Shown here: positions 1 to 49,273 of the stretch, in pieces
Position numbering within the stretch: the stretch's first letter is position 1
Layout of the letters: the number at the start of each line of letters is the position of its first letter
From: Oscillospiraceae bacterium
GTDB taxonomy: Bacteria > Bacillota > Clostridia > Oscillospirales > Oscillospiraceae
NCBI GenBank assembly: GCA_031261585.1
Contig: JAISJJ010000141.1
Coordinates: forward strand, 1-49,273
Length of the DNA stretch: 49,273 nucleotides
Direction: 5' to 3'
Notes under the pieces: generated by a model
What the model saw: only the letters and a program-made list of their open reading frames with translations
Database searches by the model: none
What the model was told of the DNA's origin: nothing
Position numbers and translations under genes: made by a program

Positions 1-337
1 CCCACACCCGACAGGGCGCGCCGCGCCCCGCAAGCCCGTCCCCCGCACCCGCGGCCACGCCCGCGTTTTACGCGGTTTTGGACGAAGACAGGGGGTTCGG
101 GTTGGCTTCGCGCGGCTCGCAATGACGAGTGAAAAAGTAAATGCGGTAACCGTGAGGGCGGCGTCCCCTACGGCGCATTATTCACCGTAACCCACGTCCA
201 ATCCCTGCCTCCCTCTCAGAGGGAGGTGCCGTCCGCAGACGGCGGTGTTTGTCCCCCGTCCTACTGCCAACCGCCATCGCTTTTTCGCGCAAAAAGAGGG
301 TGCGGAACCAATGTCCGCACCCTCTTTGAATTTGCGA

Positions 338-1525
338 TTATTTTACGCCTTGCGTTGCGACGTACTCCCAGAGACCTGTCTCGGTGTTCACCTGTTTGAT
401 GACCGCGTCCGTGCGTATCGCGTCGCCGTTCTGGTCGAAGCCGATGTGACCCGTCACGCCGTCGTACTGCACGTTCCACAGCGCGGCGTTGATCGCGACG
501 GAGTCGGTGCTGCCCGCCGCCTTGATCGCTTCGAGCAGGGTGAAGTACGCGTCGTACGCCATCGGCGAGATCGCGGAGATCTGGTCGTTGCCGTTGTTGT
601 TCGCGAGCATATTCGGGTTGGCGTTCAGCCACGCCTTGAAGCCCGAGTCAAACGCGGGATTGCCGCCCTCTTGATAGAACGTCGTGATATACAGCTCGAT
701 GGCTTTGCCCTGCGCCGCGCCCGTGATGACGTTGGAATCCCACGTGTCGCCCGCGAGAATCGGCTTGCTCCACGCCTGTGCCGCCGCCTGCTCGATGATG
801 TTCGCGGCAGCTTCGGTACTCGTCGGGCTGAAGAACACGTCCGCGCCGCTGTTTTTCGCGTTCGTCACGTAGCTGTTGTAGTCGCTTGTACCCTCGGGGA
901 ACGTCTCGTACACCGTCTCGCCGCCGAGTGCTTCAAACGCCTGCTTGAAGTACGTCGCGAGACCGACCGAGTAGTCGTCGCCGAGCTTGGCGAGTATGTA
1001 TGCTTTCTTCGCGCCGAACTGTTCTCTCGCGAAGTTCGCGAGAACCGTACCCTGGAACGGGTCGAGGAAGCAAAGGCGGAAGAAGTGCGAGTTGCCGAGC
1101 GTGACCTGCGGATTCGTCGAGGTGGGCGCGAGGATCGGCACCTTAGCCTGAGCGAACACGTCGCTGGACGCGATGCACACAGCGGAGCCGTACGAGCCGA
1201 GCACCGCGCTCACGCCCTTGGAGATCAGCGTGCTGGCGGCTGTCGGAGCCTTGTCCGTGCTGGATTCGTTGTCGACAATCTCAAACTGGATCGTGTACGT
1301 CACGCCGCCGATTTCCACGGTGGGTTGCACGGAGTTGGCGTAGAGGTAACCGAGTGTCTCCTGCTTGCCCGCCGCACCGTTGTCGCCCGAAGCGGGTTCA
1401 AATATGCCGATCTTGATCACGTTGCCCGTCGGCGACGCGTCGGGATCCGCCTCAGTTTTTCCGCAGCCCGCGAGCATTGTAACCGCGAGACACAGCGCGA
1501 GAACGACTGCTAAATAGCGTTTCAT
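338..1525 (-). CDS. Branched-chain amino-acid-type ABC transporter substrate-binding lipoprotein (LivK-like)
   Basis: 395-aa ORF; lipobox-like LAVTMLAGCGK; IKIGIFEPASGDNGAAGKQETLGYLYANS is typical of periplasmic binding protein type 1. Confidence 0.9.
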   Translation of the reverse strand: MKRYLAVVLALCLAVTMLAGCGKTEADPDASPTGNVIKIGIFEPASGDNGAAGKQETLGYLYANSVQPTVEIGGVTYTIQFEIVDNESSTDKAPTAASTLISKGVSAVLGSYGSAVCIASSDVFAQAKVPILAPTSTNPQVTLGNSHFFRLCFLDPFQGTVLANFAREQFGAKKAYILAKLGDDYSVGLATYFKQAFEALGGETVYETFPEGTSDYNSYVTNAKNSGADVFFSPTSTEAAANIIEQAAAQAWSKPILAGDTWDSNVITGAAQGKAIELYITTFYQEGGNPAFDSGFKAWLNANPNMLANNNGNDQISAISPMAYDAYFTLLEAIKAAGSTDSVAINAALWNVQYDGVTGHIGFDQNGDAIRTDAVIKQVNTETGLWEYVATQGVK

Positions 1526-1680
1526 TTCTTCTCTCCTAAATTTTAGTTATTTTGATAAAATCGCGCGAGACGAGAAAGTCTGACCTCCTCGTCCCGCGTT
1601 AATTTTACGTTATGTTTGCAAGTTTGTCAATAGCAACTTGCATTTTTCGCGTATTTATCACAAATTACCGACGTTTTTAC

Positions 1681-2868
1681 TTATTTTATGCCCTGTATCG
1701 CCACGAAGTCCCACACGCCGTCGGCGGTGTTCGCCTTTTTCACGACGGCTTCACTGCGGTTTGCGTCTCCGACCTCGTCGAACGCGATATGACCCGTCAC
1801 GCCGTCGTACTGAATATTCCACAGCGCGGTGTTGACAGCCTTGGAGTCGGTGGTTCCCGCGGCTTTCAACGCTTCAAGCGCGACATAGTACGCGTCAAAG
1901 CCCATTGCGGACACGGCGGCGATCATGTCGTTGCCGTTGTTGTTCGAGAGGTTGGTCGCGTTGCCGTTGATCCACGCCTTGATGCCCGCGTCGAACGTGG
2001 GGTCGCCGCCCTCTTGATAGAACGTGGTGACGTAGATCGAGACGTCCTTGCCCTGCGCCGCGCCCGTGATGACGTTGGAATCCCATGTGTCGCCCGCGAG
2101 CAGCGGGATCGTGAGACCCTGTGTCGGTGCCTGCTCGATGATGTTGGCGGCGGCTTCCGCCGAGACGGGCGAGAAGAACACCTGCGCGCCGAAGTTCTTC
2201 GCGTTGGCTATGTAGCTGTTGAAGTCGCTGTTGCCGTCGGGGAACGTCTCATAACGCACCTCGCCGCCGAGTGCTTCAAACGCCGCGACGAAGTAGTTCG
2301 CGAGACCGACCGAGTAGTCGTCGCCGAGCTTCGCGAGAACGTACGCCTTTGTCGCCTTAAATTCATCGGCAGCAAAGTTCGCGAGAACGGTACCCTGGAA
2401 CGGGTCGAGGAAGCAGATGCGGAAGTAGTGCGTGTTGCCCTGCGTCACCTGCGGGTTCGTGCAGGTCACACCGATGACGGGGATATTCGCGTCGCGGAAG
2501 ATGTCGCTCGCCGCGATGGACACGCTCGACCCATACGAGCCGAGAACGACGCTGACACCCGCCGCAACGAGCGTATTCGCCGCCGAAGCCGCCTTGTCGG
2601 TGCTGGATTCGTTGTCGACGGTCACGAGTTCGACCTTGTACGTCTCGCCGCCGATCTCAACGGTCGGTGTCAGCGAGTTCGCGTACTGGATACCGAGCGT
2701 CTCCTGCTTGCCGCCCGCGCCGTTGTCGCCCGAAGCGGGTTCGTACACGCCGATCTTGATGGTTTTCAGTGCGGGATCGGAGTTGTTGGGGTTGTCCGTG
2801 TTGCCGCCGCAAGCTGCGAGTGCCGCGAGCATGAGCAGTGCGAGTAACAGTGCCGATATGCGTTTCAT
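1681..2868 (-). CDS. Second LivK-like ABC substrate-binding lipoprotein (tandem paralogue)
   Basis: 395-aa ORF; lipobox LAALAACGG; obvious full-length similarity to the 338..1525 product. Confidence 0.9.
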   Translation of the reverse strand: MKRISALLLALLMLAALAACGGNTDNPNNSDPALKTIKIGVYEPASGDNGAGGKQETLGIQYANSLTPTVEIGGETYKVELVTVDNESSTDKAASAANTLVAAGVSVVLGSYGSSVSIAASDIFRDANIPVIGVTCTNPQVTQGNTHYFRICFLDPFQGTVLANFAADEFKATKAYVLAKLGDDYSVGLANYFVAAFEALGGEVRYETFPDGNSDFNSYIANAKNFGAQVFFSPVSAEAAANIIEQAPTQGLTIPLLAGDTWDSNVITGAAQGKDVSIYVTTFYQEGGDPTFDAGIKAWINGNATNLSNNNGNDMIAAVSAMGFDAYYVALEALKAAGTTDSKAVNTALWNIQYDGVTGHIAFDEVGDANRSEAVVKKANTADGVWDFVAIQGIK

Positions 2869-3009
2869 TTTATTCTCCTCGCTTTATTTTTTTGCCGCGC
2901 AACGCCGCGCGGCTTTGAGTTTACCACTATACAATATCACTAAATCGCGCCGTTGTCAACGACTTGTTTTGTGCGAGAGTGGTAAAAATATTCGGCGGCG
3001 CGGATGTAT

Positions 3010-3114
3010 TGTAATTCAGAGCAACCTCTCTGTCATTCGGAGTAGCCCCTCTGTAATTCAGAGCAACCTCTCTGTCATTCGGAGCAGCCCCTCTGTCATT
3101 CAGAGCGAAGCGAA
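3010..3114 (+). repeat. 21-bp tandem repeat (five units) running into a dispersed TGTCATTCAGAGCGAAGCGAAGAATCTC repeat
   Basis: TGTAATTCAGAGCAACCTCTC / TGTCATTCGGAGTAGCCCCTC alternate at 3010, 3031, 3052 and 3073, then 3094 onward. Confidence 0.85.
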
Positions 3115-3175
3115 GAATCTCACGCGCGGACAGCGGTCAGGTCAAACAGCAAGCCGTGGGTGAATAATTCTGCAA

Positions 3176-3305
3176 ACCACAACAGGGCGACCACATAGGG
3201 TCGCCCCTACACAAACCAAGACACGTGCGTGAGAGCCAAGACCCTGACACACGCCAATGCGCGGCAGCGAAACGAGCCGCAGGGTCTTTTTATGTGACGT
3301 GACGC
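3176..3305 (+). repeat. Dispersed repeat copy 1 (GGGCGACCACATAGGGTCGCCCCTAC...GCGGCAGCGAAACGAGCCGC...)
   Basis: About 120 bp recurs at 8690..8815 in the same order and orientation. Confidence 0.85.
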
Positions 3306-3761
3306 AATTGCCACGCCGAAAGGCGTTGCAAACACTATCGGTTTTGGAGTGATTAGACGCGAATACCGCAAGTACTGCCGTTCTCGGCAAAAGGAAGTTG
3401 CGGGGGTGCCAACCCTCGCGCGTCCATCGTCCAAAACGGGCTTTGGTTACTTTCCCCCGAAGGAAAGTAACGCCGCGCGGCGAGCGCGGACAAGCTATCG
3501 AAAAGCAGAGCATTATCTGCGGTAAAACCGCAAGATGAATCGCCAATCGAGGGGATTCTTCGCAGACTCAGAATGATAGGTGTGGGTAAGTCATGCGCGT
3601 GAGATTCTTCGCTTCGCTCTGAATGACAGTGCTGTGCAAGTTGCGACATGAATCGCCAATCGAGGGGATTCTTCGCTTCGCTCAGAATGACAGTAAAAAA
3701 GCAAGGTACCGATACGCCCGCAAAATTTTAGCTAATTTACACAACCTGCGCAAAGATTCAC

Positions 3762-3790
3762 TTGACAATATAGGCAAGATGTGCTAAGCT
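3762..3790 (+). promoter_or_regulatory. Sigma-A-type promoter for the SDR gene
   Basis: TTGACA (3762-3767), 17-bp spacer, TAAGCT (3785-3790) with TGC extended -10; RBS AAAGGAG before ATG 3820. Confidence 0.6.
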
Positions 3791-3819
3791 AAAACAAATT
3801 CACCAAAAGGAGTTCCACC

Positions 3820-4842
3820 ATGAAAGACTTTGCAGGCAAAATCGCGTTTATCACGGGTGCCGCATCGGGCGGCGGTCTCGGTCAGGCGAAAGTGTTCTCC
3901 AAGGCGGGCATGAAAGTCGCCATCGCGGACGTTCGGCAGGACGCTCTGGACAAGGCAGTCGGCGAGATCATCGCCTACTCGGGCGCAAAGCCTGAGGACG
4001 TTCTCGCACTGAAAGTTGACCTCACGAACCGCGCCGAGTACACGGCGGCGGCGGACAAGGTCGAAGCGACATTCGGCGGACCCCCGAATCTGCTGATCCA
4101 GACGGCGGGCGTCAACTCGTTCGGACCGATCGAAGCGTCGACATTCGACGATTTCGACTGGGTCATGGGCGTGTGTCTGAACCACGTTGTCAACGGACTG
4201 TTGATCTTCGTGCCGCGCATGATCAAGGCGTACGCGCACAAAGAGGAGTTCCACGTCGCCACAACGTCGTCCATGGGCGCGTTCATGGCGGGTTCGACGA
4301 CGGGACCGTACTCCGCGGCGAAAGCGGCGGTCAACAACCTCATGTATTCCTACGACGCGGCGTTGAAACCCTACGGCGCGGGCGCGACGGTGCTCTGCCC
4401 GGGCAACATCAACTCGAACATCGGCAACTCCGAGAAGTTCCGTCCCGAGGGTCTGAAAAACACGGGATACCACGTCTCCGAGGGTACGATCAAGACGCTG
4501 AACGCGATTCACGCGACAGGTATCGACCCCATCGAACTCGGCGAGATACTCAAAGAGGGTATCGAGACCGGGCGCGTCATCGTCCTGCCTGACCACAACA
4601 CAGGCGAGCAGCGCGCCGCCCAACTGCGCGGTCAGAACGAGACGATCGAGGACTACTGCCTTACAGCGGAAGAGCGCGCGGCGAAAGCCCCGAGATTCTT
4701 CGCACCTCCTCCTCCTCCCGAGGGCGAGGATTCCCCGTCGGGTCCTCCTCCGTCCATGTGGGGCGTACCCGAGGGCGGCGAAGCTTTCGGCAACGCGCGC
4801 AAGGATCTGGACTGGATCGACGACAGCAAAAAAGCGAAATAA
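3820..4842 (+). CDS. Short-chain dehydrogenase/reductase with a Pro-rich C-terminal extension
   Basis: IAFITGAASGGGLGQAKVF Rossmann motif, YSAAKAAV active-site motif; C-terminal PPPPPEGEDSPSGPPPS. Confidence 0.9.
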   Translation: MKDFAGKIAFITGAASGGGLGQAKVFSKAGMKVAIADVRQDALDKAVGEIIAYSGAKPEDVLALKVDLTNRAEYTAAADKVEATFGGPPNLLIQTAGVNSFGPIEASTFDDFDWVMGVCLNHVVNGLLIFVPRMIKAYAHKEEFHVATTSSMGAFMAGSTTGPYSAAKAAVNNLMYSYDAALKPYGAGATVLCPGNINSNIGNSEKFRPEGLKNTGYHVSEGTIKTLNAIHATGIDPIELGEILKEGIETGRVIVLPDHNTGEQRAAQLRGQNETIEDYCLTAEERAAKAPRFFAPPPPPEGEDSPSGPPPSMWGVPEGGEAFGNARKDLDWIDDSKKAK

Positions 4843-5035
4843 GTACATAAAAATACGCAAAGAGCGCGGCGCAAGCCGCGTTCTTTGTTGTGTGCGCGAA
4901 AATGGCGAATGACCCGCACCGTGATAATTTCAACGTCAGGGCGAGGGCGGTGACGAAAGCCGCCATTGTTTTTGCCGCGCCGCCGTGGTATATTTTAACT
5001 GCGAATTCGCCACAAACGTAAAGGAGCGCAGAAAA

Positions 5036-6298
5036 ATGACCATATCGATCTCCGAAAACCTTAAAAAACTCCGCGTAAACCGCGAGATCACGCAGGAAGC
5101 TCTCGCGGAACACCTCGGTGTGTCCGCGCAGTCCGTGTCCAAATGGGAGCGCGGCGAGAATTTCCCCGATCTGACGCTCGTGCCGATGATCGCGAACTAC
5201 TTCGACGTGTCCACCGACGTTTTGCTCGGTATGGACGCGATTCGCAGCAAGAAGCGCGTCGAGGACGCGAAAGCGAAAACGCTGGAACTCCGCATGTCCG
5301 ACACCGACACACAGGACGAGCGGCTCGAGCTGTGGCGCGAGCTTGCGCATGATATGCCGCACGATTACGAGGTGCAGTTCCTGTATGCGGGCGAGTTGAA
5401 AGGCAAGCATGAGAAATGGGTTGACGTGCGCAATTTTGACCCGTATAAACGCGAAGCCGTGCAGATTTACGAGCGCATTTTGGACAACAGCACGGACGAT
5501 GAACTGCGCACGAGGACAATCGCCGTGCTGTGCAACGCGTATACGGAGCTGCGCGAGCTTGACAAGGCGCGCGAACTTGCGGCGCGGCTGCCCGTAGTGC
5601 ATCAATGCCGCGAGTGGATGGGTGAGATGATTGCGCAAAAGGCGATTGAACAGTACCTCAATCAGCTAAACGAAAACGCGGGTGTCAAGCTCGTGCGGGC
5701 GAACACCATAACCGACCCGAGCGAGTTGCTGCGGATGTTGCAGGACACGGAGGCGACAGAGAAATTCAACCTTGCCCGCGAGAAAGCTATGAAAAGCATC
5801 GACAAGGCGACCGCCGAGGAACTGACAAAGCCGTTCAGCGACGCGCTGTTCGCGTATAGCGTGCGGGTGAGCAACGCACTGAGTAACCTCGGACATTTCA
5901 GACGACAACTCGGGTTAGAGCAGGACGGCGAGTATATCAGGCTTCTGAAACTTGAAATGGCAATTGCGGACATTCAACAGTGGGACAGACCGAACGACGG
6001 CACGCGCTACATGAATACATACCAAAATCTCGCGCTCGAATACCTGAAAACCGACTTCGACACCGCGCTCGACTACATAGTAAAAGCCATCGAGTGCGCC
6101 GCGCACACCGACCCGTCGCTGATGGCGCACGGCGTAGAGAGCATGGTCAGCGACGACGGCACCGTCACGAAGAATCGCTTTGAACGACCCGCGCGCGAGC
6201 AGTTGGCGCAAATGTACGAACGCAACATAACGCTCGACCCGTTCCGCGAACACCAGAGGTTTATAAACGCGATGGCGAAATTGAAAACGGACAATTGA
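5036..6298 (+). CDS. XRE-family HTH regulator with TPR-like C-terminal region (paralogue 1)
   Basis: ISENLKKLRVNREITQEALAEHLGVSAQSVSKWERGENFPD; RBS AAGGAG; C-terminus LDPFREHQRFINAMAKL. Confidence 0.88.
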   Translation: MTISISENLKKLRVNREITQEALAEHLGVSAQSVSKWERGENFPDLTLVPMIANYFDVSTDVLLGMDAIRSKKRVEDAKAKTLELRMSDTDTQDERLELWRELAHDMPHDYEVQFLYAGELKGKHEKWVDVRNFDPYKREAVQIYERILDNSTDDELRTRTIAVLCNAYTELRELDKARELAARLPVVHQCREWMGEMIAQKAIEQYLNQLNENAGVKLVRANTITDPSELLRMLQDTEATEKFNLAREKAMKSIDKATAEELTKPFSDALFAYSVRVSNALSNLGHFRRQLGLEQDGEYIRLLKLEMAIADIQQWDRPNDGTRYMNTYQNLALEYLKTDFDTALDYIVKAIECAAHTDPSLMAHGVESMVSDDGTVTKNRFERPAREQLAQMYERNITLDPFREHQRFINAMAKLKTDN

Positions 6299-6628
6299 CA
6301 GTTACGGGGGTGGACGGGGGAACAAACCCCCGCCGCTTGCGAGCGGCACCCCCTTTCCGAAAGGGGGCGGGGACGGTGGACGTTTGGACGGGGGTCTCCC
6401 TCCGCCGTCTGCGGACGGCACCTCCCTCTGAGAGGGAGGCTTTTTTTGGAACGCACCGTCCAAGCCTCCCTCACAGAGGGAGGTGCCGCCGAATGGCGGC
6501 GGTGGGAGGTCACGCACCCCCCGGCCAACTCCTGCCCCCTTTCGGAAAGGGGGTGCCGACCGCAGTCGGCGGTGTTTGTTCCCCCGGCTCCGCAACCCCC
6601 GGCCCACCCCCGGTAACTGTTAATTGTC
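6292..6628. repeat. Composite palindromic repeat element with heptamer-type inverted ends
   Basis: Left end CAATTGACAGTTACGGGGGTGG, right end CCACCCCCGGTAACTGTTAATTG; internal GCCGCTTGCGAGCGGC, GCCGTCTGCGGACGGC and CCTCCCTCTGAGAGGGAGG hairpins. Confidence 0.8.
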
Positions 6629-6629
6629 A

Positions 6630-7133
6630 TCACGGTCGCACGTCTACAACCTCTATCCCTCGCGTGGCGGCGTATTGCCTTGTGTACATTGTGCCGCCTA
6701 CCTTGCCGTCGAACACTACGACGATGACGCTCGACTTGTCTACCATGTAGCGGTTGCGCTTCATCATGCAGTCGTTCGTGTAGCGGCGCGAGACGTACGT
6801 CTCGGTGTCGCACTGCGACAGCAGCTCGAAATACCGCGCGCGGTCGGGTTCGCTCCACCGCCGCGCCTGATCCTCGCACGGGATAGCCGCCTCGATCGTG
6901 AGATCTGGGCTTATCTCGCGCAGTTTCAGCAGTTCTTCGCAGAAAAATGTGTCGCATCCGCGCGCCATGCCCACGACGAAGCGGCGAATCCCCGAGTGGT
7001 ACAACGCCTCGGCGATATCGTACAGCTTGTGTTTCAGCATACGGCAGCGCGGGTCGTCCTCGTCCACGCCCCACGGCAGTTTTTCGGGTCGGTACCCCGA
7101 AAAACACGCGGTGATCTCTCGCTCAGCTTGCAT
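6630..7133 (-). CDS. SLOG-superfamily (DUF1273/YpsA-like) protein
   Basis: ITACFSGYRPEKLPW and FVVGMARGCDTFFCEELL match DUF1273/SLOG motifs. Confidence 0.75.
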   Translation of the reverse strand: MQAEREITACFSGYRPEKLPWGVDEDDPRCRMLKHKLYDIAEALYHSGIRRFVVGMARGCDTFFCEELLKLREISPDLTIEAAIPCEDQARRWSEPDRARYFELLSQCDTETYVSRRYTNDCMMKRNRYMVDKSSVIVVVFDGKVGGTMYTRQYAATRGIEVVDVRP

Positions 7134-7227
7134 AACGCTCCACTCTCATTTGCAGATTTTCATAAGTATATCACACTTTTGGGGACAGGTCAAATTCGCG
7201 TGCCGCACACGTGACGTCGCGGCTCAC

Positions 7228-7560
7228 TCACTCGTAAAACTCGTCCTCGCCGCGAAAAACCACCTCGACTTTCGGGGGCGGCGCGTCGTCGCGGGTCGGC
7301 GCGCGGGTCGAGAACATCGCGCCCTTGCCCTCCGCGAATTGTCGGCGTTCGAGTATGCTGTCACGCCGCATTTTCGCGGTTTCGAGCGCGTCGCGGTGTG
7401 GCTGCGTCGCGTCGTCCGTGTCCGCGAGCAGCGCGCGGTATTCTCGCGGCGACATGCCGAGCGTGAGCACAAGCCCCGCCTCGTCGGGGTACACGTTTTC
7501 GTCGTCGCACTGCGCAAAATACGCGTCGATGGTCGCTGTGAACTGTTTGATGTCTGTCAT
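7228..7560 (-). CDS. Small protein, possibly terminase-small-subunit-like
   Basis: MTDIKQFTATIDAYFAQCDDENVYPDEAGLVLTLGMSPREYRALL; length and pattern resemble phage terminase small-subunit-like proteins, weakly. Confidence 0.45.
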   Translation of the reverse strand: MTDIKQFTATIDAYFAQCDDENVYPDEAGLVLTLGMSPREYRALLADTDDATQPHRDALETAKMRRDSILERRQFAEGKGAMFSTRAPTRDDAPPPKVEVVFRGEDEFYE

Positions 7561-7725
7561 AGTATAACCTCCCGAGCGCAATTTACATGCGCGGTCGGCG
7601 GTTGTCAAGGTTGCGGACAAATTGGGCGGCGGCTCGCAATGACGGGGGACGGGACGTTATTACGGCGGCAGTAGACAAACCTCCGCTTGTATGCTAAAAT
7701 AGCGTAGAAACATCAGGAGTGCTGT

Positions 7726-8256
7726 ATGACTTATGAACCCGAGACGTTGACGCTCACAAAAGCCGCGCCCGACGACGGCGCGGAGATTTTCGCGCTGTAT
7801 CGGTCGCTGATCGGCGAGGCGGGCATGGCGGCGTGGCACGACGACTACCCCGCGCCCGAGAACGTCCGCGACGATACCGCGAGCGGTTCGCTGTACGTCG
7901 CGAAAATCGACAGCGTGATCGCATCGGTCTGCTCGCTCGGCGACGACGCGGACGACGGGTTCGACTACTCGAACTTCGACAAATCTGTGCGGCGTTGGGC
8001 GGAACTCTCGCGCGTCGGCACACTGCGCGCGTACCAACGGCGCGGGCTGTCGGCGACGCTGATACGCTTCGCGCTCGGCGACGCGAGAATGCGCGGGTAC
8101 GACGGTGTGCGCCTGTTCGTCAACGAGCTGTCGCCCGTCGCGATTGCGCACTACGCAAAGCTCGGCGCGCATTACTGCGGTCGGACATCGGCATACGGAC
8201 ACACGTTCCTGTGCGGGGAATTTACGGGCGATTTGGGGATTAAGGAGACTGTATGA
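7726..8256 (+). CDS. GNAT-family N-acetyltransferase
   Basis: ELSRVGTLRAYQRRGLSATLIRFAL is motif A of GNAT enzymes; RBS CAGGAG. Confidence 0.85.
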   Translation: MTYEPETLTLTKAAPDDGAEIFALYRSLIGEAGMAAWHDDYPAPENVRDDTASGSLYVAKIDSVIASVCSLGDDADDGFDYSNFDKSVRRWAELSRVGTLRAYQRRGLSATLIRFALGDARMRGYDGVRLFVNELSPVAIAHYAKLGAHYCGRTSAYGHTFLCGEFTGDLGIKETV

Positions 8257-8567
8257 CGGCGGAGCAAAACGGGAACATAGCTGCAACGCACATCTACGAG
8301 GACTGCCCCGAACTGCGCGAGGTGGACGATATCATCGAGAACTGCTTCCTAAAAGGCGATTTCGCGACGTGTTTCAGGCGCATGATGAAACTCGCGCTCA
8401 CGGGATATCCGCTCGCGGAGTGTCAGGTCGGTTGGTTCTACATTCACGGCTACGGCGCGGAAGCGAACCCGCGCAAGGCGCGTTATTGGCTGAAACGCGC
8501 CCTGAAACACGGCGACCCCGACGCGGAGGAAAACCTACGCGAAATAAACGAAACAGGAGAATTATAA
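8253..8567 (+). CDS. Sel1-repeat-like small protein
   Basis: KLALTGYPLAECQVGWFYIHGYGAEANPRKARYWLKRALKHGDPDAEENL; overlaps the upstream GNAT gene. Confidence 0.7.
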   Translation: MTAEQNGNIAATHIYEDCPELREVDDIIENCFLKGDFATCFRRMMKLALTGYPLAECQVGWFYIHGYGAEANPRKARYWLKRALKHGDPDAEENLREINETGEL

Positions 8568-8656
8568 TGTCCGTCTACGACTTCACCGTCAAATCCGCGA
8601 CCGACACCGACATCGCGCTCTCACGGATATGGGCGGGAGTTGCGGGGCGTATGTAG
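8567..8656 (+). pseudogene. Truncated 5' end of a glutathione-peroxidase-like gene
   Basis: TAATG overlap with the upstream stop; MSVYDFTVKSATDTDIALS resembles the GPx N-terminus (MSIYDFTVK...SLS), then reads into repeat sequence and stops. Confidence 0.5.
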
Positions 8657-8689
8657 GGGCGATTATCAATCGCCCGCCGTTGTTCGTAC

Positions 8690-8815
8690 CACGACAGGGC
8701 GACCACATAGGGTCGCCCCTACACAAACCGCAAAACGTGCGCGGGAGCCGAGACCCTAAAACACATCAACGTGCGGCAGCGAAACGAGCCGCAGTATCCT
8801 TTAATGTGGCGTGAC
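8690..8815 (+). repeat. Dispersed repeat copy 2, partner of 3176..3305
   Basis: GGGCGACCACATAGGGTCGCCCCTACACAAACC...GCGGCAGCGAAACGAGCCGCAG shared. Confidence 0.85.
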
Positions 8816-8819
8816 TGGG

Positions 8820-8953
8820 CAATTAACAATTGACAATGTACAATTAACAATTTACGTAAACTTGGACGAGGGTTACGGGAAACGGGAATAAGCTCGATCA
8901 ACGTTCAAGTAATCCCACGTAATTGTTCATTGTTAATTGTACATTGTTAATTG
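8820..8953. repeat. Heptamer-bounded inverted element
   Basis: Left CAATTAACAATTGACAATGTACAATTAACAA, right AATTGTTCATTGTTAATTGTACATTGTTAATTG. Confidence 0.75.
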
Positions 8954-9399
8954 ACACCGCCGCCGCTGCCGTTCTCGCGTCTCACGGAAGCGAGAACGGC
9001 AGCGGTGTACCTCGGGGTCAAGGGGGTCGCAACCCCCTGCGGGCTTTGGTTACTTTCGCCCGAACGAAAGTAACGCCGCGCGGCGAGCGCGGACAGCGTT
9101 GCGAAAAGATTAAAACAGCCCGCGACGCAAGTCGCGAGATTAATCGGTAATTGAGGGGATTCTTCGCTTCGCTCAGAATGACAGGAGTGCCGCAAGTCGC
9201 GCGCGTGAGATTCTTCGCTTCGCTCTGAATGACAGGAGGGTGCTCTGAATGACAGGGACGGCGCAGAGCCGCAGTTGCCGCCGACAAACTCTCGTTTTGC
9301 TTGATAAAAACTCTCTTTCCGTGCGCTTGCGTTTGCCGTCGCGGTGCTGTACAATATCCGCAGAATCCAAAAAACAATGTAATCGCAGGAGGTGCAAAT

Positions 9400-10464
9400 A
9401 TGTCAATCTATTTCAGCGGGAAGTTCAAAAGCCTGCGCAAGAATAGCGACTTGACGCAGGATCAGGTTGCGGAGATTTTCCGCGTGTCGCCGCAGTCTGT
9501 CAGCCGCTGGGAGACGGGCGCGAATTATCCCGACATTGAGCTGCTGCCGCACATCGCGGCGTTTTTCAAGGTCACGGTTGACGAACTGCTCGGAACGGAG
9601 ACGATACTCAGCGAGCAGAAAATCTACAACTACACGCGCGACATTCGGAATCTGCTCAACACGGGCAACGTCCCGTCCGCAATTTCGACGGCGCGCACCG
9701 CCGTGAAAGAGTTCCCCGTGAATTACGATTTGCAGAATCTTCTGTTGCAATCGCTGTGCGCGGACGGCTCCGACGCGTTGAAAAACGAAATAATCGCGAC
9801 AGGCGAGAGGATTATCAATTACAGCTCAGACCAAAATGTATCGCTGCCGGCTAAGTATCAGCTTATCAATCGGTATGTGAAGTGGGAGATGCGAGAAGAG
9901 GCGAAGAAAATCGTGGACACGCTGCCGTCCGAAGCGTATTTCACGCAGGATTTAATGCTGGGGCGCGTGCTCACTGGCGACGAATGGACGCAAAATCAGA
10001 AGCTGCGTATCACCAGATTCAAGATCATGCTGTGCGACCTCATCGGAGAATACGCGGTCAAAGCCGATCTGGACGCGCTGAAAAGAATCGAGTGTTTTCA
10101 GACCGCGTGGCAGATTGATGTCCTTGCGCGCGCGGCAACCGATAACGTCCTCATCGGTGACGAACATACCGAAGCCGCGTTTCACAACGTCGTGCTTGCC
10201 GAATTTTACTGCGAAGCGGGCGATACAGAAAACGCGCTGTCGTGTGTCGAAGAGGCGACGCGCGAAGCAATGTATCAACCTGACATGATGGTGCTGACCA
10301 ATGAGGACGGGAGCAATTATTTCGCTTCTTCCACGCCGCGCAACTTGTGTTGGATTTTGTGGGAGGATCACCTCGTGAAGCCGCAGTTTGACGTTATCAG
10401 AGACGATGTGCGGTTCGTCACGTGCTTTGAAATGTTAAAAACACATTCGCACGAGATGGGGTGA
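9400..10464 (+). CDS. XRE-family HTH regulator with TPR-like C-terminal region (paralogue 2)
   Basis: FKSLRKNSDLTQDQVAEIFRVSPQSVSRWETGANYPDIELLPHIAAFFKVTVDELLG; RBS AGGAGG. Confidence 0.88.
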   Translation: MSIYFSGKFKSLRKNSDLTQDQVAEIFRVSPQSVSRWETGANYPDIELLPHIAAFFKVTVDELLGTETILSEQKIYNYTRDIRNLLNTGNVPSAISTARTAVKEFPVNYDLQNLLLQSLCADGSDALKNEIIATGERIINYSSDQNVSLPAKYQLINRYVKWEMREEAKKIVDTLPSEAYFTQDLMLGRVLTGDEWTQNQKLRITRFKIMLCDLIGEYAVKADLDALKRIECFQTAWQIDVLARAATDNVLIGDEHTEAAFHNVVLAEFYCEAGDTENALSCVEEATREAMYQPDMMVLTNEDGSNYFASSTPRNLCWILWEDHLVKPQFDVIRDDVRFVTCFEMLKTHSHEMG

Positions 10465-10499
10465 CAACGGGACACGGATACCGATTTAGTTTTCCACTC

Positions 10500-10615
10500 G
10501 TCATTGCGAGCCGCGCGAAGCAATCCAGTCCCTCGCAACCTCGTCCAATTTCGTTTTTTACGGGAGTTTGGACGGAGAAACGGGGTTCTGGATTGCTTCG
10601 TGCGCTCGCAATGAC
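10500..10615. repeat. Inverted repeat of the dispersed GTCATTGCGAG...CTCGCAATGAC family
   Basis: Left GTCATTGCGAGCCGCGCGAAGCAATCCAG (10500-10528); right CTGGATTGCTTCGTGCGCTCGCAATGAC (10588-10615). Confidence 0.8.
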
Positions 10616-10790
10616 GGAGACGGGGGCTGGGACGCGGAAAAACGCCCTGTGACAAAGGTCTTGTGAAATGTAGTGTCCTCGGGCATTACATTCCGCAAAA
10701 CATCGGCATCGGGCGGCGCAAAGTTGTGACATACGGACAAATTGGCGGCGAATAGAGTGAGTGGAGAACAATCACGGGGGTTTACCTATA

Positions 10791-11486
10791 ATGCTCACTT
10801 TCACCATCGCCATGCTGCTCGCCGCGCCGATACTCATGCTGCGGCTCGACGGCAGTTCGTTCAAACAACCGCTGAAGCCCGACGAGGAGCGCGAGTGCCT
10901 GCGCCGTCTCGCGGAGGGTGACGAGGAAGCGCGGCTCACGCTGATCGAGCGCAACATGCGTCTCGTCGCGCACATCGTCAAGAAGTACTACGCCAACGAG
11001 ACAGACCGCGAGGATCTGATCCAGATCGGCGCGATCGGGCTGATCAACGCGATCGGCACGTACAAACCCGACAAAAAGGTCGCGCTGTCGACGTATGCGT
11101 CCACGTGCATCGAGAACGAGATACGCATGCACTTCCGGCGCGGCAGAAAGCGTCAGGGCGACCAGTCTCTCGACGAGCCGCTCGACAATGACCGCGACGG
11201 CAACCCGCTCACGCTCGGCGAGTTGCTGATGCACTACGACAACACAGACGAGAAGATCACCGCCGAGGAGTCGCGCGAACGCCTGCTGCGCTATCTGCGC
11301 GAGGAACTGAATCCGACCGAGCTGAAAATTCTCATCGCGCGCTACGGCATAGGCGGCGCGCCCGAGCAGACCCAGCGCGAGGTAGCGGCGGACTTGGGCA
11401 TCTCACGCAGCTACGTATCGCGCATAGAGAGCCGCGCGGTAGGGAAGCTGAGGGAAAGATTCGCATCAGAGGACGATGTCAATTAA
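10791..11486 (+). CDS. sigK: RNA polymerase sporulation sigma factor SigK-like, uninterrupted
   Basis: SFKQPLKPDEERECLRRLAEGDEEARLTLIERNMRLVAHIVKKYY...DLIQIGAIGLINAIGTYKPDKKVALSTYASTCIENEIRMHFR. Confidence 0.85.
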   Translation: MLTFTIAMLLAAPILMLRLDGSSFKQPLKPDEERECLRRLAEGDEEARLTLIERNMRLVAHIVKKYYANETDREDLIQIGAIGLINAIGTYKPDKKVALSTYASTCIENEIRMHFRRGRKRQGDQSLDEPLDNDRDGNPLTLGELLMHYDNTDEKITAEESRERLLRYLREELNPTELKILIARYGIGGAPEQTQREVAADLGISRSYVSRIESRAVGKLRERFASEDDVN

Positions 11487-11587
11487 CAATTAACAATGAA
11501 CAGTTAACGGGAATAAGACGAGGGTTGCGGCTAAACCGCAACCCCCGTCTTTAACTGTTCATTGTTAATTGTTAACTGTTAATTGAC
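11480..11587. repeat. Short heptamer-bounded element between convergent sigK and amt; likely bidirectional terminator
   Basis: CAATTAACAATTAACAATGAACAGTTAA / TTAACTGTTCATTGTTAATTGTTAACTGTTAATTG ends; core GACGAGGGTTGCGG-ctaaa-CCGCAACCCCCGTC. Confidence 0.8.
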
Positions 11588-13297
11588 GTCATCGTCTTGC
11601 AGTGCGTCGAAGCCGCTCTCTCCTGTGCGGACTTTGACCACGTCCTCTACGTCGTAGATGAAAATCTTGCCGTCGCCGACGTTGCCCGTGTACAACGCTT
11701 TTTTGACGGTTTCGACGAACGTATCGGTCGGTATCGCGGAGATCACGATGTCGAGCTGGATTTTCGGCAGTAGCTTCGTCTCGACGGGTACGCCGCGATA
11801 CACCTCAGTGTGACCCTTTTGCATACCGTAGCCGAGGACGTTCGTGACCGTCATACCCGTGATGCCGAGCGTGTCGAGCGCGCTTTGCAGCACCGCGAAC
11901 TTCGACTGATTCGTGATGATCGTGACTTTGGTGAGCTTCGCGCCGGGACGCGCGGTGTTTGTGACGGGGATCGCGCTGTCAATCGGGACAGCGTTTATCA
12001 GCGGAACGGTGATGCCCTCGGGCAGGAGCTCTTCGGGGGCAAACACGAAGCCGCCGTACGCGGAGGACAGACCGTGTTCCGGACCGTCGAGACCCGCGAT
12101 TTCCTCTTCAGGCTTGACACGCAGACCAACCGTCTTTTTGATGATTAAGAATACAATCGTCATGACGACAGCCGTCCACGCGAGAATCGCGAGAACGCCG
12201 ATAGCTTGAATGCCGATCTGGTGTCCGCCGCCGCCGTAGAACAGACCTGCGACACCGGAGGTTGTTCCCGCGTCCTGCCCGGGAACGTTCGGGTTTGCGA
12301 GCAGACCGACCGCGATTGTGCCCCATAGTCCGTTTGCGCCGTGAACCGCAATCGCGCCGACGGGATCGTCTACCTTGACCTTGATGTCGATTACTTCGAC
12401 CGCGACGACGACGAGAATGCCGGCGACGAGACCGATAATCAGCGCGCCGAGTGCGTCAACGTTCGCGCAGCCCGCCGTGATTGCGACGAGACCGGCGAGC
12501 GAGCCGTTCAGGCACATCGAAACATCCGGTTTGCCGTTCTTGATCCAGGTGAACAGCATAGTGGCGACCGTCGCGACGGCGGGGGCTATCGTGGTGTTCA
12601 CCAGAATCGCGCCGAGCTGCTCGATGTTGCCGGCAGCCGCGCCGTTGAAGCCGTACCAGCAGAACCAGAGGATAAACGCGCCGAGCGCGGCGAGCGTTAT
12701 CGAGTGGCCGGGGATTGCGCGCGCCGTGGTTTTGCCCGTCTTTTTGTCCTTGATGTACTTGCCGATGCGCGGTCCGAGAATCGCCGCGCCGATTAGCGAG
12801 GTCAGACCGCCGACCATGTGGATAACGCTCGAACCCGCGAAGTCAACGTAGCCGAGGTTCGCAAGCCAGCCGCCGCTGCCCCACACCCAACCTGCCTCGA
12901 TGGGGTACACGAACAGCGAGATAACGCCGGAGTAGATGCAGTAGGAGACGAATTTCGTGCGCTCGGCCATCGCGCCGGACACGATTGTCGCGGCGGTGGC
13001 GGCGAACACGAGCATGAAGAAGAAGTTCGAGCCGTCCGTCTCCGCCCAACCGAGGAAGTCGGTGAACACGCGCAGGTCGGGTTTCCCGATAAGCCCGAAG
13101 AACACGTGGTCGCCCGCGAGCAGCCCGTAGCCGAGGAGTACGAACACGACCGTGCCGATACAGAAGTCCATGAGGTTCTTCATGATGATGTTGCCCGCGT
13201 TTTTCGCACGCGTCAGGCCGGTTTCGACCATCGCGAAGCCGCCCTGCATGAAGAAAACGAGAATCGCTCCGAGTAAGAACCAAATACTGAAGTCCAT
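11579..13297 (-). CDS. amt: Ammonium transporter (Amt) with C-terminal PII-like domain
   Basis: N-terminal WFLLGAILVFFMQGGFAMVETGLTRAKNAGNIIMKNLMDF (Amt); C-terminal TKVTIITNQSKFAVLQSALDTLGITGMTVTNVLGYGMQKG...GDGKIFIYDVEDVVKVRTGESG (GlnB/PII). Confidence 0.93.
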   Translation of the reverse strand: MDFSIWFLLGAILVFFMQGGFAMVETGLTRAKNAGNIIMKNLMDFCIGTVVFVLLGYGLLAGDHVFFGLIGKPDLRVFTDFLGWAETDGSNFFFMLVFAATAATIVSGAMAERTKFVSYCIYSGVISLFVYPIEAGWVWGSGGWLANLGYVDFAGSSVIHMVGGLTSLIGAAILGPRIGKYIKDKKTGKTTARAIPGHSITLAALGAFILWFCWYGFNGAAAGNIEQLGAILVNTTIAPAVATVATMLFTWIKNGKPDVSMCLNGSLAGLVAITAGCANVDALGALIIGLVAGILVVVAVEVIDIKVKVDDPVGAIAVHGANGLWGTIAVGLLANPNVPGQDAGTTSGVAGLFYGGGGHQIGIQAIGVLAILAWTAVVMTIVFLIIKKTVGLRVKPEEEIAGLDGPEHGLSSAYGGFVFAPEELLPEGITVPLINAVPIDSAIPVTNTARPGAKLTKVTIITNQSKFAVLQSALDTLGITGMTVTNVLGYGMQKGHTEVYRGVPVETKLLPKIQLDIVISAIPTDTFVETVKKALYTGNVGDGKIFIYDVEDVVKVRTGESGFDALQDDDVN

Positions 13298-13402
13298 TTT
13301 GTTATTCCTTCCTAATTTTTGTTGACGAAGATTATATACAAAAAAGTGCGCTGATAACCCCCGACGGGATATCGGCGCACTTCATTGTGCGGTATTAAAT
13401 TT

Positions 13403-13616
13403 CAATTGACAATTGCGGGAATTGGACGGGGTCTCCCTCCGCCGTCTGCGGACGGCACCTCCCTCTGAGAGGGAGGCTTTTTTGGAACGCATCGCCCGAG
13501 CCTCCCTCATAGAGGGAGGTGCCGCCGAATGGCGGCGGTGGGAGTATACGTAACTCTCGTCCTACCTACGTATCTGTTAACTGTTACTTGTTAATTGTTA
13601 ATTGTTAACTGTTATA
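13403..13616. repeat. Composite palindromic repeat element with heptamer ends
   Basis: CAATTGACAATTG left; TTAACTGTTACTTGTTAATTGTTAATTGTTAACTGTTA right; internal GCCGTCTGCGGACGGC and GAGGGAGGTGCCGCCGAATGGCGGC. Confidence 0.8.
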
Positions 13617-15696
13617 TCACCGAGTACAAAATCTCGCCGTATGTCGGCAGGGGCCACCAGTCGGAGCCTACTGTCAGTTCGAGTTCGTCTACGACGATGC
13701 GCAGTTCCGCCATCGCGGTGAACACGCGCTCACGGAACGCGAACGCGGCGTCTACGCTGTCCTCGATGCCGTGTACGTCGATCAGTGCGGTTTCGAGCGC
13801 GCTGAGCTTCGTGTACAGCTCGTTGGCGAGTGCGGAGACCTTCGCGCCGAGCTTCTTCTGCGCCGTGGGTTCGCCGAACGCGCTGACGGCGGCGACGGTG
13901 GCGGCGAGTTCGGTGAGATAGCCGTTGACGGCGGGGATAATCTTCTGGTTCGCGAGGTCGATGAGCGTCAACGCCTCGATGTTGATCGTTTTCGCGTAGT
14001 TTTCGAGGTAAATCTCGTGTCGCGACTCGATCTCCTTGTGCGTGTACACGCCGTGGCGCACGAACAGGTCGACGTTCTGCTCGGTGAGGTACTTCACGAG
14101 TGCTTCGGGCGTGGTTTTGAGGTTCGACAGACCGCGCTTCTCGGCTTCTATGACCCACGCGTCGTCGTAGCCGTTGCCGTTGAAGATGATGCGGCGGTTT
14201 TCGAGAATCGTCGCCTTGACGAGCCGATTCAGGTCGCCGATGAAGTCGGTCGACGCTTCGAGCTGGTTCGCGAACTCGTCGAGAATGTCGGCGACGGCGG
14301 TGTTCAGTACGACGTTCGGCTCCGCAATCGACTGCGACGAGCCGAGCGCGCGGAACTCGAACTTGTTACCCGTGAACGCGAACGGCGACGTGCGGTTGCG
14401 GTCGGTCGTGTCTTTCGGGAAGTGCGGCAGAACCGTCGCGCCGATCTCCATGCTGACGTGTTCGACGCCGACGTACGGTGTGCCGTCTGCCAGCGCGTCG
14501 AGTACGCCGCCGAGTTCCTCGCCGAGGAAGATCGAGATGATGGCGGGCGGTGCTTCGTTCGCGCCGAGACGGTGATCGTTGCCCGCCGACGCGACGGAGA
14601 TACGCAGTAAATCCTGATATTTGTTGACCGCTTTGATGACCGCGACGAGGAACAGCAGGAACTGCGCGTTCTCGAACGGCGTGTCGCCGGGGTCGAGCAG
14701 GTTCTGTCCGTTGTCGGTCGAGATCGACCAGTTGTTGTGCTTGCCCGAGCCGTTGATGCCCGCGAACGGCTTCTCGTGCAGCAGACACGTCAGCCCGTGG
14801 CGGTCGGCGACCTTGCGCATCAGCTCCATCGTGAGCTGGTTGTGGTCGGCGGCGATGTTCGTCGTCGAGAATATCGGGGCGAGCTCGTGCTGCGCGGGCG
14901 CGACCTCGTTGTGCTTCGTTTTCGACAGTATACCGAGTTTCCACAGCTCCTCGTCGAGGTCGTGCATGTACGCCGCGATCTGCGGTTTCAGCGCGCCGAA
15001 GTAGTGGTCCTCAAGCTCCTGACCTTTCGGCGGGCGCGCGCCGACGAGGGTGCGACCCGTGTAGATGAGGTCGGGGCGTTGCAGATACACGTCTTTGTCG
15101 ATGATGAAGTACTCCTGCTCGGGTCCGACGGTCGTGAGAACGCGCTTCGGTGCCGTGTTGCCAAACAGCTTCAAGATGCGCAACGCCTGCTTCGATATCG
15201 CGTCCATCGAGCGCAGGAGCGGCGTTTTCTTGTCCAACGCCTCGCCTGTGTACGAACAGAACGCGGTCGGAACGCACAGCGTGCCGTCCTTGATGAACGC
15301 GTAGCTTGTCGGATCCCACGCGGTGTACCCGCGCGCTTCAAACGTGGCGCGCAGACCGCCCGACGGAAACGAACTCGCGTCGGGTTCGCCGCGCACAAGC
15401 TCCTTGCCCGAGAACTCCATGATAACGGTGCCGTCGCCCTGCGGCGAGATGAAACTGTCGTGCTTCTCGGCGGTGATACCCGTCATCGGCTGGAACCAGT
15501 GGGTGAAGTGCGTCGCGCCCAGCTCCGTCGCCCAGTCTTTCATCGACGCGGCGACGACGTTCGCGACGTCGAGTTCGAGGTGCGAGCCCTCTTTAATCGT
15601 CTTTTGCAGAGCGCGGTAGATATCCTTCGGCAGCCGCGCTTTCATCACGGTGTCGTTGAAAACGAGGCTTCCGAACAGTTCAGGGACGTTTGACAT
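13612..15696 (-). CDS. glnN: Glutamine synthetase type III (GlnN family)
   Basis: 694 aa; [65 protein letters not shown]. Confidence 0.93.
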
Positions 15697-15943
15697 GTTA
15701 TGTAGCTCCTTATTGATTCTATTTATTCGCTTGTCGCGGCGAAGCCGCTCCTGTGCTTTGTGTGTGCTGCTGCACGAGTGCGCGCCGTTGTCGCGAGCCG
15801 CCTGTGACGGCGTTGGGCGTGCTTTTCAGCTTGTTGCGGTGGCGTGGAGTTGGCGTTGGGTGCTGAGTGAGTTTATGGTTGAGAACGAGAAAGCGTTCGC
15901 CGAGGGGCATGACCCGTCGACGAACGCCTTTGTTCGTGTGATT

Positions 15944-15972
15944 ATGTTAGCACGGTGCGCGGGATTTGTCAA
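15944..15972 (-). promoter_or_regulatory. Sigma-A-type promoter for glutamine synthetase
   Basis: Minus strand TTGACA (15972-15967), 17-bp spacer, TGC-TAACAT (15949-15944); about 240-nt predicted leader to ATG at 15696. Confidence 0.6.
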
Positions 15973-16059
15973 GCGGAAAATTAACGGATTGTTCATTTTG
16001 GCGGAATGTACAAAGAATCGCGGGGGAAACGCGCCCGTTGTGGGCAAAGCGGGGGAACA

Positions 16060-17109
16060 TCACGCGTCGTAGTTCATCACTACCGTTGCCACTTGCGCTC
16101 TTGTGGAGTTCGCTTGCGGTTTCAGCAGACCGTCGGAGCCGTTGATTATGCCGTGATCGCACGCCCAGCGGAACGCGTCTTTCGCGTAGGACGCGACTTT
16201 TGCGAAGTCGGGGAACGACTCGGCGCGCGACGGGTTGAACGACACGGATTCGCCCGCGTACTGCGCGTAACGGAAGAACATCACCGCCAACTGCTCGCGC
16301 GAGATGTCCGCGTTGGGTCGGAATGTGCCGTCCTCGTAGCCCGTGACGATGCCGTAGCTCGACGCCCAGCGCATCGCGTCGTAGTAGTACGCGGAACTGT
16401 CGCGCGCGTCGGTGAACGTCACGAGATTCGCGATATTCGGCGCGGGTTTGCCCGCGACACGGTGCAGCACGGTGACGAACATCGCGCGGTTCATCGTGCC
16501 GTTCGGTGAGAACTTGTCCGCCGAGGTGCCGTTGAAGTATCCGAGCGCGCTGACGTATTCGACCGCGGCGTAGAACCAGTCGGAGCGCGACACGTCGGTG
16601 AACGGGTTATCCGCCAAACCTATGCGGTACCACCCGCGCACGGTGAGCGTCAGCACTGTTGTGGGGCGGACTGTCGCGTAGCTGTCGGCGGGCAGAACGT
16701 AGGTGTGCGCCGCTGACAATTTGCCGTTCGTCACGCGCGCGCCGACAGTGATGTCGATCAGCGTACCTGACGTGACCGCGACCGTCACGGCGGCGTTCGG
16801 CGTGAACTCCGTACCCTCGCCGAGATTGATATATCCGTTCGCCGAGACGCGGACGGACATGCCGTGCGCCCGCGCGTACCCCTGCGAAGTCGGCGGCGCG
16901 ATACCCCCGAGCGAGCCGCTCAGGTACGCGTTCACCGTCGTCTCCGCGTCGGTGAGCTGCCGCTCGGCGTAGGCGATCACGTCGGACTTGAACGCACCGT
17001 CAAGATAACTGCGCGCCACGAGCGGATTCGACGACGTACCCGCCGACGCGGACGCGGAGAGTATGACGGCGAGCGCGACGATGGCGAGAAGGAGTGATCT
17101 GTGTTTCAT
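16060..17109 (-). CDS. SLH-domain surface protein
   Basis: N-terminal signal peptide; PFTDVSRSDWFYAAVEYVSALGYFNGTSADKFSPNGTMNRAMFVTVLHR and further SLH repeats. Confidence 0.88.
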   Translation of the reverse strand: MKHRSLLLAIVALAVILSASASAGTSSNPLVARSYLDGAFKSDVIAYAERQLTDAETTVNAYLSGSLGGIAPPTSQGYARAHGMSVRVSANGYINLGEGTEFTPNAAVTVAVTSGTLIDITVGARVTNGKLSAAHTYVLPADSYATVRPTTVLTLTVRGWYRIGLADNPFTDVSRSDWFYAAVEYVSALGYFNGTSADKFSPNGTMNRAMFVTVLHRVAGKPAPNIANLVTFTDARDSSAYYYDAMRWASSYGIVTGYEDGTFRPNADISREQLAVMFFRYAQYAGESVSFNPSRAESFPDFAKVASYAKDAFRWACDHGIINGSDGLLKPQANSTRAQVATVVMNYDA

Positions 17110-17164
17110 GTTGTTCCCACTTTATGTTTTTATTGTTGGTTGTTGCGGGCGGACAAGGGTTTTC

Positions 17165-17384
17165 CGTAGCTCCCGTCCAACCCTTGCCTCCCTCGTGGAG
17201 GGAGGTGCCGACCGCAGTCGGCGGAGGGAGGACGCGCCGAGACGTTCCGTCTCGGACTCCCCCTGTCACTGCGTGACATCCCCCTCTGTGAGGGAGACTT
17301 AGGGACGCGAGGACGCGTTGGTAAGGTTTGCGCCCGCAACCCTCGTCCTAACTGTTAACTGTTAATTGTTAACTGTTAATTGTC
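17165..17384. repeat. Composite palindromic repeat ending in a heptamer array
   Basis: CCTCCCTCGTGGAGGGAGGTGCCGACCGCAGTCGGCGG...TAACTGTTAACTGTTAATTGTTAACTGTTAATTG (17349-17384). Confidence 0.8.
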
Positions 17385-17913
17385 AAAACTCTATCCCTTG
17401 TCTTGCGGCGATACCTGCTTCGTAGGGGTGGGCTCGGGCGGACATCTCTGTTATATAGTGCGCGCGGTCGCGGAGGTTTGCGGGCGGGTCGCCGTGACCT
17501 GTTATCACGATCTCGACTTTCGGGGACGACAGGTCGAGCAGGCGCGTGAGAATCGTCTCGTCGATGAGTTTGAGCGATATCGCGTCGAGCAGCTCGTCGA
17601 GTACGAGCAGGACGCTCTTGCCCGCCGCGCTGAACGATTCGACGAACGTGATCGCGCGCCACAGGTTCGTGTCGTGGATTGAGCGCGTCTCGGCAAGGCT
17701 CTCAGGCGGCATATCGCGTGTGAACATCGCGCCGTTCGCCTTGCCGCGCCACACCTCTATGCCGAGGGTGCGCAGGGCGTCGAGTTCGCCCGTGCTGCGG
17801 TCTTTGAGGAATTGCAGTACGCCGCACGACCAACCGTCCCCCCTCGCGCGCATTGCGAGACCGAGCGCGGCGGTCGTCTTGCCCTTGCCGTTGCCGTAAT
17901 AGATGTGAATCAT
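17383..17913 (-). CDS. cobO: Cob(I)yrinic acid a,c-diamide adenosyltransferase
   Basis: MIHIYYGNGKGKTTAALGLAMRARG P-loop and VLLVLDELLDAISLKLID typical of CobO/BtuR. Confidence 0.9.
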   Translation of the reverse strand: MIHIYYGNGKGKTTAALGLAMRARGDGWSCGVLQFLKDRSTGELDALRTLGIEVWRGKANGAMFTRDMPPESLAETRSIHDTNLWRAITFVESFSAAGKSVLLVLDELLDAISLKLIDETILTRLLDLSSPKVEIVITGHGDPPANLRDRAHYITEMSARAHPYEAGIAARQGIEF

Positions 17914-17959
17914 GAGTGCCGTCCATTCGATATAGATGTTTTGTGTGCGTTTCGCGTAG

Positions 17960-18547
17960 CTACAACCGTTGTATGTTGTACAACTGCGGGTCGCGGGACC
18001 ACGATTCGTCGTCGAGCAGTGCCTTGAAACCGCCGCAGTTGGGTACGTGGTAGTCGTAGTAGTCACGGTGCGGGCGGGCGAACCGCTCGAACACGGACAT
18101 GATCGTGCCGCCGTGGGCGACGATGGCTACGTAGTTGCGCTGCATACGCAGGTTTTCCGCGATAATCTCGGAGAACGCGACGCACGTGCGCGCACAGAAT
18201 GAGGATTTTGACTCGCCGTTCGGTGTCTGCCCCTCGCAGTTGCCGTCCACCCAGTCGCGGTAGTCGAGGTCGCGCTCCATCTCGTCCGCCGTTCTGCCCT
18301 CGAACGCGCCGAAATCCATCTCGCGCAGCCCTGGCAGGCATATCAGGCGCGAGTGCGGGAACTTGATCGTCGCCGTCTGCACGGCGCGTATCATCGGTGA
18401 GCAGTAGACGACGGGTACGAACGGCACCGCGCCCGACAGCGCGGCGTGGAGCCGTCCTCGCTCGGACAGCGGCTCATCCGTCGAACCTATGTACCGCCGC
18501 TCGACGTTGCCGCGCGTCTCCGCGTGCCGCCAGAGTGCTATCTCCAC
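17960..18547 (-). CDS. cobC: Histidine phosphatase, likely alpha-ribazole phosphatase
   Basis: LWRHAETRGNVERRYIGSTDEPLSERGR and AIVAHGGTIMSVFERF; located among cob genes; GTG start overlaps the upstream TAG. Confidence 0.75.
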   Translation of the reverse strand: MEIALWRHAETRGNVERRYIGSTDEPLSERGRLHAALSGAVPFVPVVYCSPMIRAVQTATIKFPHSRLICLPGLREMDFGAFEGRTADEMERDLDYRDWVDGNCEGQTPNGESKSSFCARTCVAFSEIIAENLRMQRNYVAIVAHGGTIMSVFERFARPHRDYYDYHVPNCGGFKALLDDESWSRDPQLYNIQRL

Positions 18548-20160
18548 TATATAATCTCAAACAGCCGCAGGAATGTGAGCGCGGACTGCTCGCGCGTGTA
18601 CGTGCCGAGCGGCGAGAACACGAGCCGCGTGGTCTCCATGCCGCGAATGACGTCGATGCCGAACATCGCGTCGACGGATTCCTTGGCGTATGCCTGAATC
18701 TGGTCGCCGTCCGTCCAGTTGACGGCGGCGTGGGAGATTTGCAGCCCGATAACGTCCGACGCGAGACGGTACAGCATCGTCGCCGCCTCCTGACGTTTGA
18801 GTTTGCCGTTCGGGTCGAACAGTTTTTTCTCCTCGTTCGTGCCTTTTATGATGCCGAGCTGAGCCGCCTGAATGATGCGCGGGTCGCTCGTGTCCGTAAA
18901 CCACGCGTTCGGCGCGGCGAGACTGTTCGTGGCGGCGCGGATCGCGATGATCTCACCCGCGGGCTGTCCGTAGTACGTTTCGAGGAAGTTTATGACGGCG
19001 ACGCAGAACTCCGCGCGCGTCACGGCGGCGGTGAACCCCGTGCGGAACTCGGGTGTGACAAGCCCCTCCGCCTCGGCGAGTTCAAGCTCGGGTTTTGCCC
19101 AGCCCGACGCGCCGTCGCCCGACGCGTCAACGTCGAAGAAGCGCGTGGAGTAGCTGAGCGTCAGCGCGGTGCCGTCGAGCAGCCGCACACCGCTGATTGT
19201 GACCTTGTACAGCCCCGTGTAGGACGCGACGTTCGCGGGGCGGAAGATGATCGCGTTCGGGATACCGTACGCGTTGTCGTCGTTGATGTCGACGCGCAGA
19301 TAGTTGCCGCTCGCCGCGCTGTTCGTCGTATTAAATTCGTATACGCGCCCCGCGCCCTCCAATGTGACGGTGATATCCTCCGCTGTCGGCGCGGCGAAAA
19401 TCAGCGGGTTCAGCGAGACGCTCCAAGGGTTTGAGGCGGGGAAGTCCTGCGTCGAGAACGCGGCTCCCGCAGGGTACGCGACGTACTCGTAATCCACATA
19501 ATCGCCCGTGTCGTCGTCTGCGAACGCGACGTAACCGCGCCCGACCTGTCCGAAACCCGTCGCGCCGAGCGCGGGGTTCAACAATTGCCGCCTGTCGCCG
19601 ACCGTCGCGAGCTGTGACTCACTGTCGCCCGCGAGCCAGCCGAGCGTGAGCGCGTCCGACAGGTTGCGGTACCCGTATTCGATGGGGTTCGCGATGCCCG
19701 CGATACCGCGCGCGTACAAATCGTCCGTCATGTCCTCGCGGCGTTCGGGCGTGTGGGCGAGTTGCCCCGTCGCGGAGGACAGCGCGACGAGAAGCGCGCC
19801 CGTCTGCGCGGCGGCGACGTAATCGTCGTCGAGTTCGACGGCGGGCAGACCCGCGAGCAATCTGTAATAGTTCAGTTGCGCGAGAGCGGCTTCGAGCGTC
19901 TCGGATTTCAGCGTTCCCTCGTCGTACGGCGCGCTCACCTTCGGCGTGATGTCATACGGCGCGTCGGGCGCGGACGGTATGGCGCGGCGCGCGGCGATGA
20001 TATCGGCTCGGCGTTCGGTGAACGTCTGCCCCGTCTCGGCGAGCGGGCGGAAGTAGCCGCCAGTTACGGCGCGGGTTGACGGTGTGAGCGTCAGTAATAC
20101 AATTAGTGATAACGCGAGGGTCAAGGTGTGTTTAAGAGTACGTTTAATCGTGTGTCTCAT
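18547..20160 (-). CDS. Secreted CAP/SCP-like protein with SLH domains
   Basis: Signal peptide; LAQLNYYRLLAGLPAVELDDDYVAAAQTGALL CAP-like; WFTDTSDPRIIQAAQLGIIKGTNEEKKLFDPNGKLKRQEAATMLYRLA SLH. Confidence 0.75.
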   Translation of the reverse strand: MRHTIKRTLKHTLTLALSLIVLLTLTPSTRAVTGGYFRPLAETGQTFTERRADIIAARRAIPSAPDAPYDITPKVSAPYDEGTLKSETLEAALAQLNYYRLLAGLPAVELDDDYVAAAQTGALLVALSSATGQLAHTPERREDMTDDLYARGIAGIANPIEYGYRNLSDALTLGWLAGDSESQLATVGDRRQLLNPALGATGFGQVGRGYVAFADDDTGDYVDYEYVAYPAGAAFSTQDFPASNPWSVSLNPLIFAAPTAEDITVTLEGAGRVYEFNTTNSAASGNYLRVDINDDNAYGIPNAIIFRPANVASYTGLYKVTISGVRLLDGTALTLSYSTRFFDVDASGDGASGWAKPELELAEAEGLVTPEFRTGFTAAVTRAEFCVAVINFLETYYGQPAGEIIAIRAATNSLAAPNAWFTDTSDPRIIQAAQLGIIKGTNEEKKLFDPNGKLKRQEAATMLYRLASDVIGLQISHAAVNWTDGDQIQAYAKESVDAMFGIDVIRGMETTRLVFSPLGTYTREQSALTFLRLFEII

Positions 20161-20197
20161 GGTGGATTTCACGGTGCGCAACCTCCATGTATATTAT

Positions 20198-20992
20198 TCA
20201 ACGCCCGAACAGCGTTGCAAAAAGCAAGACCAGTGTTGCGAGGTAGGCGATTTCGGCGAGACAGAGTTGGTACCCCGCGAGGTCGCCCGAGTACCCGCCG
20301 AATTTGCGGTGCGCGGTCAGGATAGCGAACGTGTGGACGATTGCGGAGACGAGCAGCGGCATCAGGATTGCGGCGGCGAGTACGATGTTGCCCGCCGACA
20401 GCACGACCGCGCCCGCAACCGCGATAACGGCGACGGCGACCATGATCGGTGCCGTGGCGCGCGACGCTGAGTCGTGGAACGACATGCCCAACCCCTCGCC
20501 CGACGGTTTTGCGAGCACCATTGTCGCGGCGACACCGCTGCGGGAGAACACGTGCGACAGTCCGACGTATATTGCGACGGGCAGTCCGCCGACGGGCAGT
20601 TGCGTCAGCGTGAGGGTGAGCGCGAAGTACGAGAGCAGGTAGACGACGACGCCGATGACGGCGAACGCGCCCGCGTGCGGGTCTTTGAGTATCGCGCGGC
20701 GGCGTTCGGGTTCGGCGTTGGACGCGAGCGCGTCGCACGTGTCGGCGAGACCGTCAAGGTGTATGCCGCCTGTGACGGCGAGCGGTATGAGCGTCAAACC
20801 CAGTGCGCGCAATGTGTTCGGGAGCGCGATGTCGGTTGCGAGCCAGAACCACGCGGCAGTGATCGCGCCGACGACGATACCGACGAGCGGATAAAAGCAG
20901 AGTATGTAGCGTTGCGCGCGCTCGTTCCACTCGGGTTTGCCCATCGGGATGCGAGTGAACATAGCGAACGCGAGACGGAGTGATGTGAACAA
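20198..20992 (-). CDS. cobS: Adenosylcobinamide-GDP ribazoletransferase
   Basis: FTRIPMGKPEWNERAQRYILCFYPLVGIVVG...GGIHLDGLADTCDAL. Confidence 0.92.
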   Translation of the reverse strand: MFTSLRLAFAMFTRIPMGKPEWNERAQRYILCFYPLVGIVVGAITAAWFWLATDIALPNTLRALGLTLIPLAVTGGIHLDGLADTCDALASNAEPERRRAILKDPHAGAFAVIGVVVYLLSYFALTLTLTQLPVGGLPVAIYVGLSHVFSRSGVAATMVLAKPSGEGLGMSFHDSASRATAPIMVAVAVIAVAGAVVLSAGNIVLAAAILMPLLVSAIVHTFAILTAHRKFGGYSGDLAGYQLCLAEIAYLATLVLLFATLFGR

Positions 20993-21008
20993 AGAAGGCT
21001 CCTTGTAA

Positions 21009-21093
21009 GAGGTTAGATGTTAGAGGTTGGAGGTTAGAGCGTGGTTAAGGTTGCGGCGGCGCGGTGTTCCCGTATCTAACATCTCACCTCTAA
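21009..21093. repeat. Heptamer-bounded element of a second sequence class (GAGGTTA)
   Basis: GAGGTTA GATGTTA GAGGTTG GAGGTTA (21009-21036) and inverted ATCTAAC ATCTCAC CTCTAAA (to 21093). Confidence 0.7.
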
Positions 21094-21103
21094 AATCTTC
21101 GTT

Positions 21104-21123
21104 ATTGTTTCACGTGAAACAAT
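21104..21123. promoter_or_regulatory. parS: parS site (consensus TGTTTCACGTGAAACA)
   Basis: Perfect palindrome ATTGTTTCACGTGAAACAAT. Confidence 0.93.
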
Positions 21124-21126
21124 ACG

Positions 21127-22200
21127 CTACTGTTGCGGGGTGTATTGATCGACCCCGATGTCGCCGAAGCCCGACGAGCCGTGGTACACCGCGAGCGCGA
21201 GATCGAGCAGCGGCAGGAGCGCGACGGCTCCCGTCCCCTCTCCGAGTCTCATTCCTGCGTCGATGAGCGGTTTCAGCCCCAGCGCGTCGAGGACGAGCCG
21301 ACCCGCGGGTTCTCCCGAGACGTGCGACGCGAGTATCGCGTGTGACGCGTCGGGCGCGATCCTCGTCGCGGCGAGTGCCGCCGACGCGCTGATGAATCCG
21401 TCGATGACGACGGGGATTCGCGCGATTGCGCCGCCGATGAACAGTCCCGCCATGCCGCATATATCGAATCCGCCGACCGAAGCGAGTACGCCGAGCGCGT
21501 CGTCGGGGTTCGGGCGGTGCAGCGCGAGTGCGCGCGTGATCGCGGAGACCTTGCGGCGCAGTCCGTCGTCCGACAGTCCCGAGCCGCGCCCCGTGACGCG
21601 CTCGGGCGGCAGATTCATCAGCGCGGCGGCGACGGCGGACGATGTGGTGGTATTGCCGATACCCATCTCGCCCGTGCATATAACGTCGTAACCCTGTGAT
21701 TTCAGCGTATTTGCGAGTTCTATACCGTGTTGTACGGCGGTTTCAGCCTGCTCGCGCGTCATCGCGGGTTCAACCGCGATGTTGCCTGTGCCGTCGGCGA
21801 CGTGTCGGTCAAGTACGCCGTCGAAGTCGGGTCGCGTGAGCATACCCATATCGACGGGGATCACGTCGCAGTTCGCGGCGCGCGCCATGAGACAGACGCT
21901 TGTACCGCGTTTTGTGAGGTTGCGCGCGACAGCCATCGTGACGGACGCGTCCGTCTGCGTCACGCCCTCTGCCACGACGCCGTTATCCGCGCACAGCACC
22001 GCGACGGCGCGACGGTTCAGGCGCACGTCGGGCGTGCCGATAATAGCGGCGATGCGCACAATCGCGTCCTCCAACAGACCGAGACTGCCGAGCGGTTTCG
22101 CAATAGCGTCCCAGTGTCGCCGCGCGGCTTCGGCGGCTTCGGTCGAGGGTGAACCCAACCTGTCATTCTGAGACGCGACGCGTCGAAGAATCTCACTCAA
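21127..22200 (-). CDS. cobT: Nicotinate-nucleotide-dimethylbenzimidazole phosphoribosyltransferase
   Basis: KPLGSLGLLEDAIVRIAAIIGTPD, CADNGVVAEGVTQTDASVT, GEMGIGNTTTSSAV; TTG start with upstream AAGGAG. Confidence 0.92.
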   Translation of the reverse strand: MSEILRRVASQNDRLGSPSTEAAEAARRHWDAIAKPLGSLGLLEDAIVRIAAIIGTPDVRLNRRAVAVLCADNGVVAEGVTQTDASVTMAVARNLTKRGTSVCLMARAANCDVIPVDMGMLTRPDFDGVLDRHVADGTGNIAVEPAMTREQAETAVQHGIELANTLKSQGYDVICTGEMGIGNTTTSSAVAAALMNLPPERVTGRGSGLSDDGLRRKVSAITRALALHRPNPDDALGVLASVGGFDICGMAGLFIGGAIARIPVVIDGFISASAALAATRIAPDASHAILASHVSGEPAGRLVLDALGLKPLIDAGMRLGEGTGAVALLPLLDLALAVYHGSSGFGDIGVDQYTPQQ

Positions 22201-22253
22201 TAAAACTGCACTCCTTATATAATATGGGGATTCTTCGCTTCTCTCAGAATGAC
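22163..22253. repeat. Inverted pair of dispersed GATTCTTCG...CAGAATGAC repeats
   Basis: GTCATTCTGAGACGCGACGCGTCGAAGAATC and GATTCTTCGCTTCTCTCAGAATGAC. Confidence 0.8.
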
Positions 22254-23023
22254 GGAGCTGGGATATAACCGTTGTCGCGCAACCACCGCGCGCTCGACCC
22301 CGCGTCTATCGACTCGATTGTGTACGTGGCGTCAGGCGCAAGCGTGAGAATCTGCGTCAACGCCGCGTCCATGTCGATAAGCCCGTCGCCGAGGGCGTTG
22401 TGGTGGTCCCACTCGCGGTAGTTGTTGTGGATATGCAGGTGTCCGATGTGCGGCGCGTCCGTCGCGATCCATGTCGCGAGCGGCACGTCGGAGACGATGC
22501 AACTCGCGTGTCCGATGTCGAGACAGAGCTTGAATCGCGGCGAGTTCACGTTGCGAACGATACCGGCGAGCAGCTCAGGCTCGTCCTCCAACACGTTTTC
22601 GAGCATAAATTCCATCTCGTCGGGCGTGTCGCGCAACAGTTCTGTCCAAAATTCCACGCTGCGCTCCGCAAAATAGCCCTTGAAGTACACGTGCGGCACG
22701 TAGCCCGAGTGTACGACGATGCGGCGCGCACCGTACGACGCGGCGAGTGCCGCGGCTTCGCGGTACCGCGCGCGGGCGACATCGAGCACGCGCGGCTCGA
22801 TCGCGGCGGGGCAGAGCTCGTTGAACGGCGCGTGAAACGTCAGTTGCGTAATGCCGTCGGTCTCCGCGCGCACTTTTGCGTCCCACTGCGCGAAATTCGG
22901 CGCGTCCATGTTCATCGCGGTGCAGAACTCGGCGATTTCAAGACCGAGCCCGAACGCGCGGGCGGTAACTTCCGCGTCGTCCGCGACGGTGGATATGTGG
23001 AGTTTTGAGGTGTCGATTGTCAT
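22244..23023 (-). CDS. Sugar phosphate isomerase/epimerase-like TIM-barrel protein
   Basis: LKLCLDIGHASCIVSDVPLATWI and HIGHLHIHNNYREWDHHNALGDGLIDMDAAL, xylose-isomerase-like TIM barrel. Confidence 0.8.
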   Translation of the reverse strand: MTIDTSKLHISTVADDAEVTARAFGLGLEIAEFCTAMNMDAPNFAQWDAKVRAETDGITQLTFHAPFNELCPAAIEPRVLDVARARYREAAALAASYGARRIVVHSGYVPHVYFKGYFAERSVEFWTELLRDTPDEMEFMLENVLEDEPELLAGIVRNVNSPRFKLCLDIGHASCIVSDVPLATWIATDAPHIGHLHIHNNYREWDHHNALGDGLIDMDAALTQILTLAPDATYTIESIDAGSSARWLRDNGYIPAPSF

Positions 23024-23883
23024 GTGGCGTTCCTCACAAATCTTTTGCGCACTGTCTCGTCAGCGTCGCGCGTATCTATCCCCAACGCCTGCAAATACTC
23101 GTATTCCTCGCGCGCGGAGTCGCGCTGCGTGACGTTGAACGCACCCGCGTCGGATCCGCAGGCGACGAGTGCGCCGATATCGCGGGCATAGCGCAGATTC
23201 GCGTCGTGCGCGTCGAGTATCGCGCGCATGGTCGGTGCGGGGTATCGACCGTTTCCAACATTATTCGCGACGGTGACGCACGTCGGCACCCAGACCGTGT
23301 TCGCGTCGCGCAGACAGCGCACCGTGTCGCGGCCGATCCAAAACCCGTGTTCGACGCTGTCAACGCCGCAATCAACTGCGGATTTCACCGCGACCGCGCC
23401 GTTAATGTGCGCCATGACCGCGAAACCCTCGCCGTGCGCGATATGTACAAGCTCGCGCACCTCGGCTTCGGGCAGCGTATCGCCGAGAACGCGACCGTCG
23501 CCGTCGAAATCGAGCATCCCCGTGGTCGCAATCTTCACGAAGTCGGCACCGCACAGCGCGTTCTCGCGCAACAGCTCGCGGTACTCCGCGATATCGCGGT
23601 ACGCGCGACCGTATGCCGATCCGTAATATCCCGCGCGGTGGACGATGCAGACGGGCGTGCGGTAGTCGATGCCGTACTCGGGAGCGAGGGTTTTCGCGAG
23701 TGCGGAGACACCGTACTTGTCGCCGCCGTCGCGGTAGTAGACGACGCGACTGTCACGCAACTCTGCTAATGTGCGGCGTATGTAACCGATATCGGGTTCG
23801 CGCTCGTGCCGTGCAATCGCCGCGCGGTAGTCAATGCCGTCGGCTATGATATGACCGTGGCATTGAAAAAGCTCACTTTTCAA
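23020..23883 (-). CDS. Amidohydrolase-family protein
   Basis: MKSELFQCHGHI (HxH), GFAVMAHINGAVAVKSAVDCGVDSVEHGFW, ALVACGSDAG. Confidence 0.8.
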   Translation of the reverse strand: MKSELFQCHGHIIADGIDYRAAIARHEREPDIGYIRRTLAELRDSRVVYYRDGGDKYGVSALAKTLAPEYGIDYRTPVCIVHRAGYYGSAYGRAYRDIAEYRELLRENALCGADFVKIATTGMLDFDGDGRVLGDTLPEAEVRELVHIAHGEGFAVMAHINGAVAVKSAVDCGVDSVEHGFWIGRDTVRCLRDANTVWVPTCVTVANNVGNGRYPAPTMRAILDAHDANLRYARDIGALVACGSDAGAFNVTQRDSAREEYEYLQALGIDTRDADETVRKRFVRNAT

Positions 23884-24226
23884 GGCGTTTTATGGCGTCG
23901 AACGTCTCCTCAGAGATGACGTGTTCGATCACGCACGCGTCCGCGTCGGCGATGTGCGCAGGTACGCCGATGGAGACGAGCCAACTCGTCAGCACCGTGT
24001 GGCGGTCGTAGACTTTCTCGGCGATGGCGCGCCCCGCGTCGGTGAGCGTTATCGCGAAGTCCTCCTCGTAGGCGATAAGCCCCTGTTCGAGCAGGTTTTT
24101 CATCGCGACGGACACGGACGCGCGCGTAAAATCCAGCTCACGCGCGATATCAACGGCGTGAACAGGCTGCCCCGACTGCGACAACACGAGAATCGTCTCG
24201 ATATAATCCTCTGCGGATTGACGCAT
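23873..24226 (-). CDS. DtxR/MntR-family metal-dependent transcriptional regulator
   Basis: MRQSAEDYIETILVLSQSGQPVHAVDIARELDFTRASVSVAMKNLLEQGLI. Confidence 0.88.
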   Translation of the reverse strand: MRQSAEDYIETILVLSQSGQPVHAVDIARELDFTRASVSVAMKNLLEQGLIAYEEDFAITLTDAGRAIAEKVYDRHTVLTSWLVSIGVPAHIADADACVIEHVISEETFDAIKRLEK

Positions 24227-24231
24227 GGGGT

Positions 24232-24528
24232 TTAATATACCTTTTCGTATATCGCGATGCCGCCCTTGCCGGGGTCGCACAGCGCGTTCAGTTTCGGGAT
24301 AATGTCGGTAAAATGCGCCGCCTGCATGTGTTTTGCGAGAGCGTCGTCGGTCTCCCACTCCTCGATCATCGCAAATTCGAGCGGATTCTGTTTGGAGCGG
24401 TTCAGCGAATAGATGATACAGCCCGCGTCGAGCGCGTTCGTCTTTTCGACGATCTCGGCGGCGAGTTTGAGGTACTCCGCGACGTTTTCCTCGCGGACGA
24501 AGTTTGATGCGACAACTCGGATTGACAT
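24232..24528 (-). CDS. Putative quinol monooxygenase (ABM domain)
   Basis: IRVVASNFVREENVAEYLKLAAEIVEKTNALDAGCIIYSLNRS...FAMIEEWETDDALAKHMQAAHF. Confidence 0.88.
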   Translation of the reverse strand: MSIRVVASNFVREENVAEYLKLAAEIVEKTNALDAGCIIYSLNRSKQNPLEFAMIEEWETDDALAKHMQAAHFTDIIPKLNALCDPGKGGIAIYEKVY

Positions 24529-24762
24529 GATGTGGTCTCCTTATATTTTGAATCGGTTATGGGAATTTTCCGAACTTTCCCCCTTAACAACTTTTCTCTT
24601 GGGGCGTATAATGTCATCAAACACAATTTCTTTTGTATTGGGCATACCGAGGTTTTCGCTTCGGGCGGTTCCTGCGTTTGGAGATTGTGTTTTTTCGTTG
24701 CTCAAATCAAGGATTTTACCGTCGGGCGTTATTACGTTGATGCGCAATAACGCGGCTGTGTT

Positions 24763-25269
24763 TCAGTACTTGTCGAACGACACGACCTCGTCAAACGCCT
24801 TGCGCGGTCTCGCGTCAGGTGTCTCGGCGGGATAGCCGATCGGGGTCATCGCGACGATCACCGCGTCGTCGGGTATCGCGAGCGCGTCGCGCACCTTATC
24901 CGCGAAGAACCGCCCGAGCCAGCACGTGCCGAGACCGAGTTCGTGCGCGCGCAGGATCAGGTACGACATCGCGATCGAGCAGTCGACGGTGCTCGTCGGC
25001 TGACCGCACGACATATCGCGGCTCGCGGTGGCGAGTGCGACGATGGCGGCGGGTGCCTCGATCATCGACGGCTGATTATCCGCCGCGACGGCGAGTTTTG
25101 CGAGGATTGCGGGGTCACGCACGAGGATAAAACGCCAATTCTGCCCATTCGCCGCCGACGGCGATATGCGCGCCGCTTCAAGCACTTCGCGCAACAGCGT
25201 CTCATCGACGGGGCGCGAATCGTACTTGCGGACACTGCGCCGCGTGGCAATAGCTTCGGCAACGGTCAT
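24763..25269 (-). CDS. Nitroreductase-family protein
   Basis: MTVAEAIATRRSVRKYDSRPVDETLLREVLEAARISPSAANGQNWRFILV. Confidence 0.9.
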   Translation of the reverse strand: MTVAEAIATRRSVRKYDSRPVDETLLREVLEAARISPSAANGQNWRFILVRDPAILAKLAVAADNQPSMIEAPAAIVALATASRDMSCGQPTSTVDCSIAMSYLILRAHELGLGTCWLGRFFADKVRDALAIPDDAVIVAMTPIGYPAETPDARPRKAFDEVVSFDKY

Positions 25270-25382
25270 AATTATACTTCTCCTTATAGTCAGATATGCC
25301 ATTGTACCACAGATTTTCCAAGGGCGCAATAGCCAGTTGCGCATTGTAACACAATTGTAGCATTTATGTGCAGACAAACCAC

Positions 25383-25410
25383 CAAAAATGTTTCACGTGA
25401 AACATTTTTG
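25383..25410. promoter_or_regulatory. parS: parS site upstream of parA
   Basis: 28-bp perfect palindrome CAAAAATGTTTCACGTGAAACATTTTTG. Confidence 0.95.
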
Positions 25411-25431
25411 CGCAATATCTCACATTTACTC

Positions 25432-25460
25432 TTGAACATCTGCGTAAACTGTGATACAAT
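25432..25460 (+). promoter_or_regulatory. parAB promoter
   Basis: TTGAAC (25432-25437), 17-bp spacer, TACAAT (25455-25460), 22 bp after the parS palindrome. Confidence 0.6.
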
Positions 25461-25490
25461 GGCAAACACTCTCATCTCAAAGGTAGATCA

Positions 25491-26249
25491 ATGTCCAAAA
25501 TTGTATCGGTCGCAAACCAAAAAGGCGGCGTGGGTAAGACCACGACCGCGATAAACCTCGTTGCCGCACTGACGCAACGGGGTCAGCGCGCCTTGCTCGT
25601 CGATATGGACCCGCAGGGTAACGCCACGTCGGGCATGGGTGCGGACAAACTCGCACCGCTGCCGTCGATGTACGATGTGCTGATACGCGGAACCTCGGCG
25701 GCGGACGCGGTGCGGCACACGCCGTTCGGCGACGTGCTGCCGTCGAACGCGGAGCTGTCGGGCGCGAGCGTGCAGCTCGTGGGCGTGGAAAAACGCGAGT
25801 TTGTGCTGAAAAACGCGCTCACACCGCTGCTCACCGCATACGACTTCATCATCGTCGACTGTCCGCCGTCGCTCGAAATGCTGACGCTGAACTCGCTGTG
25901 CGCCGCCGACTCGGTGCTGATCCCCGTACAGTGCGAATATTTCGCGCTCGAGGGCATATCCGACCTCGTGACGACGATTCGCATGATCAAGCGCGGACTG
26001 AACCCGTCGCTCGAAATCGAGGGTGTTCTGCTGACGCTGTACGACCCGCGCACGAACTTCTCGGCGCAGGTCGCGGCGGAGATCAAAAAACACTTCGGCA
26101 AACGCGTCTACGGCGTGTCGATCCCGCGCAGTGTCCGCGTCGCCGAGGCACCGAGTTACGGGCAACCCGTGACCTCGTACGATCCGTCGTCGCGCGGCGC
26201 GGTCGCGTATCTCGAACTCGCGCGCGAATTTCTGAAACGAAACAAATGA
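25491..26249 (+). CDS. parA: Chromosome-partitioning ATPase ParA/Soj
   Basis: KIVSVANQKGGVGKTTTAINLVAAL deviant Walker A; FIIVDCPPSLEMLTLNSL. Confidence 0.95.
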   Translation: MSKIVSVANQKGGVGKTTTAINLVAALTQRGQRALLVDMDPQGNATSGMGADKLAPLPSMYDVLIRGTSAADAVRHTPFGDVLPSNAELSGASVQLVGVEKREFVLKNALTPLLTAYDFIIVDCPPSLEMLTLNSLCAADSVLIPVQCEYFALEGISDLVTTIRMIKRGLNPSLEIEGVLLTLYDPRTNFSAQVAAEIKKHFGKRVYGVSIPRSVRVAEAPSYGQPVTSYDPSSRGAVAYLELAREFLKRNK

Positions 26250-26322
26250 CCGCAACAGCGGCTTGCACGAATGAACATCACTTCGGTCGAATATCTTACA
26301 ACTCAAAGGAACGAATATCATA

Positions 26323-27219
26323 ATGCCACCAAAAAACAGAGGGCTCGGCGGCGGCGGACTTGCCGCGCTGTTCGGAGACGCCGCCTTGCAGAGCGATAAC
26401 GCGACAGATTTTGAATACATTTCGGTATCAAACATAGAACCGCGCCGCGACCAACCACGCGTCACGTTCGAGCGCGAACCGCTCGAAGAACTCGCGGCGT
26501 CGATCCGCGAACACGGTGTCGTGCAGCCGCTGACCGTTCGCCGCGTCAACGGCGTATACCAGATCATCGCGGGTGAGCGGCGTTGGCGCGCGGCGCGCAT
26601 GGCGGAACTCGACGTCGTCCCCGCCCGCATACTCGACGTCGACGACCGCATAGCGACGGAACTGTCGCTCGTCGAGAATCTCCAACGCGAGAACCTCAAC
26701 CCGATAGAGGAGGCGGTGGGCTACCGCGTACTCGCCGACGACTACGGGCTGACGCAAGAGGAGATCGCCGCCGCGATGGGCAAATCACGCGCCACAATCG
26801 CAAACGCGTTGCGGCTGCTGAACTTGCCTGATTCGACGATGTCGCTCGTACGCGAGGGAAAACTCGCGGCGGGTTCCGCCCGCGCACTTCTCGCGATACG
26901 CGACGACGACACACAGCAGCGCGCCGCACGCGAAATCGTCGAACTCGGCATGAGCACGCGCGACGCGGAGAGCTACGCGCGCCGTCTGTCGCACGGCAAC
27001 CCGCCCGGTACCAACCACGACGACGCGATACGCGATTACCTGCCGCCGATCAACTACATGGCGGAACACGAGGAAAAACTCACGCTCGCCCTCGGGCGAA
27101 AAGTGCGAATAGTGAACAGCAAGCGCGGCAACGGCGGGCGCATTGAGATAGAATACTACGGCGACGACGATTTTGAGCGTCTGTTCAACGGTCTCGCCGC
27201 AATCGGGGAGGACGCTTAG
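26323..27219 (+). CDS. parB: Chromosome-partitioning protein ParB/Spo0J
   Basis: RGLGGGGLAALFGD; IREHGVVQPLTVRRVNGVYQIIAGERRWRAARMAELDVVPARI. Confidence 0.95.
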   Translation: MPPKNRGLGGGGLAALFGDAALQSDNATDFEYISVSNIEPRRDQPRVTFEREPLEELAASIREHGVVQPLTVRRVNGVYQIIAGERRWRAARMAELDVVPARILDVDDRIATELSLVENLQRENLNPIEEAVGYRVLADDYGLTQEEIAAAMGKSRATIANALRLLNLPDSTMSLVREGKLAAGSARALLAIRDDDTQQRAAREIVELGMSTRDAESYARRLSHGNPPGTNHDDAIRDYLPPINYMAEHEEKLTLALGRKVRIVNSKRGNGGRIEIEYYGDDDFERLFNGLAAIGEDA

Positions 27220-27220
27220 T

Positions 27221-27598
27221 ATGTCAGCGCAGGAAAAACGCCGCCAGTCGCGGCTGACGCTCATATACGCGGGCATTTTCGCCGCCGTCGTCGTCATCGT
27301 CGTTCTCATCGGCTACATCATGGACGCGCGCTCCGAGCAGGGTCTGTTGCACGAGAACGCGTTGGCGGCAGAGCGCATAGCGAATCTGCAACAGGACAAC
27401 GAGGTGCTGCGCAACTCCGTCAAAGAGCTGAACGACCGCATCGCCGAACTCGACACCCAAATCGCCGCGCTCAACACCGATAACGCCGCCGCCGTCGCCG
27501 CGCTCAACACGCAAATCGACGACCTAAACGCGGAAATAGCGCGTCTAAACGCTGTCATTGACGCGTTGTCAGTTATCGACGACCCCACGGAGGGATAA
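27221..27598 (+). CDS. Single-TM coiled-coil protein of unknown function
   Basis: Hydrophobic segment LIYAGIFAAVVVIVVLIGYIMD followed by repetitive coiled coil IAELDTQIAALNTDNAAAVAALNTQIDDLNAEIARLNAVIDAL. Confidence 0.75.
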   Translation: MSAQEKRRQSRLTLIYAGIFAAVVVIVVLIGYIMDARSEQGLLHENALAAERIANLQQDNEVLRNSVKELNDRIAELDTQIAALNTDNAAAVAALNTQIDDLNAEIARLNAVIDALSVIDDPTEG

Positions 27599-27603
27599 GA
27601 CGG

Positions 27604-27830
27604 CAGTTGACAATTAGAGACGGGGACAAACACCGCCGTCTGCGGACGGCATGCCTTTGCAAAAAGGGGCAGAGCTGGACTGTTGCGGTGGCGTTGAAAA
27701 ACAGGTCGTAGGGGCGATTAGTAATCGCCCGTCCCTCGTCCAAACGTCCATCGTCCCAAAGCCCCCTTTCGCAAAAGGGTGTGACGACCGCAGTCGGCGG
27801 TGTTTGTCCCCTTTTCCGCAATCCCCGTTT
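27604..27830. repeat. Composite repeat element between the coiled-coil gene and serS
   Basis: CAGTTGACAATTAG; GCCGTCTGCGGACGGC; GTAGGGGCGATTAGTAATCGCCCG; GACCGCAGTCGGCGGTGTTTGTCCCC. Confidence 0.75.
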
Positions 27831-27872
27831 CCGCCATACATTATAATATATAAAATTGACAGAGGTATAAAA

Positions 27873-29159
27873 ATGTTAGACATCGCCCTTATCCGCTCAG
27901 ACCCCGACCGCGTCGTCGAACTCCTGCAACGCAAGGAGGCGGACTGCCGCGCCGACATCGACCGCATACTCGTACTCGACGTGGCGCGCCGCGAGCTGAT
28001 CGCGACATCGGAGAACGACAAGGCGGAGCAGAACCGCGTCTCGAAGCAGATACCCGCGATGAAAAAGGCGGGGGAGGACACGACGGCGGTTTTCGCGCAG
28101 ATGAACGCGCTCAAGGACGAGATTCGCGTCGCCGAGACGGAACTGCGCGCCGTCGAGGACGAGTTCAACGACCTCATGGCGGGTCTGCCGAACCTGCCCG
28201 ACGACGATATCACGGCGGGCGGCAAGGAGAATAACGAGCCGATCCGCTACTTCGGAGAGCCGCACACGTTCGACTTCCCGCCGAAACACCACGTCGATCT
28301 ATGCACCGACCTCGGGCTCATCGACTACGAGCGCGGCACAAAACTCGCGGGCTCGGGGTTCTGGGTCTATCGCGGCTTGGGCGCGCGGCTCGAGTGGGCG
28401 TTGCTCAACTATTTCATCGACACGCACCTCGGCGACGGGTACGAACTCATTCTCGTGCCGCACATGCTCGAATACGAGTGCGGTTACACGGCGGGGCAGT
28501 TCCCGAAATTCGCCGACGAGGTGTACAAGATCGCGAACCCGACGGACGACCGCGTACACTATATGCTCCCGACCGCAGAAGCCGCGCTCGTGTCCCTGCA
28601 CCGCAACGAGATTTTGCCGGAAGCCGAGTTGCCGCGCAAATACATTTCGTATACCCCGTGCTTCCGACGCGAGGCGGGATCGTACCGCGCGGACGAGCGC
28701 GGCATGGTGCGCGGACACCAGTTCAACAAGGTCGAGATGGTGCAGATCACCACGCCCGAGCAGTCCGACGCGATGTTCGAGGAACTCGTCGGCAAGGCGG
28801 AAAGGCTCGTCTCGGGTCTCGGGTTCCACTTCCGCACGGTGAAGCTCGCGGCGGGCGACGTCAGCTCCGCGATGGCGCGCACGTACGACATCGAGATACA
28901 AATCCCGTCGATGAACGGCTACAAAGAGGTGTCCAGCGTCTCAAACGCGCGGGAATATCAGGCGCGGCGCGGCATGATCCGTTTCCGCCGCGAGTCGACG
29001 GGCAAAGTCGAGTACGCGCACACGCTGAACGGCTCGGGTCTCGCCACGTCGCGCATACTCCCCGCGCTCGTCGAGCAAAATCAACGCGCGGACGGCAGCG
29101 TCGTGATCCCCGAGGTACTGCGTCCGTATCTCGGCGGACTGGAACTGATAACAAAATAA
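27873..29159 (+). CDS. serS: Seryl-tRNA synthetase
   Basis: MLDIALIRSDPDRVVELLQRK; YISYTPCFRREAGSYRADERGMVRGHQFNKVEMV; EVSSVSNAREYQARRGMIRFRRE. Confidence 0.96.
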   Translation: MLDIALIRSDPDRVVELLQRKEADCRADIDRILVLDVARRELIATSENDKAEQNRVSKQIPAMKKAGEDTTAVFAQMNALKDEIRVAETELRAVEDEFNDLMAGLPNLPDDDITAGGKENNEPIRYFGEPHTFDFPPKHHVDLCTDLGLIDYERGTKLAGSGFWVYRGLGARLEWALLNYFIDTHLGDGYELILVPHMLEYECGYTAGQFPKFADEVYKIANPTDDRVHYMLPTAEAALVSLHRNEILPEAELPRKYISYTPCFRREAGSYRADERGMVRGHQFNKVEMVQITTPEQSDAMFEELVGKAERLVSGLGFHFRTVKLAAGDVSSAMARTYDIEIQIPSMNGYKEVSSVSNAREYQARRGMIRFRRESTGKVEYAHTLNGSGLATSRILPALVEQNQRADGSVVIPEVLRPYLGGLELITK

Positions 29160-29245
29160 CGCCCGTAGGGGCGGGGTAAACCCGCCCTTTACGCAAAACA
29201 TGAGCAAGGGCGGGTTTACACGCCCCAAAAAACGGAGGTGCCGCA

Positions 29246-29989
29246 ATGTCGGACGGATATTTGACCGTGGAATCCGCGATGACGGACGGTTTGCGCGCGC
29301 TCGGTCTCGACGGTGTTGATATCGCGGCGTTCCGCGTGTATTACGACGCGCTCGTGTTCGAGAACGAGCACCAGAACCTGACGACAATCACCGCCGAACC
29401 CGAAGTGGCAAGTCTGCACTTCCTCGACTCCCTCGCAATACTACCCCACATCGACCGTAACCCTCGTCCCCAATTGTCAACTGTCAACTGTCAACTGTCA
29501 ATTGTCGACATCGGTTCAGGCGCGGGTTTTCCCGGGCTGCCTATCGCGATTGCGCGCCCCGACTACGCCGTCACGATGCTCGACGCGCGCGAAAAACGCG
29601 TCGACTTCCTGCGTGACACAATAAAACAGCTCGGAATCACGAACGCCACGGCAACCCACGGTCGCGCGGAGGAATACGCCGCGGCGGCGCGCGAATCGTT
29701 CGATATCGCAGTCTCCCGAGCCGTCGCGAACCTGCGCGAACTGGCGGAACTGTGCCTGCCGCTCGTGAAAATCGGCGGTACGTTCCTCGCGATGAAATCG
29801 CGCGGGTCGGACGCGGAGATCGCCGCATCGTCGAACGCAATCGCCACACTCGGCGGCGCACCCGCTGAAATCGTAGACTACACGTTGCCCGACGGCACGC
29901 CGCGCCGCATTGTAGTAGTGCGCAAAATCGCGGCGACACCGCCGCAGTATCCGCGACGGTACAAAAAAATCGAGACACAACCGCTGTGA
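29246..29989 (+). CDS. rsmG: 16S rRNA (guanine527-N7)-methyltransferase with a repeat-derived insertion
   Basis: YDALVFENEHQNLTTITAEPEVASLHFLDSLAIL, VDIGSGAGFPGLPIAIARP, ELCLPLVKIGGTFLAMKSRG; insertion RNPRPQLSTVNCQLSI. Confidence 0.93.
   Translation: MSDGYLTVESAMTDGLRALGLDGVDIAAFRVYYDALVFENEHQNLTTITAEPEVASLHFLDSLAILPHIDRNPRPQLSTVNCQLSIVDIGSGAGFPGLPIAIARPDYAVTMLDAREKRVDFLRDTIKQLGITNATATHGRAEEYAAAARESFDIAVSRAVANLRELAELCLPLVKIGGTFLAMKSRGSDAEIAASSNAIATLGGAPAEIVDYTLPDGTPRRIVVVRKIAATPPQYPRRYKKIETQPL
29456..29507 (+). repeat. In-frame heptamer repeat inside rsmG
   Basis: GTAACCCTCGTCCCCAATTG(TCAACTG)x3 TCAATTGTC; same GTAACCCTCGTCC flank as the intergenic array at 34854. Confidence 0.85.
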
Positions 29990-30042
29990 AGCGATAAACG
30001 CGTCAAAACCGCAAATTTATATGTGAACTAAGGAGGTCGGTT

Positions 30043-30774
30043 ATGCGCACACGCAGGTCGGCGCAGGTTCTCACGTTCAACCTCATTAACGCCGTTTTCT
30101 TACTCGCAGTCTACGTACTCGCGCTGCATCTGACCTCGCGCGGACTGTCCCCATGGTGCGGCGTGTGGTTCGCGTGCATATTCTGCGGTCGGCTGGACTT
30201 CTTCTTCTCGTCCGACCCGCGTCTGCCGAAGCTCTACGCACCTCGGCACGGTTTGACGCTCATGTGGTGTCTGCTGCTCGCGTGCTATCTCGCGGTCGCG
30301 GCGGCGATACTGCGCGGCGGCGACACAACGATGGCGGTCGTCGCACTCACCTGCACATTGCTGCTGTTCATCGTCAACAGCGCGCTCAACCTCATGAGCA
30401 TAAAGGCGTTGCGCAAGCTCGCGGAGGAGATTGCCGCGACGAAATTGAACGATCCCGCATTACGCGGCGACGCCGACGGCTCGCTCTCGGGCTTTCGGAC
30501 CGTCGTCCTTCTCGCGGCGGTGTTACTGCCGTTTTCAATCGCGCGCAAGTTCAATCCGCCTGTGCCGCCCGCCACAATCGACGGCAACCTCACGACGGTC
30601 GACAAACTGTTCATGGGCAATCTGGGCAAAGGACTGCTGATCGCCATGATCGTTGTTGGCGCGTTCGTCGTGCTGTCGGTCATCATATCGCTCATCAACA
30701 AGCGCGTCACCGCCGCCAAAGCACTGCGCGAGTGGAAATCCGCGCAAAAGGAGGACGGCACACATGCCGAATAA
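30043..30774 (+). CDS. Multi-pass membrane protein of unknown function
   Basis: Several hydrophobic segments; overlaps the downstream small ORF. Confidence 0.75.
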   Translation: MRTRRSAQVLTFNLINAVFLLAVYVLALHLTSRGLSPWCGVWFACIFCGRLDFFFSSDPRLPKLYAPRHGLTLMWCLLLACYLAVAAAILRGGDTTMAVVALTCTLLLFIVNSALNLMSIKALRKLAEEIAATKLNDPALRGDADGSLSGFRTVVLLAAVLLPFSIARKFNPPVPPATIDGNLTTVDKLFMGNLGKGLLIAMIVVGAFVVLSVIISLINKRVTAAKALREWKSAQKEDGTHAE

Positions 30775-30952
30775 ACCGAGCAATCGCACCGCCTACATCC
30801 TCATCGTAATCCTCGCGCTGCTGATCGCGGCGCAGATCGTGTTCCTTATCGTCGGCGGTTTCCGCTGGATGACCGTCGTCGGGATAGTCCTCGCCGCCGC
30901 CGCGCTCACGGTCAACGTAATCGCGATCTCGCGGTCTAAACGCGGCGAATAG
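30764..30952 (+). CDS. Small two-TM membrane protein
   Basis: MPNKPSNRTAYILIVILALLIAAQIVFLIVGGFRWMTVVGIVLAAAALTVNVIAISRSKRGE; RBS AAAAGGAGG. Confidence 0.7.
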   Translation: MPNKPSNRTAYILIVILALLIAAQIVFLIVGGFRWMTVVGIVLAAAALTVNVIAISRSKRGE

Positions 30953-30955
30953 ACG

Positions 30956-33900
30956 ATGAAAGCGTTAACGTCCGCAATACTGTCCGACGCGGTTCTGCGC
31001 CGCGTCGTCAATTCCCCGAAATCAGGTGGGTGTCCCGCCGTGATTTCGGGGCTTAGTGCCGTGGCGCGCGCGCAACTGCTCGCGTCGATACGCGCGGAGG
31101 GCAATACAACATTATATATAACGTCTGACGAACTCGAAGCGCGTCGGGCAGCGTCCGACTTGACCTCGCTCACGGGCGAGACCGTGACCATACTGCCCGC
31201 GCGCGACTACATTTTCCACGATGTGGAGGGTGCGTCACGCGACTGGGAACAGTTGCGGTTACGGACGTTGTACGAGATAACGGACGGTGCGGACATCGTC
31301 GTCACGACGGCACCCGCGCTCATGCAGCGGAGTGTTTCACGTGAAACGTTTATCCGAAATGTAATCGAGATCGTACCGCGCGACAGCTACAACATCGACG
31401 CGCTGTGCGACGCGTTATCACAATGCGGATACTCACGCGCCGAGCAGGTCGAGGGTCGCGGACAGTTCGCGCGTCGCGGCGGTATCCTCGATTTCTACTC
31501 GCCCGCGCACGAAAACGCCATACGCTGCGAATTTTGGGGCGACGACGTGGACTCGCTCACGTACTTCGACGTGAACACCCAACGCCGCACCGAAAACTGC
31601 GACCGCGCACTGATCCTCCCCGCGCGCGACGCGCTCATCACCCCGCAGAACACCCCGAAACTCATCGCCGCGCTCGAATCGCTCATCTCCGCCACCTCAA
31701 CGCGCGGCACCCGCGCAACCACGCTCCGCACACGGCTGCAATCCGACATTCAGCGGCTGAACGACGGGCGCGGACTGCCCTCCGCCGACCGCTACATGGA
31801 ACTGCTCGACGGATTCGCAACCGCGCTTGACTTCCTGCCGCGCGGCATGGTCGTCCTCATCTCCGAGCCTAACCGTGTGCGCGAATCCGCCGAGCGGTAC
31901 GAGACGCGCATCGCCGAGGACATCGTGCCGCTGCTCGAATCGGGCGCGATTGAACAGTCGCTGAACCGCTTCTCGCTCGGTGTCGAGGATTTTTTCTCCG
32001 CACTCGCCGATTTTCCCGTCGTCATGGCGGACAGTTTCACCGTCTCAAACTACCCGCTCACGCCGCGCACTCTGCTCTCGACGCTCACAAAGCAGCTCCC
32101 GAGCTACGGCGGCAGTCTCGACACCGCCGCCGCCGATTTGGCGCACTACGCGTCGCAGGGGTACCGCGCTGTCGTCGCGGTGTCGAGCGCGGCACGCGGT
32201 GGCGCACTCGCGGAGTTTTTGCGCGACCGCGATGTCGCGGCGACATACACCGAATCGCTCGAAACACTGCCCGAATCGGGTCTGTGCGCGATCACACTCG
32301 GCGCGCTGTCCGCGGGCGTGGAGTACCCGAACATCAAACTCGCGGTGCTGACCGAGGGGCAGATCGTCGAGCGCGCCGCGCCGCGCCGCCGCAAGTCCGC
32401 AAAACCGTCAAACCGCCAAAAACTCATGAGCTACACCGACCTCAAACAGGGCGATCTCGTCGTCCACGACACGCACGGGATCGGGCGGTACGCGGGGTTG
32501 CACACGATGACCGTCGACGGCGCGCCGCGCGACTACATCAAGATCGCGTTCCGCGACGGCGACAGCGTCTATATCCCCGCGACACAGCTCGACGTCGTGT
32601 CAAAATACATCGGCGGCGGCGAGAACGCGGAGATTCGCCTGTCAAAACTCGGCGGCGTGGACTGGACAAAGACGAAGTCCCGCGCCCGAGCGTCCGCCCG
32701 CGATATGGCGGCGGAACTCACGAAACTCTACGCCGAACGTCAGCGCGCGCGCGGACACGCGTTCGCCGACGACCCGATATGGCAGCGCGAGTTCGAGGAC
32801 GCGTTCGGCTACGAGGAGACGGACGACCAACTGCGCAGCACCGACGAGATTAAGCGCGACATGGAAAGACCCGTGCCGATGGACAGAATACTCTGCGGCG
32901 ACGTGGGTTTCGGCAAGACCGAGGTCGCTCTGCGCGCCGTGATGAAGTGCGTACTCGACGGGTATCAGGCGGCAATCCTCGTGCCGACGACCGTCCTGTG
33001 CAGTCAGCACTACACGACGGCGATGAAGCGTTTCGCGGGCTACCCCGTCAACATCGAGACGCTGTCCCGCTTCCGCACGCCCGCCGAGACGCGCCGCGCG
33101 TTGCAAAACATCGAATCAGGCACGTGCGACCTCGTCATCGGCACACATCGCCTGCTGTCGAAAGATATAAAATTCCACAAACTCGGTCTGCTCGTCGTCG
33201 ATGAGGAACAGCGTTTCGGCGTGGCGCACAAGGAGCGGCTGAAAGAGATCGCGAAGCGCGTCGACGTGCTCACCCTGTCCGCAACGCCGATACCGCGCAC
33301 GCTGAATATGGCGTTGTCGGGCATACGCGACATGTCAACAATCGAGGAACCGCCGACAGGTCGCGTCCCCGTCCAAACCTACGTCATGGAGCACGATTGG
33401 GGCGTTCTGCTCGACGCAATGAGCCGCGAACTCGCGCGCGGCGGTCAGGTCTACTACCTCCACAACCGCATCGAGACGATAGAGCGCGTCGCCGCGCGCA
33501 TATCCGACACGTTAAACCCCTCCGTAGGGGGCGATGTCCACATCGCCCCAACCGTAACCGTCGCCGTCGCACACGGGCGCATGGACGAGGAGAGCCTGTC
33601 CGACGTGATGGAGCGCGTGTCCGACGGCAGCGTGCAGATTTTAGTATGCACGACGATCATCGAGACGGGCATCGACATTCCTAACGTCAACACGCTGATA
33701 ATAGAGGACGCGGATCACATGGGTCTCGCGCAGTTGCACCAGATACGCGGTCGTGTCGGTCGCAGTCCCCGCCGCGCGTTCGCGTACCTCACGTTCAAGC
33801 GCGGCAAGGTGCTGAGCGAGGTCGCGGAAAAGCGTCTCGGCGCGATACGCGAGTTCGCGGAGTTCAACTCCGGTTTCCGCATAGCCATGCGCGACCTTGA

Positions 33901-34468
33901 GATACGCGGCGCGGGTAATCTGCTCGGCGCGGAGCAGTCAGGTCACATGATGAAAGTCGGGTACGACATGTACCTGCGCCTGCTCGAAGAAGCCGTTCTT
34001 GAGGAGCGCGGCGAGACCCCGAAACCGCGCACGGTAACGAGTGCCGACCTCGCCGTCACGGCTCAGCTCCCCGCAAAATACGTGCCGTCGGGCGACCAGC
34101 GTCTCGACCTGTACCGCCGTATCGCGCGCGTGAAAACCGAGGAGGACGCGGACGAGATGATCGCCGAACTCATCGACCGCTACGGCGACCCGCCCGACGA
34201 GGCTCTCGCGCTGATCCGCATAGCCCGTCTGCGCGCCGACGCGGCGGAACTCGGCATCACAGACATCACGCAAAAGGGCAAACTCCTGCGCCTAAAGCTC
34301 GAATCGTTCGACGCCGCCGCGATAACGTCCCTCTATGCCCAACCGCAGTTCAAAGGTCGCATAAAAGTAGAAGCAGGCAGTGTAGCCGCAATCGCCCTAA
34401 GATTGAACAACGACAGTCTGACAGACGCCGAGGAACTGATAAGATGCTGGCAGGGGCTGGGCAATTGA
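30956..34468 (+). CDS. mfd: Transcription-repair coupling factor
   Basis: 1170 aa; GDLVVHDTHGIGRYAGL; MDRILCGDVGFGKTEVALRAVMK; LLVVDEEQRFGVAHKERLKE; QLHQIRGRVGRSPRRAFAYL. Confidence 0.96.
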   Translation: MKALTSAILSDAVLRRVVNSPKSGGCPAVISGLSAVARAQLLASIRAEGNTTLYITSDELEARRAASDLTSLTGETVTILPARDYIFHDVEGASRDWEQLRLRTLYEITDGADIVVTTAPALMQRSVSRETFIRNVIEIVPRDSYNIDALCDALSQCGYSRAEQVEGRGQFARRGGILDFYSPAHENAIRCEFWGDDVDSLTYFDVNTQRRTENCDRALILPARDALITPQNTPKLIAALESLISATSTRGTRATTLRTRLQSDIQRLNDGRGLPSADRYMELLDGFATALDFLPRGMVVLISEPNRVRESAERYETRIAEDIVPLLESGAIEQSLNRFSLGVEDFFSALADFPVVMADSFTVSNYPLTPRTLLSTLTKQLPSYGGSLDTAAADLAHYASQGYRAVVAVSSAARGGALAEFLRDRDVAATYTESLETLPESGLCAITLGALSAGVEYPNIKLAVLTEGQIVERAAPRRRKSAKPSNRQKLMSYTDLKQGDLVVHDTHGIGRYAGLHTMTVDGAPRDYIKIAFRDGDSVYIPATQLDVVSKYIGGGENAEIRLSKLGGVDWTKTKSRARASARDMAAELTKLYAERQRARGHAFADDPIWQREFEDAFGYEETDDQLRSTDEIKRDMERPVPMDRILCGDVGFGKTEVALRAVMKCVLDGYQAAILVPTTVLCSQHYTTAMKRFAGYPVNIETLSRFRTPAETRRALQNIESGTCDLVIGTHRLLSKDIKFHKLGLLVVDEEQRFGVAHKERLKEIAKRVDVLTLSATPIPRTLNMALSGIRDMSTIEEPPTGRVPVQTYVMEHDWGVLLDAMSRELARGGQVYYLHNRIETIERVAARISDTLNPSVGGDVHIAPTVTVAVAHGRMDEESLSDVMERVSDGSVQILVCTTIIETGIDIPNVNTLIIEDADHMGLAQLHQIRGRVGRSPRRAFAYLTFKRGKVLSEVAEKRLGAIREFAEFNSGFRIAMRDLEIRGAGNLLGAEQSGHMMKVGYDMYLRLLEEAVLEERGETPKPRTVTSADLAVTAQLPAKYVPSGDQRLDLYRRIARVKTEEDADEMIAELIDRYGDPPDEALALIRIARLRADAAELGITDITQKGKLLRLKLESFDAAAITSLYAQPQFKGRIKVEAGSVAAIALRLNNDSLTDAEELIRCWQGLGN
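31333..31348. promoter_or_regulatory. parS: parS-like site inside the mfd coding sequence
   Basis: TGTTTCACGTGAAACG, 15/16 match to TGTTTCACGTGAAACA. Confidence 0.8.
33528..33549. repeat. In-frame palindromic repeat inside mfd
   Basis: GGGGCGATGT-CC-ACATCGCCCC, 10-bp perfect arms; resembles intergenic GTAGGGGCGATTATCAATCGCCCG. Confidence 0.75.
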
Positions 34469-34888
34469 CAATTAACAATGAACAATTAACAGTTGACGGG
34501 GGTTGGACGGTGGGACGCGGGGGAACAAACCCCCGCCGTCTGCGGACGGCACCCCCTTTGCGATAGGGGGCGGGGTTGGACGTGGGTTACGTGACCTCCC
34601 ACCGCCGCCGGTCGGCGGCACCTGCCTCTGTGAGGGAGGCTTGGACGGCGCGTGCCAAAAATGCCTCCCTCTCAGCGGGAGGTGCCGTCCGCAGACGGCG
34701 GAGGGAGCCCTCCGTCCAAACGTCCCTCGTCCCCGCCCCCTTTCGGAAAGGGGGTGCCGACCGCAGTCGGCGGGGGTTTGCCCCCCGTTCCCGAAAAGTG
34801 CGCCGCAACACAAAACGAGGACGAGGGTCGCGGCATAGCCGTAACCCTCGTCCTTAACTGTTAACTGTTAATTGTTAACTGTTAATTG
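34462..34888. repeat. Large composite palindromic element with heptamer inverted ends
   Basis: Left CAATTGACAATTAACAATGAACAATTAACAGTTGAC; right TTAACTGTTAACTGTTAATTGTTAACTGTTAATTG; internal GCCGTC/GCCGCC stem modules. Confidence 0.85.
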
Positions 34889-34993
34889 CCCCCGTCCCCT
34901 CCCGTCTTTCACCGTATTATAATCCAAATTTAATACTGCTCCGTTGATAAATGTGCTACAATATACAAAATCATGCACACAAAGGAGCCGCCC

Positions 34994-35458
34994 ATGTCAG
35001 AACCCAAAAAACGCAAACGCCTGAGCGTTCCCGCGATTGTCGCACTTGTGCTCGTCGGCGTTATCGCGCTGTATCTCGGGGTGTGGTCGGCGATTGTGTT
35101 CCCGAAGATGCACGCGTACAAGGCGGGCGGCGACCACGGCAGCTACTACGTCTACACGATCAACCCCGATTTCACGAATTTTGCGCACAAGGACGCAAAC
35201 TTTGTCGCGTTCGTGCGTCTCACGACGACAGACACGAACTATTCGCTGTGCCTGCACCCGAATCTGCGCACGGGCGCGCTGTACGACTACTGGTTTGACC
35301 TCGACGGCGAGGATTTCCGCCTTGACAGCGGGTGGCGCACAGACCCCGCCGACATGCAGTCCGTCGCGGACGCGCACCGAGCCGACATTCAGGCTTTGTT
35401 CGACGAGGCGCACGAGCGGTGGGGCGTAGACCTGCCGACAGACATTGATAATCCATGA
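34994..35458 (+). CDS. Membrane-anchored protein of unknown function, co-directional with an ABC exporter
   Basis: VPAIVALVLVGVIALYLGVWSAIVF TM segment; RBS AAAGGAG further upstream; overlaps 35455. Confidence 0.7.
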   Translation: MSEPKKRKRLSVPAIVALVLVGVIALYLGVWSAIVFPKMHAYKAGGDHGSYYVYTINPDFTNFAHKDANFVAFVRLTTTDTNYSLCLHPNLRTGALYDYWFDLDGEDFRLDSGWRTDPADMQSVADAHRADIQALFDEAHERWGVDLPTDIDNP

Positions 35459-37434
35459 AAAAGGCGAAATTCATCACGGGTGCCGTGCTTATTCTCGTTA
35501 CGCTCATCGTCGCGGGCGAGATTTACACGTGGCACCTCTCGAGCTTCAGCCAGACGGGTTACACGGGTGTTCAGTTGTACGCAGCACCCGACGACACGCG
35601 CGAGAGTATGCTTGCGGACATCGCCGTCGCCGCCGAGGAGAATGGTGTCGGCGTTTTCTGCGTTGACCGAAAATCCGTCAACATGTTCGCGGAGCGGCTG
35701 AACATCTATGCGACGGACATCGCGGCATCGTCGCTCACGCACCGCGCACAGATTCGCGAGGGTACGTTCGCGGGGCTGGTTATCGGCTCGACAGAGGTCA
35801 AAATCCTACCGTTCGGCGACGCGCCCGAACTCTCGACGCTCACAGAGGGCGACACGGTATACGTCGTCGGCACGTCGGCGCAGATTCGCGCGTTTTGCGG
35901 CGACACGGCGGCGGATTACGGCGCAAACACGCCGCGCATGTTCCTGAACGGGCGCGACACGGAGAAAATCTACGTCGCCGCCGTGTGGATAATCGTGCTG
36001 ATTCTCCTGCTGCTGCTGACGCAGTTTGAGATTGATCTGCTGAAAAAAGAGGTCGCCGTGCGCCTGATTTACGGCGAGAGTTTGCGCGATATCATTGCGC
36101 GGAATTTAATAACGGACGCGGCGGTGTTCGTCGCCATGCCGACGGTTTTGATGTTCGCGCTGTCGCCGCTGACGAACACGTTTTACGCAGTTGACGCGGC
36201 GATGATCGCGCTCGGTGCGTTCCTGTTGCTCAATTCTGCGTCGCATCTGCGGCTGTACGCCGTGGATTACAAGCGCGATATCGCGACGCGCGCGGGCGCG
36301 AAAGGCACGCTGCGCTCAGCATACGCGTTCAAGGTCGTGACCGTGATTCTCGCCGTCGCGATACTCGCGGGCAACATCGGCATGATATCGGGCGCGCTGA
36401 GTTTTCGCGGTCTGCGCGGATTTTTCGAGGAGCGCGCGGACTACGCCTACGTGAACATCTGGGACAGCTCGATGTTTGACCACGAGACAGGCGATATTGA
36501 CGACAGCGTTGTGCGGGAGTTTCACCGCCGCGCGTCACTCGCGGGCGACACGCTCGCGCTCGTCTACCTCGGCAACTGGATTCTCGGCGGTATCGAGTAC
36601 GTGTACGCCGACAGCGGCGCGGCGGAGTATCTGCAATCGGAGATACCCGAACTGCGCGGCGCGACGCTCGAAAATAAGGTCTACTTCATAGTCCCCGAGA
36701 AGTACGCCGAACGCGCCGACGTTGCGGACGAGATGCGCGAGGTGTGGTGGGGTTACTCGGAACTATCGGCATATCCAAACGGCGAAACGTACGCACAGGA
36801 CGATTTCGATGTCGCGGTCGTCCCGTACAGGCGCGCGAACATTGTCGCGATGACGCGTGACGAGACGGTGCGCGGCGGGCGCGTCCCGTCGCCGATTATC
36901 ATCTTCAACAACACGGATAAGCAGGGGTACAACGACTATATCCAACAGTCGACGATGTACCGCGTCACGGAGACTGAGTTCCGCGCGTTTCTCGCGGAGA
37001 TGAGCGTCGGCGGCACCATGAGCCACCGCACGGGCGCGCTCGACAACTACGATTACCAATGGCAGGTCGAGAAAAAGACGCTTATCGTCGCCGTCGTCAT
37101 GCTCGCGCTGATTCTCGCGCTCGAATCGGTCGTCATACGCACGATTCTCAAATTCGAGTACCGCGTCTACGCGGCGGAACTCGCGCTGAAAAAGGTGTAC
37201 GGTCACACGCTGTTCGCGCGGCACCGCAAGATTATCCTCACGACGGCGATTCTCGGCATAGTGAGCCTCGTCGGTTCGCTCATCGTGTGCCGTCTCCTGA
37301 AATCCGCCGCGCTCGTGAACGTGGCAATCGGCGGCGTAATACTGCTCGCGATCGAGCAGGCGTTCATCGCCGCGAGCATACGGCGCGTCGAGAGACGCAA
37401 TATCCAGCGCATTTTGAAAGGTGAAGCGGTATGA
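35455..37434 (+). CDS. Bacteriocin-associated integral membrane protein-like (DUF1430/FtsX-like permease)
   Basis: 659 aa with N- and C-terminal TM blocks; adjacent to the ABC ATPase. Confidence 0.65.
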   Translation: MKKAKFITGAVLILVTLIVAGEIYTWHLSSFSQTGYTGVQLYAAPDDTRESMLADIAVAAEENGVGVFCVDRKSVNMFAERLNIYATDIAASSLTHRAQIREGTFAGLVIGSTEVKILPFGDAPELSTLTEGDTVYVVGTSAQIRAFCGDTAADYGANTPRMFLNGRDTEKIYVAAVWIIVLILLLLLTQFEIDLLKKEVAVRLIYGESLRDIIARNLITDAAVFVAMPTVLMFALSPLTNTFYAVDAAMIALGAFLLLNSASHLRLYAVDYKRDIATRAGAKGTLRSAYAFKVVTVILAVAILAGNIGMISGALSFRGLRGFFEERADYAYVNIWDSSMFDHETGDIDDSVVREFHRRASLAGDTLALVYLGNWILGGIEYVYADSGAAEYLQSEIPELRGATLENKVYFIVPEKYAERADVADEMREVWWGYSELSAYPNGETYAQDDFDVAVVPYRRANIVAMTRDETVRGGRVPSPIIIFNNTDKQGYNDYIQQSTMYRVTETEFRAFLAEMSVGGTMSHRTGALDNYDYQWQVEKKTLIVAVVMLALILALESVVIRTILKFEYRVYAAELALKKVYGHTLFARHRKIILTTAILGIVSLVGSLIVCRLLKSAALVNVAIGGVILLAIEQAFIAASIRRVERRNIQRILKGEAV

Positions 37435-38045
37435 TTAAGATTGAACATCTCACGAAAAAGTTCGGCGAACGCGTGCTGTTCGAGGACTTCGACCTCGATA
37501 TCGCGGACGGCGAGTTCGTGATATTCTCGGGCGTGTCGGGCAGCGGCAAGACGACGCTGCTGAACATGGTCGGCGCGCTCGAACCCGTCGCGTCGGGCAA
37601 GATTTTTGTGGACGGCACCGACGTGAGCGTGCGCCGCAACCAACTCCGCTACTTCTCGGAGACGGCGGGATTCCTGTTCCAGAACTTCGCGCTCATCGAG
37701 GACAAGACGGTAGCGGAAAACTTGAACATCGTGCGCAAAACCAACCGCTCTGGCGTGTCTGTCGACGACGCGCTCGCCCGCGTCGGTCTGTCCGACAAGC
37801 GCGATTCCAAGGTGTACACGCTCTCAGGCGGCGAACAGCAGCGCGCCGCGCTCGCCCGCCTGATGATAAAAAAGTGCAGGCTGATCCTCGCCGACGAGCC
37901 GACGGGTTCCCTCGACCGAGCAAACGCCGACGCGGTGATGGCGATTCTGCGCGAACTGAACGACAGCGGCAAGACCGTGATCGTCGTGACGCACGACGAG
38001 GGGATCAAACGCAGCGGCGGGCGAGTGGTGGAGATTGACAATTAA
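37431..38045 (+). CDS. ABC transporter ATP-binding protein, bacteriocin-export type
   Basis: [33 protein letters not shown] Walker [33 protein letters not shown]. Confidence 0.92.
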
Positions 38046-38430
38046 CAATGAACAATTAACAGTTGACGGGGGTTGGACGTGAGAGCGCGAGGACGAGGGA
38101 TTGGACGAGGGAACAAACCCCCGCCGTCTGCGGACGGCACCCCCTTTCCGAAAGGGGGCAAGGACGAGGGACGATGGACGGGGGCTCTCCCTCCGCCGAC
38201 TGCGGTCGGCACCTCCCTCCAAGAGGGAGGCTTTTTGGAACGCATCGTCCAAGCCTCCCTCATAGAGGGAGGTGCCGCCGAAAGGCGGCGGTGGGAGGTC
38301 ACGTAACCCCCGTCCAACCCCGCCCCCTTTCGGAAAGGGGGTGCCGCTCGCAAGCGGCGGGGGTTTGTCCCCCGTCCAACGTCCAAACCCCCGTTAACTG
38401 TTAATTGTTCATTGTTAATTGTTAATTGAC
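38034..38430. repeat. Composite palindromic element with heptamer inverted ends
   Basis: GACAATTAACAATGAACAATTAACAGTTGACGGGGG / CCCCCGTTAACTGTTAATTGTTCATTGTTAATTGTTAATTGAC; internal GCCGTC, GCCGAC, GCCGCC and GCCGCT stems. Confidence 0.88.
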
Positions 38431-38525
38431 TTTCGCCCTCACGGCGAATTTTTATCGCTTACGGCGTTATTGCGCAATGCCGCGCTGTGTGATATCATTG
38501 CGGTATCAACACAGGGAGGTGCCGT

Positions 38526-39773
38526 ATGAGCATTACAATTTCAGAGAATCTGAAAAAACTGCGCCGCGCGAGCGACTTGACGCAGGAGGAGCTTGCGGAG
38601 ATCATCGGCGTGTCGCCGCAAACGGTGTCCAAGTGGGAGCGTGGCGAGAATTTCCCCGACATCACGTTCCTGCCCGCGCTCGCGAACTATTTCGAGGTGA
38701 CGGTCGACGACCTGCTCGGCATGGCGGAGATTCGCGACGCAAAGCGCGTAGCGGACGCGGAAGCGCGGCACATGACGCTGTCGCTCGACCAAAAATTCGA
38801 TGAGATCACAGAGATGTGGCGCGAACTGGCGCGCGATATGCCGCACAACTACGAGGTGCAACTGCGTTACGCGACGCAGCTCGCGCAGGATCAGGTCGGG
38901 CAGTTCAGCTTCACCCCCGAGGATTACCTCGCGCGCAAGCAACCCGCGATAACAATCTTCGAGCATATCCTCGAAAAATGCACCGACGACGGGATTCGCA
39001 ACCGCGTGTACAGCCAACTGTCGACCATCTACAACAACTGCGGCGACGCGGAAAAGGCGTATGCCTATGCGGACAGACTGCCCGAATTTTTGCAGTGCCG
39101 CGAGAACCTGCGCATGAATATCGCGCAACTTGAAGCATCGCGGTATCAGAGCGGCGGTAGCGTGTTAAACGGTCTCGGTATCGACCCCGACGAGTTAAAA
39201 GACCTCGACGAGGACGCGAAGCGCGCGCTCGTGATGAAAAAGTTCCTCACACCGAGAGAGCGCGAGCCGATAGAGTACGACCCCGAGGTCGTCGAGGGCT
39301 TCCTCAACGAAATCCGCCAGCCGATGCGCCAGTACGCGAGCCATGCGGGTATCGCGCTACGCAACTTGGTCACGTTTAAAAGCATGTTCGGCGTTGATCG
39401 CGGCGGCGAGTACTTGGAAATGCTGAAAACGTCAATGGTAATCTCCGAGATTATGATGTGGGATGAGCCGCAGGACGCCGACCGCCACAGCGGTTCGTAC
39501 TTCAACCTCGCGCAGGAGTACATGAAAACAGACCATGCCGCCGCGCTCGACTACGCCGTAAAGGCGATTGAGGACATGGCGAAGTTTCCTCGCCTCGACA
39601 CGCAAATCGGTAGCGGCACCACAATCGACGAGGACGGTCACGTCGTGCGCACCGAGAGTGAGACGATTCGGGAGATGCACCTCCGCATGTTCGACGGCAA
39701 CGAGGTGTTCGACCCGATACGCAACGACCCGCGATTCGTCGCGGCGATGGCGAAACTGCGCGGCGAGGTGTAG
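38526..39773 (+). CDS. XRE-family HTH regulator with TPR-like C-terminal region (paralogue 3)
   Basis: ISENLKKLRRASDLTQEELAEIIGVSPQTVSKWERGENFPDITFLPALANYFEVTVDDLLG; C-terminus FDPIRNDPRFVAAMAKL. Confidence 0.9.
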   Translation: MSITISENLKKLRRASDLTQEELAEIIGVSPQTVSKWERGENFPDITFLPALANYFEVTVDDLLGMAEIRDAKRVADAEARHMTLSLDQKFDEITEMWRELARDMPHNYEVQLRYATQLAQDQVGQFSFTPEDYLARKQPAITIFEHILEKCTDDGIRNRVYSQLSTIYNNCGDAEKAYAYADRLPEFLQCRENLRMNIAQLEASRYQSGGSVLNGLGIDPDELKDLDEDAKRALVMKKFLTPREREPIEYDPEVVEGFLNEIRQPMRQYASHAGIALRNLVTFKSMFGVDRGGEYLEMLKTSMVISEIMMWDEPQDADRHSGSYFNLAQEYMKTDHAAALDYAVKAIEDMAKFPRLDTQIGSGTTIDEDGHVVRTESETIREMHLRMFDGNEVFDPIRNDPRFVAAMAKLRGEV

Positions 39774-39786
39774 GAGCGGCGAAACA

Positions 39787-39823
39787 GGACAGGGATTGCA
39801 ATTTCGTGTTGCAATCCCTGTCC
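39787..39823 (+). terminator. Intrinsic-type hairpin
   Basis: GGACAGGGATTGCAA-tttcgtg-TTGCAATCCCTGTCC, perfect 15-bp stem 14 bp after the HTH/TPR stop. Confidence 0.7.
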
Positions 39824-39930
39824 ATTTATGTTAAAATATCTGCGGTGCTGCCGCAACGACAGACGGTTTATCCCCGAGAGGGGGCGAAATACTTGTTGAA
39901 GCCCCCTTGATACAGAAAGGGGGTGACGAT

Positions 39931-40014
39931 ATGGTGACATGGGAACTGCTTTTCGCGTTTGTCATGATACTTATCGCTGTCGCGAAATTCTTTCGAGACG
40001 ACAACAAAAAGTAA
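39931..40014 (+). CDS. 27-aa hydrophobic peptide, candidate type I toxin (holin-like/TxpA-type)
   Basis: MVTWELLFAFVMILIAVAKFFRDDNKK; AAGGGGGTGA Shine-Dalgarno paired with upstream CCCCCTT (39902-39908 with 39917-39923). Confidence 0.75.
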   Translation: MVTWELLFAFVMILIAVAKFFRDDNKK

Positions 40015-40092
40015 CCGCCCTCTTCCACGATCGCGGTTACTTTTTGTAACTAATCACTCGGAGAGCTGACCGTTTGTCGGTAGCACCCTTAT
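40005..40092 (-). ncRNA. Candidate antisense RNA antitoxin
   Basis: Minus-strand TTGACA (40127-40122), 17 bp, TATAAT (40104-40099), start expected near 40092; ends at 14-bp hairpin CAAAAAGTAACCGC/GCGGTTACTTTTTG (40005-40046) overlapping the toxin 3' end. Confidence 0.7.
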
Positions 40093-40159
40093 GACCGCAT
40101 TATACCACCCCCGCGCCCGTTTGTCAAGCGGTAACAATACGAAATTGCGAGGTTACGCC

Positions 40160-40996
40160 ATGCCCACCACACAATCGACCACCGCCGAAAAATACAACAC
40201 ACTGCGCGAATCGCTCGCCGCGCTGCCGAACCTGCTCGTCGCGTTCTCGGGCGGCGTGGACTCGACGCTGCTGCTCATGACGGCGCGCGACGTGCTGGGC
40301 GACCGCGTGAGCGCGGTCACGGCGCGATCGTGTTCGTTCCCGAAGCGCGAACTGACTGCCGCACAGCAGTTTTGCGACGATTACGGTATCCGTCACTTCA
40401 CGGTGGAGAGCGAGGAACTCGACATCGACGGGTTCCGCGAGAACCCCGAAAACCGTTGCTATCTCTGCAAAACCGAGCTGTTCGAGAAGATTTGGGAACT
40501 CGCGCGCGAGAACAATATCGGACACATCGCCGAGGGCTCGAACACCGACGACGAGGGCGATTACCGCCCCGGTCTGATCGCCGTGCGCGAACAGGGCGTG
40601 CTGTCGCCGCTGCGCCACTCGGGGCTGTCAAAAGCCGAGATTCGCGAGCTGTCGCACGAGCGCGGACTGCCGACATGGGACAAACCGAGTTTCGCGTGTC
40701 TCGCGTCGCGCTTCCCGTACGGCGAGACGCTGTCGGAGGAGAAACTCACGCAGGTCGACCGCGCGGAGCAGTTCCTGCTCGACCTCGGACTGCGGCAGGT
40801 GCGCGTGCGTCACCACGGCGCGATCGCGCGCATTGAGACAGACGAGGCGGGGTTCGCGCTGCTGACCGCAGATACAGAGACGCGCGAAAACGTAACAAAA
40901 GCGTTGAAATCGTTCGGGTTTACATACGTCGCGCTCGATCTGCTGGGGTATAGGACAGGCGCGATGAATGAGCAGTTGACGGCGATTGACCGTTGA
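40160..40996 (+). CDS. larE: ATP-dependent sacrificial sulfur transferase LarE
   Basis: LLVAFSGGVDSTLLLMTARDVLG (PP-loop); NRCYLCKTELFEKI; AEGSNTDDEGDYRPG; PSFACLASRFPYGE. Confidence 0.92.
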   Translation: MPTTQSTTAEKYNTLRESLAALPNLLVAFSGGVDSTLLLMTARDVLGDRVSAVTARSCSFPKRELTAAQQFCDDYGIRHFTVESEELDIDGFRENPENRCYLCKTELFEKIWELARENNIGHIAEGSNTDDEGDYRPGLIAVREQGVLSPLRHSGLSKAEIRELSHERGLPTWDKPSFACLASRFPYGETLSEEKLTQVDRAEQFLLDLGLRQVRVRHHGAIARIETDEAGFALLTADTETRENVTKALKSFGFTYVALDLLGYRTGAMNEQLTAIDR

Positions 40997-41245
40997 TAAT
41001 TGAAAATTAACGAGATAGGACGGGAGTTGTGGCACAGTTGTAATCCCCGTCCTAAAATTGCCCATGATATTACCCGCGTTGACACGTTTGAGGGGTATAA
41101 AAGCGGCTTGCCGCTGTATGTGAAACAGCGGCATTAGCCATCAATCAAGAAAATATCATATATATTAAAAATTCGCTTGACTTTCTATTTGCGTTGTGGT
41201 AGTATAAAAAAATTGTTTATGTCGCGCGGGCGGGAGGTATGCAAA

Positions 41246-41461
41246 GTGACGATAAACTACAACAGGCTATGGAAACTTTTAATTGACAAGGGGTTAAATC
41301 GGACGGAACTAAAACGCCTTGCAAGGGTTAGTACGAACGCAATCGCAAAAATGGGCAAGAATGAACCAGTCGCGATGGAAACGCTGGCTAAAATATGCGC
41401 CGCCCTTGATTGCGGCGTTGACGATATAGTAGAAATGAAAACCGATAACGGGGGTAAATAA
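41246..41461 (+). CDS. Small XRE-family HTH protein, putative restriction-modification controller
   Basis: GTG start after GGGAGG; INYNRLWKLLIDKGLNRTELKRLARVSTNAIAKMGKNEPVAMETLAKICAALDCGVDDIVE; 3 bp before the methylase. Confidence 0.8.
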   Translation: MTINYNRLWKLLIDKGLNRTELKRLARVSTNAIAKMGKNEPVAMETLAKICAALDCGVDDIVEMKTDNGGK

Positions 41462-41464
41462 TCA

Positions 41465-42397
41465 ATGGCTATTCATAACAAATCGCATAACAATCATGCT
41501 TTAATGTCACTGAACAAAATGCGCAAAGATAATAGCACGAAACAAAAAAGCGCAAAAGACTTTGATAAATTTGGCGAAACAAAGATTTTAATTAGTATAA
41601 TGGATTGTTGCGACTTCTTAAAAGAATTGCCCGATGAATGCGTGCAAATGATTTGTATTGATCCCCCCTATAATCTTGAACTCACAGGTTGGGATATTTA
41701 TGAAAACTATATTGAATGGGCGGCAAAGTGGTTGGAAGAAGCGTATAGGGTTTTGTCAAAGAACGGAAATATGGTAATATTTGGAGGAACGCAATTTCGT
41801 GATGCGAAATCAGGTGACTTAATTGATATAATTCAATATGTTAGACGAAATACGAAATTTAAGCTGATTAATACAATCGTTTGGTATTACAAAAATGGTA
41901 TGTCTGCACACAGATACTTTGCTAATAGGCACGAGGAAGTAATTTGGTTGGCAAAGTCTAATGACTATTATTTTGATTTGGATTCCGTTAGAGTTCCGTA
42001 TTCAGAAGAAGATTTGAAGCTTGCATTAAAGGACAAACGACTGAATCCTGAAAATACAATGAAAGGTAAAAATCCTACTAATGTTTGGCAAATTGGTCGA
42101 CTAAATGGGAATAGCAATGAGCGCGTGGGACACCCGACACAAAAGCCCGTTGAGATTGTTGAACGCCTTATCAAAGCCCTTTCATGCCGAAGCTCGGTTG
42201 TTCTTGATTTTTTTGCAGGAAGCGGGACTGTCGGCAGAGTATGTATTGCCGAGGGTAGGCATTGCCTGTTGTGCGATAGTGATAAGTCTACACTTGATTA
42301 CTTTACAAAGCACATTGAACAGATGAGAAACTTAGGCAAAGATACAAGCCATATAGAGGTAGAAAGCATAAATGAGTTTTTCAAGGCTAATGTCTGA
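41465..42397 (+). CDS. Type II DNA adenine methyltransferase, M.RsrI-like
   Basis: QMICIDPPYNLELTGWDIYENYIEWAAKWLEEAYRVLSKNGNMVIFGGTQF; YKNGMSAHRYFANRHEEVIWLAK; RLNGNSNERVGHPTQKPVEIVERLIKAL; VVLDFFAGSGTVGRVC. Confidence 0.92.
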   Translation: MAIHNKSHNNHALMSLNKMRKDNSTKQKSAKDFDKFGETKILISIMDCCDFLKELPDECVQMICIDPPYNLELTGWDIYENYIEWAAKWLEEAYRVLSKNGNMVIFGGTQFRDAKSGDLIDIIQYVRRNTKFKLINTIVWYYKNGMSAHRYFANRHEEVIWLAKSNDYYFDLDSVRVPYSEEDLKLALKDKRLNPENTMKGKNPTNVWQIGRLNGNSNERVGHPTQKPVEIVERLIKALSCRSSVVLDFFAGSGTVGRVCIAEGRHCLLCDSDKSTLDYFTKHIEQMRNLGKDTSHIEVESINEFFKANV

Positions 42398-42434
42398 AAG
42401 AATATAATGTTATCGTAAGGAGCTAATTGGTGTT

Positions 42435-43274
42435 ATGAAAAAAAGACAATCAAATAGATTAACAGAACAACAAAAAGAGGGACAGGGACCTATTTCGATT
42501 TTTCACGCAGATGCCCAAGAGCACGATAAAGAAGTGAATAGTACTTCAATTATTGCTATGCAGCGACTTTATGCCAAATTTCCAATGCTGGCGTTCAGAT
42601 ACAGGAAAGACCTTCAAAAAAAAGAAATTAACGAATCTTTACAAAAGATTGATAAATACCTTGGGCAAACGCTTTTTGTCGAAAATGCCAGTATAAAGCC
42701 CGATGGCGGTATAATCGAAGTTAAAGATGATAATGGAAACTGGCGGGTGGTGTTGATTTCAGAAGCCAAGCACCAAGGGAAAGACATTGAGAATATTGCA
42801 AAAGGCATTCAAGTTGGTGTAAAAAGCAATCAAGATACAATGGTTGCCGGAAATGCTATTGAGAGGGCACACAAAAATATCAACGAAATAGCAAACTATA
42901 TGTTAGGCGAACGTCACTTCCCATATATATTATTTTTAGAAGGCTCAAATTTTTTAACGCAAAATGTTGATATTACGCGCCCTGACGGGAGAACTGTAAC
43001 ATTAGTCTATAATGCTGGTGGACTTAATCGGCTTGACAGGCTGACAGCTGCAAATTACGGTATGCCAATAAATACGAATCTATGTGAAAATAGATTTGTG
43101 CTATGTAATGGCGCAAGTGTCATGTTACAAGCCACGTCGATTTACACCAAGGGCGAGGGCGGGCATTGGAATTCCGAGGATATGACCGATATTATGCTTG
43201 AAGTTGCCCAAACTTCTCTAAAAGTGTTAGGAAAAGATCTTTTCGGGCAACTTAGTATGAACGCCGATACATAA
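42435..43274 (+). CDS. Type II restriction endonuclease, EcoRI family
   Basis: KKRQSNRLTEQQKEGQGPISIF; SIKPDGGIIEVKDDNGNWRVVLISEAKHQGKD; GNAIERAHKNINEIANYML; HFPYILFLEGSNFLTQNVDITRPDGRTV; NRLDRLTAANYGMPINTNLC. Confidence 0.93.
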   Translation: MKKRQSNRLTEQQKEGQGPISIFHADAQEHDKEVNSTSIIAMQRLYAKFPMLAFRYRKDLQKKEINESLQKIDKYLGQTLFVENASIKPDGGIIEVKDDNGNWRVVLISEAKHQGKDIENIAKGIQVGVKSNQDTMVAGNAIERAHKNINEIANYMLGERHFPYILFLEGSNFLTQNVDITRPDGRTVTLVYNAGGLNRLDRLTAANYGMPINTNLCENRFVLCNGASVMLQATSIYTKGEGGHWNSEDMTDIMLEVAQTSLKVLGKDLFGQLSMNADT

Positions 43275-43361
43275 ACAGCGGCAATTGTAATATTTTCGGT
43301 GTATTGCAAAGCAAAACAAGGTACTTTTTGTAGATTTAAGCGATAAATAAGCGAATTTTCA

Positions 43362-43416
43362 AACACACAAAAGCCAAAAAGCCTTGTAAATACGGGATTT
43401 TCGGCTTTTGTGTGTT
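43362..43416 (+). terminator. Terminator-like inverted repeat downstream of the endonuclease gene
   Basis: AACACACAAAAGCC (43362-43375) / GGCTTTTGTGTGTT (43403-43416), perfect 14-bp arms. Confidence 0.65.
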
Positions 43417-43614
43417 AGGGGGCTTTGGACGTTTTTCTGTGATTCACAGCACCTGCGCCAATCCCACCGCTTCTCCCCCGCGTACGGCCATACCTCGTCA
43501 CCACAGCCTTGAACCCCTCCATATCACGCACCACGTCGTAAAACGCACTGTTGAGATAGCCGAGTTCTCGCGCTATCGCGTTTTGCGGCGAGCCGCTTGT
43601 GATGTTCATCTGTT

Positions 43615-43774
43615 ACGTAGGGACGGACGACCCCGTCCGTCCTGTATTCTGCATAACCATACAAGGACGGACAGGGTCGTCCGTCCCTACGCACGAGACC
43701 GCGACGCGAATCAAACGCAACCCTCGTCCAAACCCTCGTAACTGTTAACTGTTAATTGTTAACTGTTAATTGAC
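43615..43774. repeat. Repeat element: GTAGGGACGGACGACCCCGTCCGTCC inverted pair plus heptamer array
   Basis: GTAGGGACGGACGAC...GTCGTCCGTCCCTAC arms; TAACTGTTAACTGTTAATTGTTAACTGTTAATTGACC at 43739-43774. Confidence 0.8.
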
Positions 43775-44963
43775 CAACCGCCGCGTCGAACCTCGGGTCT
43801 CCGCGCAACGGGTCGAACTGCGGATTTTCCGCGTACATGCGCGCGATTGCACCGATGTCTACAACGCTGAAATGCGCGCCCGTGCCGTCGTTCTGCCGCT
43901 CGTGAGTGGCGAGCGTGTACTGCACCGCACGCTCTAAGTAGCCGATTGCGCGCTCCGCATCGAACGGTGCGAGGTACCGCGCGCAGTCCTCGCAGTGGTG
44001 GAGTTGCGCGGCGATATCGCCGTCCTCGATCATGCGCACGATAACCGCGCGCGTCTCGGGGTCGAGGTCGGGATTGTCCTCGGGCGCGCCCGTACTCGGC
44101 ACGAACCGACTGAACGGCAGCAGCTTTTCGCGCAGTTCGAGCATCGCGACGGTCTCGTCGCGGTCGAGCGTGCCGCGCCGCAATTTCTCCTGCAACACGA
44201 TGCGAATACTCTCCTGCAAATACCCCGTGAAACCGGGGACAAACTGCCGCAATCGCTCGAACTGCGCGTCGGGCAGACCGCCGTTCTCGTAATTCGCGCT
44301 CGCGTAGTTGTTGAGCAGCCGCAGCAGCAGACCCTCGCAACTCTCGGACATATGCGGCAACTCCTCCGCCGCCGCTACCAGCTTGTCGAGGTCGCCGAGC
44401 GTACCGTACACGTCCGCGCGGCGCGACAACGCCGTGTACCGCGTCGCGCTGTCCGTACAGTTCGCGAGCACCTTGTCCAACACATCGATTGCGTCGTTCA
44501 GCCGCTCTGTTTTGCGCATGTCGGACGTCAGACGCGCCGCGTACTCGATTTGCAGCTCGTAATGCGTCGGAAACTCGCGGATGATGTCGCGGTACATGCC
44601 GTACAACCGCTCGTTGAACTCCGCCATGTCCGCGTCCGCCGTTTCGTCGAGCTGTGTGATGGCTATCGGGTTCGGATTCGAGCTCATGCGCGCGAACTGC
44701 TCCTGAAACATGTCGGTGACGCGCTGCTGAAAGTCCGCGATGCGCTGTTCGTCGCGGAAACGCTCCATGCCGATAAGCTCGTCGACCGTGACGGCGAAAC
44801 AGTTCGCGAGCGCGGGCAGCATATCCATGTCGGGGTAGCACGCGCCCAACTCCCACCGCGACACCGACTGCGGCGACACGTCGAGAATCTCCGCAAGCCG
44901 CTCCTGCGTCATCTCGCGCTCCCGACGCAGCCGTTTGATGTTCTCCGCAATGCCGATTTTCAT
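43752..44963 (-). CDS. XRE-family HTH regulator with TPR-like C-terminal region (paralogue 4)
   Basis: MKIGIAENIKRLRREREMTQERLAEILDVSPQSVSRWELGACYPDMDMLPALANCFAVTVDELIG; C-terminal GQLTVNN encoded by the heptamer array. Confidence 0.9.
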   Translation of the reverse strand: MKIGIAENIKRLRREREMTQERLAEILDVSPQSVSRWELGACYPDMDMLPALANCFAVTVDELIGMERFRDEQRIADFQQRVTDMFQEQFARMSSNPNPIAITQLDETADADMAEFNERLYGMYRDIIREFPTHYELQIEYAARLTSDMRKTERLNDAIDVLDKVLANCTDSATRYTALSRRADVYGTLGDLDKLVAAAEELPHMSESCEGLLLRLLNNYASANYENGGLPDAQFERLRQFVPGFTGYLQESIRIVLQEKLRRGTLDRDETVAMLELREKLLPFSRFVPSTGAPEDNPDLDPETRAVIVRMIEDGDIAAQLHHCEDCARYLAPFDAERAIGYLERAVQYTLATHERQNDGTGAHFSVVDIGAIARMYAENPQFDPLRGDPRFDAAVGQLTVNN

Positions 44964-45100
44964 CGTCTCCCGCCTTTCGTGATGTGATAACGGCATTATA
45001 TCACACCGAGCAGGATTTTCAAGCGCGCGAAACGAGAGATTTATTCACGCAGGACGTGAGGGGTAAAGGCGGCGGCGCGAGAAATGTGTTGATAATTTGG

Positions 45101-45128
45101 TTGACAAAGACATAGAATATGATATAAT
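45101..45128 (+). promoter_or_regulatory. Consensus sigma-A promoter
   Basis: TTGACA (45101-45106), 16-bp spacer, TATAAT (45123-45128), 7 bp before ATG 45136. Confidence 0.7.
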
Positions 45129-45135
45129 CAAGTGC

Positions 45136-45675
45136 ATGAAGATTCCGTCAGAGTATTATTCTCAGGGAGGTATTCCTCCCGATGTTCTCGACACCGTCGG
45201 TAGGGTAATCGCCGAATTCGAGAGGGAATACACCCTTAATCTGAATGATGTTGTCGCTGAGAGCATGGGTTCGGAGAATCAAGGTGTTGTGTTTCAGTAC
45301 CGCCCGCTGAACAAATCGGGGGCAACAGACCCGAGAGTGTACATCAACACAGATTACAATTTTGACAATTTGAGGTTTGCGTTGAAACGAAACTTTGAGG
45401 GTGGAGTCCTTTCCGAACGCACAATCGACGAACTCGTTCGACACGAATTGGCACACGCCTTGACGTTTCAAGGCGTTCCGTTAAACCGCCTTAATGCATT
45501 CAACGCGGAGTTAAACGAGGAGTTTGTGCGTGGTGTGTCCTTGTATTCCGACAGACTGCGTGATGGGGCGGAAGCAATCGCCGAGGCTTTCACTAAGTTG
45601 GAGCGCGGAGAATCCGTTCCCGAAGAGGCAAAACTGCTTGTAGAGCGGTTAATCTATCGTTGGAGGAAAAAATAA
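45136..45675 (+). CDS. HExxH zincin-like protein, possibly prophage-derived
   Basis: TIDELVRHELAHALTFQG (HELAH) with helical surroundings; TAATG overlap with the next ORF. Confidence 0.65.
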   Translation: MKIPSEYYSQGGIPPDVLDTVGRVIAEFEREYTLNLNDVVAESMGSENQGVVFQYRPLNKSGATDPRVYINTDYNFDNLRFALKRNFEGGVLSERTIDELVRHELAHALTFQGVPLNRLNAFNAELNEEFVRGVSLYSDRLRDGAEAIAEAFTKLERGESVPEEAKLLVERLIYRWRKK

Positions 45676-45878
45676 TGTATATTCCGATATGCCCGAGTTG
45701 TAAACATTATCGTCAAAGCGGAGAGAAAACGACGTGTGCGGCATTCCCTGACGGGATACCTGACGACGTATTTGTCGGCAAGATTTATCATAAGCACCCC
45801 ATCGAGGGGGACAGAGGTGTTCAGTTTGAAATGATTGCCGAGGACACAAAGCGGGACGACGAATCCAAATCAGCGTAA
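45675..45878 (+). CDS. Small Cys-containing protein with CPSCKHY...CAAFPDGIPDD motif
   Basis: MYIPICPSCKHYRQSGEKTTCAAFPDGIPDDVFVGKIYHKHPIEGDRGVQFEMI; resembles small proteins often found beside phage head genes. Confidence 0.65.
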   Translation: MYIPICPSCKHYRQSGEKTTCAAFPDGIPDDVFVGKIYHKHPIEGDRGVQFEMIAEDTKRDDESKSA

Positions 45879-46013
45879 TCTCTACGCCAACCAACCACCC
45901 AAGCACCCTGTAAAACAGGGTGCTTTCGCTTCACCCCAAAAAAGGAAAACCCCGTCCCAAACCGTCGCACGCACCCTCGTCCAATCCTCGTAATTGTCAA
46001 TTGTCAATTGCCA

Positions 46014-46853
46014 TCACCCTCGCTTCGCTATCCTCACCGTCATCGTCACCTGCTTTTCGTCGTCCGCGCGGTCTATGTCCACCGCTATACCGCTGCGGCG
46101 CATCGTCTCCGCGCCGCGCTCGATGGAGTTCACGTAGAATCGGTAGTCGCGCACGATGAGCGTCATACCGCGCGGTGTCGGCGGCTCGGGGGTCGGCTCG
46201 GGAACAGGCTCGGGTTCACCCGTCAACACGCGGTCGACGAGTTCCTCAGCCTGCGCGACGGTCATGTCCTCGGCGAGCATCTGCGTCAACGCCGCCGCCA
46301 TCTCGCGCTCGTCGGGCAGACGCAATAACGCCCGCGCGTGACGTTCCGATAACCCCGCGTCGCGCACGGTGAGCAGCAGTTCCGACGGCAAACGCAGCAG
46401 GCGCAGTTTGTTTGCGACGGCGGGTTGCGACAGCCCGACGAGTTGCGCCAACGTCTCCTGACTGTAACCGTAGTGTTCGCGCAGTTTCGCGAGGGCGTGC
46501 GCCTCCTCCACAAAATCCAGCCCGCGCCGCTGCACGTTCTCGACGAGCATCAGCGCGTCAGACTCGCGCTCGTCCACGTCCAGCACGATGCACGGCACCT
46601 TGTCGAGCCGCGCCGACCGCGACGCAATAAGCCGCCGCTCGCCCGATATCAGCTCGTACCCCGAATCCGCGCGCCGCACCGTCAGCGGTTGCAGCACCCC
46701 GTATTTTTCGATGCTCTGCGTCAAATCACGCATCGCGCGCGCATCGTGGCTCCGCGCGGCGCGGCGCACCGACGGCGCAATCGCGTCGAGTGCGAGATAT
46801 ACGACCTTGTTCGTCTCGTACAGCCCCCTTTTTTTGCTCAGCAGCATAGGCAT
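46014..46853 (-). CDS. noc: ParB-family nucleoid occlusion protein (Noc-like)
   Basis: LTQSIEKYGVLQPLTVRRADSGYELISGERRLIASRSARLDKVPCIVLDVDERESDALMLVENVQRRGLDFVEEAHAL. Confidence 0.8.
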   Translation of the reverse strand: MPMLLSKKRGLYETNKVVYLALDAIAPSVRRAARSHDARAMRDLTQSIEKYGVLQPLTVRRADSGYELISGERRLIASRSARLDKVPCIVLDVDERESDALMLVENVQRRGLDFVEEAHALAKLREHYGYSQETLAQLVGLSQPAVANKLRLLRLPSELLLTVRDAGLSERHARALLRLPDEREMAAALTQMLAEDMTVAQAEELVDRVLTGEPEPVPEPTPEPPTPRGMTLIVRDYRFYVNSIERGAETMRRSGIAVDIDRADDEKQVTMTVRIAKRG

Positions 46854-46999
46854 TTCATACCTTTCACAGCACATTATGTAGATAAATTGGTGTTTTACAC
46901 ATGGATTTTACACCATATCTTGTGCGCGGAACGTCTGTTTTTGTCGAGCGGGGGAAAGATATATTTTTGTTGAAATAGGCGGTGATGTGTGGTAATATA

Positions 47000-47027
47000 G
47001 AGGTCAGATGTGAGATGTCAGAGGTTA
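47000..47027. repeat. Four GAGGTTA-class heptamers upstream of ychF
   Basis: GAGGTCA GATGTGA GATGTCA GAGGTTA. Confidence 0.65.
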
Positions 47028-47098
47028 GAATGGGGCGGGGCGCGGGGGTTTGCCCCCGTAATTCGTCCCCACCGCAACCAGTCGAAAAGAGGAACACC

Positions 47099-48193
47099 AT
47101 GCAATTAGGTATTGTCGGACTGCCGAACGTCGGCAAATCGACGCTGTTCAACGCCGTTACCGCCGCGGGCGCGGAGTGCGCGAACTACCCGTTCTGCACG
47201 ATCGAGCCGAACGTCGGCGTCGTCGCGGTACCCGACGCGCGGCTCGACTGGCTCACGTCGCTGTACGCGCCGAAAAAACGCACGCCCGCCGTCGTCGAGT
47301 TCGTCGACATCGCGGGACTTGTGCGCGGCGCGTCGAAAGGCGAGGGTCTGGGCAACAAATTTCTCGCGAATATCCGCACGGTGGACGCGATAATCCACGT
47401 CGTGCGCTGTTTTGACGACCCCGACATCACGCACGTCGAGGGCGGCACTGATCCCGCGCGCGACGTGGAGATCATCAACCTCGAACTCGCGCTCGCCGAC
47501 CTCGAAACCGTCGAACGACGGCTTGCAAAGTCGCAGAAAGCCGCGAAAGCGGGTGACCGCCGCGCGCTCGCAGAGACGGAGACGTGGGAACTCGTGCAGT
47601 CCGCGCTGTCGGACGGCGCGTCCGCCCGTAGCGTCGAACTCACGTCCGACCAAGCGGAGATCGTGCGCGACGCGGATTTATTGACGCGCAAACCCGTGAT
47701 CTATCTCGCGAATATGGACGAAGCGGGGATTGCCGACCCCGAATCCGTGGCGCACTACACCGTGTTGCGCGGTATCGCGTCCGCCGACGGCGCGGAACTC
47801 CTGCCGATATGCGCGAAAACCGAGCTTGAGGTCGCGGAACTCGACGAATCCGAGCGCGCGGAGTTTTTAGCGGAACTCGGTATCGCGGAGTCGGGGCTGA
47901 ACCGCCTGATACGGTGCGGTTACGCGACGCTGGGACTGATATCGTTCCTCACGTCAGGCGCGGACGAGTGCCGCGCGTGGACGATAACGCGCGGGACGAA
48001 AGCACCGGGCGCGGCGGGCAAGATACACTCCGACTTCGAGCGCGGTTTCATCCGCGCCGAGATCATCGCGTTCGACGACTTGCAGAGCGTCGGCGACATG
48101 GTAAAGGCGAAAGAAAAAGGTCTGATCCGCAGCGAGGGCAAAGAATACGTAATGCGCGACGGCGACGTGACGCTGTTTAGGTTTAATGTATAG
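47099..48193 (+). CDS. ychF: Redox-regulated ATPase YchF
   Basis: MQLGIVGLPNVGKSTLFNAVTAAGAECANYPFCTIEPNVG; FVDIAGLVRGASKGEGLGNKFLANIR. Confidence 0.96.
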   Translation: MQLGIVGLPNVGKSTLFNAVTAAGAECANYPFCTIEPNVGVVAVPDARLDWLTSLYAPKKRTPAVVEFVDIAGLVRGASKGEGLGNKFLANIRTVDAIIHVVRCFDDPDITHVEGGTDPARDVEIINLELALADLETVERRLAKSQKAAKAGDRRALAETETWELVQSALSDGASARSVELTSDQAEIVRDADLLTRKPVIYLANMDEAGIADPESVAHYTVLRGIASADGAELLPICAKTELEVAELDESERAEFLAELGIAESGLNRLIRCGYATLGLISFLTSGADECRAWTITRGTKAPGAAGKIHSDFERGFIRAEIIAFDDLQSVGDMVKAKEKGLIRSEGKEYVMRDGDVTLFRFNV

Positions 48194-48231
48194 GTGAGGG
48201 ACGCGCCGTTCGCGATAAACGCGCCGCACTC

Positions 48232-48440
48232 GATGTAGGGACAGACGACCCTGTCTGTCCCGTTCGGGTTTCTGCACGACCAAACAGGACGGACAGGGTC
48301 GTCCGTCCCTACGTCCACCGTCCAACCTTGCCTCCCTCACAGAGGGAGGTGCCGTCCGCAGACGGCGGAGGGAGACCGCGCCCCGTCCAAGCTCGGACTC
48401 CCCCTGTCACTTCGTGACATCCCCCTCTGCGAGGGAGACT
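48232..48440. repeat. Composite repeat element (GTAGGGACAGACGACCCTGTCTGTCC and CCTCCCTCACAGAGGGAGG modules)
   Basis: GTAGGGACAGACGAC...GTCGTCCGTCCCTAC arms plus GCCGTCCGCAGACGGC stem. Confidence 0.8.
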
Positions 48441-48480
48441 TTGGATGCAGGACGCGCAGACGGCGCACGAAAGGAGCCTT

Positions 48481-49218
48481 ATGCCAACCGACATTGACAC
48501 ACCCTCGCGCCCGCCGCGCATTGAGATCATCGACGCGTTGCGCGGTCTCGCGGTGATCCTCATGGTCATTCACCACGCGCTGTTTGACGCGTGGCAGTTT
48601 CTCGGTGCGCCGTCGTGGGTGTTCTGGAACCCCGTGTTTGAGCCGCTGCACAACCTGTTCGCGGGTGTGTTCATCGCGCTGGCGGGCGTGTCGAGCCGAT
48701 TTTCGCGCTCGAACTGGCGGCGGGGCGGCATGTGCGCGCTGGCGGCGATGCTCGTCACGTTTGTCACGTCATTTATGGGCGAAACCGTAAAATTCGGCAT
48801 ATTGCACCTGCTCGCGTCGTGTATGCTTGTATACGCGCTGTGCGAGGAAGTATTTAAGAAGATTTTGCAGCGTCCGAAACCGAATCCGCGGTTCGGTGTC
48901 GCGTGGGTCGCGCTGATTGTCGGTTCCGCGATATTCGTCGCGCGCACGTATTTCAACTTCCCTGCGGCGTGGCTGTTCGGGTGGTACCCCGAGAATTATC
49001 ACTTCACGGACGACTTCCCGCTGCTGCCGTGGGCGTTCGTTTACGGTTTCGGCACGTGGCTGGGACGGTATATCCGCGAACGGAGGTTCCCCGCGCGGTT
49101 CTACGACGCACGCGTACCCGTGCTGCCCGCCGTCGGGCGGCGGTCGATGGTGATATATCTGCTGCACCAACCGATTTTGTTCGGGATAGTGCAGGTGATA
49201 TTGGCGGTGCGGGGGTAA
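48481..49218 (+). CDS. DUF1624/heparan-alpha-glucosaminide N-acetyltransferase-like membrane protein
   Basis: RIEIIDALRGLAVILMVIHHALFDAW; GVFIALAGVSSRFSRSNWRRGG; multiple TM segments. Confidence 0.85.
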   Translation: MPTDIDTPSRPPRIEIIDALRGLAVILMVIHHALFDAWQFLGAPSWVFWNPVFEPLHNLFAGVFIALAGVSSRFSRSNWRRGGMCALAAMLVTFVTSFMGETVKFGILHLLASCMLVYALCEEVFKKILQRPKPNPRFGVAWVALIVGSAIFVARTYFNFPAAWLFGWYPENYHFTDDFPLLPWAFVYGFGTWLGRYIRERRFPARFYDARVPVLPAVGRRSMVIYLLHQPILFGIVQVILAVRG

Positions 49219-49273
49219 CGGACGGCGGGTAACGCAAACGCGCCGTAGGGGACGCCGCCCTCGGCGTCCCGTC

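What the first reader, a model, noticed from the sequence alone, without database searches (positions are those of the whole stretch)
29441..29535. Dispersed heptamer repeat inserted in frame in rsmG next to the SAM-binding motif
Seen: rsmG contains GTAACCCTCGTCC followed by CAATTG(TCAACTG)x3 TCAATTGTC, the same flank and 7-bp period as the intergenic arrays (compare 34841-34888). It encodes RNPRPQLSTVNCQLSI directly before VDIGSGAGFPG. Compared with remembered B. subtilis RsmG, the loop before the SAM motif is about 9 residues longer. The intergenic unit TTAACTG carries TAA; the genic copy uses TCAACTG, removing every stop. Inference: the element entered an essential-type gene and was retained as a stop-free variant, analogous to Rickettsia palindromic elements.
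Basis: partly seen in the sequence, partly recalled or inferred. Interest (0 to 1): 0.85.

Follow-up and report, generated by a model that had tools for sequence, protein, structure and literature searches.

The report
Dispersed heptamer repeat inside rsmG loop
A short repeat that this bacterium carries in over a hundred places, usually right at the ends of genes, has one copy inside the gene for a ribosomal-RNA methyltransferase, where it is read as an apparently harmless extra surface loop; this resembles known cases of selfish repeats tolerated inside genes, in a bacterial group where I found no earlier report.

Summary
rsmG (29246-29989) contains a copy of a dispersed YAAYTGT heptamer array plus its upstream motif, read in frame as RNPRPQLSTVNCQLS just before the SAM motif.

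Nine congeners with a readable loop lack this peptide, including G004, whose genome is also full of these arrays. The loop is 30 residues here against about 20 across the family. AlphaFold places it in a low-confidence surface coil of an otherwise confident RsmG fold. It is a tolerated in-frame insertion or replacement.

One correction: the stop-free TCAACTG form is not special to rsmG, since 44 of 147 sampled arrays consist only of it. Nor is rsmG unique: in-frame copies sit in seven other recognisable genes of G000 and G004, and G005 carries a different dispersed palindromic repeat in the same RsmG loop.

Following the family gave a stronger result. Outside genes the arrays sit at native stop codons in one fixed orientation and supply or touch the stop of about 13% of sampled genes, without truncating proteins.

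It works like Rickettsia palindromic elements but fails their defining palindrome. The nearest sequence relatives, the TAACTGA repeats of Beggiatoaceae, sit before start codons. Verdict: new variant of a known kind.

The parts
29246..29989 (+). rsmG (gidB), 16S rRNA m7G methyltransferase, 247 aa, single full copy in the genome
   Evidence: Pfam GidB 5.5e-46; PDB 1xdz 1.8e-45; only full match in own genome
29456..29470 (+). upstream motif CGTAACCCTCGTCCC of the repeat, encoding RNPRP
   Evidence: GTAACCCTCGTCC occurs 26 times in 882 kb of own genome, 5 of them directly before an array
29471..29505 (+). heptamer array of 5 units (YAAYTGT), all TCAA type
29456..29500 (+). repeat-coded peptide RNPRPQLSTVNCQLS, residues 71-85, surface coil before strand beta-1
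11479..11506 (-). array at the stop of the sigma-factor gene 10761-11486; forms an outward pair with 11552-11586
11552..11586 (+). array supplying the stop region of the ammonium-transporter gene 11579-13297 (ends QDDDVN)
13571..13612 (+). array touching the stop of the glutamine-synthetase gene 13612-15696
17349..17383 (+). array touching the stop of the cobalamin adenosyltransferase-like gene ending at 17383
34461..34495 (-). array at the stop of mfd (30956-34468); left arm of an outward pair
34855..34889 (+). intergenic array with the same CCGTAACCCTCGTCC flank, preceded by a strong hairpin; right arm of the pair
38038..38065 (-). array at the stop of the ABC ATPase gene 37431-38045
38395..38429 (+). 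array forming an outward pair with 38038-38065
43739..43773 (+). array inside which the regulator gene 43752-44996 ends (GQLTVNN)
45991..46011 (+). array at the end of the ParB-like gene 46014-46874

Best explanation
A copy of a dispersed repeat (a short motif ending in CCTCGTCC plus an array of about five YAAYTGT heptamers, about 50 nt) entered the loop of RsmG just before the first strand of the methyltransferase core, in a recent ancestor of this species. It replaced a few native residues and kept the frame. A 7-bp unit reads the same heptapeptide in all three frames, and the TCAA units carry no stop on the sense strand, so this copy could be translated whatever the phase. The loop is a flexible surface segment of variable length across bacteria, so the protein tolerates it. 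Retention is passive: purifying selection removes copies that stop or shift genes and leaves the few that are open and fall in loops, linkers or tails. Most copies of the family lie at stop codons, where they also act as stop donors. Shown: the repeat identity, the frame, the absence in congeners, other genic copies, and the stop-codon placement. Inferred: tolerance by the protein, replacement of native residues, passive retention. Unknown: the enzyme or recombination process that copies the element.
For: Same flank plus array as intergenic copies. 147 arrays in 882 kb of own genome, modal size 5 units. Nine congeners with a readable RsmG loop lack the peptide, including array-rich G004. Loop segment is 30 residues here; 76 of 88 RsmG segments have 19-24, and 15 of 19 further family loci have 20. 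AlphaFold model mean pLDDT 92.6, residues 71-80 averaging 61, coil between helix 66-71 and strand 85-89. In-frame copies also occur in an Fe-S/NAD oxidoreductase, a radical-SAM protein linker, HrcA and FtsK tails (G000), DnaX and SpoIIP linkers and RNase M5 (G004), all recognised by Pfam; in each the reading avoids stops through TCAA units or a variant unit. G005 carries a different dispersed palindromic repeat in frame in the same loop, so the site tolerates insertions.
Against: The nearest congeners are only about 41-64% identical in RsmG, so the exact ancestral loop is not known and the insertion is reconstructed, not seen. The genome is a draft of 161 contigs and reads could not be inspected. 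No target-site duplication or mobilising enzyme was identified: Y1 (RAYT-type) transposases exist in G000 (two) but not in array-rich G004.
Confidence: 0.82

Rival explanations
1. The peptide is ordinary variation of a length-variable loop, and its likeness to the array is low-complexity convergence.
For: The loop does vary: 27-37 residues in several Clostridia without any known repeat, and G001 has a 51-residue segment whose insert is not dispersed.
Against: The DNA match includes the 13-15 nt flank as well as five heptamer units. Arrays of this kind do not arise in shuffled sequence.
Confidence: 0.04
2. The genic copy is an assembly or binning artefact: a repeat-induced join in a draft genome.
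For: Draft of 161 contigs with hundreds of similar arrays; reads not available.
Against: The frame is open and coding-like on both sides. Both halves align to one RsmG at normal identity. The gene order serS-rsmG-mfd is continuous. The array with flank is about 50 nt, shorter than usual reads. The same kind of copy occurs in seven other genes of two genomes.
Confidence: 0.06
3. The peptide has been co-opted and is functional, for example in tuning RsmG binding to the ribosome or as a regulatory signal in the mRNA.
For: It is kept in frame with no decay, next to the catalytic domain. The last array unit encodes I86-V87 at conserved hydrophobic positions of strand beta-1.
Against: The model gives low confidence there. 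The copy's RNA fold is weak (z -1.6). No congener shares it. The same loop takes unrelated inserts in G005 and G001.
Confidence: 0.08
4. The arrays are primarily functional 3'-end elements (mRNA hairpin or stop reinforcement) kept by selection at stop codons, and the rsmG copy is stray spill-over. This concerns the family and is compatible with the best explanation for the rsmG copy.
For: 106 of 806 genes end at an array, against about 2% at random positions. Orientation is fixed. Orthologue pairs with an array in only one member keep their C-termini within -5 to +5 aa. Shared placement at orthologous ends is 8 against 3.2 expected, p=0.003. TTAA-type arrays fold into a hairpin with z about -3 to -3.5.
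Against: Patchy distribution (7 of 151 family genomes) and absence in most congeners argue against a general function. A targeting preference at stop codons would give the same picture. The sampled contigs were chosen because they carry arrays.
Confidence: 0.3

Closest known systems
TAACTGA direct heptamer repeats of Beggiatoaceae, Cyanobacteria and Bacteroidetes (MacGregor 2015, PMC4679880)
   Same: 7-bp direct repeats in more than a hundred places, few units each, patchy taxonomic distribution, mostly intergenic, with occasional copies inside ORFs and over stop codons; one base different from TAACTGT.
   Different: There the repeats sit mostly just upstream of start codons; here they sit at stop codons. 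Here units vary at two Y positions, the array has a modal size of 5, arrays occur in outward pairs often with a CGTCC flank, and copies lie inside conserved domains and linkers. That paper lists a single TAACTGT doublet in its genome.
Rickettsia palindromic elements (RPE; Ogata 2000, 2002, reviewed in PMC10969869)
   Same: Dispersed repeat copies in frame in unrelated conserved genes, in positions compatible with protein folding.
   Different: RPEs are about 150-bp palindromes encoding a conserved peptide; this is a 35-nt tandem array with a short flank, mostly at gene ends.
CGTC-tagged REP elements (Di Nocera 2013, PMC3733652)
   Same: Short dispersed elements with a CGTC motif at one end, head-to-head pairs, intragenic members, no dedicated transposase found.
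   Different: REPs are single hairpins with unpaired CGTC and a CCA-like tail; here CGTCC abuts a heptamer array and, where a palindrome is present, pairs within its stem.

Membership tests
RsmG (GidB) | GidB Pfam domain and SAM motif I | tested here: met
   PF02527 156.7 bits against cut-off 27; DIGSGAGFPG present
Rickettsia palindromic element | in-frame copies in several unrelated conserved genes | tested here: met
   eight Pfam-recognised genes in two genomes
Rickettsia palindromic element | element is a palindrome of about 100-150 bp forming a long stem | tested here: not met
   genic copy is flank plus direct repeats; fold -6.9 kcal/mol, z -1.6
TAACTGA direct-repeat family | heptamer unit TAACTGA | tested here: not met
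   unit is YAAYTGT; commonest units TAATTGT, TAACTGT, CAACTGT, CAATTGT
TAACTGA direct-repeat family | placed within a few nucleotides upstream of start codons | tested here: not met
   arrays abut stop codons; where the inner gene faces with its 5' end it lies 21-754 nt away in all but one case
CGTC REP | 8-9 bp stem, 4-5 nt loop, unpaired CGTC at one end | tested here: not met
   rsmG copy has no such stem; the palindrome at 34820-34852 pairs its CGTC ends
RAYT-mobilised REP | Y1 transposase gene flanked by the repeat | tested here: inconclusive
   two Y1 genes in G000, one next to an array that also ends its upstream gene; none in array-rich G004

The most novel reading that the evidence does not exclude
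The heptamer arrays are a genome-wide gene-end module: placed or kept exactly at native stop codons of about one gene in eight, giving those genes their stop and a short 3' hairpin, and now and then captured in frame as new loops and linkers (RsmG, DnaX, SpoIIP, RNase M5), so that one repeat family reshapes both transcript ends and protein surfaces.
Probability: 0.3. Interest if true: 0.75.

Novelty: new variant of a known kind. Interest (0 to 1): 0.55.

Why it matters
It extends repeat-in-gene invasion, best known from Rickettsia, to a Clostridia family (Oscillospiraceae-like) and to a tandem heptamer. The 7-bp period gives a simple reason why it can be read through in any frame. The exact placement at stop codons makes a testable link between a dispersed repeat and gene-end formation. 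It also warns annotators that C-terminal tails such as QLTVNN and inner stretches such as QLSTVNCQLS are repeat-derived.

Tried and rejected
RAYT or other Y1 transposase as mobiliser: presence does not track the arrays. G001's long RsmG loop as another dispersed repeat: neither the insert nor its hairpin recurs in that genome. Rfam: no family matches anywhere in the window. A literature search for this heptamer in Clostridia found nothing specific. Slippage as the source of arrays: sizes cluster at five units instead of spreading, though G072 and G017 have longer runs.

Full report
Observation. The sequence at 29456-29507 is CGTAACCCTCGTCC C CAATTG(TCAACTG)3TCAATTGTC, inside the open frame of rsmG 29246-29989. 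The same flank precedes the intergenic array at 34855. Peptide RNPRPQLSTVNCQLS is residues 71-85 of 247. Pfam GidB spans it, and B. subtilis RsmG 1xdz aligns with a 9-residue gap there.

The organism. Names are withheld for the window, but the nearest named RsmG relatives are Oscillospiraceae MAGs, so this is most likely a member of that group of Clostridia.

The repeat family. The unit is YAAYTGT. A three-unit pattern hits 320 times in the whole own genome, 111 times in G004, twice in G007 and never in the nine other genomes of the genus; it is found in 7 of 151 sampled family genomes including the own one. In 882 kb of own contigs, picked because they carry arrays, there are 147 arrays with a modal size of five units; 74 are purely TTAA type, 44 purely TCAA, 29 mixed. 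Neighbouring arrays in opposite orientation always point outward (14 pairs to 0 in the two genomes). The flank GTAACCCTCGTCC occurs 26 times in the sample, five times directly before an array.

The rsmG copy. RsmG was found in ten congeners. Nine have a readable loop and lack the peptide, including array-rich G004; the tenth (G006) is cut off before the loop. The segment from the HFxDSL motif to motif I is 30 residues here. Of 88 RsmG segments, 76 have 19-24, and of 19 further family loci 15 have 20. So 15 repeat-coded residues gave a net gain of about 6 to 10, which points to partial replacement of the old loop. An AlphaFold model built from 44 sequences has mean pLDDT 92.6; residues 71-80 average 61, and coil runs between helix 66-71 and strand 85-89. 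By general knowledge of this fold the segment lies at the start of beta-1, away from the SAM pocket at the strand's end. A confident model is expected from the alignment and does not prove activity.

The same loop in relatives. G005 carries a longer insert there from a palindromic repeat with three further near-full copies at 86-89% identity in its genome. G005 also has an exact parS site read in frame further on. G001 has an insert of similar length that is not dispersed. The loop therefore tolerates insertions of unrelated origin.

Other genic copies. In-frame arrays also occur in a CCG/Fer4 NAD oxidoreductase, between the Zn-ribbon and radical-SAM domains of an HMPTM-type protein, in the tails of HrcA and an FtsK/SpoIIIE protein (G000), and in the DnaX linker, the SpoIIP N-terminal linker and RNase M5 (G004). 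In the sense of the gene, arrays read either as TCAA units (rsmG, oxidoreductase) or in reverse with a variant unit that turns the recurring stop into a sense codon. Any open copy must look like this, so it is a filter and not proof of adaptation.

Where the family normally sits. With a simple codon-model gene caller of my own, 106 of 806 sampled own genes (13.2%) end within -30 to +3 nt of an array's outer edge, mostly at offsets spaced by seven (-22, -15, -8, -1) or at +2. A coding frame stops within -10 to +19 nt of the outer edge for 100 of 140 arrays, against 14 of 735 random positions. The inner side shows no such effect. Among 89 orthologue pairs with G004, arrays at the same gene end are shared in 8 against 3.2 expected (Fisher p=0.0027); pairs with an array in only one member differ at the C-terminus by -5 to +5 residues. 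So arrays lie at native stops without truncating proteins. G072 and G017 show the same quantised offsets in part of their arrays. TTAA-type arrays fold as hairpins (z about -3 to -3.5), the rsmG copy only weakly.

Reading. The rsmG copy is best explained as a tolerated in-frame capture of a dispersed gene-end repeat. Whether arrays at stop codons are targeted there or selected there is open. The closest known things are TAACTGA repeats (PMC4679880), which precede start codons; Rickettsia palindromic elements (PMC10969869), which behave alike inside genes but are long palindromes; and CGTC REPs (PMC3733652), whose hairpin definition is not met.

Limits. Draft genome; no reads; nearest relatives at 41-64% RsmG identity; array-bearing contigs oversampled; gene calls approximate; the copying mechanism not identified.

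Noticed in passing
window 41465-43274: A pair of a DNA methylase ORF (41465-42397) and a close EcoRI homologue (42435-43274; PDB EcoRI at 5.8e-113): an EcoRI-type restriction-modification pair in a Clostridia genome.
   Followed up: partly
window 21106-21121, 25389-25404, 31333-31348: Two exact parS sites (TGTTTCACGTGAAACA) and one with a single mismatch inside mfd, near parA-parB-rsmG.
   Followed up: partly
L045:1965-1980 (G005 rsmG): An exact parS site read in frame inside rsmG of a congener, in a second extra segment of the protein.
   Followed up: partly
L045:1638-1746 (G005 rsmG): A different dispersed palindromic repeat inserted in frame in the same RsmG loop.
   Followed up: yes
L237:1248-1800 (G000 C65): A Y1 (RAYT-type) transposase gene directly behind an array that also ends the upstream GTPase gene.
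   Followed up: partly
window 21008-21039 and 46999-47022; G017 arrays: Other 7-bp tandem arrays (AGAGGTT, AGATGTC; TGATATT next to TAACTGT in G017), suggesting a wider habit of heptamer arrays.
   Followed up: no
window 29155-29240: A further dispersed-looking inverted repeat (GTAGGGGCGGG ... CCCGCCC) between serS and rsmG.
   Followed up: no

Follow-up and report, generated by a model that had tools for sequence, protein, structure and literature searches.

A contig of 49,273 nucleotides from an Oscillospiraceae bacterium, the whole of which we call the window, carries a short open reading frame and a convergent promoter-like sequence, with an XRE-type regulator gene (38526-39773) on one side and larE (TIGR00268) on the other. 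Do these elements constitute a type I toxin-antitoxin cassette, as an earlier note made from the letters alone had suggested, and, if so, how would the toxin mRNA be silenced? The elements described in that note were all recovered. An ATG at 39931 opens a hydrophobic peptide of 27 aa, the putative toxin MVTWELLFAFVMILIAVAKFFRDDNKK (39931-40014, plus strand), whose Shine-Dalgarno (SD) sequence AAGGGGG (39917-39923) is complementary to the upstream CCCCCTT (39902-39908) across an 8-nt loop, giving an SD hairpin at 39902-39923 of the same strand. The stop codon (40012-40014) is located within a perfect 14-bp inverted repeat (40005-40018/40033-40046, both strands) that has T-tracts on each strand; the resulting central hairpin (40005-40046) is the predicted terminator of the antisense RNA and is possibly used in both directions. 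On the minus strand, a sigma-70-type consensus promoter, TTGACA-17-TATAAT (40127-40099), matches at 12 of 12 positions and has a TG extension. Among promoter-like sites in a 2-kb scan (three, versus 0.6 expected) it is the sole perfect one, and it would produce an antisense antitoxin RNA of about 90 nt, RNA II (40002-40092, minus strand), predicted from its sequence and co-conservation.

Three features were absent from the earlier note, namely a promoter on the toxin strand, an inverted repeat formed by the two RNA leaders, and further copies of the cassette. The predicted toxin-mRNA promoter, TTGCAA-17-TAAAAT (39809-39837, plus strand), matches at 9 of 12 positions with an extended TG and is located inside the terminator of the upstream helix-turn-helix (HTH) gene; other cassette copies have a predicted toxin promoter at the matching position. 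Downstream of it is the 5' leader of the toxin mRNA, X (GGTGCTGCC...CGGTTTATCCCCGAGA; 39844-39879, plus strand), and beyond the central hairpin its counterpart X' (CTCGGAGAGCTGACCGTTTGTCGGTAGCACC; 40057-40087, plus strand), which is the complement of the RNA II 5' leader. We predict that X and X' form the 5' and 3' arms, respectively, of a clamp that closes the toxin mRNA. Several observations concern the surroundings of the cassette. A long perfect hairpin (39787-39823), which serves the upstream HTH gene as terminator, overlaps the -35 region of the predicted toxin promoter. Proteins of 415 and 414 aa with an N-terminal HTH_3 domain, encoded at 38526-39773 (plus strand) and 43752-44996 (minus strand), flank the cassette, larE and a restriction region, and look like paralogues. 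Downstream of the cassette and larE, an EcoRI-family restriction endonuclease gene (42435-43271; PF02963, E 1e-133) is preceded by genes for a small helix-turn-helix protein (41177-41461) and an N6/N4 DNA methylase (41465-42394), and on these domain assignments this clostridial genome has a complete EcoRI-like system at 41177-43271.

The host genome contains the 27-aa peptide in three copies at 100% identity and one at 63%. The three identical-peptide copies show 3, 7 and 8 nt differences, every one of them synonymous, compared with an expectation of about 21% for random changes; judged by these substitutions, the window peptide is under purifying selection, that is, coding constraint. A search with a short RNA II leader motif revealed two more cassettes, whose peptides differ from that of the window (MTDKVVGWFFQLFTLVLRIVELGLKARQDKKK and MNLNAIIALFNLALNIARFIKDIFKHKK), and an RNA II copy that lacks a toxin. 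Searching relatives with the peptide gave weak matches only, and a search of a phage collection with a representative peptide gave one weak match; the peptide-based search of relatives was replaced by an RNA model. The latter, R1, is a covariance model trained on nine sequences that each comprise RNA II and its promoter. It scores 108.7 bits (E 2e-26) at the window locus, which is one of these nine. In the host genome it identified 10 strong loci (95-139 bits), nine of them with an ORF and one orphan. Weaker matches in the window, at 45101-45184 and 1533-1630, were discarded as they lacked a fitting ORF. The orphan RNA II (L011 1454-1580; G000:C52:14942-15068) has a promoter but no toxin ORF and lies directly upstream of a complete cassette; it may supply additional antitoxin or act in trans as a decoy.

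At E<=0.01, R1 matched 42% of the genomes sampled from the same family (126 of 300), representing 58 of 106 genera with up to 11 matches per genome, and at E<=1e-4 it matched 24 of the 398 genomes in a phylum-wide sample. An exact DNA pattern for RNA II (TATAAT, 8-16 nt, GGYGYTRCCGRYARRCGG) was matched by at least 115 sequence stretches of named genomes, from Oscillospiraceae, Lachnospiraceae (Roseburia, Butyrivibrio), Negativicutes (Selenomonas, Anaerovibrio, Centipeda, Phascolarctobacterium) and a few others, as well as in 24 viral contigs, and some copies are in prophage contigs. Cultured carriers of the cassette include Selenomonas, Anaerovibrio, Roseburia and Butyrivibrio; Sporobacter termitidis DSM 10068 and Roseburia inulinivorans DSM 16841 are examples of cultured strains with the RNA chassis. 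Tandem arrays also occur: in L182, RNA II occurs four times at a spacing of about 370 bases (5406-6560), and one complete genome has more rows of cassettes (G718:C1:1811007-1812142 and 1772204-1773000). Neither the window nor any of 17 relatives matched an Rfam family at the gathering score, known antitoxin RNAs included, and the window gave no relevant sub-threshold match; the cassette family was not described in the publications searched. The window locus is thus apparently one copy of a very common, uncatalogued family of type I toxin-antitoxin cassettes of gut bacteria, in which, by these comparisons, conservation across Clostridia and Negativicutes resides in the RNA parts and the peptide is highly variable.

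Does the peptide gene travel with RNA II? We scored ORFs of 18-60 codons that are preceded by an SD sequence, are hydrophobic, lie on the opposite strand and end within the RNA II 3' region. Such an ORF, ending in the RNA II terminator, was present at 118 of the 147 distinct loci found by the pattern, a rate of 80%, and at 26 of 2396 random control positions in the same contigs (1.1%). A C-terminus rich in K/R was found in 101 ORFs at RNA II loci, compared with seven at controls, and 106 of the 132 loci found with R1 likewise have such an ORF. The earlier note had called for a check of co-conservation in related genomes and had predicted that, were it mistaken, homologous loci would keep the hairpin without the ORF and promoter; this is not the pattern seen. 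Its type I toxin-antitoxin reading is therefore backed by comparison, with peptide, SD hairpin, antisense RNA and shared hairpin co-conserved in well over 100 loci.

The leaders of the two RNAs bear on how the mRNA may be controlled. RNA II starts with GGYGYTRCCGATARACGGTTAGCCC, and the toxin mRNA of the same locus starts nearly alike, with GGYGYTRCC-ATAA-CGGTAGGCGGTTAGCCC. This likeness is specific to each locus, with a score of 23.8 for a locus's own leaders versus 16.0 for those of other loci, a difference reached in 0 of 2000 permutations. When the comparison was made with the six nearest relatives, i.e., those with the most similar toxins, X matched its own RNA II leader better at 174 loci and worse at 23 (p ~7e-30). 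If X pairs with the X' of its own mRNA, mismatches between them should preserve G.U pairs on the toxin strand, and this is what was observed: mismatches that keep G.U in the toxin mRNA (G/A + T/C) numbered 415, against 62 of the reverse kind (A/G + C/T). The bias persisted at 190 versus 62 after removal of two systematic loop positions, and was present at more than 10 separate positions with a significant reversal at none.

Of the alternative explanations, the one that survives best is that the cassette works in the manner of Fst/par: both RNAs would end at the central hairpin, contact would begin through the loop of that hairpin and the C-rich leader of RNA II would then block the SD sequence, with no clamp. 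Convergent promoters, a shared hairpin and SD sequestration all agree with par (PMC7472228), and the RNA II leader is able to pair with the SD region, more strongly for cognate than for random pairs. This pairing looks, however, like a clade-level property, as cognate leaders beat those of the six nearest relatives at 105 loci and lost at 94 (p 0.5), and we did not favour SD blocking by the RNA II leader as the main constraint. The identity of the two leaders is, in contrast, strongly locus-specific, and the cassette repeat is inverted where the par repeats are direct, so that we regard an Fst/par-like mechanism as rather unlikely. A leader-leader duplex of the two RNAs was also discarded as the reason for the likeness, since its energy is not cognate-specific whereas the identity is.

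Folding of the 249-nt window toxin mRNA gave a structure of -105.6 kcal/mol in which 27 X-X' pairs join the first 45 nt to the last 50 nt, the SD sequence is held within its own hairpin and the central hairpin is intact; RNA II folded into a 5' hairpin and a terminator hairpin. At least 8 X-X' pairs formed on folding in each of the 77 loci that had been selected by the pattern and had a recognisable X, and mRNAs with their own 3' ends formed more than those with swapped 3' ends (mean 23.8 versus 20.8, p 3e-10). The probability that the SD sequence of the window mRNA is unpaired was 0.14 with X' and 0.11 without it. Accessibility is low in either case, and therefore the clamp is, in silico, unnecessary for hiding the SD sequence. 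Covariation in the RNA II 5' hairpin, examined in a MAFFT alignment, had 87% of cells paired versus at most 49% when slid, and did not go beyond column shuffles; RNAalifold recovered the first hairpin only from the short mRNA leaders, without double-sided changes.

For the clamp to form, the full toxin transcript has to extend beyond the central hairpin into X', as it likely does. A run of at least four A on the RNA II side, corresponding to a T-rich run 3' of X' on the toxin strand, was found at 68 of 147 loci, compared with 2 of 84 on the mRNA side, and X' followed by such a run can therefore act as a toxin terminator. In the window the T-run after X' is weak (CCCTTAT). Most toxin transcripts may end at the central hairpin, short of X', part of the G.U bias could stem from separate hairpin constraints on each leader, and the X/X' match could be maintained by gene conversion between inverted repeats. 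Given the possibility of such leader constraints and of gene conversion, we grade as likely, and not as proven, that X and X' are a 5'-3' clamp of the toxin mRNA that resembles helix P1 of bsrG.

DNA comparisons show the cassette elements and their co-conservation, a peptide under coding constraint, an X and X' that match within each locus, and a G.U bias in their mismatches. Taken together, these make it probable in our judgement that the cassette is a type I toxin-antitoxin locus in the style of BsrG/TxpA, with an SD hairpin, a 5'-3' clamp and a 3'-antisense RNA II. Transcription of both strands, the transcript ends, pairing in vivo, a role of RNase III and toxicity are what we infer from them, as follows. 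The weaker promoter would produce an mRNA of ~250 nt that encodes the 27-aa membrane peptide and has its SD sequence locked in the local hairpin; X and the 3'-end X' would form a long closing helix, making the full transcript compact and poorly translated. The consensus promoter on the opposite strand would produce the ~90-nt RNA II. This would be antisense to the terminal ~90 nt of the mRNA, where the last codons and the stop codon are followed by the 3' UTR and X'; the 5' end of RNA II would be a copy of X because RNA II complements X'. Binding of RNA II to the mRNA, probably starting from hairpin loops, would lead to RNase III decay and/or keep the mRNA closed. The peptide would be made only when RNA II falls, and would then depolarise or disturb the membrane.

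The nature of the peptides was assessed against profile collections. The match to Pfam Hol_Tox (PF16935) raised in the earlier note does not hold for the window peptide, which matched no Pfam family and, in Pfam and NCBIfam, gave no Fst-type match; it does hold for peptides of sister cassettes, which score 41.3, 34.6 and 25.0 bits, above the cut-off of 23.3 bits. An independent Hol_Tox search of 60 relatives gave eight matches over this cut-off, all eight abutting or overlapping an RNA II locus. Similarity to Hol_Tox at some level was found for 16 of 36 representative peptides, MVTYSELFQFCLVIIG-type peptides staying under the cut-off at 13.2 bits; the other classes, the window's included, have no profile match. 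At 25-36 residues the peptides are too short for a judgement on the common ancestry of all classes. One class found in the same RNA chassis, MPITLTFHVLGFTITVTVKRGTRHSAK/MRITLHIGAFTVTIIVKSRNRHPGR (L163, L150, L166, L223, L143, L153, L291), shows polar/hydrophobic alternation and looks, by this pattern, like a beta strand and not a membrane helix. Purifying selection on the peptides, and the location of chromosomal copies among ordinary genes, would also be expected if the small membrane peptide served the physiology of the cell without being toxic and was controlled by an antisense RNA. We consider such a role quite improbable, as sister peptides exceed the Hol_Tox cut-off, double locking combined with an antisense RNA is a hallmark of toxins, and multicopy occurrence and carriage by prophages are usual for toxin-antitoxin loci.

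That X and X' are instead terminal inverted repeats recognised by a transposase, with ORF and RNAs as passengers of a MITE-like mobile element, would suit the inverted repeats, the multiple copies per genome, the tandem arrays and the copies in prophage contigs, but is very improbable, given that the conserved unit reaches past the repeats to both promoters, that X and X' agree within each locus and not with a genome-wide consensus, that the G.U bias points to RNA pairing, and that the few copies inspected showed no duplication of a target site.

A broader reading of the toxin-antitoxin family, which we regard as possible without leaning towards it, is that one ancient RNA chassis, made up of the promoters, the X/X' clamp, the SD hairpin and RNA II, has been fitted with mutually unrelated toxic peptides, swapped across Clostridia and Negativicutes, and that arrays and orphan RNA IIs might form an antitoxin network. 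According to a 2019 review, most clostridial species had yielded no known type I toxin to homology searches (PMC6563280); the RNA-first search used here reaches cassettes in 42% of one family's sampled genomes. If the clamp and antisense model holds, Hol_Tox peptides would be tied to a defined antitoxin RNA outside Bacilli, the covariance model could annotate many loci, and the role of a 5'-3' mRNA clamp would become testable across many natural variants.

How does the cassette compare with known systems? In hok and aapA/IsoA, a 5'-3' long-distance interaction closes the full-length toxin mRNA, and 3' processing is used (PMC6733600); the predicted 5'-3' closure of the cassette mRNA is similar to that of hok/Sok and aapA/IsoA, which belong to other phyla and encode other peptides. 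The par/Fst system (pAD1 and chromosomal homologues) resembles the cassette in its convergent promoters, shared hairpin, and sequestered SD sequence and mRNA 5' end, and differs in having direct repeats (PMC7472228) where the cassette has an inverted one, and in its peptide, as the cassette peptide has no Fst match. The TxpA/RatA-type likeness proposed earlier stands for the 3'-overlapping antisense RNA and the hydrophobic toxin of Hol_Tox/TxpA type, as in txpA/RatA of the Bacillus subtilis skin element, but bsrG/SR4 is equally close mechanistically. RatA is longer than the cassette RNA II, and the window and its 17 relatives match no Rfam family. An Enterococcus gene annotated as a 'putative holin-like toxin', 64% identical to one family peptide, has a similar inverted repeat that is individually not significant.

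With bsrG/SR4 and bsrE/SR5 of B. subtilis SPbeta and other prophages, the cassette shares a small membrane peptide, an SD sequence in a short G-C hairpin and a 3'-end antisense RNA. It differs in the sequences of its peptides, the window peptide having no detectable Hol_Tox similarity and those of the family being more varied, and R1 gave no significant match to bsrG and Bacilli loci. SR4 is 180 nt long, about twice the length of RNA II, which at ~90 nt starts inside the 3' arm of the predicted clamp and whose 5' end copies that of the toxin mRNA. The bsrG mRNA from SPBc2, folded in the same way, gave 33 5'-3' pairs, and structure probing of bsrG has defined P1 as the main helix, together with an SD lock of 4 bp, which SR4 extends (PMC6562991). 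The cassette is predicted to have a P1-like helix and an SD lock too, and the architecture of the cassette would therefore work like that of bsrG/SR4.

Follow-up and report, generated by a model that had tools for sequence, protein, structure and literature searches.

An intact EcoRI/RsrI-type restriction-modification operon of predicted GAATTC specificity and probable horizontal origin in an uncultured clostridial genome

The window, i.e. the whole stretch of 49,273 nucleotides of Oscillospiraceae DNA that was analysed, contains a compact operon with the genes of a small helix-turn-helix (HTH) protein, a DNA methyltransferase and a restriction endonuclease (Table 1). The three co-directional reading frames listed in the preliminary description of this DNA are all present and intact. 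Endonuclease and methylase are encoded by separate, adjacent genes with the same predicted specificity, which is the arrangement of an orthodox Type II restriction-modification (R-M) system. The contig also holds core chromosomal genes, among them mfd, ParB and YchF; the host assembly comprises 2.28 Mb in 161 contigs. The closing 14-bp repeat was found as a perfect repeat (43362-43375 / 43403-43416, fold z −4.4), but its terminator-like character holds only in part, as no T-run follows it. The repeat is absent from the list of the consensus scanner. Rfam matches and tRNAs were searched across the window and none were found. Internal or reverse promoters of the kind known from EcoRI are not claimed, with 12 promoter-like sites against 7.5 ± 3.4 in shuffled sequences. 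The inverted repeats I3 and I4 that bracket the AT-rich block were considered as ends of a mobile element and rejected, their occurrence being estimated near chance level.

Table 1 Features of the R-M operon and its downstream flank (positions in the window)
Feature	Position	Strand	Basis and remarks
Candidate regulator-binding element AATATCAT (AATATCAC in relatives)	41152..41159	+	Starts 25 nt 5' of the −35 hexamer; putative function
Candidate operon promoter TTGACT-17-TAGTAT, extended −10 (TG)	41177..41205	+	Consensus scan; same architecture 5' of the HTH gene in relatives
Shine-Dalgarno sequence GGGAGGT, 7 nt 5' of the GTG start	41232..41238	+	Direct reading of the sequence
Putative regulator, HTH_26 / VanU-like Cro-CI protein, 71 aa, GTG start	41246..41461	+	Pfam HTH_26, PDB 3tyr
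N6-adenine DNA methyltransferase, M.RsrI type (DPPY, FAGSG), 310 aa	41465..42397	+	M.RsrI 1eg2; Pfam N6_N4_Mtase
EcoRI-family restriction endonuclease, 279 aa	42435..43274	+	EcoRI 1ckq; PF02963; PADLOC REase_II
Hairpin with 14-bp perfect stem at operon end; terminator-like, no T-run	43362..43416	+	Inverted repeat and fold
Remnant of an XRE/TPR-type regulator gene, C-terminal ~50 codons	43440..43609	−	Flank, outside the R-M system; recombination scar

The operon differs in composition from its surroundings. Its GC content falls to 0.35-0.43, in agreement with the AT-rich stretch noted earlier, whereas most flanking DNA lies at about 0.58-0.64. The same holds for codon usage: GC3 is 0.49 for the HTH gene, 0.36 for the methylase gene and 0.35 for the endonuclease gene, while nine of the ten other measured genes of the window lie at 0.77-0.85, the exception being the gene at 45097-45675 with 0.53.

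The endonuclease matches EcoRI over nearly its whole length, as had been suggested from its translation. In a phmmer search against solved structures residues 2-274 aligned with EcoRI (1ckq, E = 6e-113), and 175 of 276 residues (63%) are identical to plasmid-borne EcoRI. The Pfam family EcoRI (PF02963) scored 444 bits (cut-off 22) with positions 2-257 of 257 covered, and PADLOC tagged the protein as REase_II. The catalytic block pointed out earlier is kept, with P90-D91 and E111-x-K113 all identical to EcoRI, and the recognition residues Q115, M137, N141, E144, R145, R200 and R203 are identical as well, together with H114, G140, A142, K148 and N149. For most of these residues the roles in EcoRI are known (P90, D91, E111, K113, H114, Q115, M137, N141, E144, R145, K148, N149, R200; PMC3806743, PMC11755562). 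Differences from EcoRI at marked positions are K130→V, at a phosphate contact, A138→V, E192→V and I197→G.

The methylase is of the M.RsrI type, with DPPY and not the NPPF of M.EcoRI, in agreement with the preliminary description: M.RsrI (1eg2) was matched with E = 3e-97, 146 of 285 residues (51%) are identical, and the protein carries the DPPY and FAGSG motifs and matches Pfam N6_N4_Mtase. The further reading, that the locus joins EcoRI-type cleavage to RsrI-type methylation, stands insofar as both gene types are present. It does not stand as a mixture of two systems, because R.RsrI is itself a homologue of EcoRI, 50% identical and with the same G/AATTC cut (PMC5896346). The pairing is thus the plain RsrI arrangement, and a chimeric EcoRI × RsrI system was rejected, also because this pairing predominates among the clostridial endonucleases of the clade described below. 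The RsrI system of Rhodobacter sphaeroides shares with the window an EcoRI-family endonuclease and a DPPY N6-adenine methylase, the likeness to R.RsrI being taken from the published description, whereas the window system is clostridial and has an HTH_26 gene before the methylase gene. The EcoRI system of E. coli plasmids resembles the window in the endonuclease, in which all tested catalytic and contact residues are kept, but combines it with a methylase of the NPPF M.EcoRI family and has the gene order R-M instead of M-R preceded by an HTH gene. In the proposed mechanism an endonuclease homodimer would cut unmethylated G/AATTC in incoming DNA, and the methylase would N6-methylate an adenine of the host GAATTC sites, by analogy with M.RsrI presumably the second A (GAmATTC).

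The distribution of the two methylase types was followed among relatives of the endonuclease and on an endonuclease tree. Such relatives are encoded by 173 public-genome stretches, of which the best 80 were kept; methylase types were counted for 76 full-length, uninterrupted relatives, plasmid and genome-relative loci included. An M.EcoRI-type gene lies downstream of the endonuclease gene in 34 of the 76, an M.RsrI-type gene upstream in 23 and downstream in 9; both types occur in 7 loci and neither in 3. The methylase type is strongly clustered, with 9 changes compared with 29.6 in shuffles, and the endonuclease of the window falls into a well-supported clade of 22 with 18 RsrI-type loci and 3 that have both types, on what is a quick tree with long branches. 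The M-R unit is kept in many clostridial genomes at 70-82% protein identity. L012, L014 (Bittarella massiliensis) and L002 have the gene order of the window with 77-80% identity in the endonuclease and 76-82% in the methylase, and some of them have the same HTH gene; in contrast to the window, sequences have diverged and the HTH gene is absent or decayed in many of the clostridial M-R relatives.

The HTH protein matches Pfam HTH_26 (E = 8e-16) and PDB 3tyr (E = 4e-14) and is nearest to 3tyr and VanU-like regulators. The best match among C proteins, C.BclI, is marginal (E = 0.06), and no clear homology to characterised members of the canonical C-protein family was found. Homologues are encoded directly 5' of the methylase gene in L002, L004, L009 and L012 (60-66% identity), with a decayed copy in L014, and the putative recognition helix is conserved among the linked homologues. 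In all six loci with an HTH gene, the window included, AATATCA(C/T) starts 25 nt before a TTGnnn box, and the TG belonging to an extended −10 element lies 44-45 nt 3' of this start, although these loci are not independent, since L002, L004 and L009 are close kin and L012 and L014 likewise. Among 24 M-R loci that have no HTH gene, promoter and AATATCA at this fixed spacing occur in one, L010. In a search for palindromic C-boxes overlapping the promoter no inverted repeat of the window promoter passed the scan; the conserved AATATCAC element is found there instead. C-protein-controlled Type II systems such as PvuII and BclI are similar in that their operons begin with a small Cro/CI-like HTH gene and have a conserved element upstream. 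The operon of the window differs from them in its HTH_26/VanU-like protein, and the scan found no C-box symmetry in its promoter.

Methylase and endonuclease genes would be transcribed after the HTH gene from the shared promoter, and the HTH_26 protein probably binds AATATCAC 5' of this promoter and autoregulates the operon. Such control is plausible because the promoter and the upstream element are conserved in all six loci with an HTH gene. Alternatively, the HTH protein could be an unrelated passenger or the former regulator of a mobile element that has no control over the R-M system. The gene is missing from most M-R relatives, the affinity of the protein is to VanU-type regulators with only marginal similarity to C.BclI, and L010, which keeps the promoter and not the gene, suggests that the promoter can work in the absence of the gene. 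The direct linkage 5' of the methylase gene in six loci, the conserved putative recognition helix and the fixed spacing of the element speak against a passenger, which we therefore regard as rather unlikely, though it deserves serious weight. The best-known member of the family, EcoRI, has no C protein, and its regulation is known for intragenic reverse promoters (PMC3874152). Going beyond control of this one operon, we tentatively suggest that a VanU-like HTH_26 protein acting on a AATATCAC operator may represent a second class of controllers dedicated to Type II R-M systems, here on a system of the EcoRI/RsrI type; we hold this to be possible, at somewhat less than even chances.

Horizontal acquisition of the operon, as proposed earlier, is well supported by its foreign GC3, its absence from congeners and a segment in a different genus of the family that is 93% identical at DNA level. 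The endonuclease and a close methylase homologue were each sought in 11 congeners, several of them with incomplete genomes, and detected in none (0/11 for both). In a sample of 295 genomes of the order, PF02963 was matched in only one besides the host. The segment in the other genus, L023, which appears to be contig G017:C57, covers 666 nt of the 3' part of the endonuclease gene at 93% DNA identity, and its product is the closest relative among the best 80 of 173 stretches kept (92% protein identity). Near residue 61 this copy gives way to unrelated sequence that reaches the end of the contig (L023:1-115), which may reflect truncation or mis-assembly. A clean empty site was sought among the congeners and none was found, since the genus has conserved the upstream LarE-like neighbour (40091-40996) but not what surrounds it.

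On the downstream side, 45 amino acids of the XRE/TPR-type remnant share 80% identity with the C-terminal end of a full-length paralogue, a 384-aa frame in G000:C40, elsewhere in the window's own genome, and the remnant has 47% identity to a full-length 375-aa frame in G003:C50. An expanded family of XRE-type regulators, whose C-terminal regions are long and TPR-like, has members in the window at 38526-39773 and 43752-44996 in addition to this remnant beside the island. Two dispersed intergenic repeats were also observed in the flank: an inverted repeat with 35-nt arms (GGGACGGACG...) at 43609-43698, with 12 core-string matches in about 0.4 Mb sampled, and GTTAACTGTTAATTG runs at 43740-43775, with 11-22 core-string matches in about 0.4 Mb sampled.

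The host genome is poor in GAATTC. It contains 110 sites (48 per Mb). Ten of the 11 congeners have about 240-340 per Mb, and Markov models, built on an unselected contig sample and scaled up, give an expectation of 224-419 sites. Samples of congeners that have no such R-M system are at expectation (G011, 14 observed and 16-17 expected; G007, 12 and 9-14). However, the congener G003 is equally poor, with 117 sites in 2.4 Mb, and no EcoRI or methylase homologue was detected in its genome, which is 89% complete. The scarcity in G003 could be the trace of a lost system, of which genomic examples have been described (PMC4687349), the effect of another, non-homologous enzyme, or the result of an assembly gap. 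Besides, GAATTC ranks only 18th-28th in depletion among 64 palindromes in the host genome, so that palindrome avoidance appears to be general there. The avoidance of GAATTC need not stem from the operon for these two reasons, and we take the footprint as support and not as proof. Long-term avoidance of the site also accords poorly with an operon acquired recently (PMC4687349).

The earlier proposal of a complete Type II system of the EcoRI/RsrI kind, predicted to be specific for GAATTC, is supported by the homologies, the conserved residues and the scarcity of this site. We conclude that the locus is very probably a horizontally acquired, intact and orthodox Type II R-M operon of the EcoRI/RsrI kind, whose specificity and activity are strongly predicted from its sequence. 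It could also be a decaying or silent island, with genes that look intact but are unexpressed or inactive and have survived by chance after recent transfer. The foreign composition, the 5'-truncated relative at 93% DNA identity in another genus, the decayed HTH gene of L014 and the adjoining remnant would fit such a history; considering that all three frames are open, the promoter is plausible, the catalytic residues are intact and GAATTC is scarce genome-wide, we consider it improbable.

Position 192 of EcoRI has a role in promiscuity. V192 and V138 recur among natural endonuclease homologues, in 16 and 10 of 76, respectively, and are thus regarded as tolerated. The substitution A138T turns E. 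coli EcoRI promiscuous and raises its star activity at AAATTC (PMC11755562), and since V138 sits at the same place, the fidelity of the window endonuclease could differ. A homologous operon with relaxed or shifted specificity, e.g. for GAATTC plus AAATTC, through positions 138 and 192, to which the AAATTC star activity of the natural isoschizomer LraI (PMC5896346) would lend a precedent, is nevertheless very improbable, as every tested direct base-contact residue is kept and the host sample shows no depletion of the star sites AAATTC/GAATTT (62 observed, 33-48 expected) while GAATTC is depleted, so that the AAATTC counts gave no support to relaxation by V138. Read as an orthodox system, the operon extends the textbook EcoRI family to an uncultured clostridial lineage as a further member of a widespread and well-known type of defence system, and it makes a clear prediction, namely m6A at GAATTC and cutting at G/AATTC.

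Many other 6-bp palindromes are more strongly depleted in the host than GAATTC. In G000, with the sampled loci L089-L098 and L134-L153, 8 GGCGCC sites were observed where an order-3 model expects about 346, 3 AGCGCT where it expects 96, 5 CTGCAG where it expects 81 and 5 GTGCAC where it expects 78, which suggests a past of several other restriction systems. CTTAAG is nearly absent from G000, G008 and G009 (6, 4 and 6 sites) in comparison to 414 sites in G003; a Markov model likewise expects few such sites in the sample of G000 (about 4 in 224 kb), thus composition explains part of this difference.

More unusual than the locus of the window are operons outside it in which one EcoRI-like gene is flanked by an intact DPPY M.RsrI-type gene and an intact NPPF M.EcoRI-type gene in the same direction (L005:5097-7789 from Blautia glucerasea, L022:5036-7760 and L056:5025-7893). 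From their gene content these dual-methylase operons look like intermediates in the replacement of a cognate methylase. Such relatives, some of them cultured like Blautia glucerasea, now allow a study of the puzzle posed by EcoRI and RsrI, i.e. related nucleases with unrelated methylases, and in this respect the comparison set is of more use than the window locus. Both methylase types also occur around an EcoRI-like gene in L007, L046, L050 and L065.
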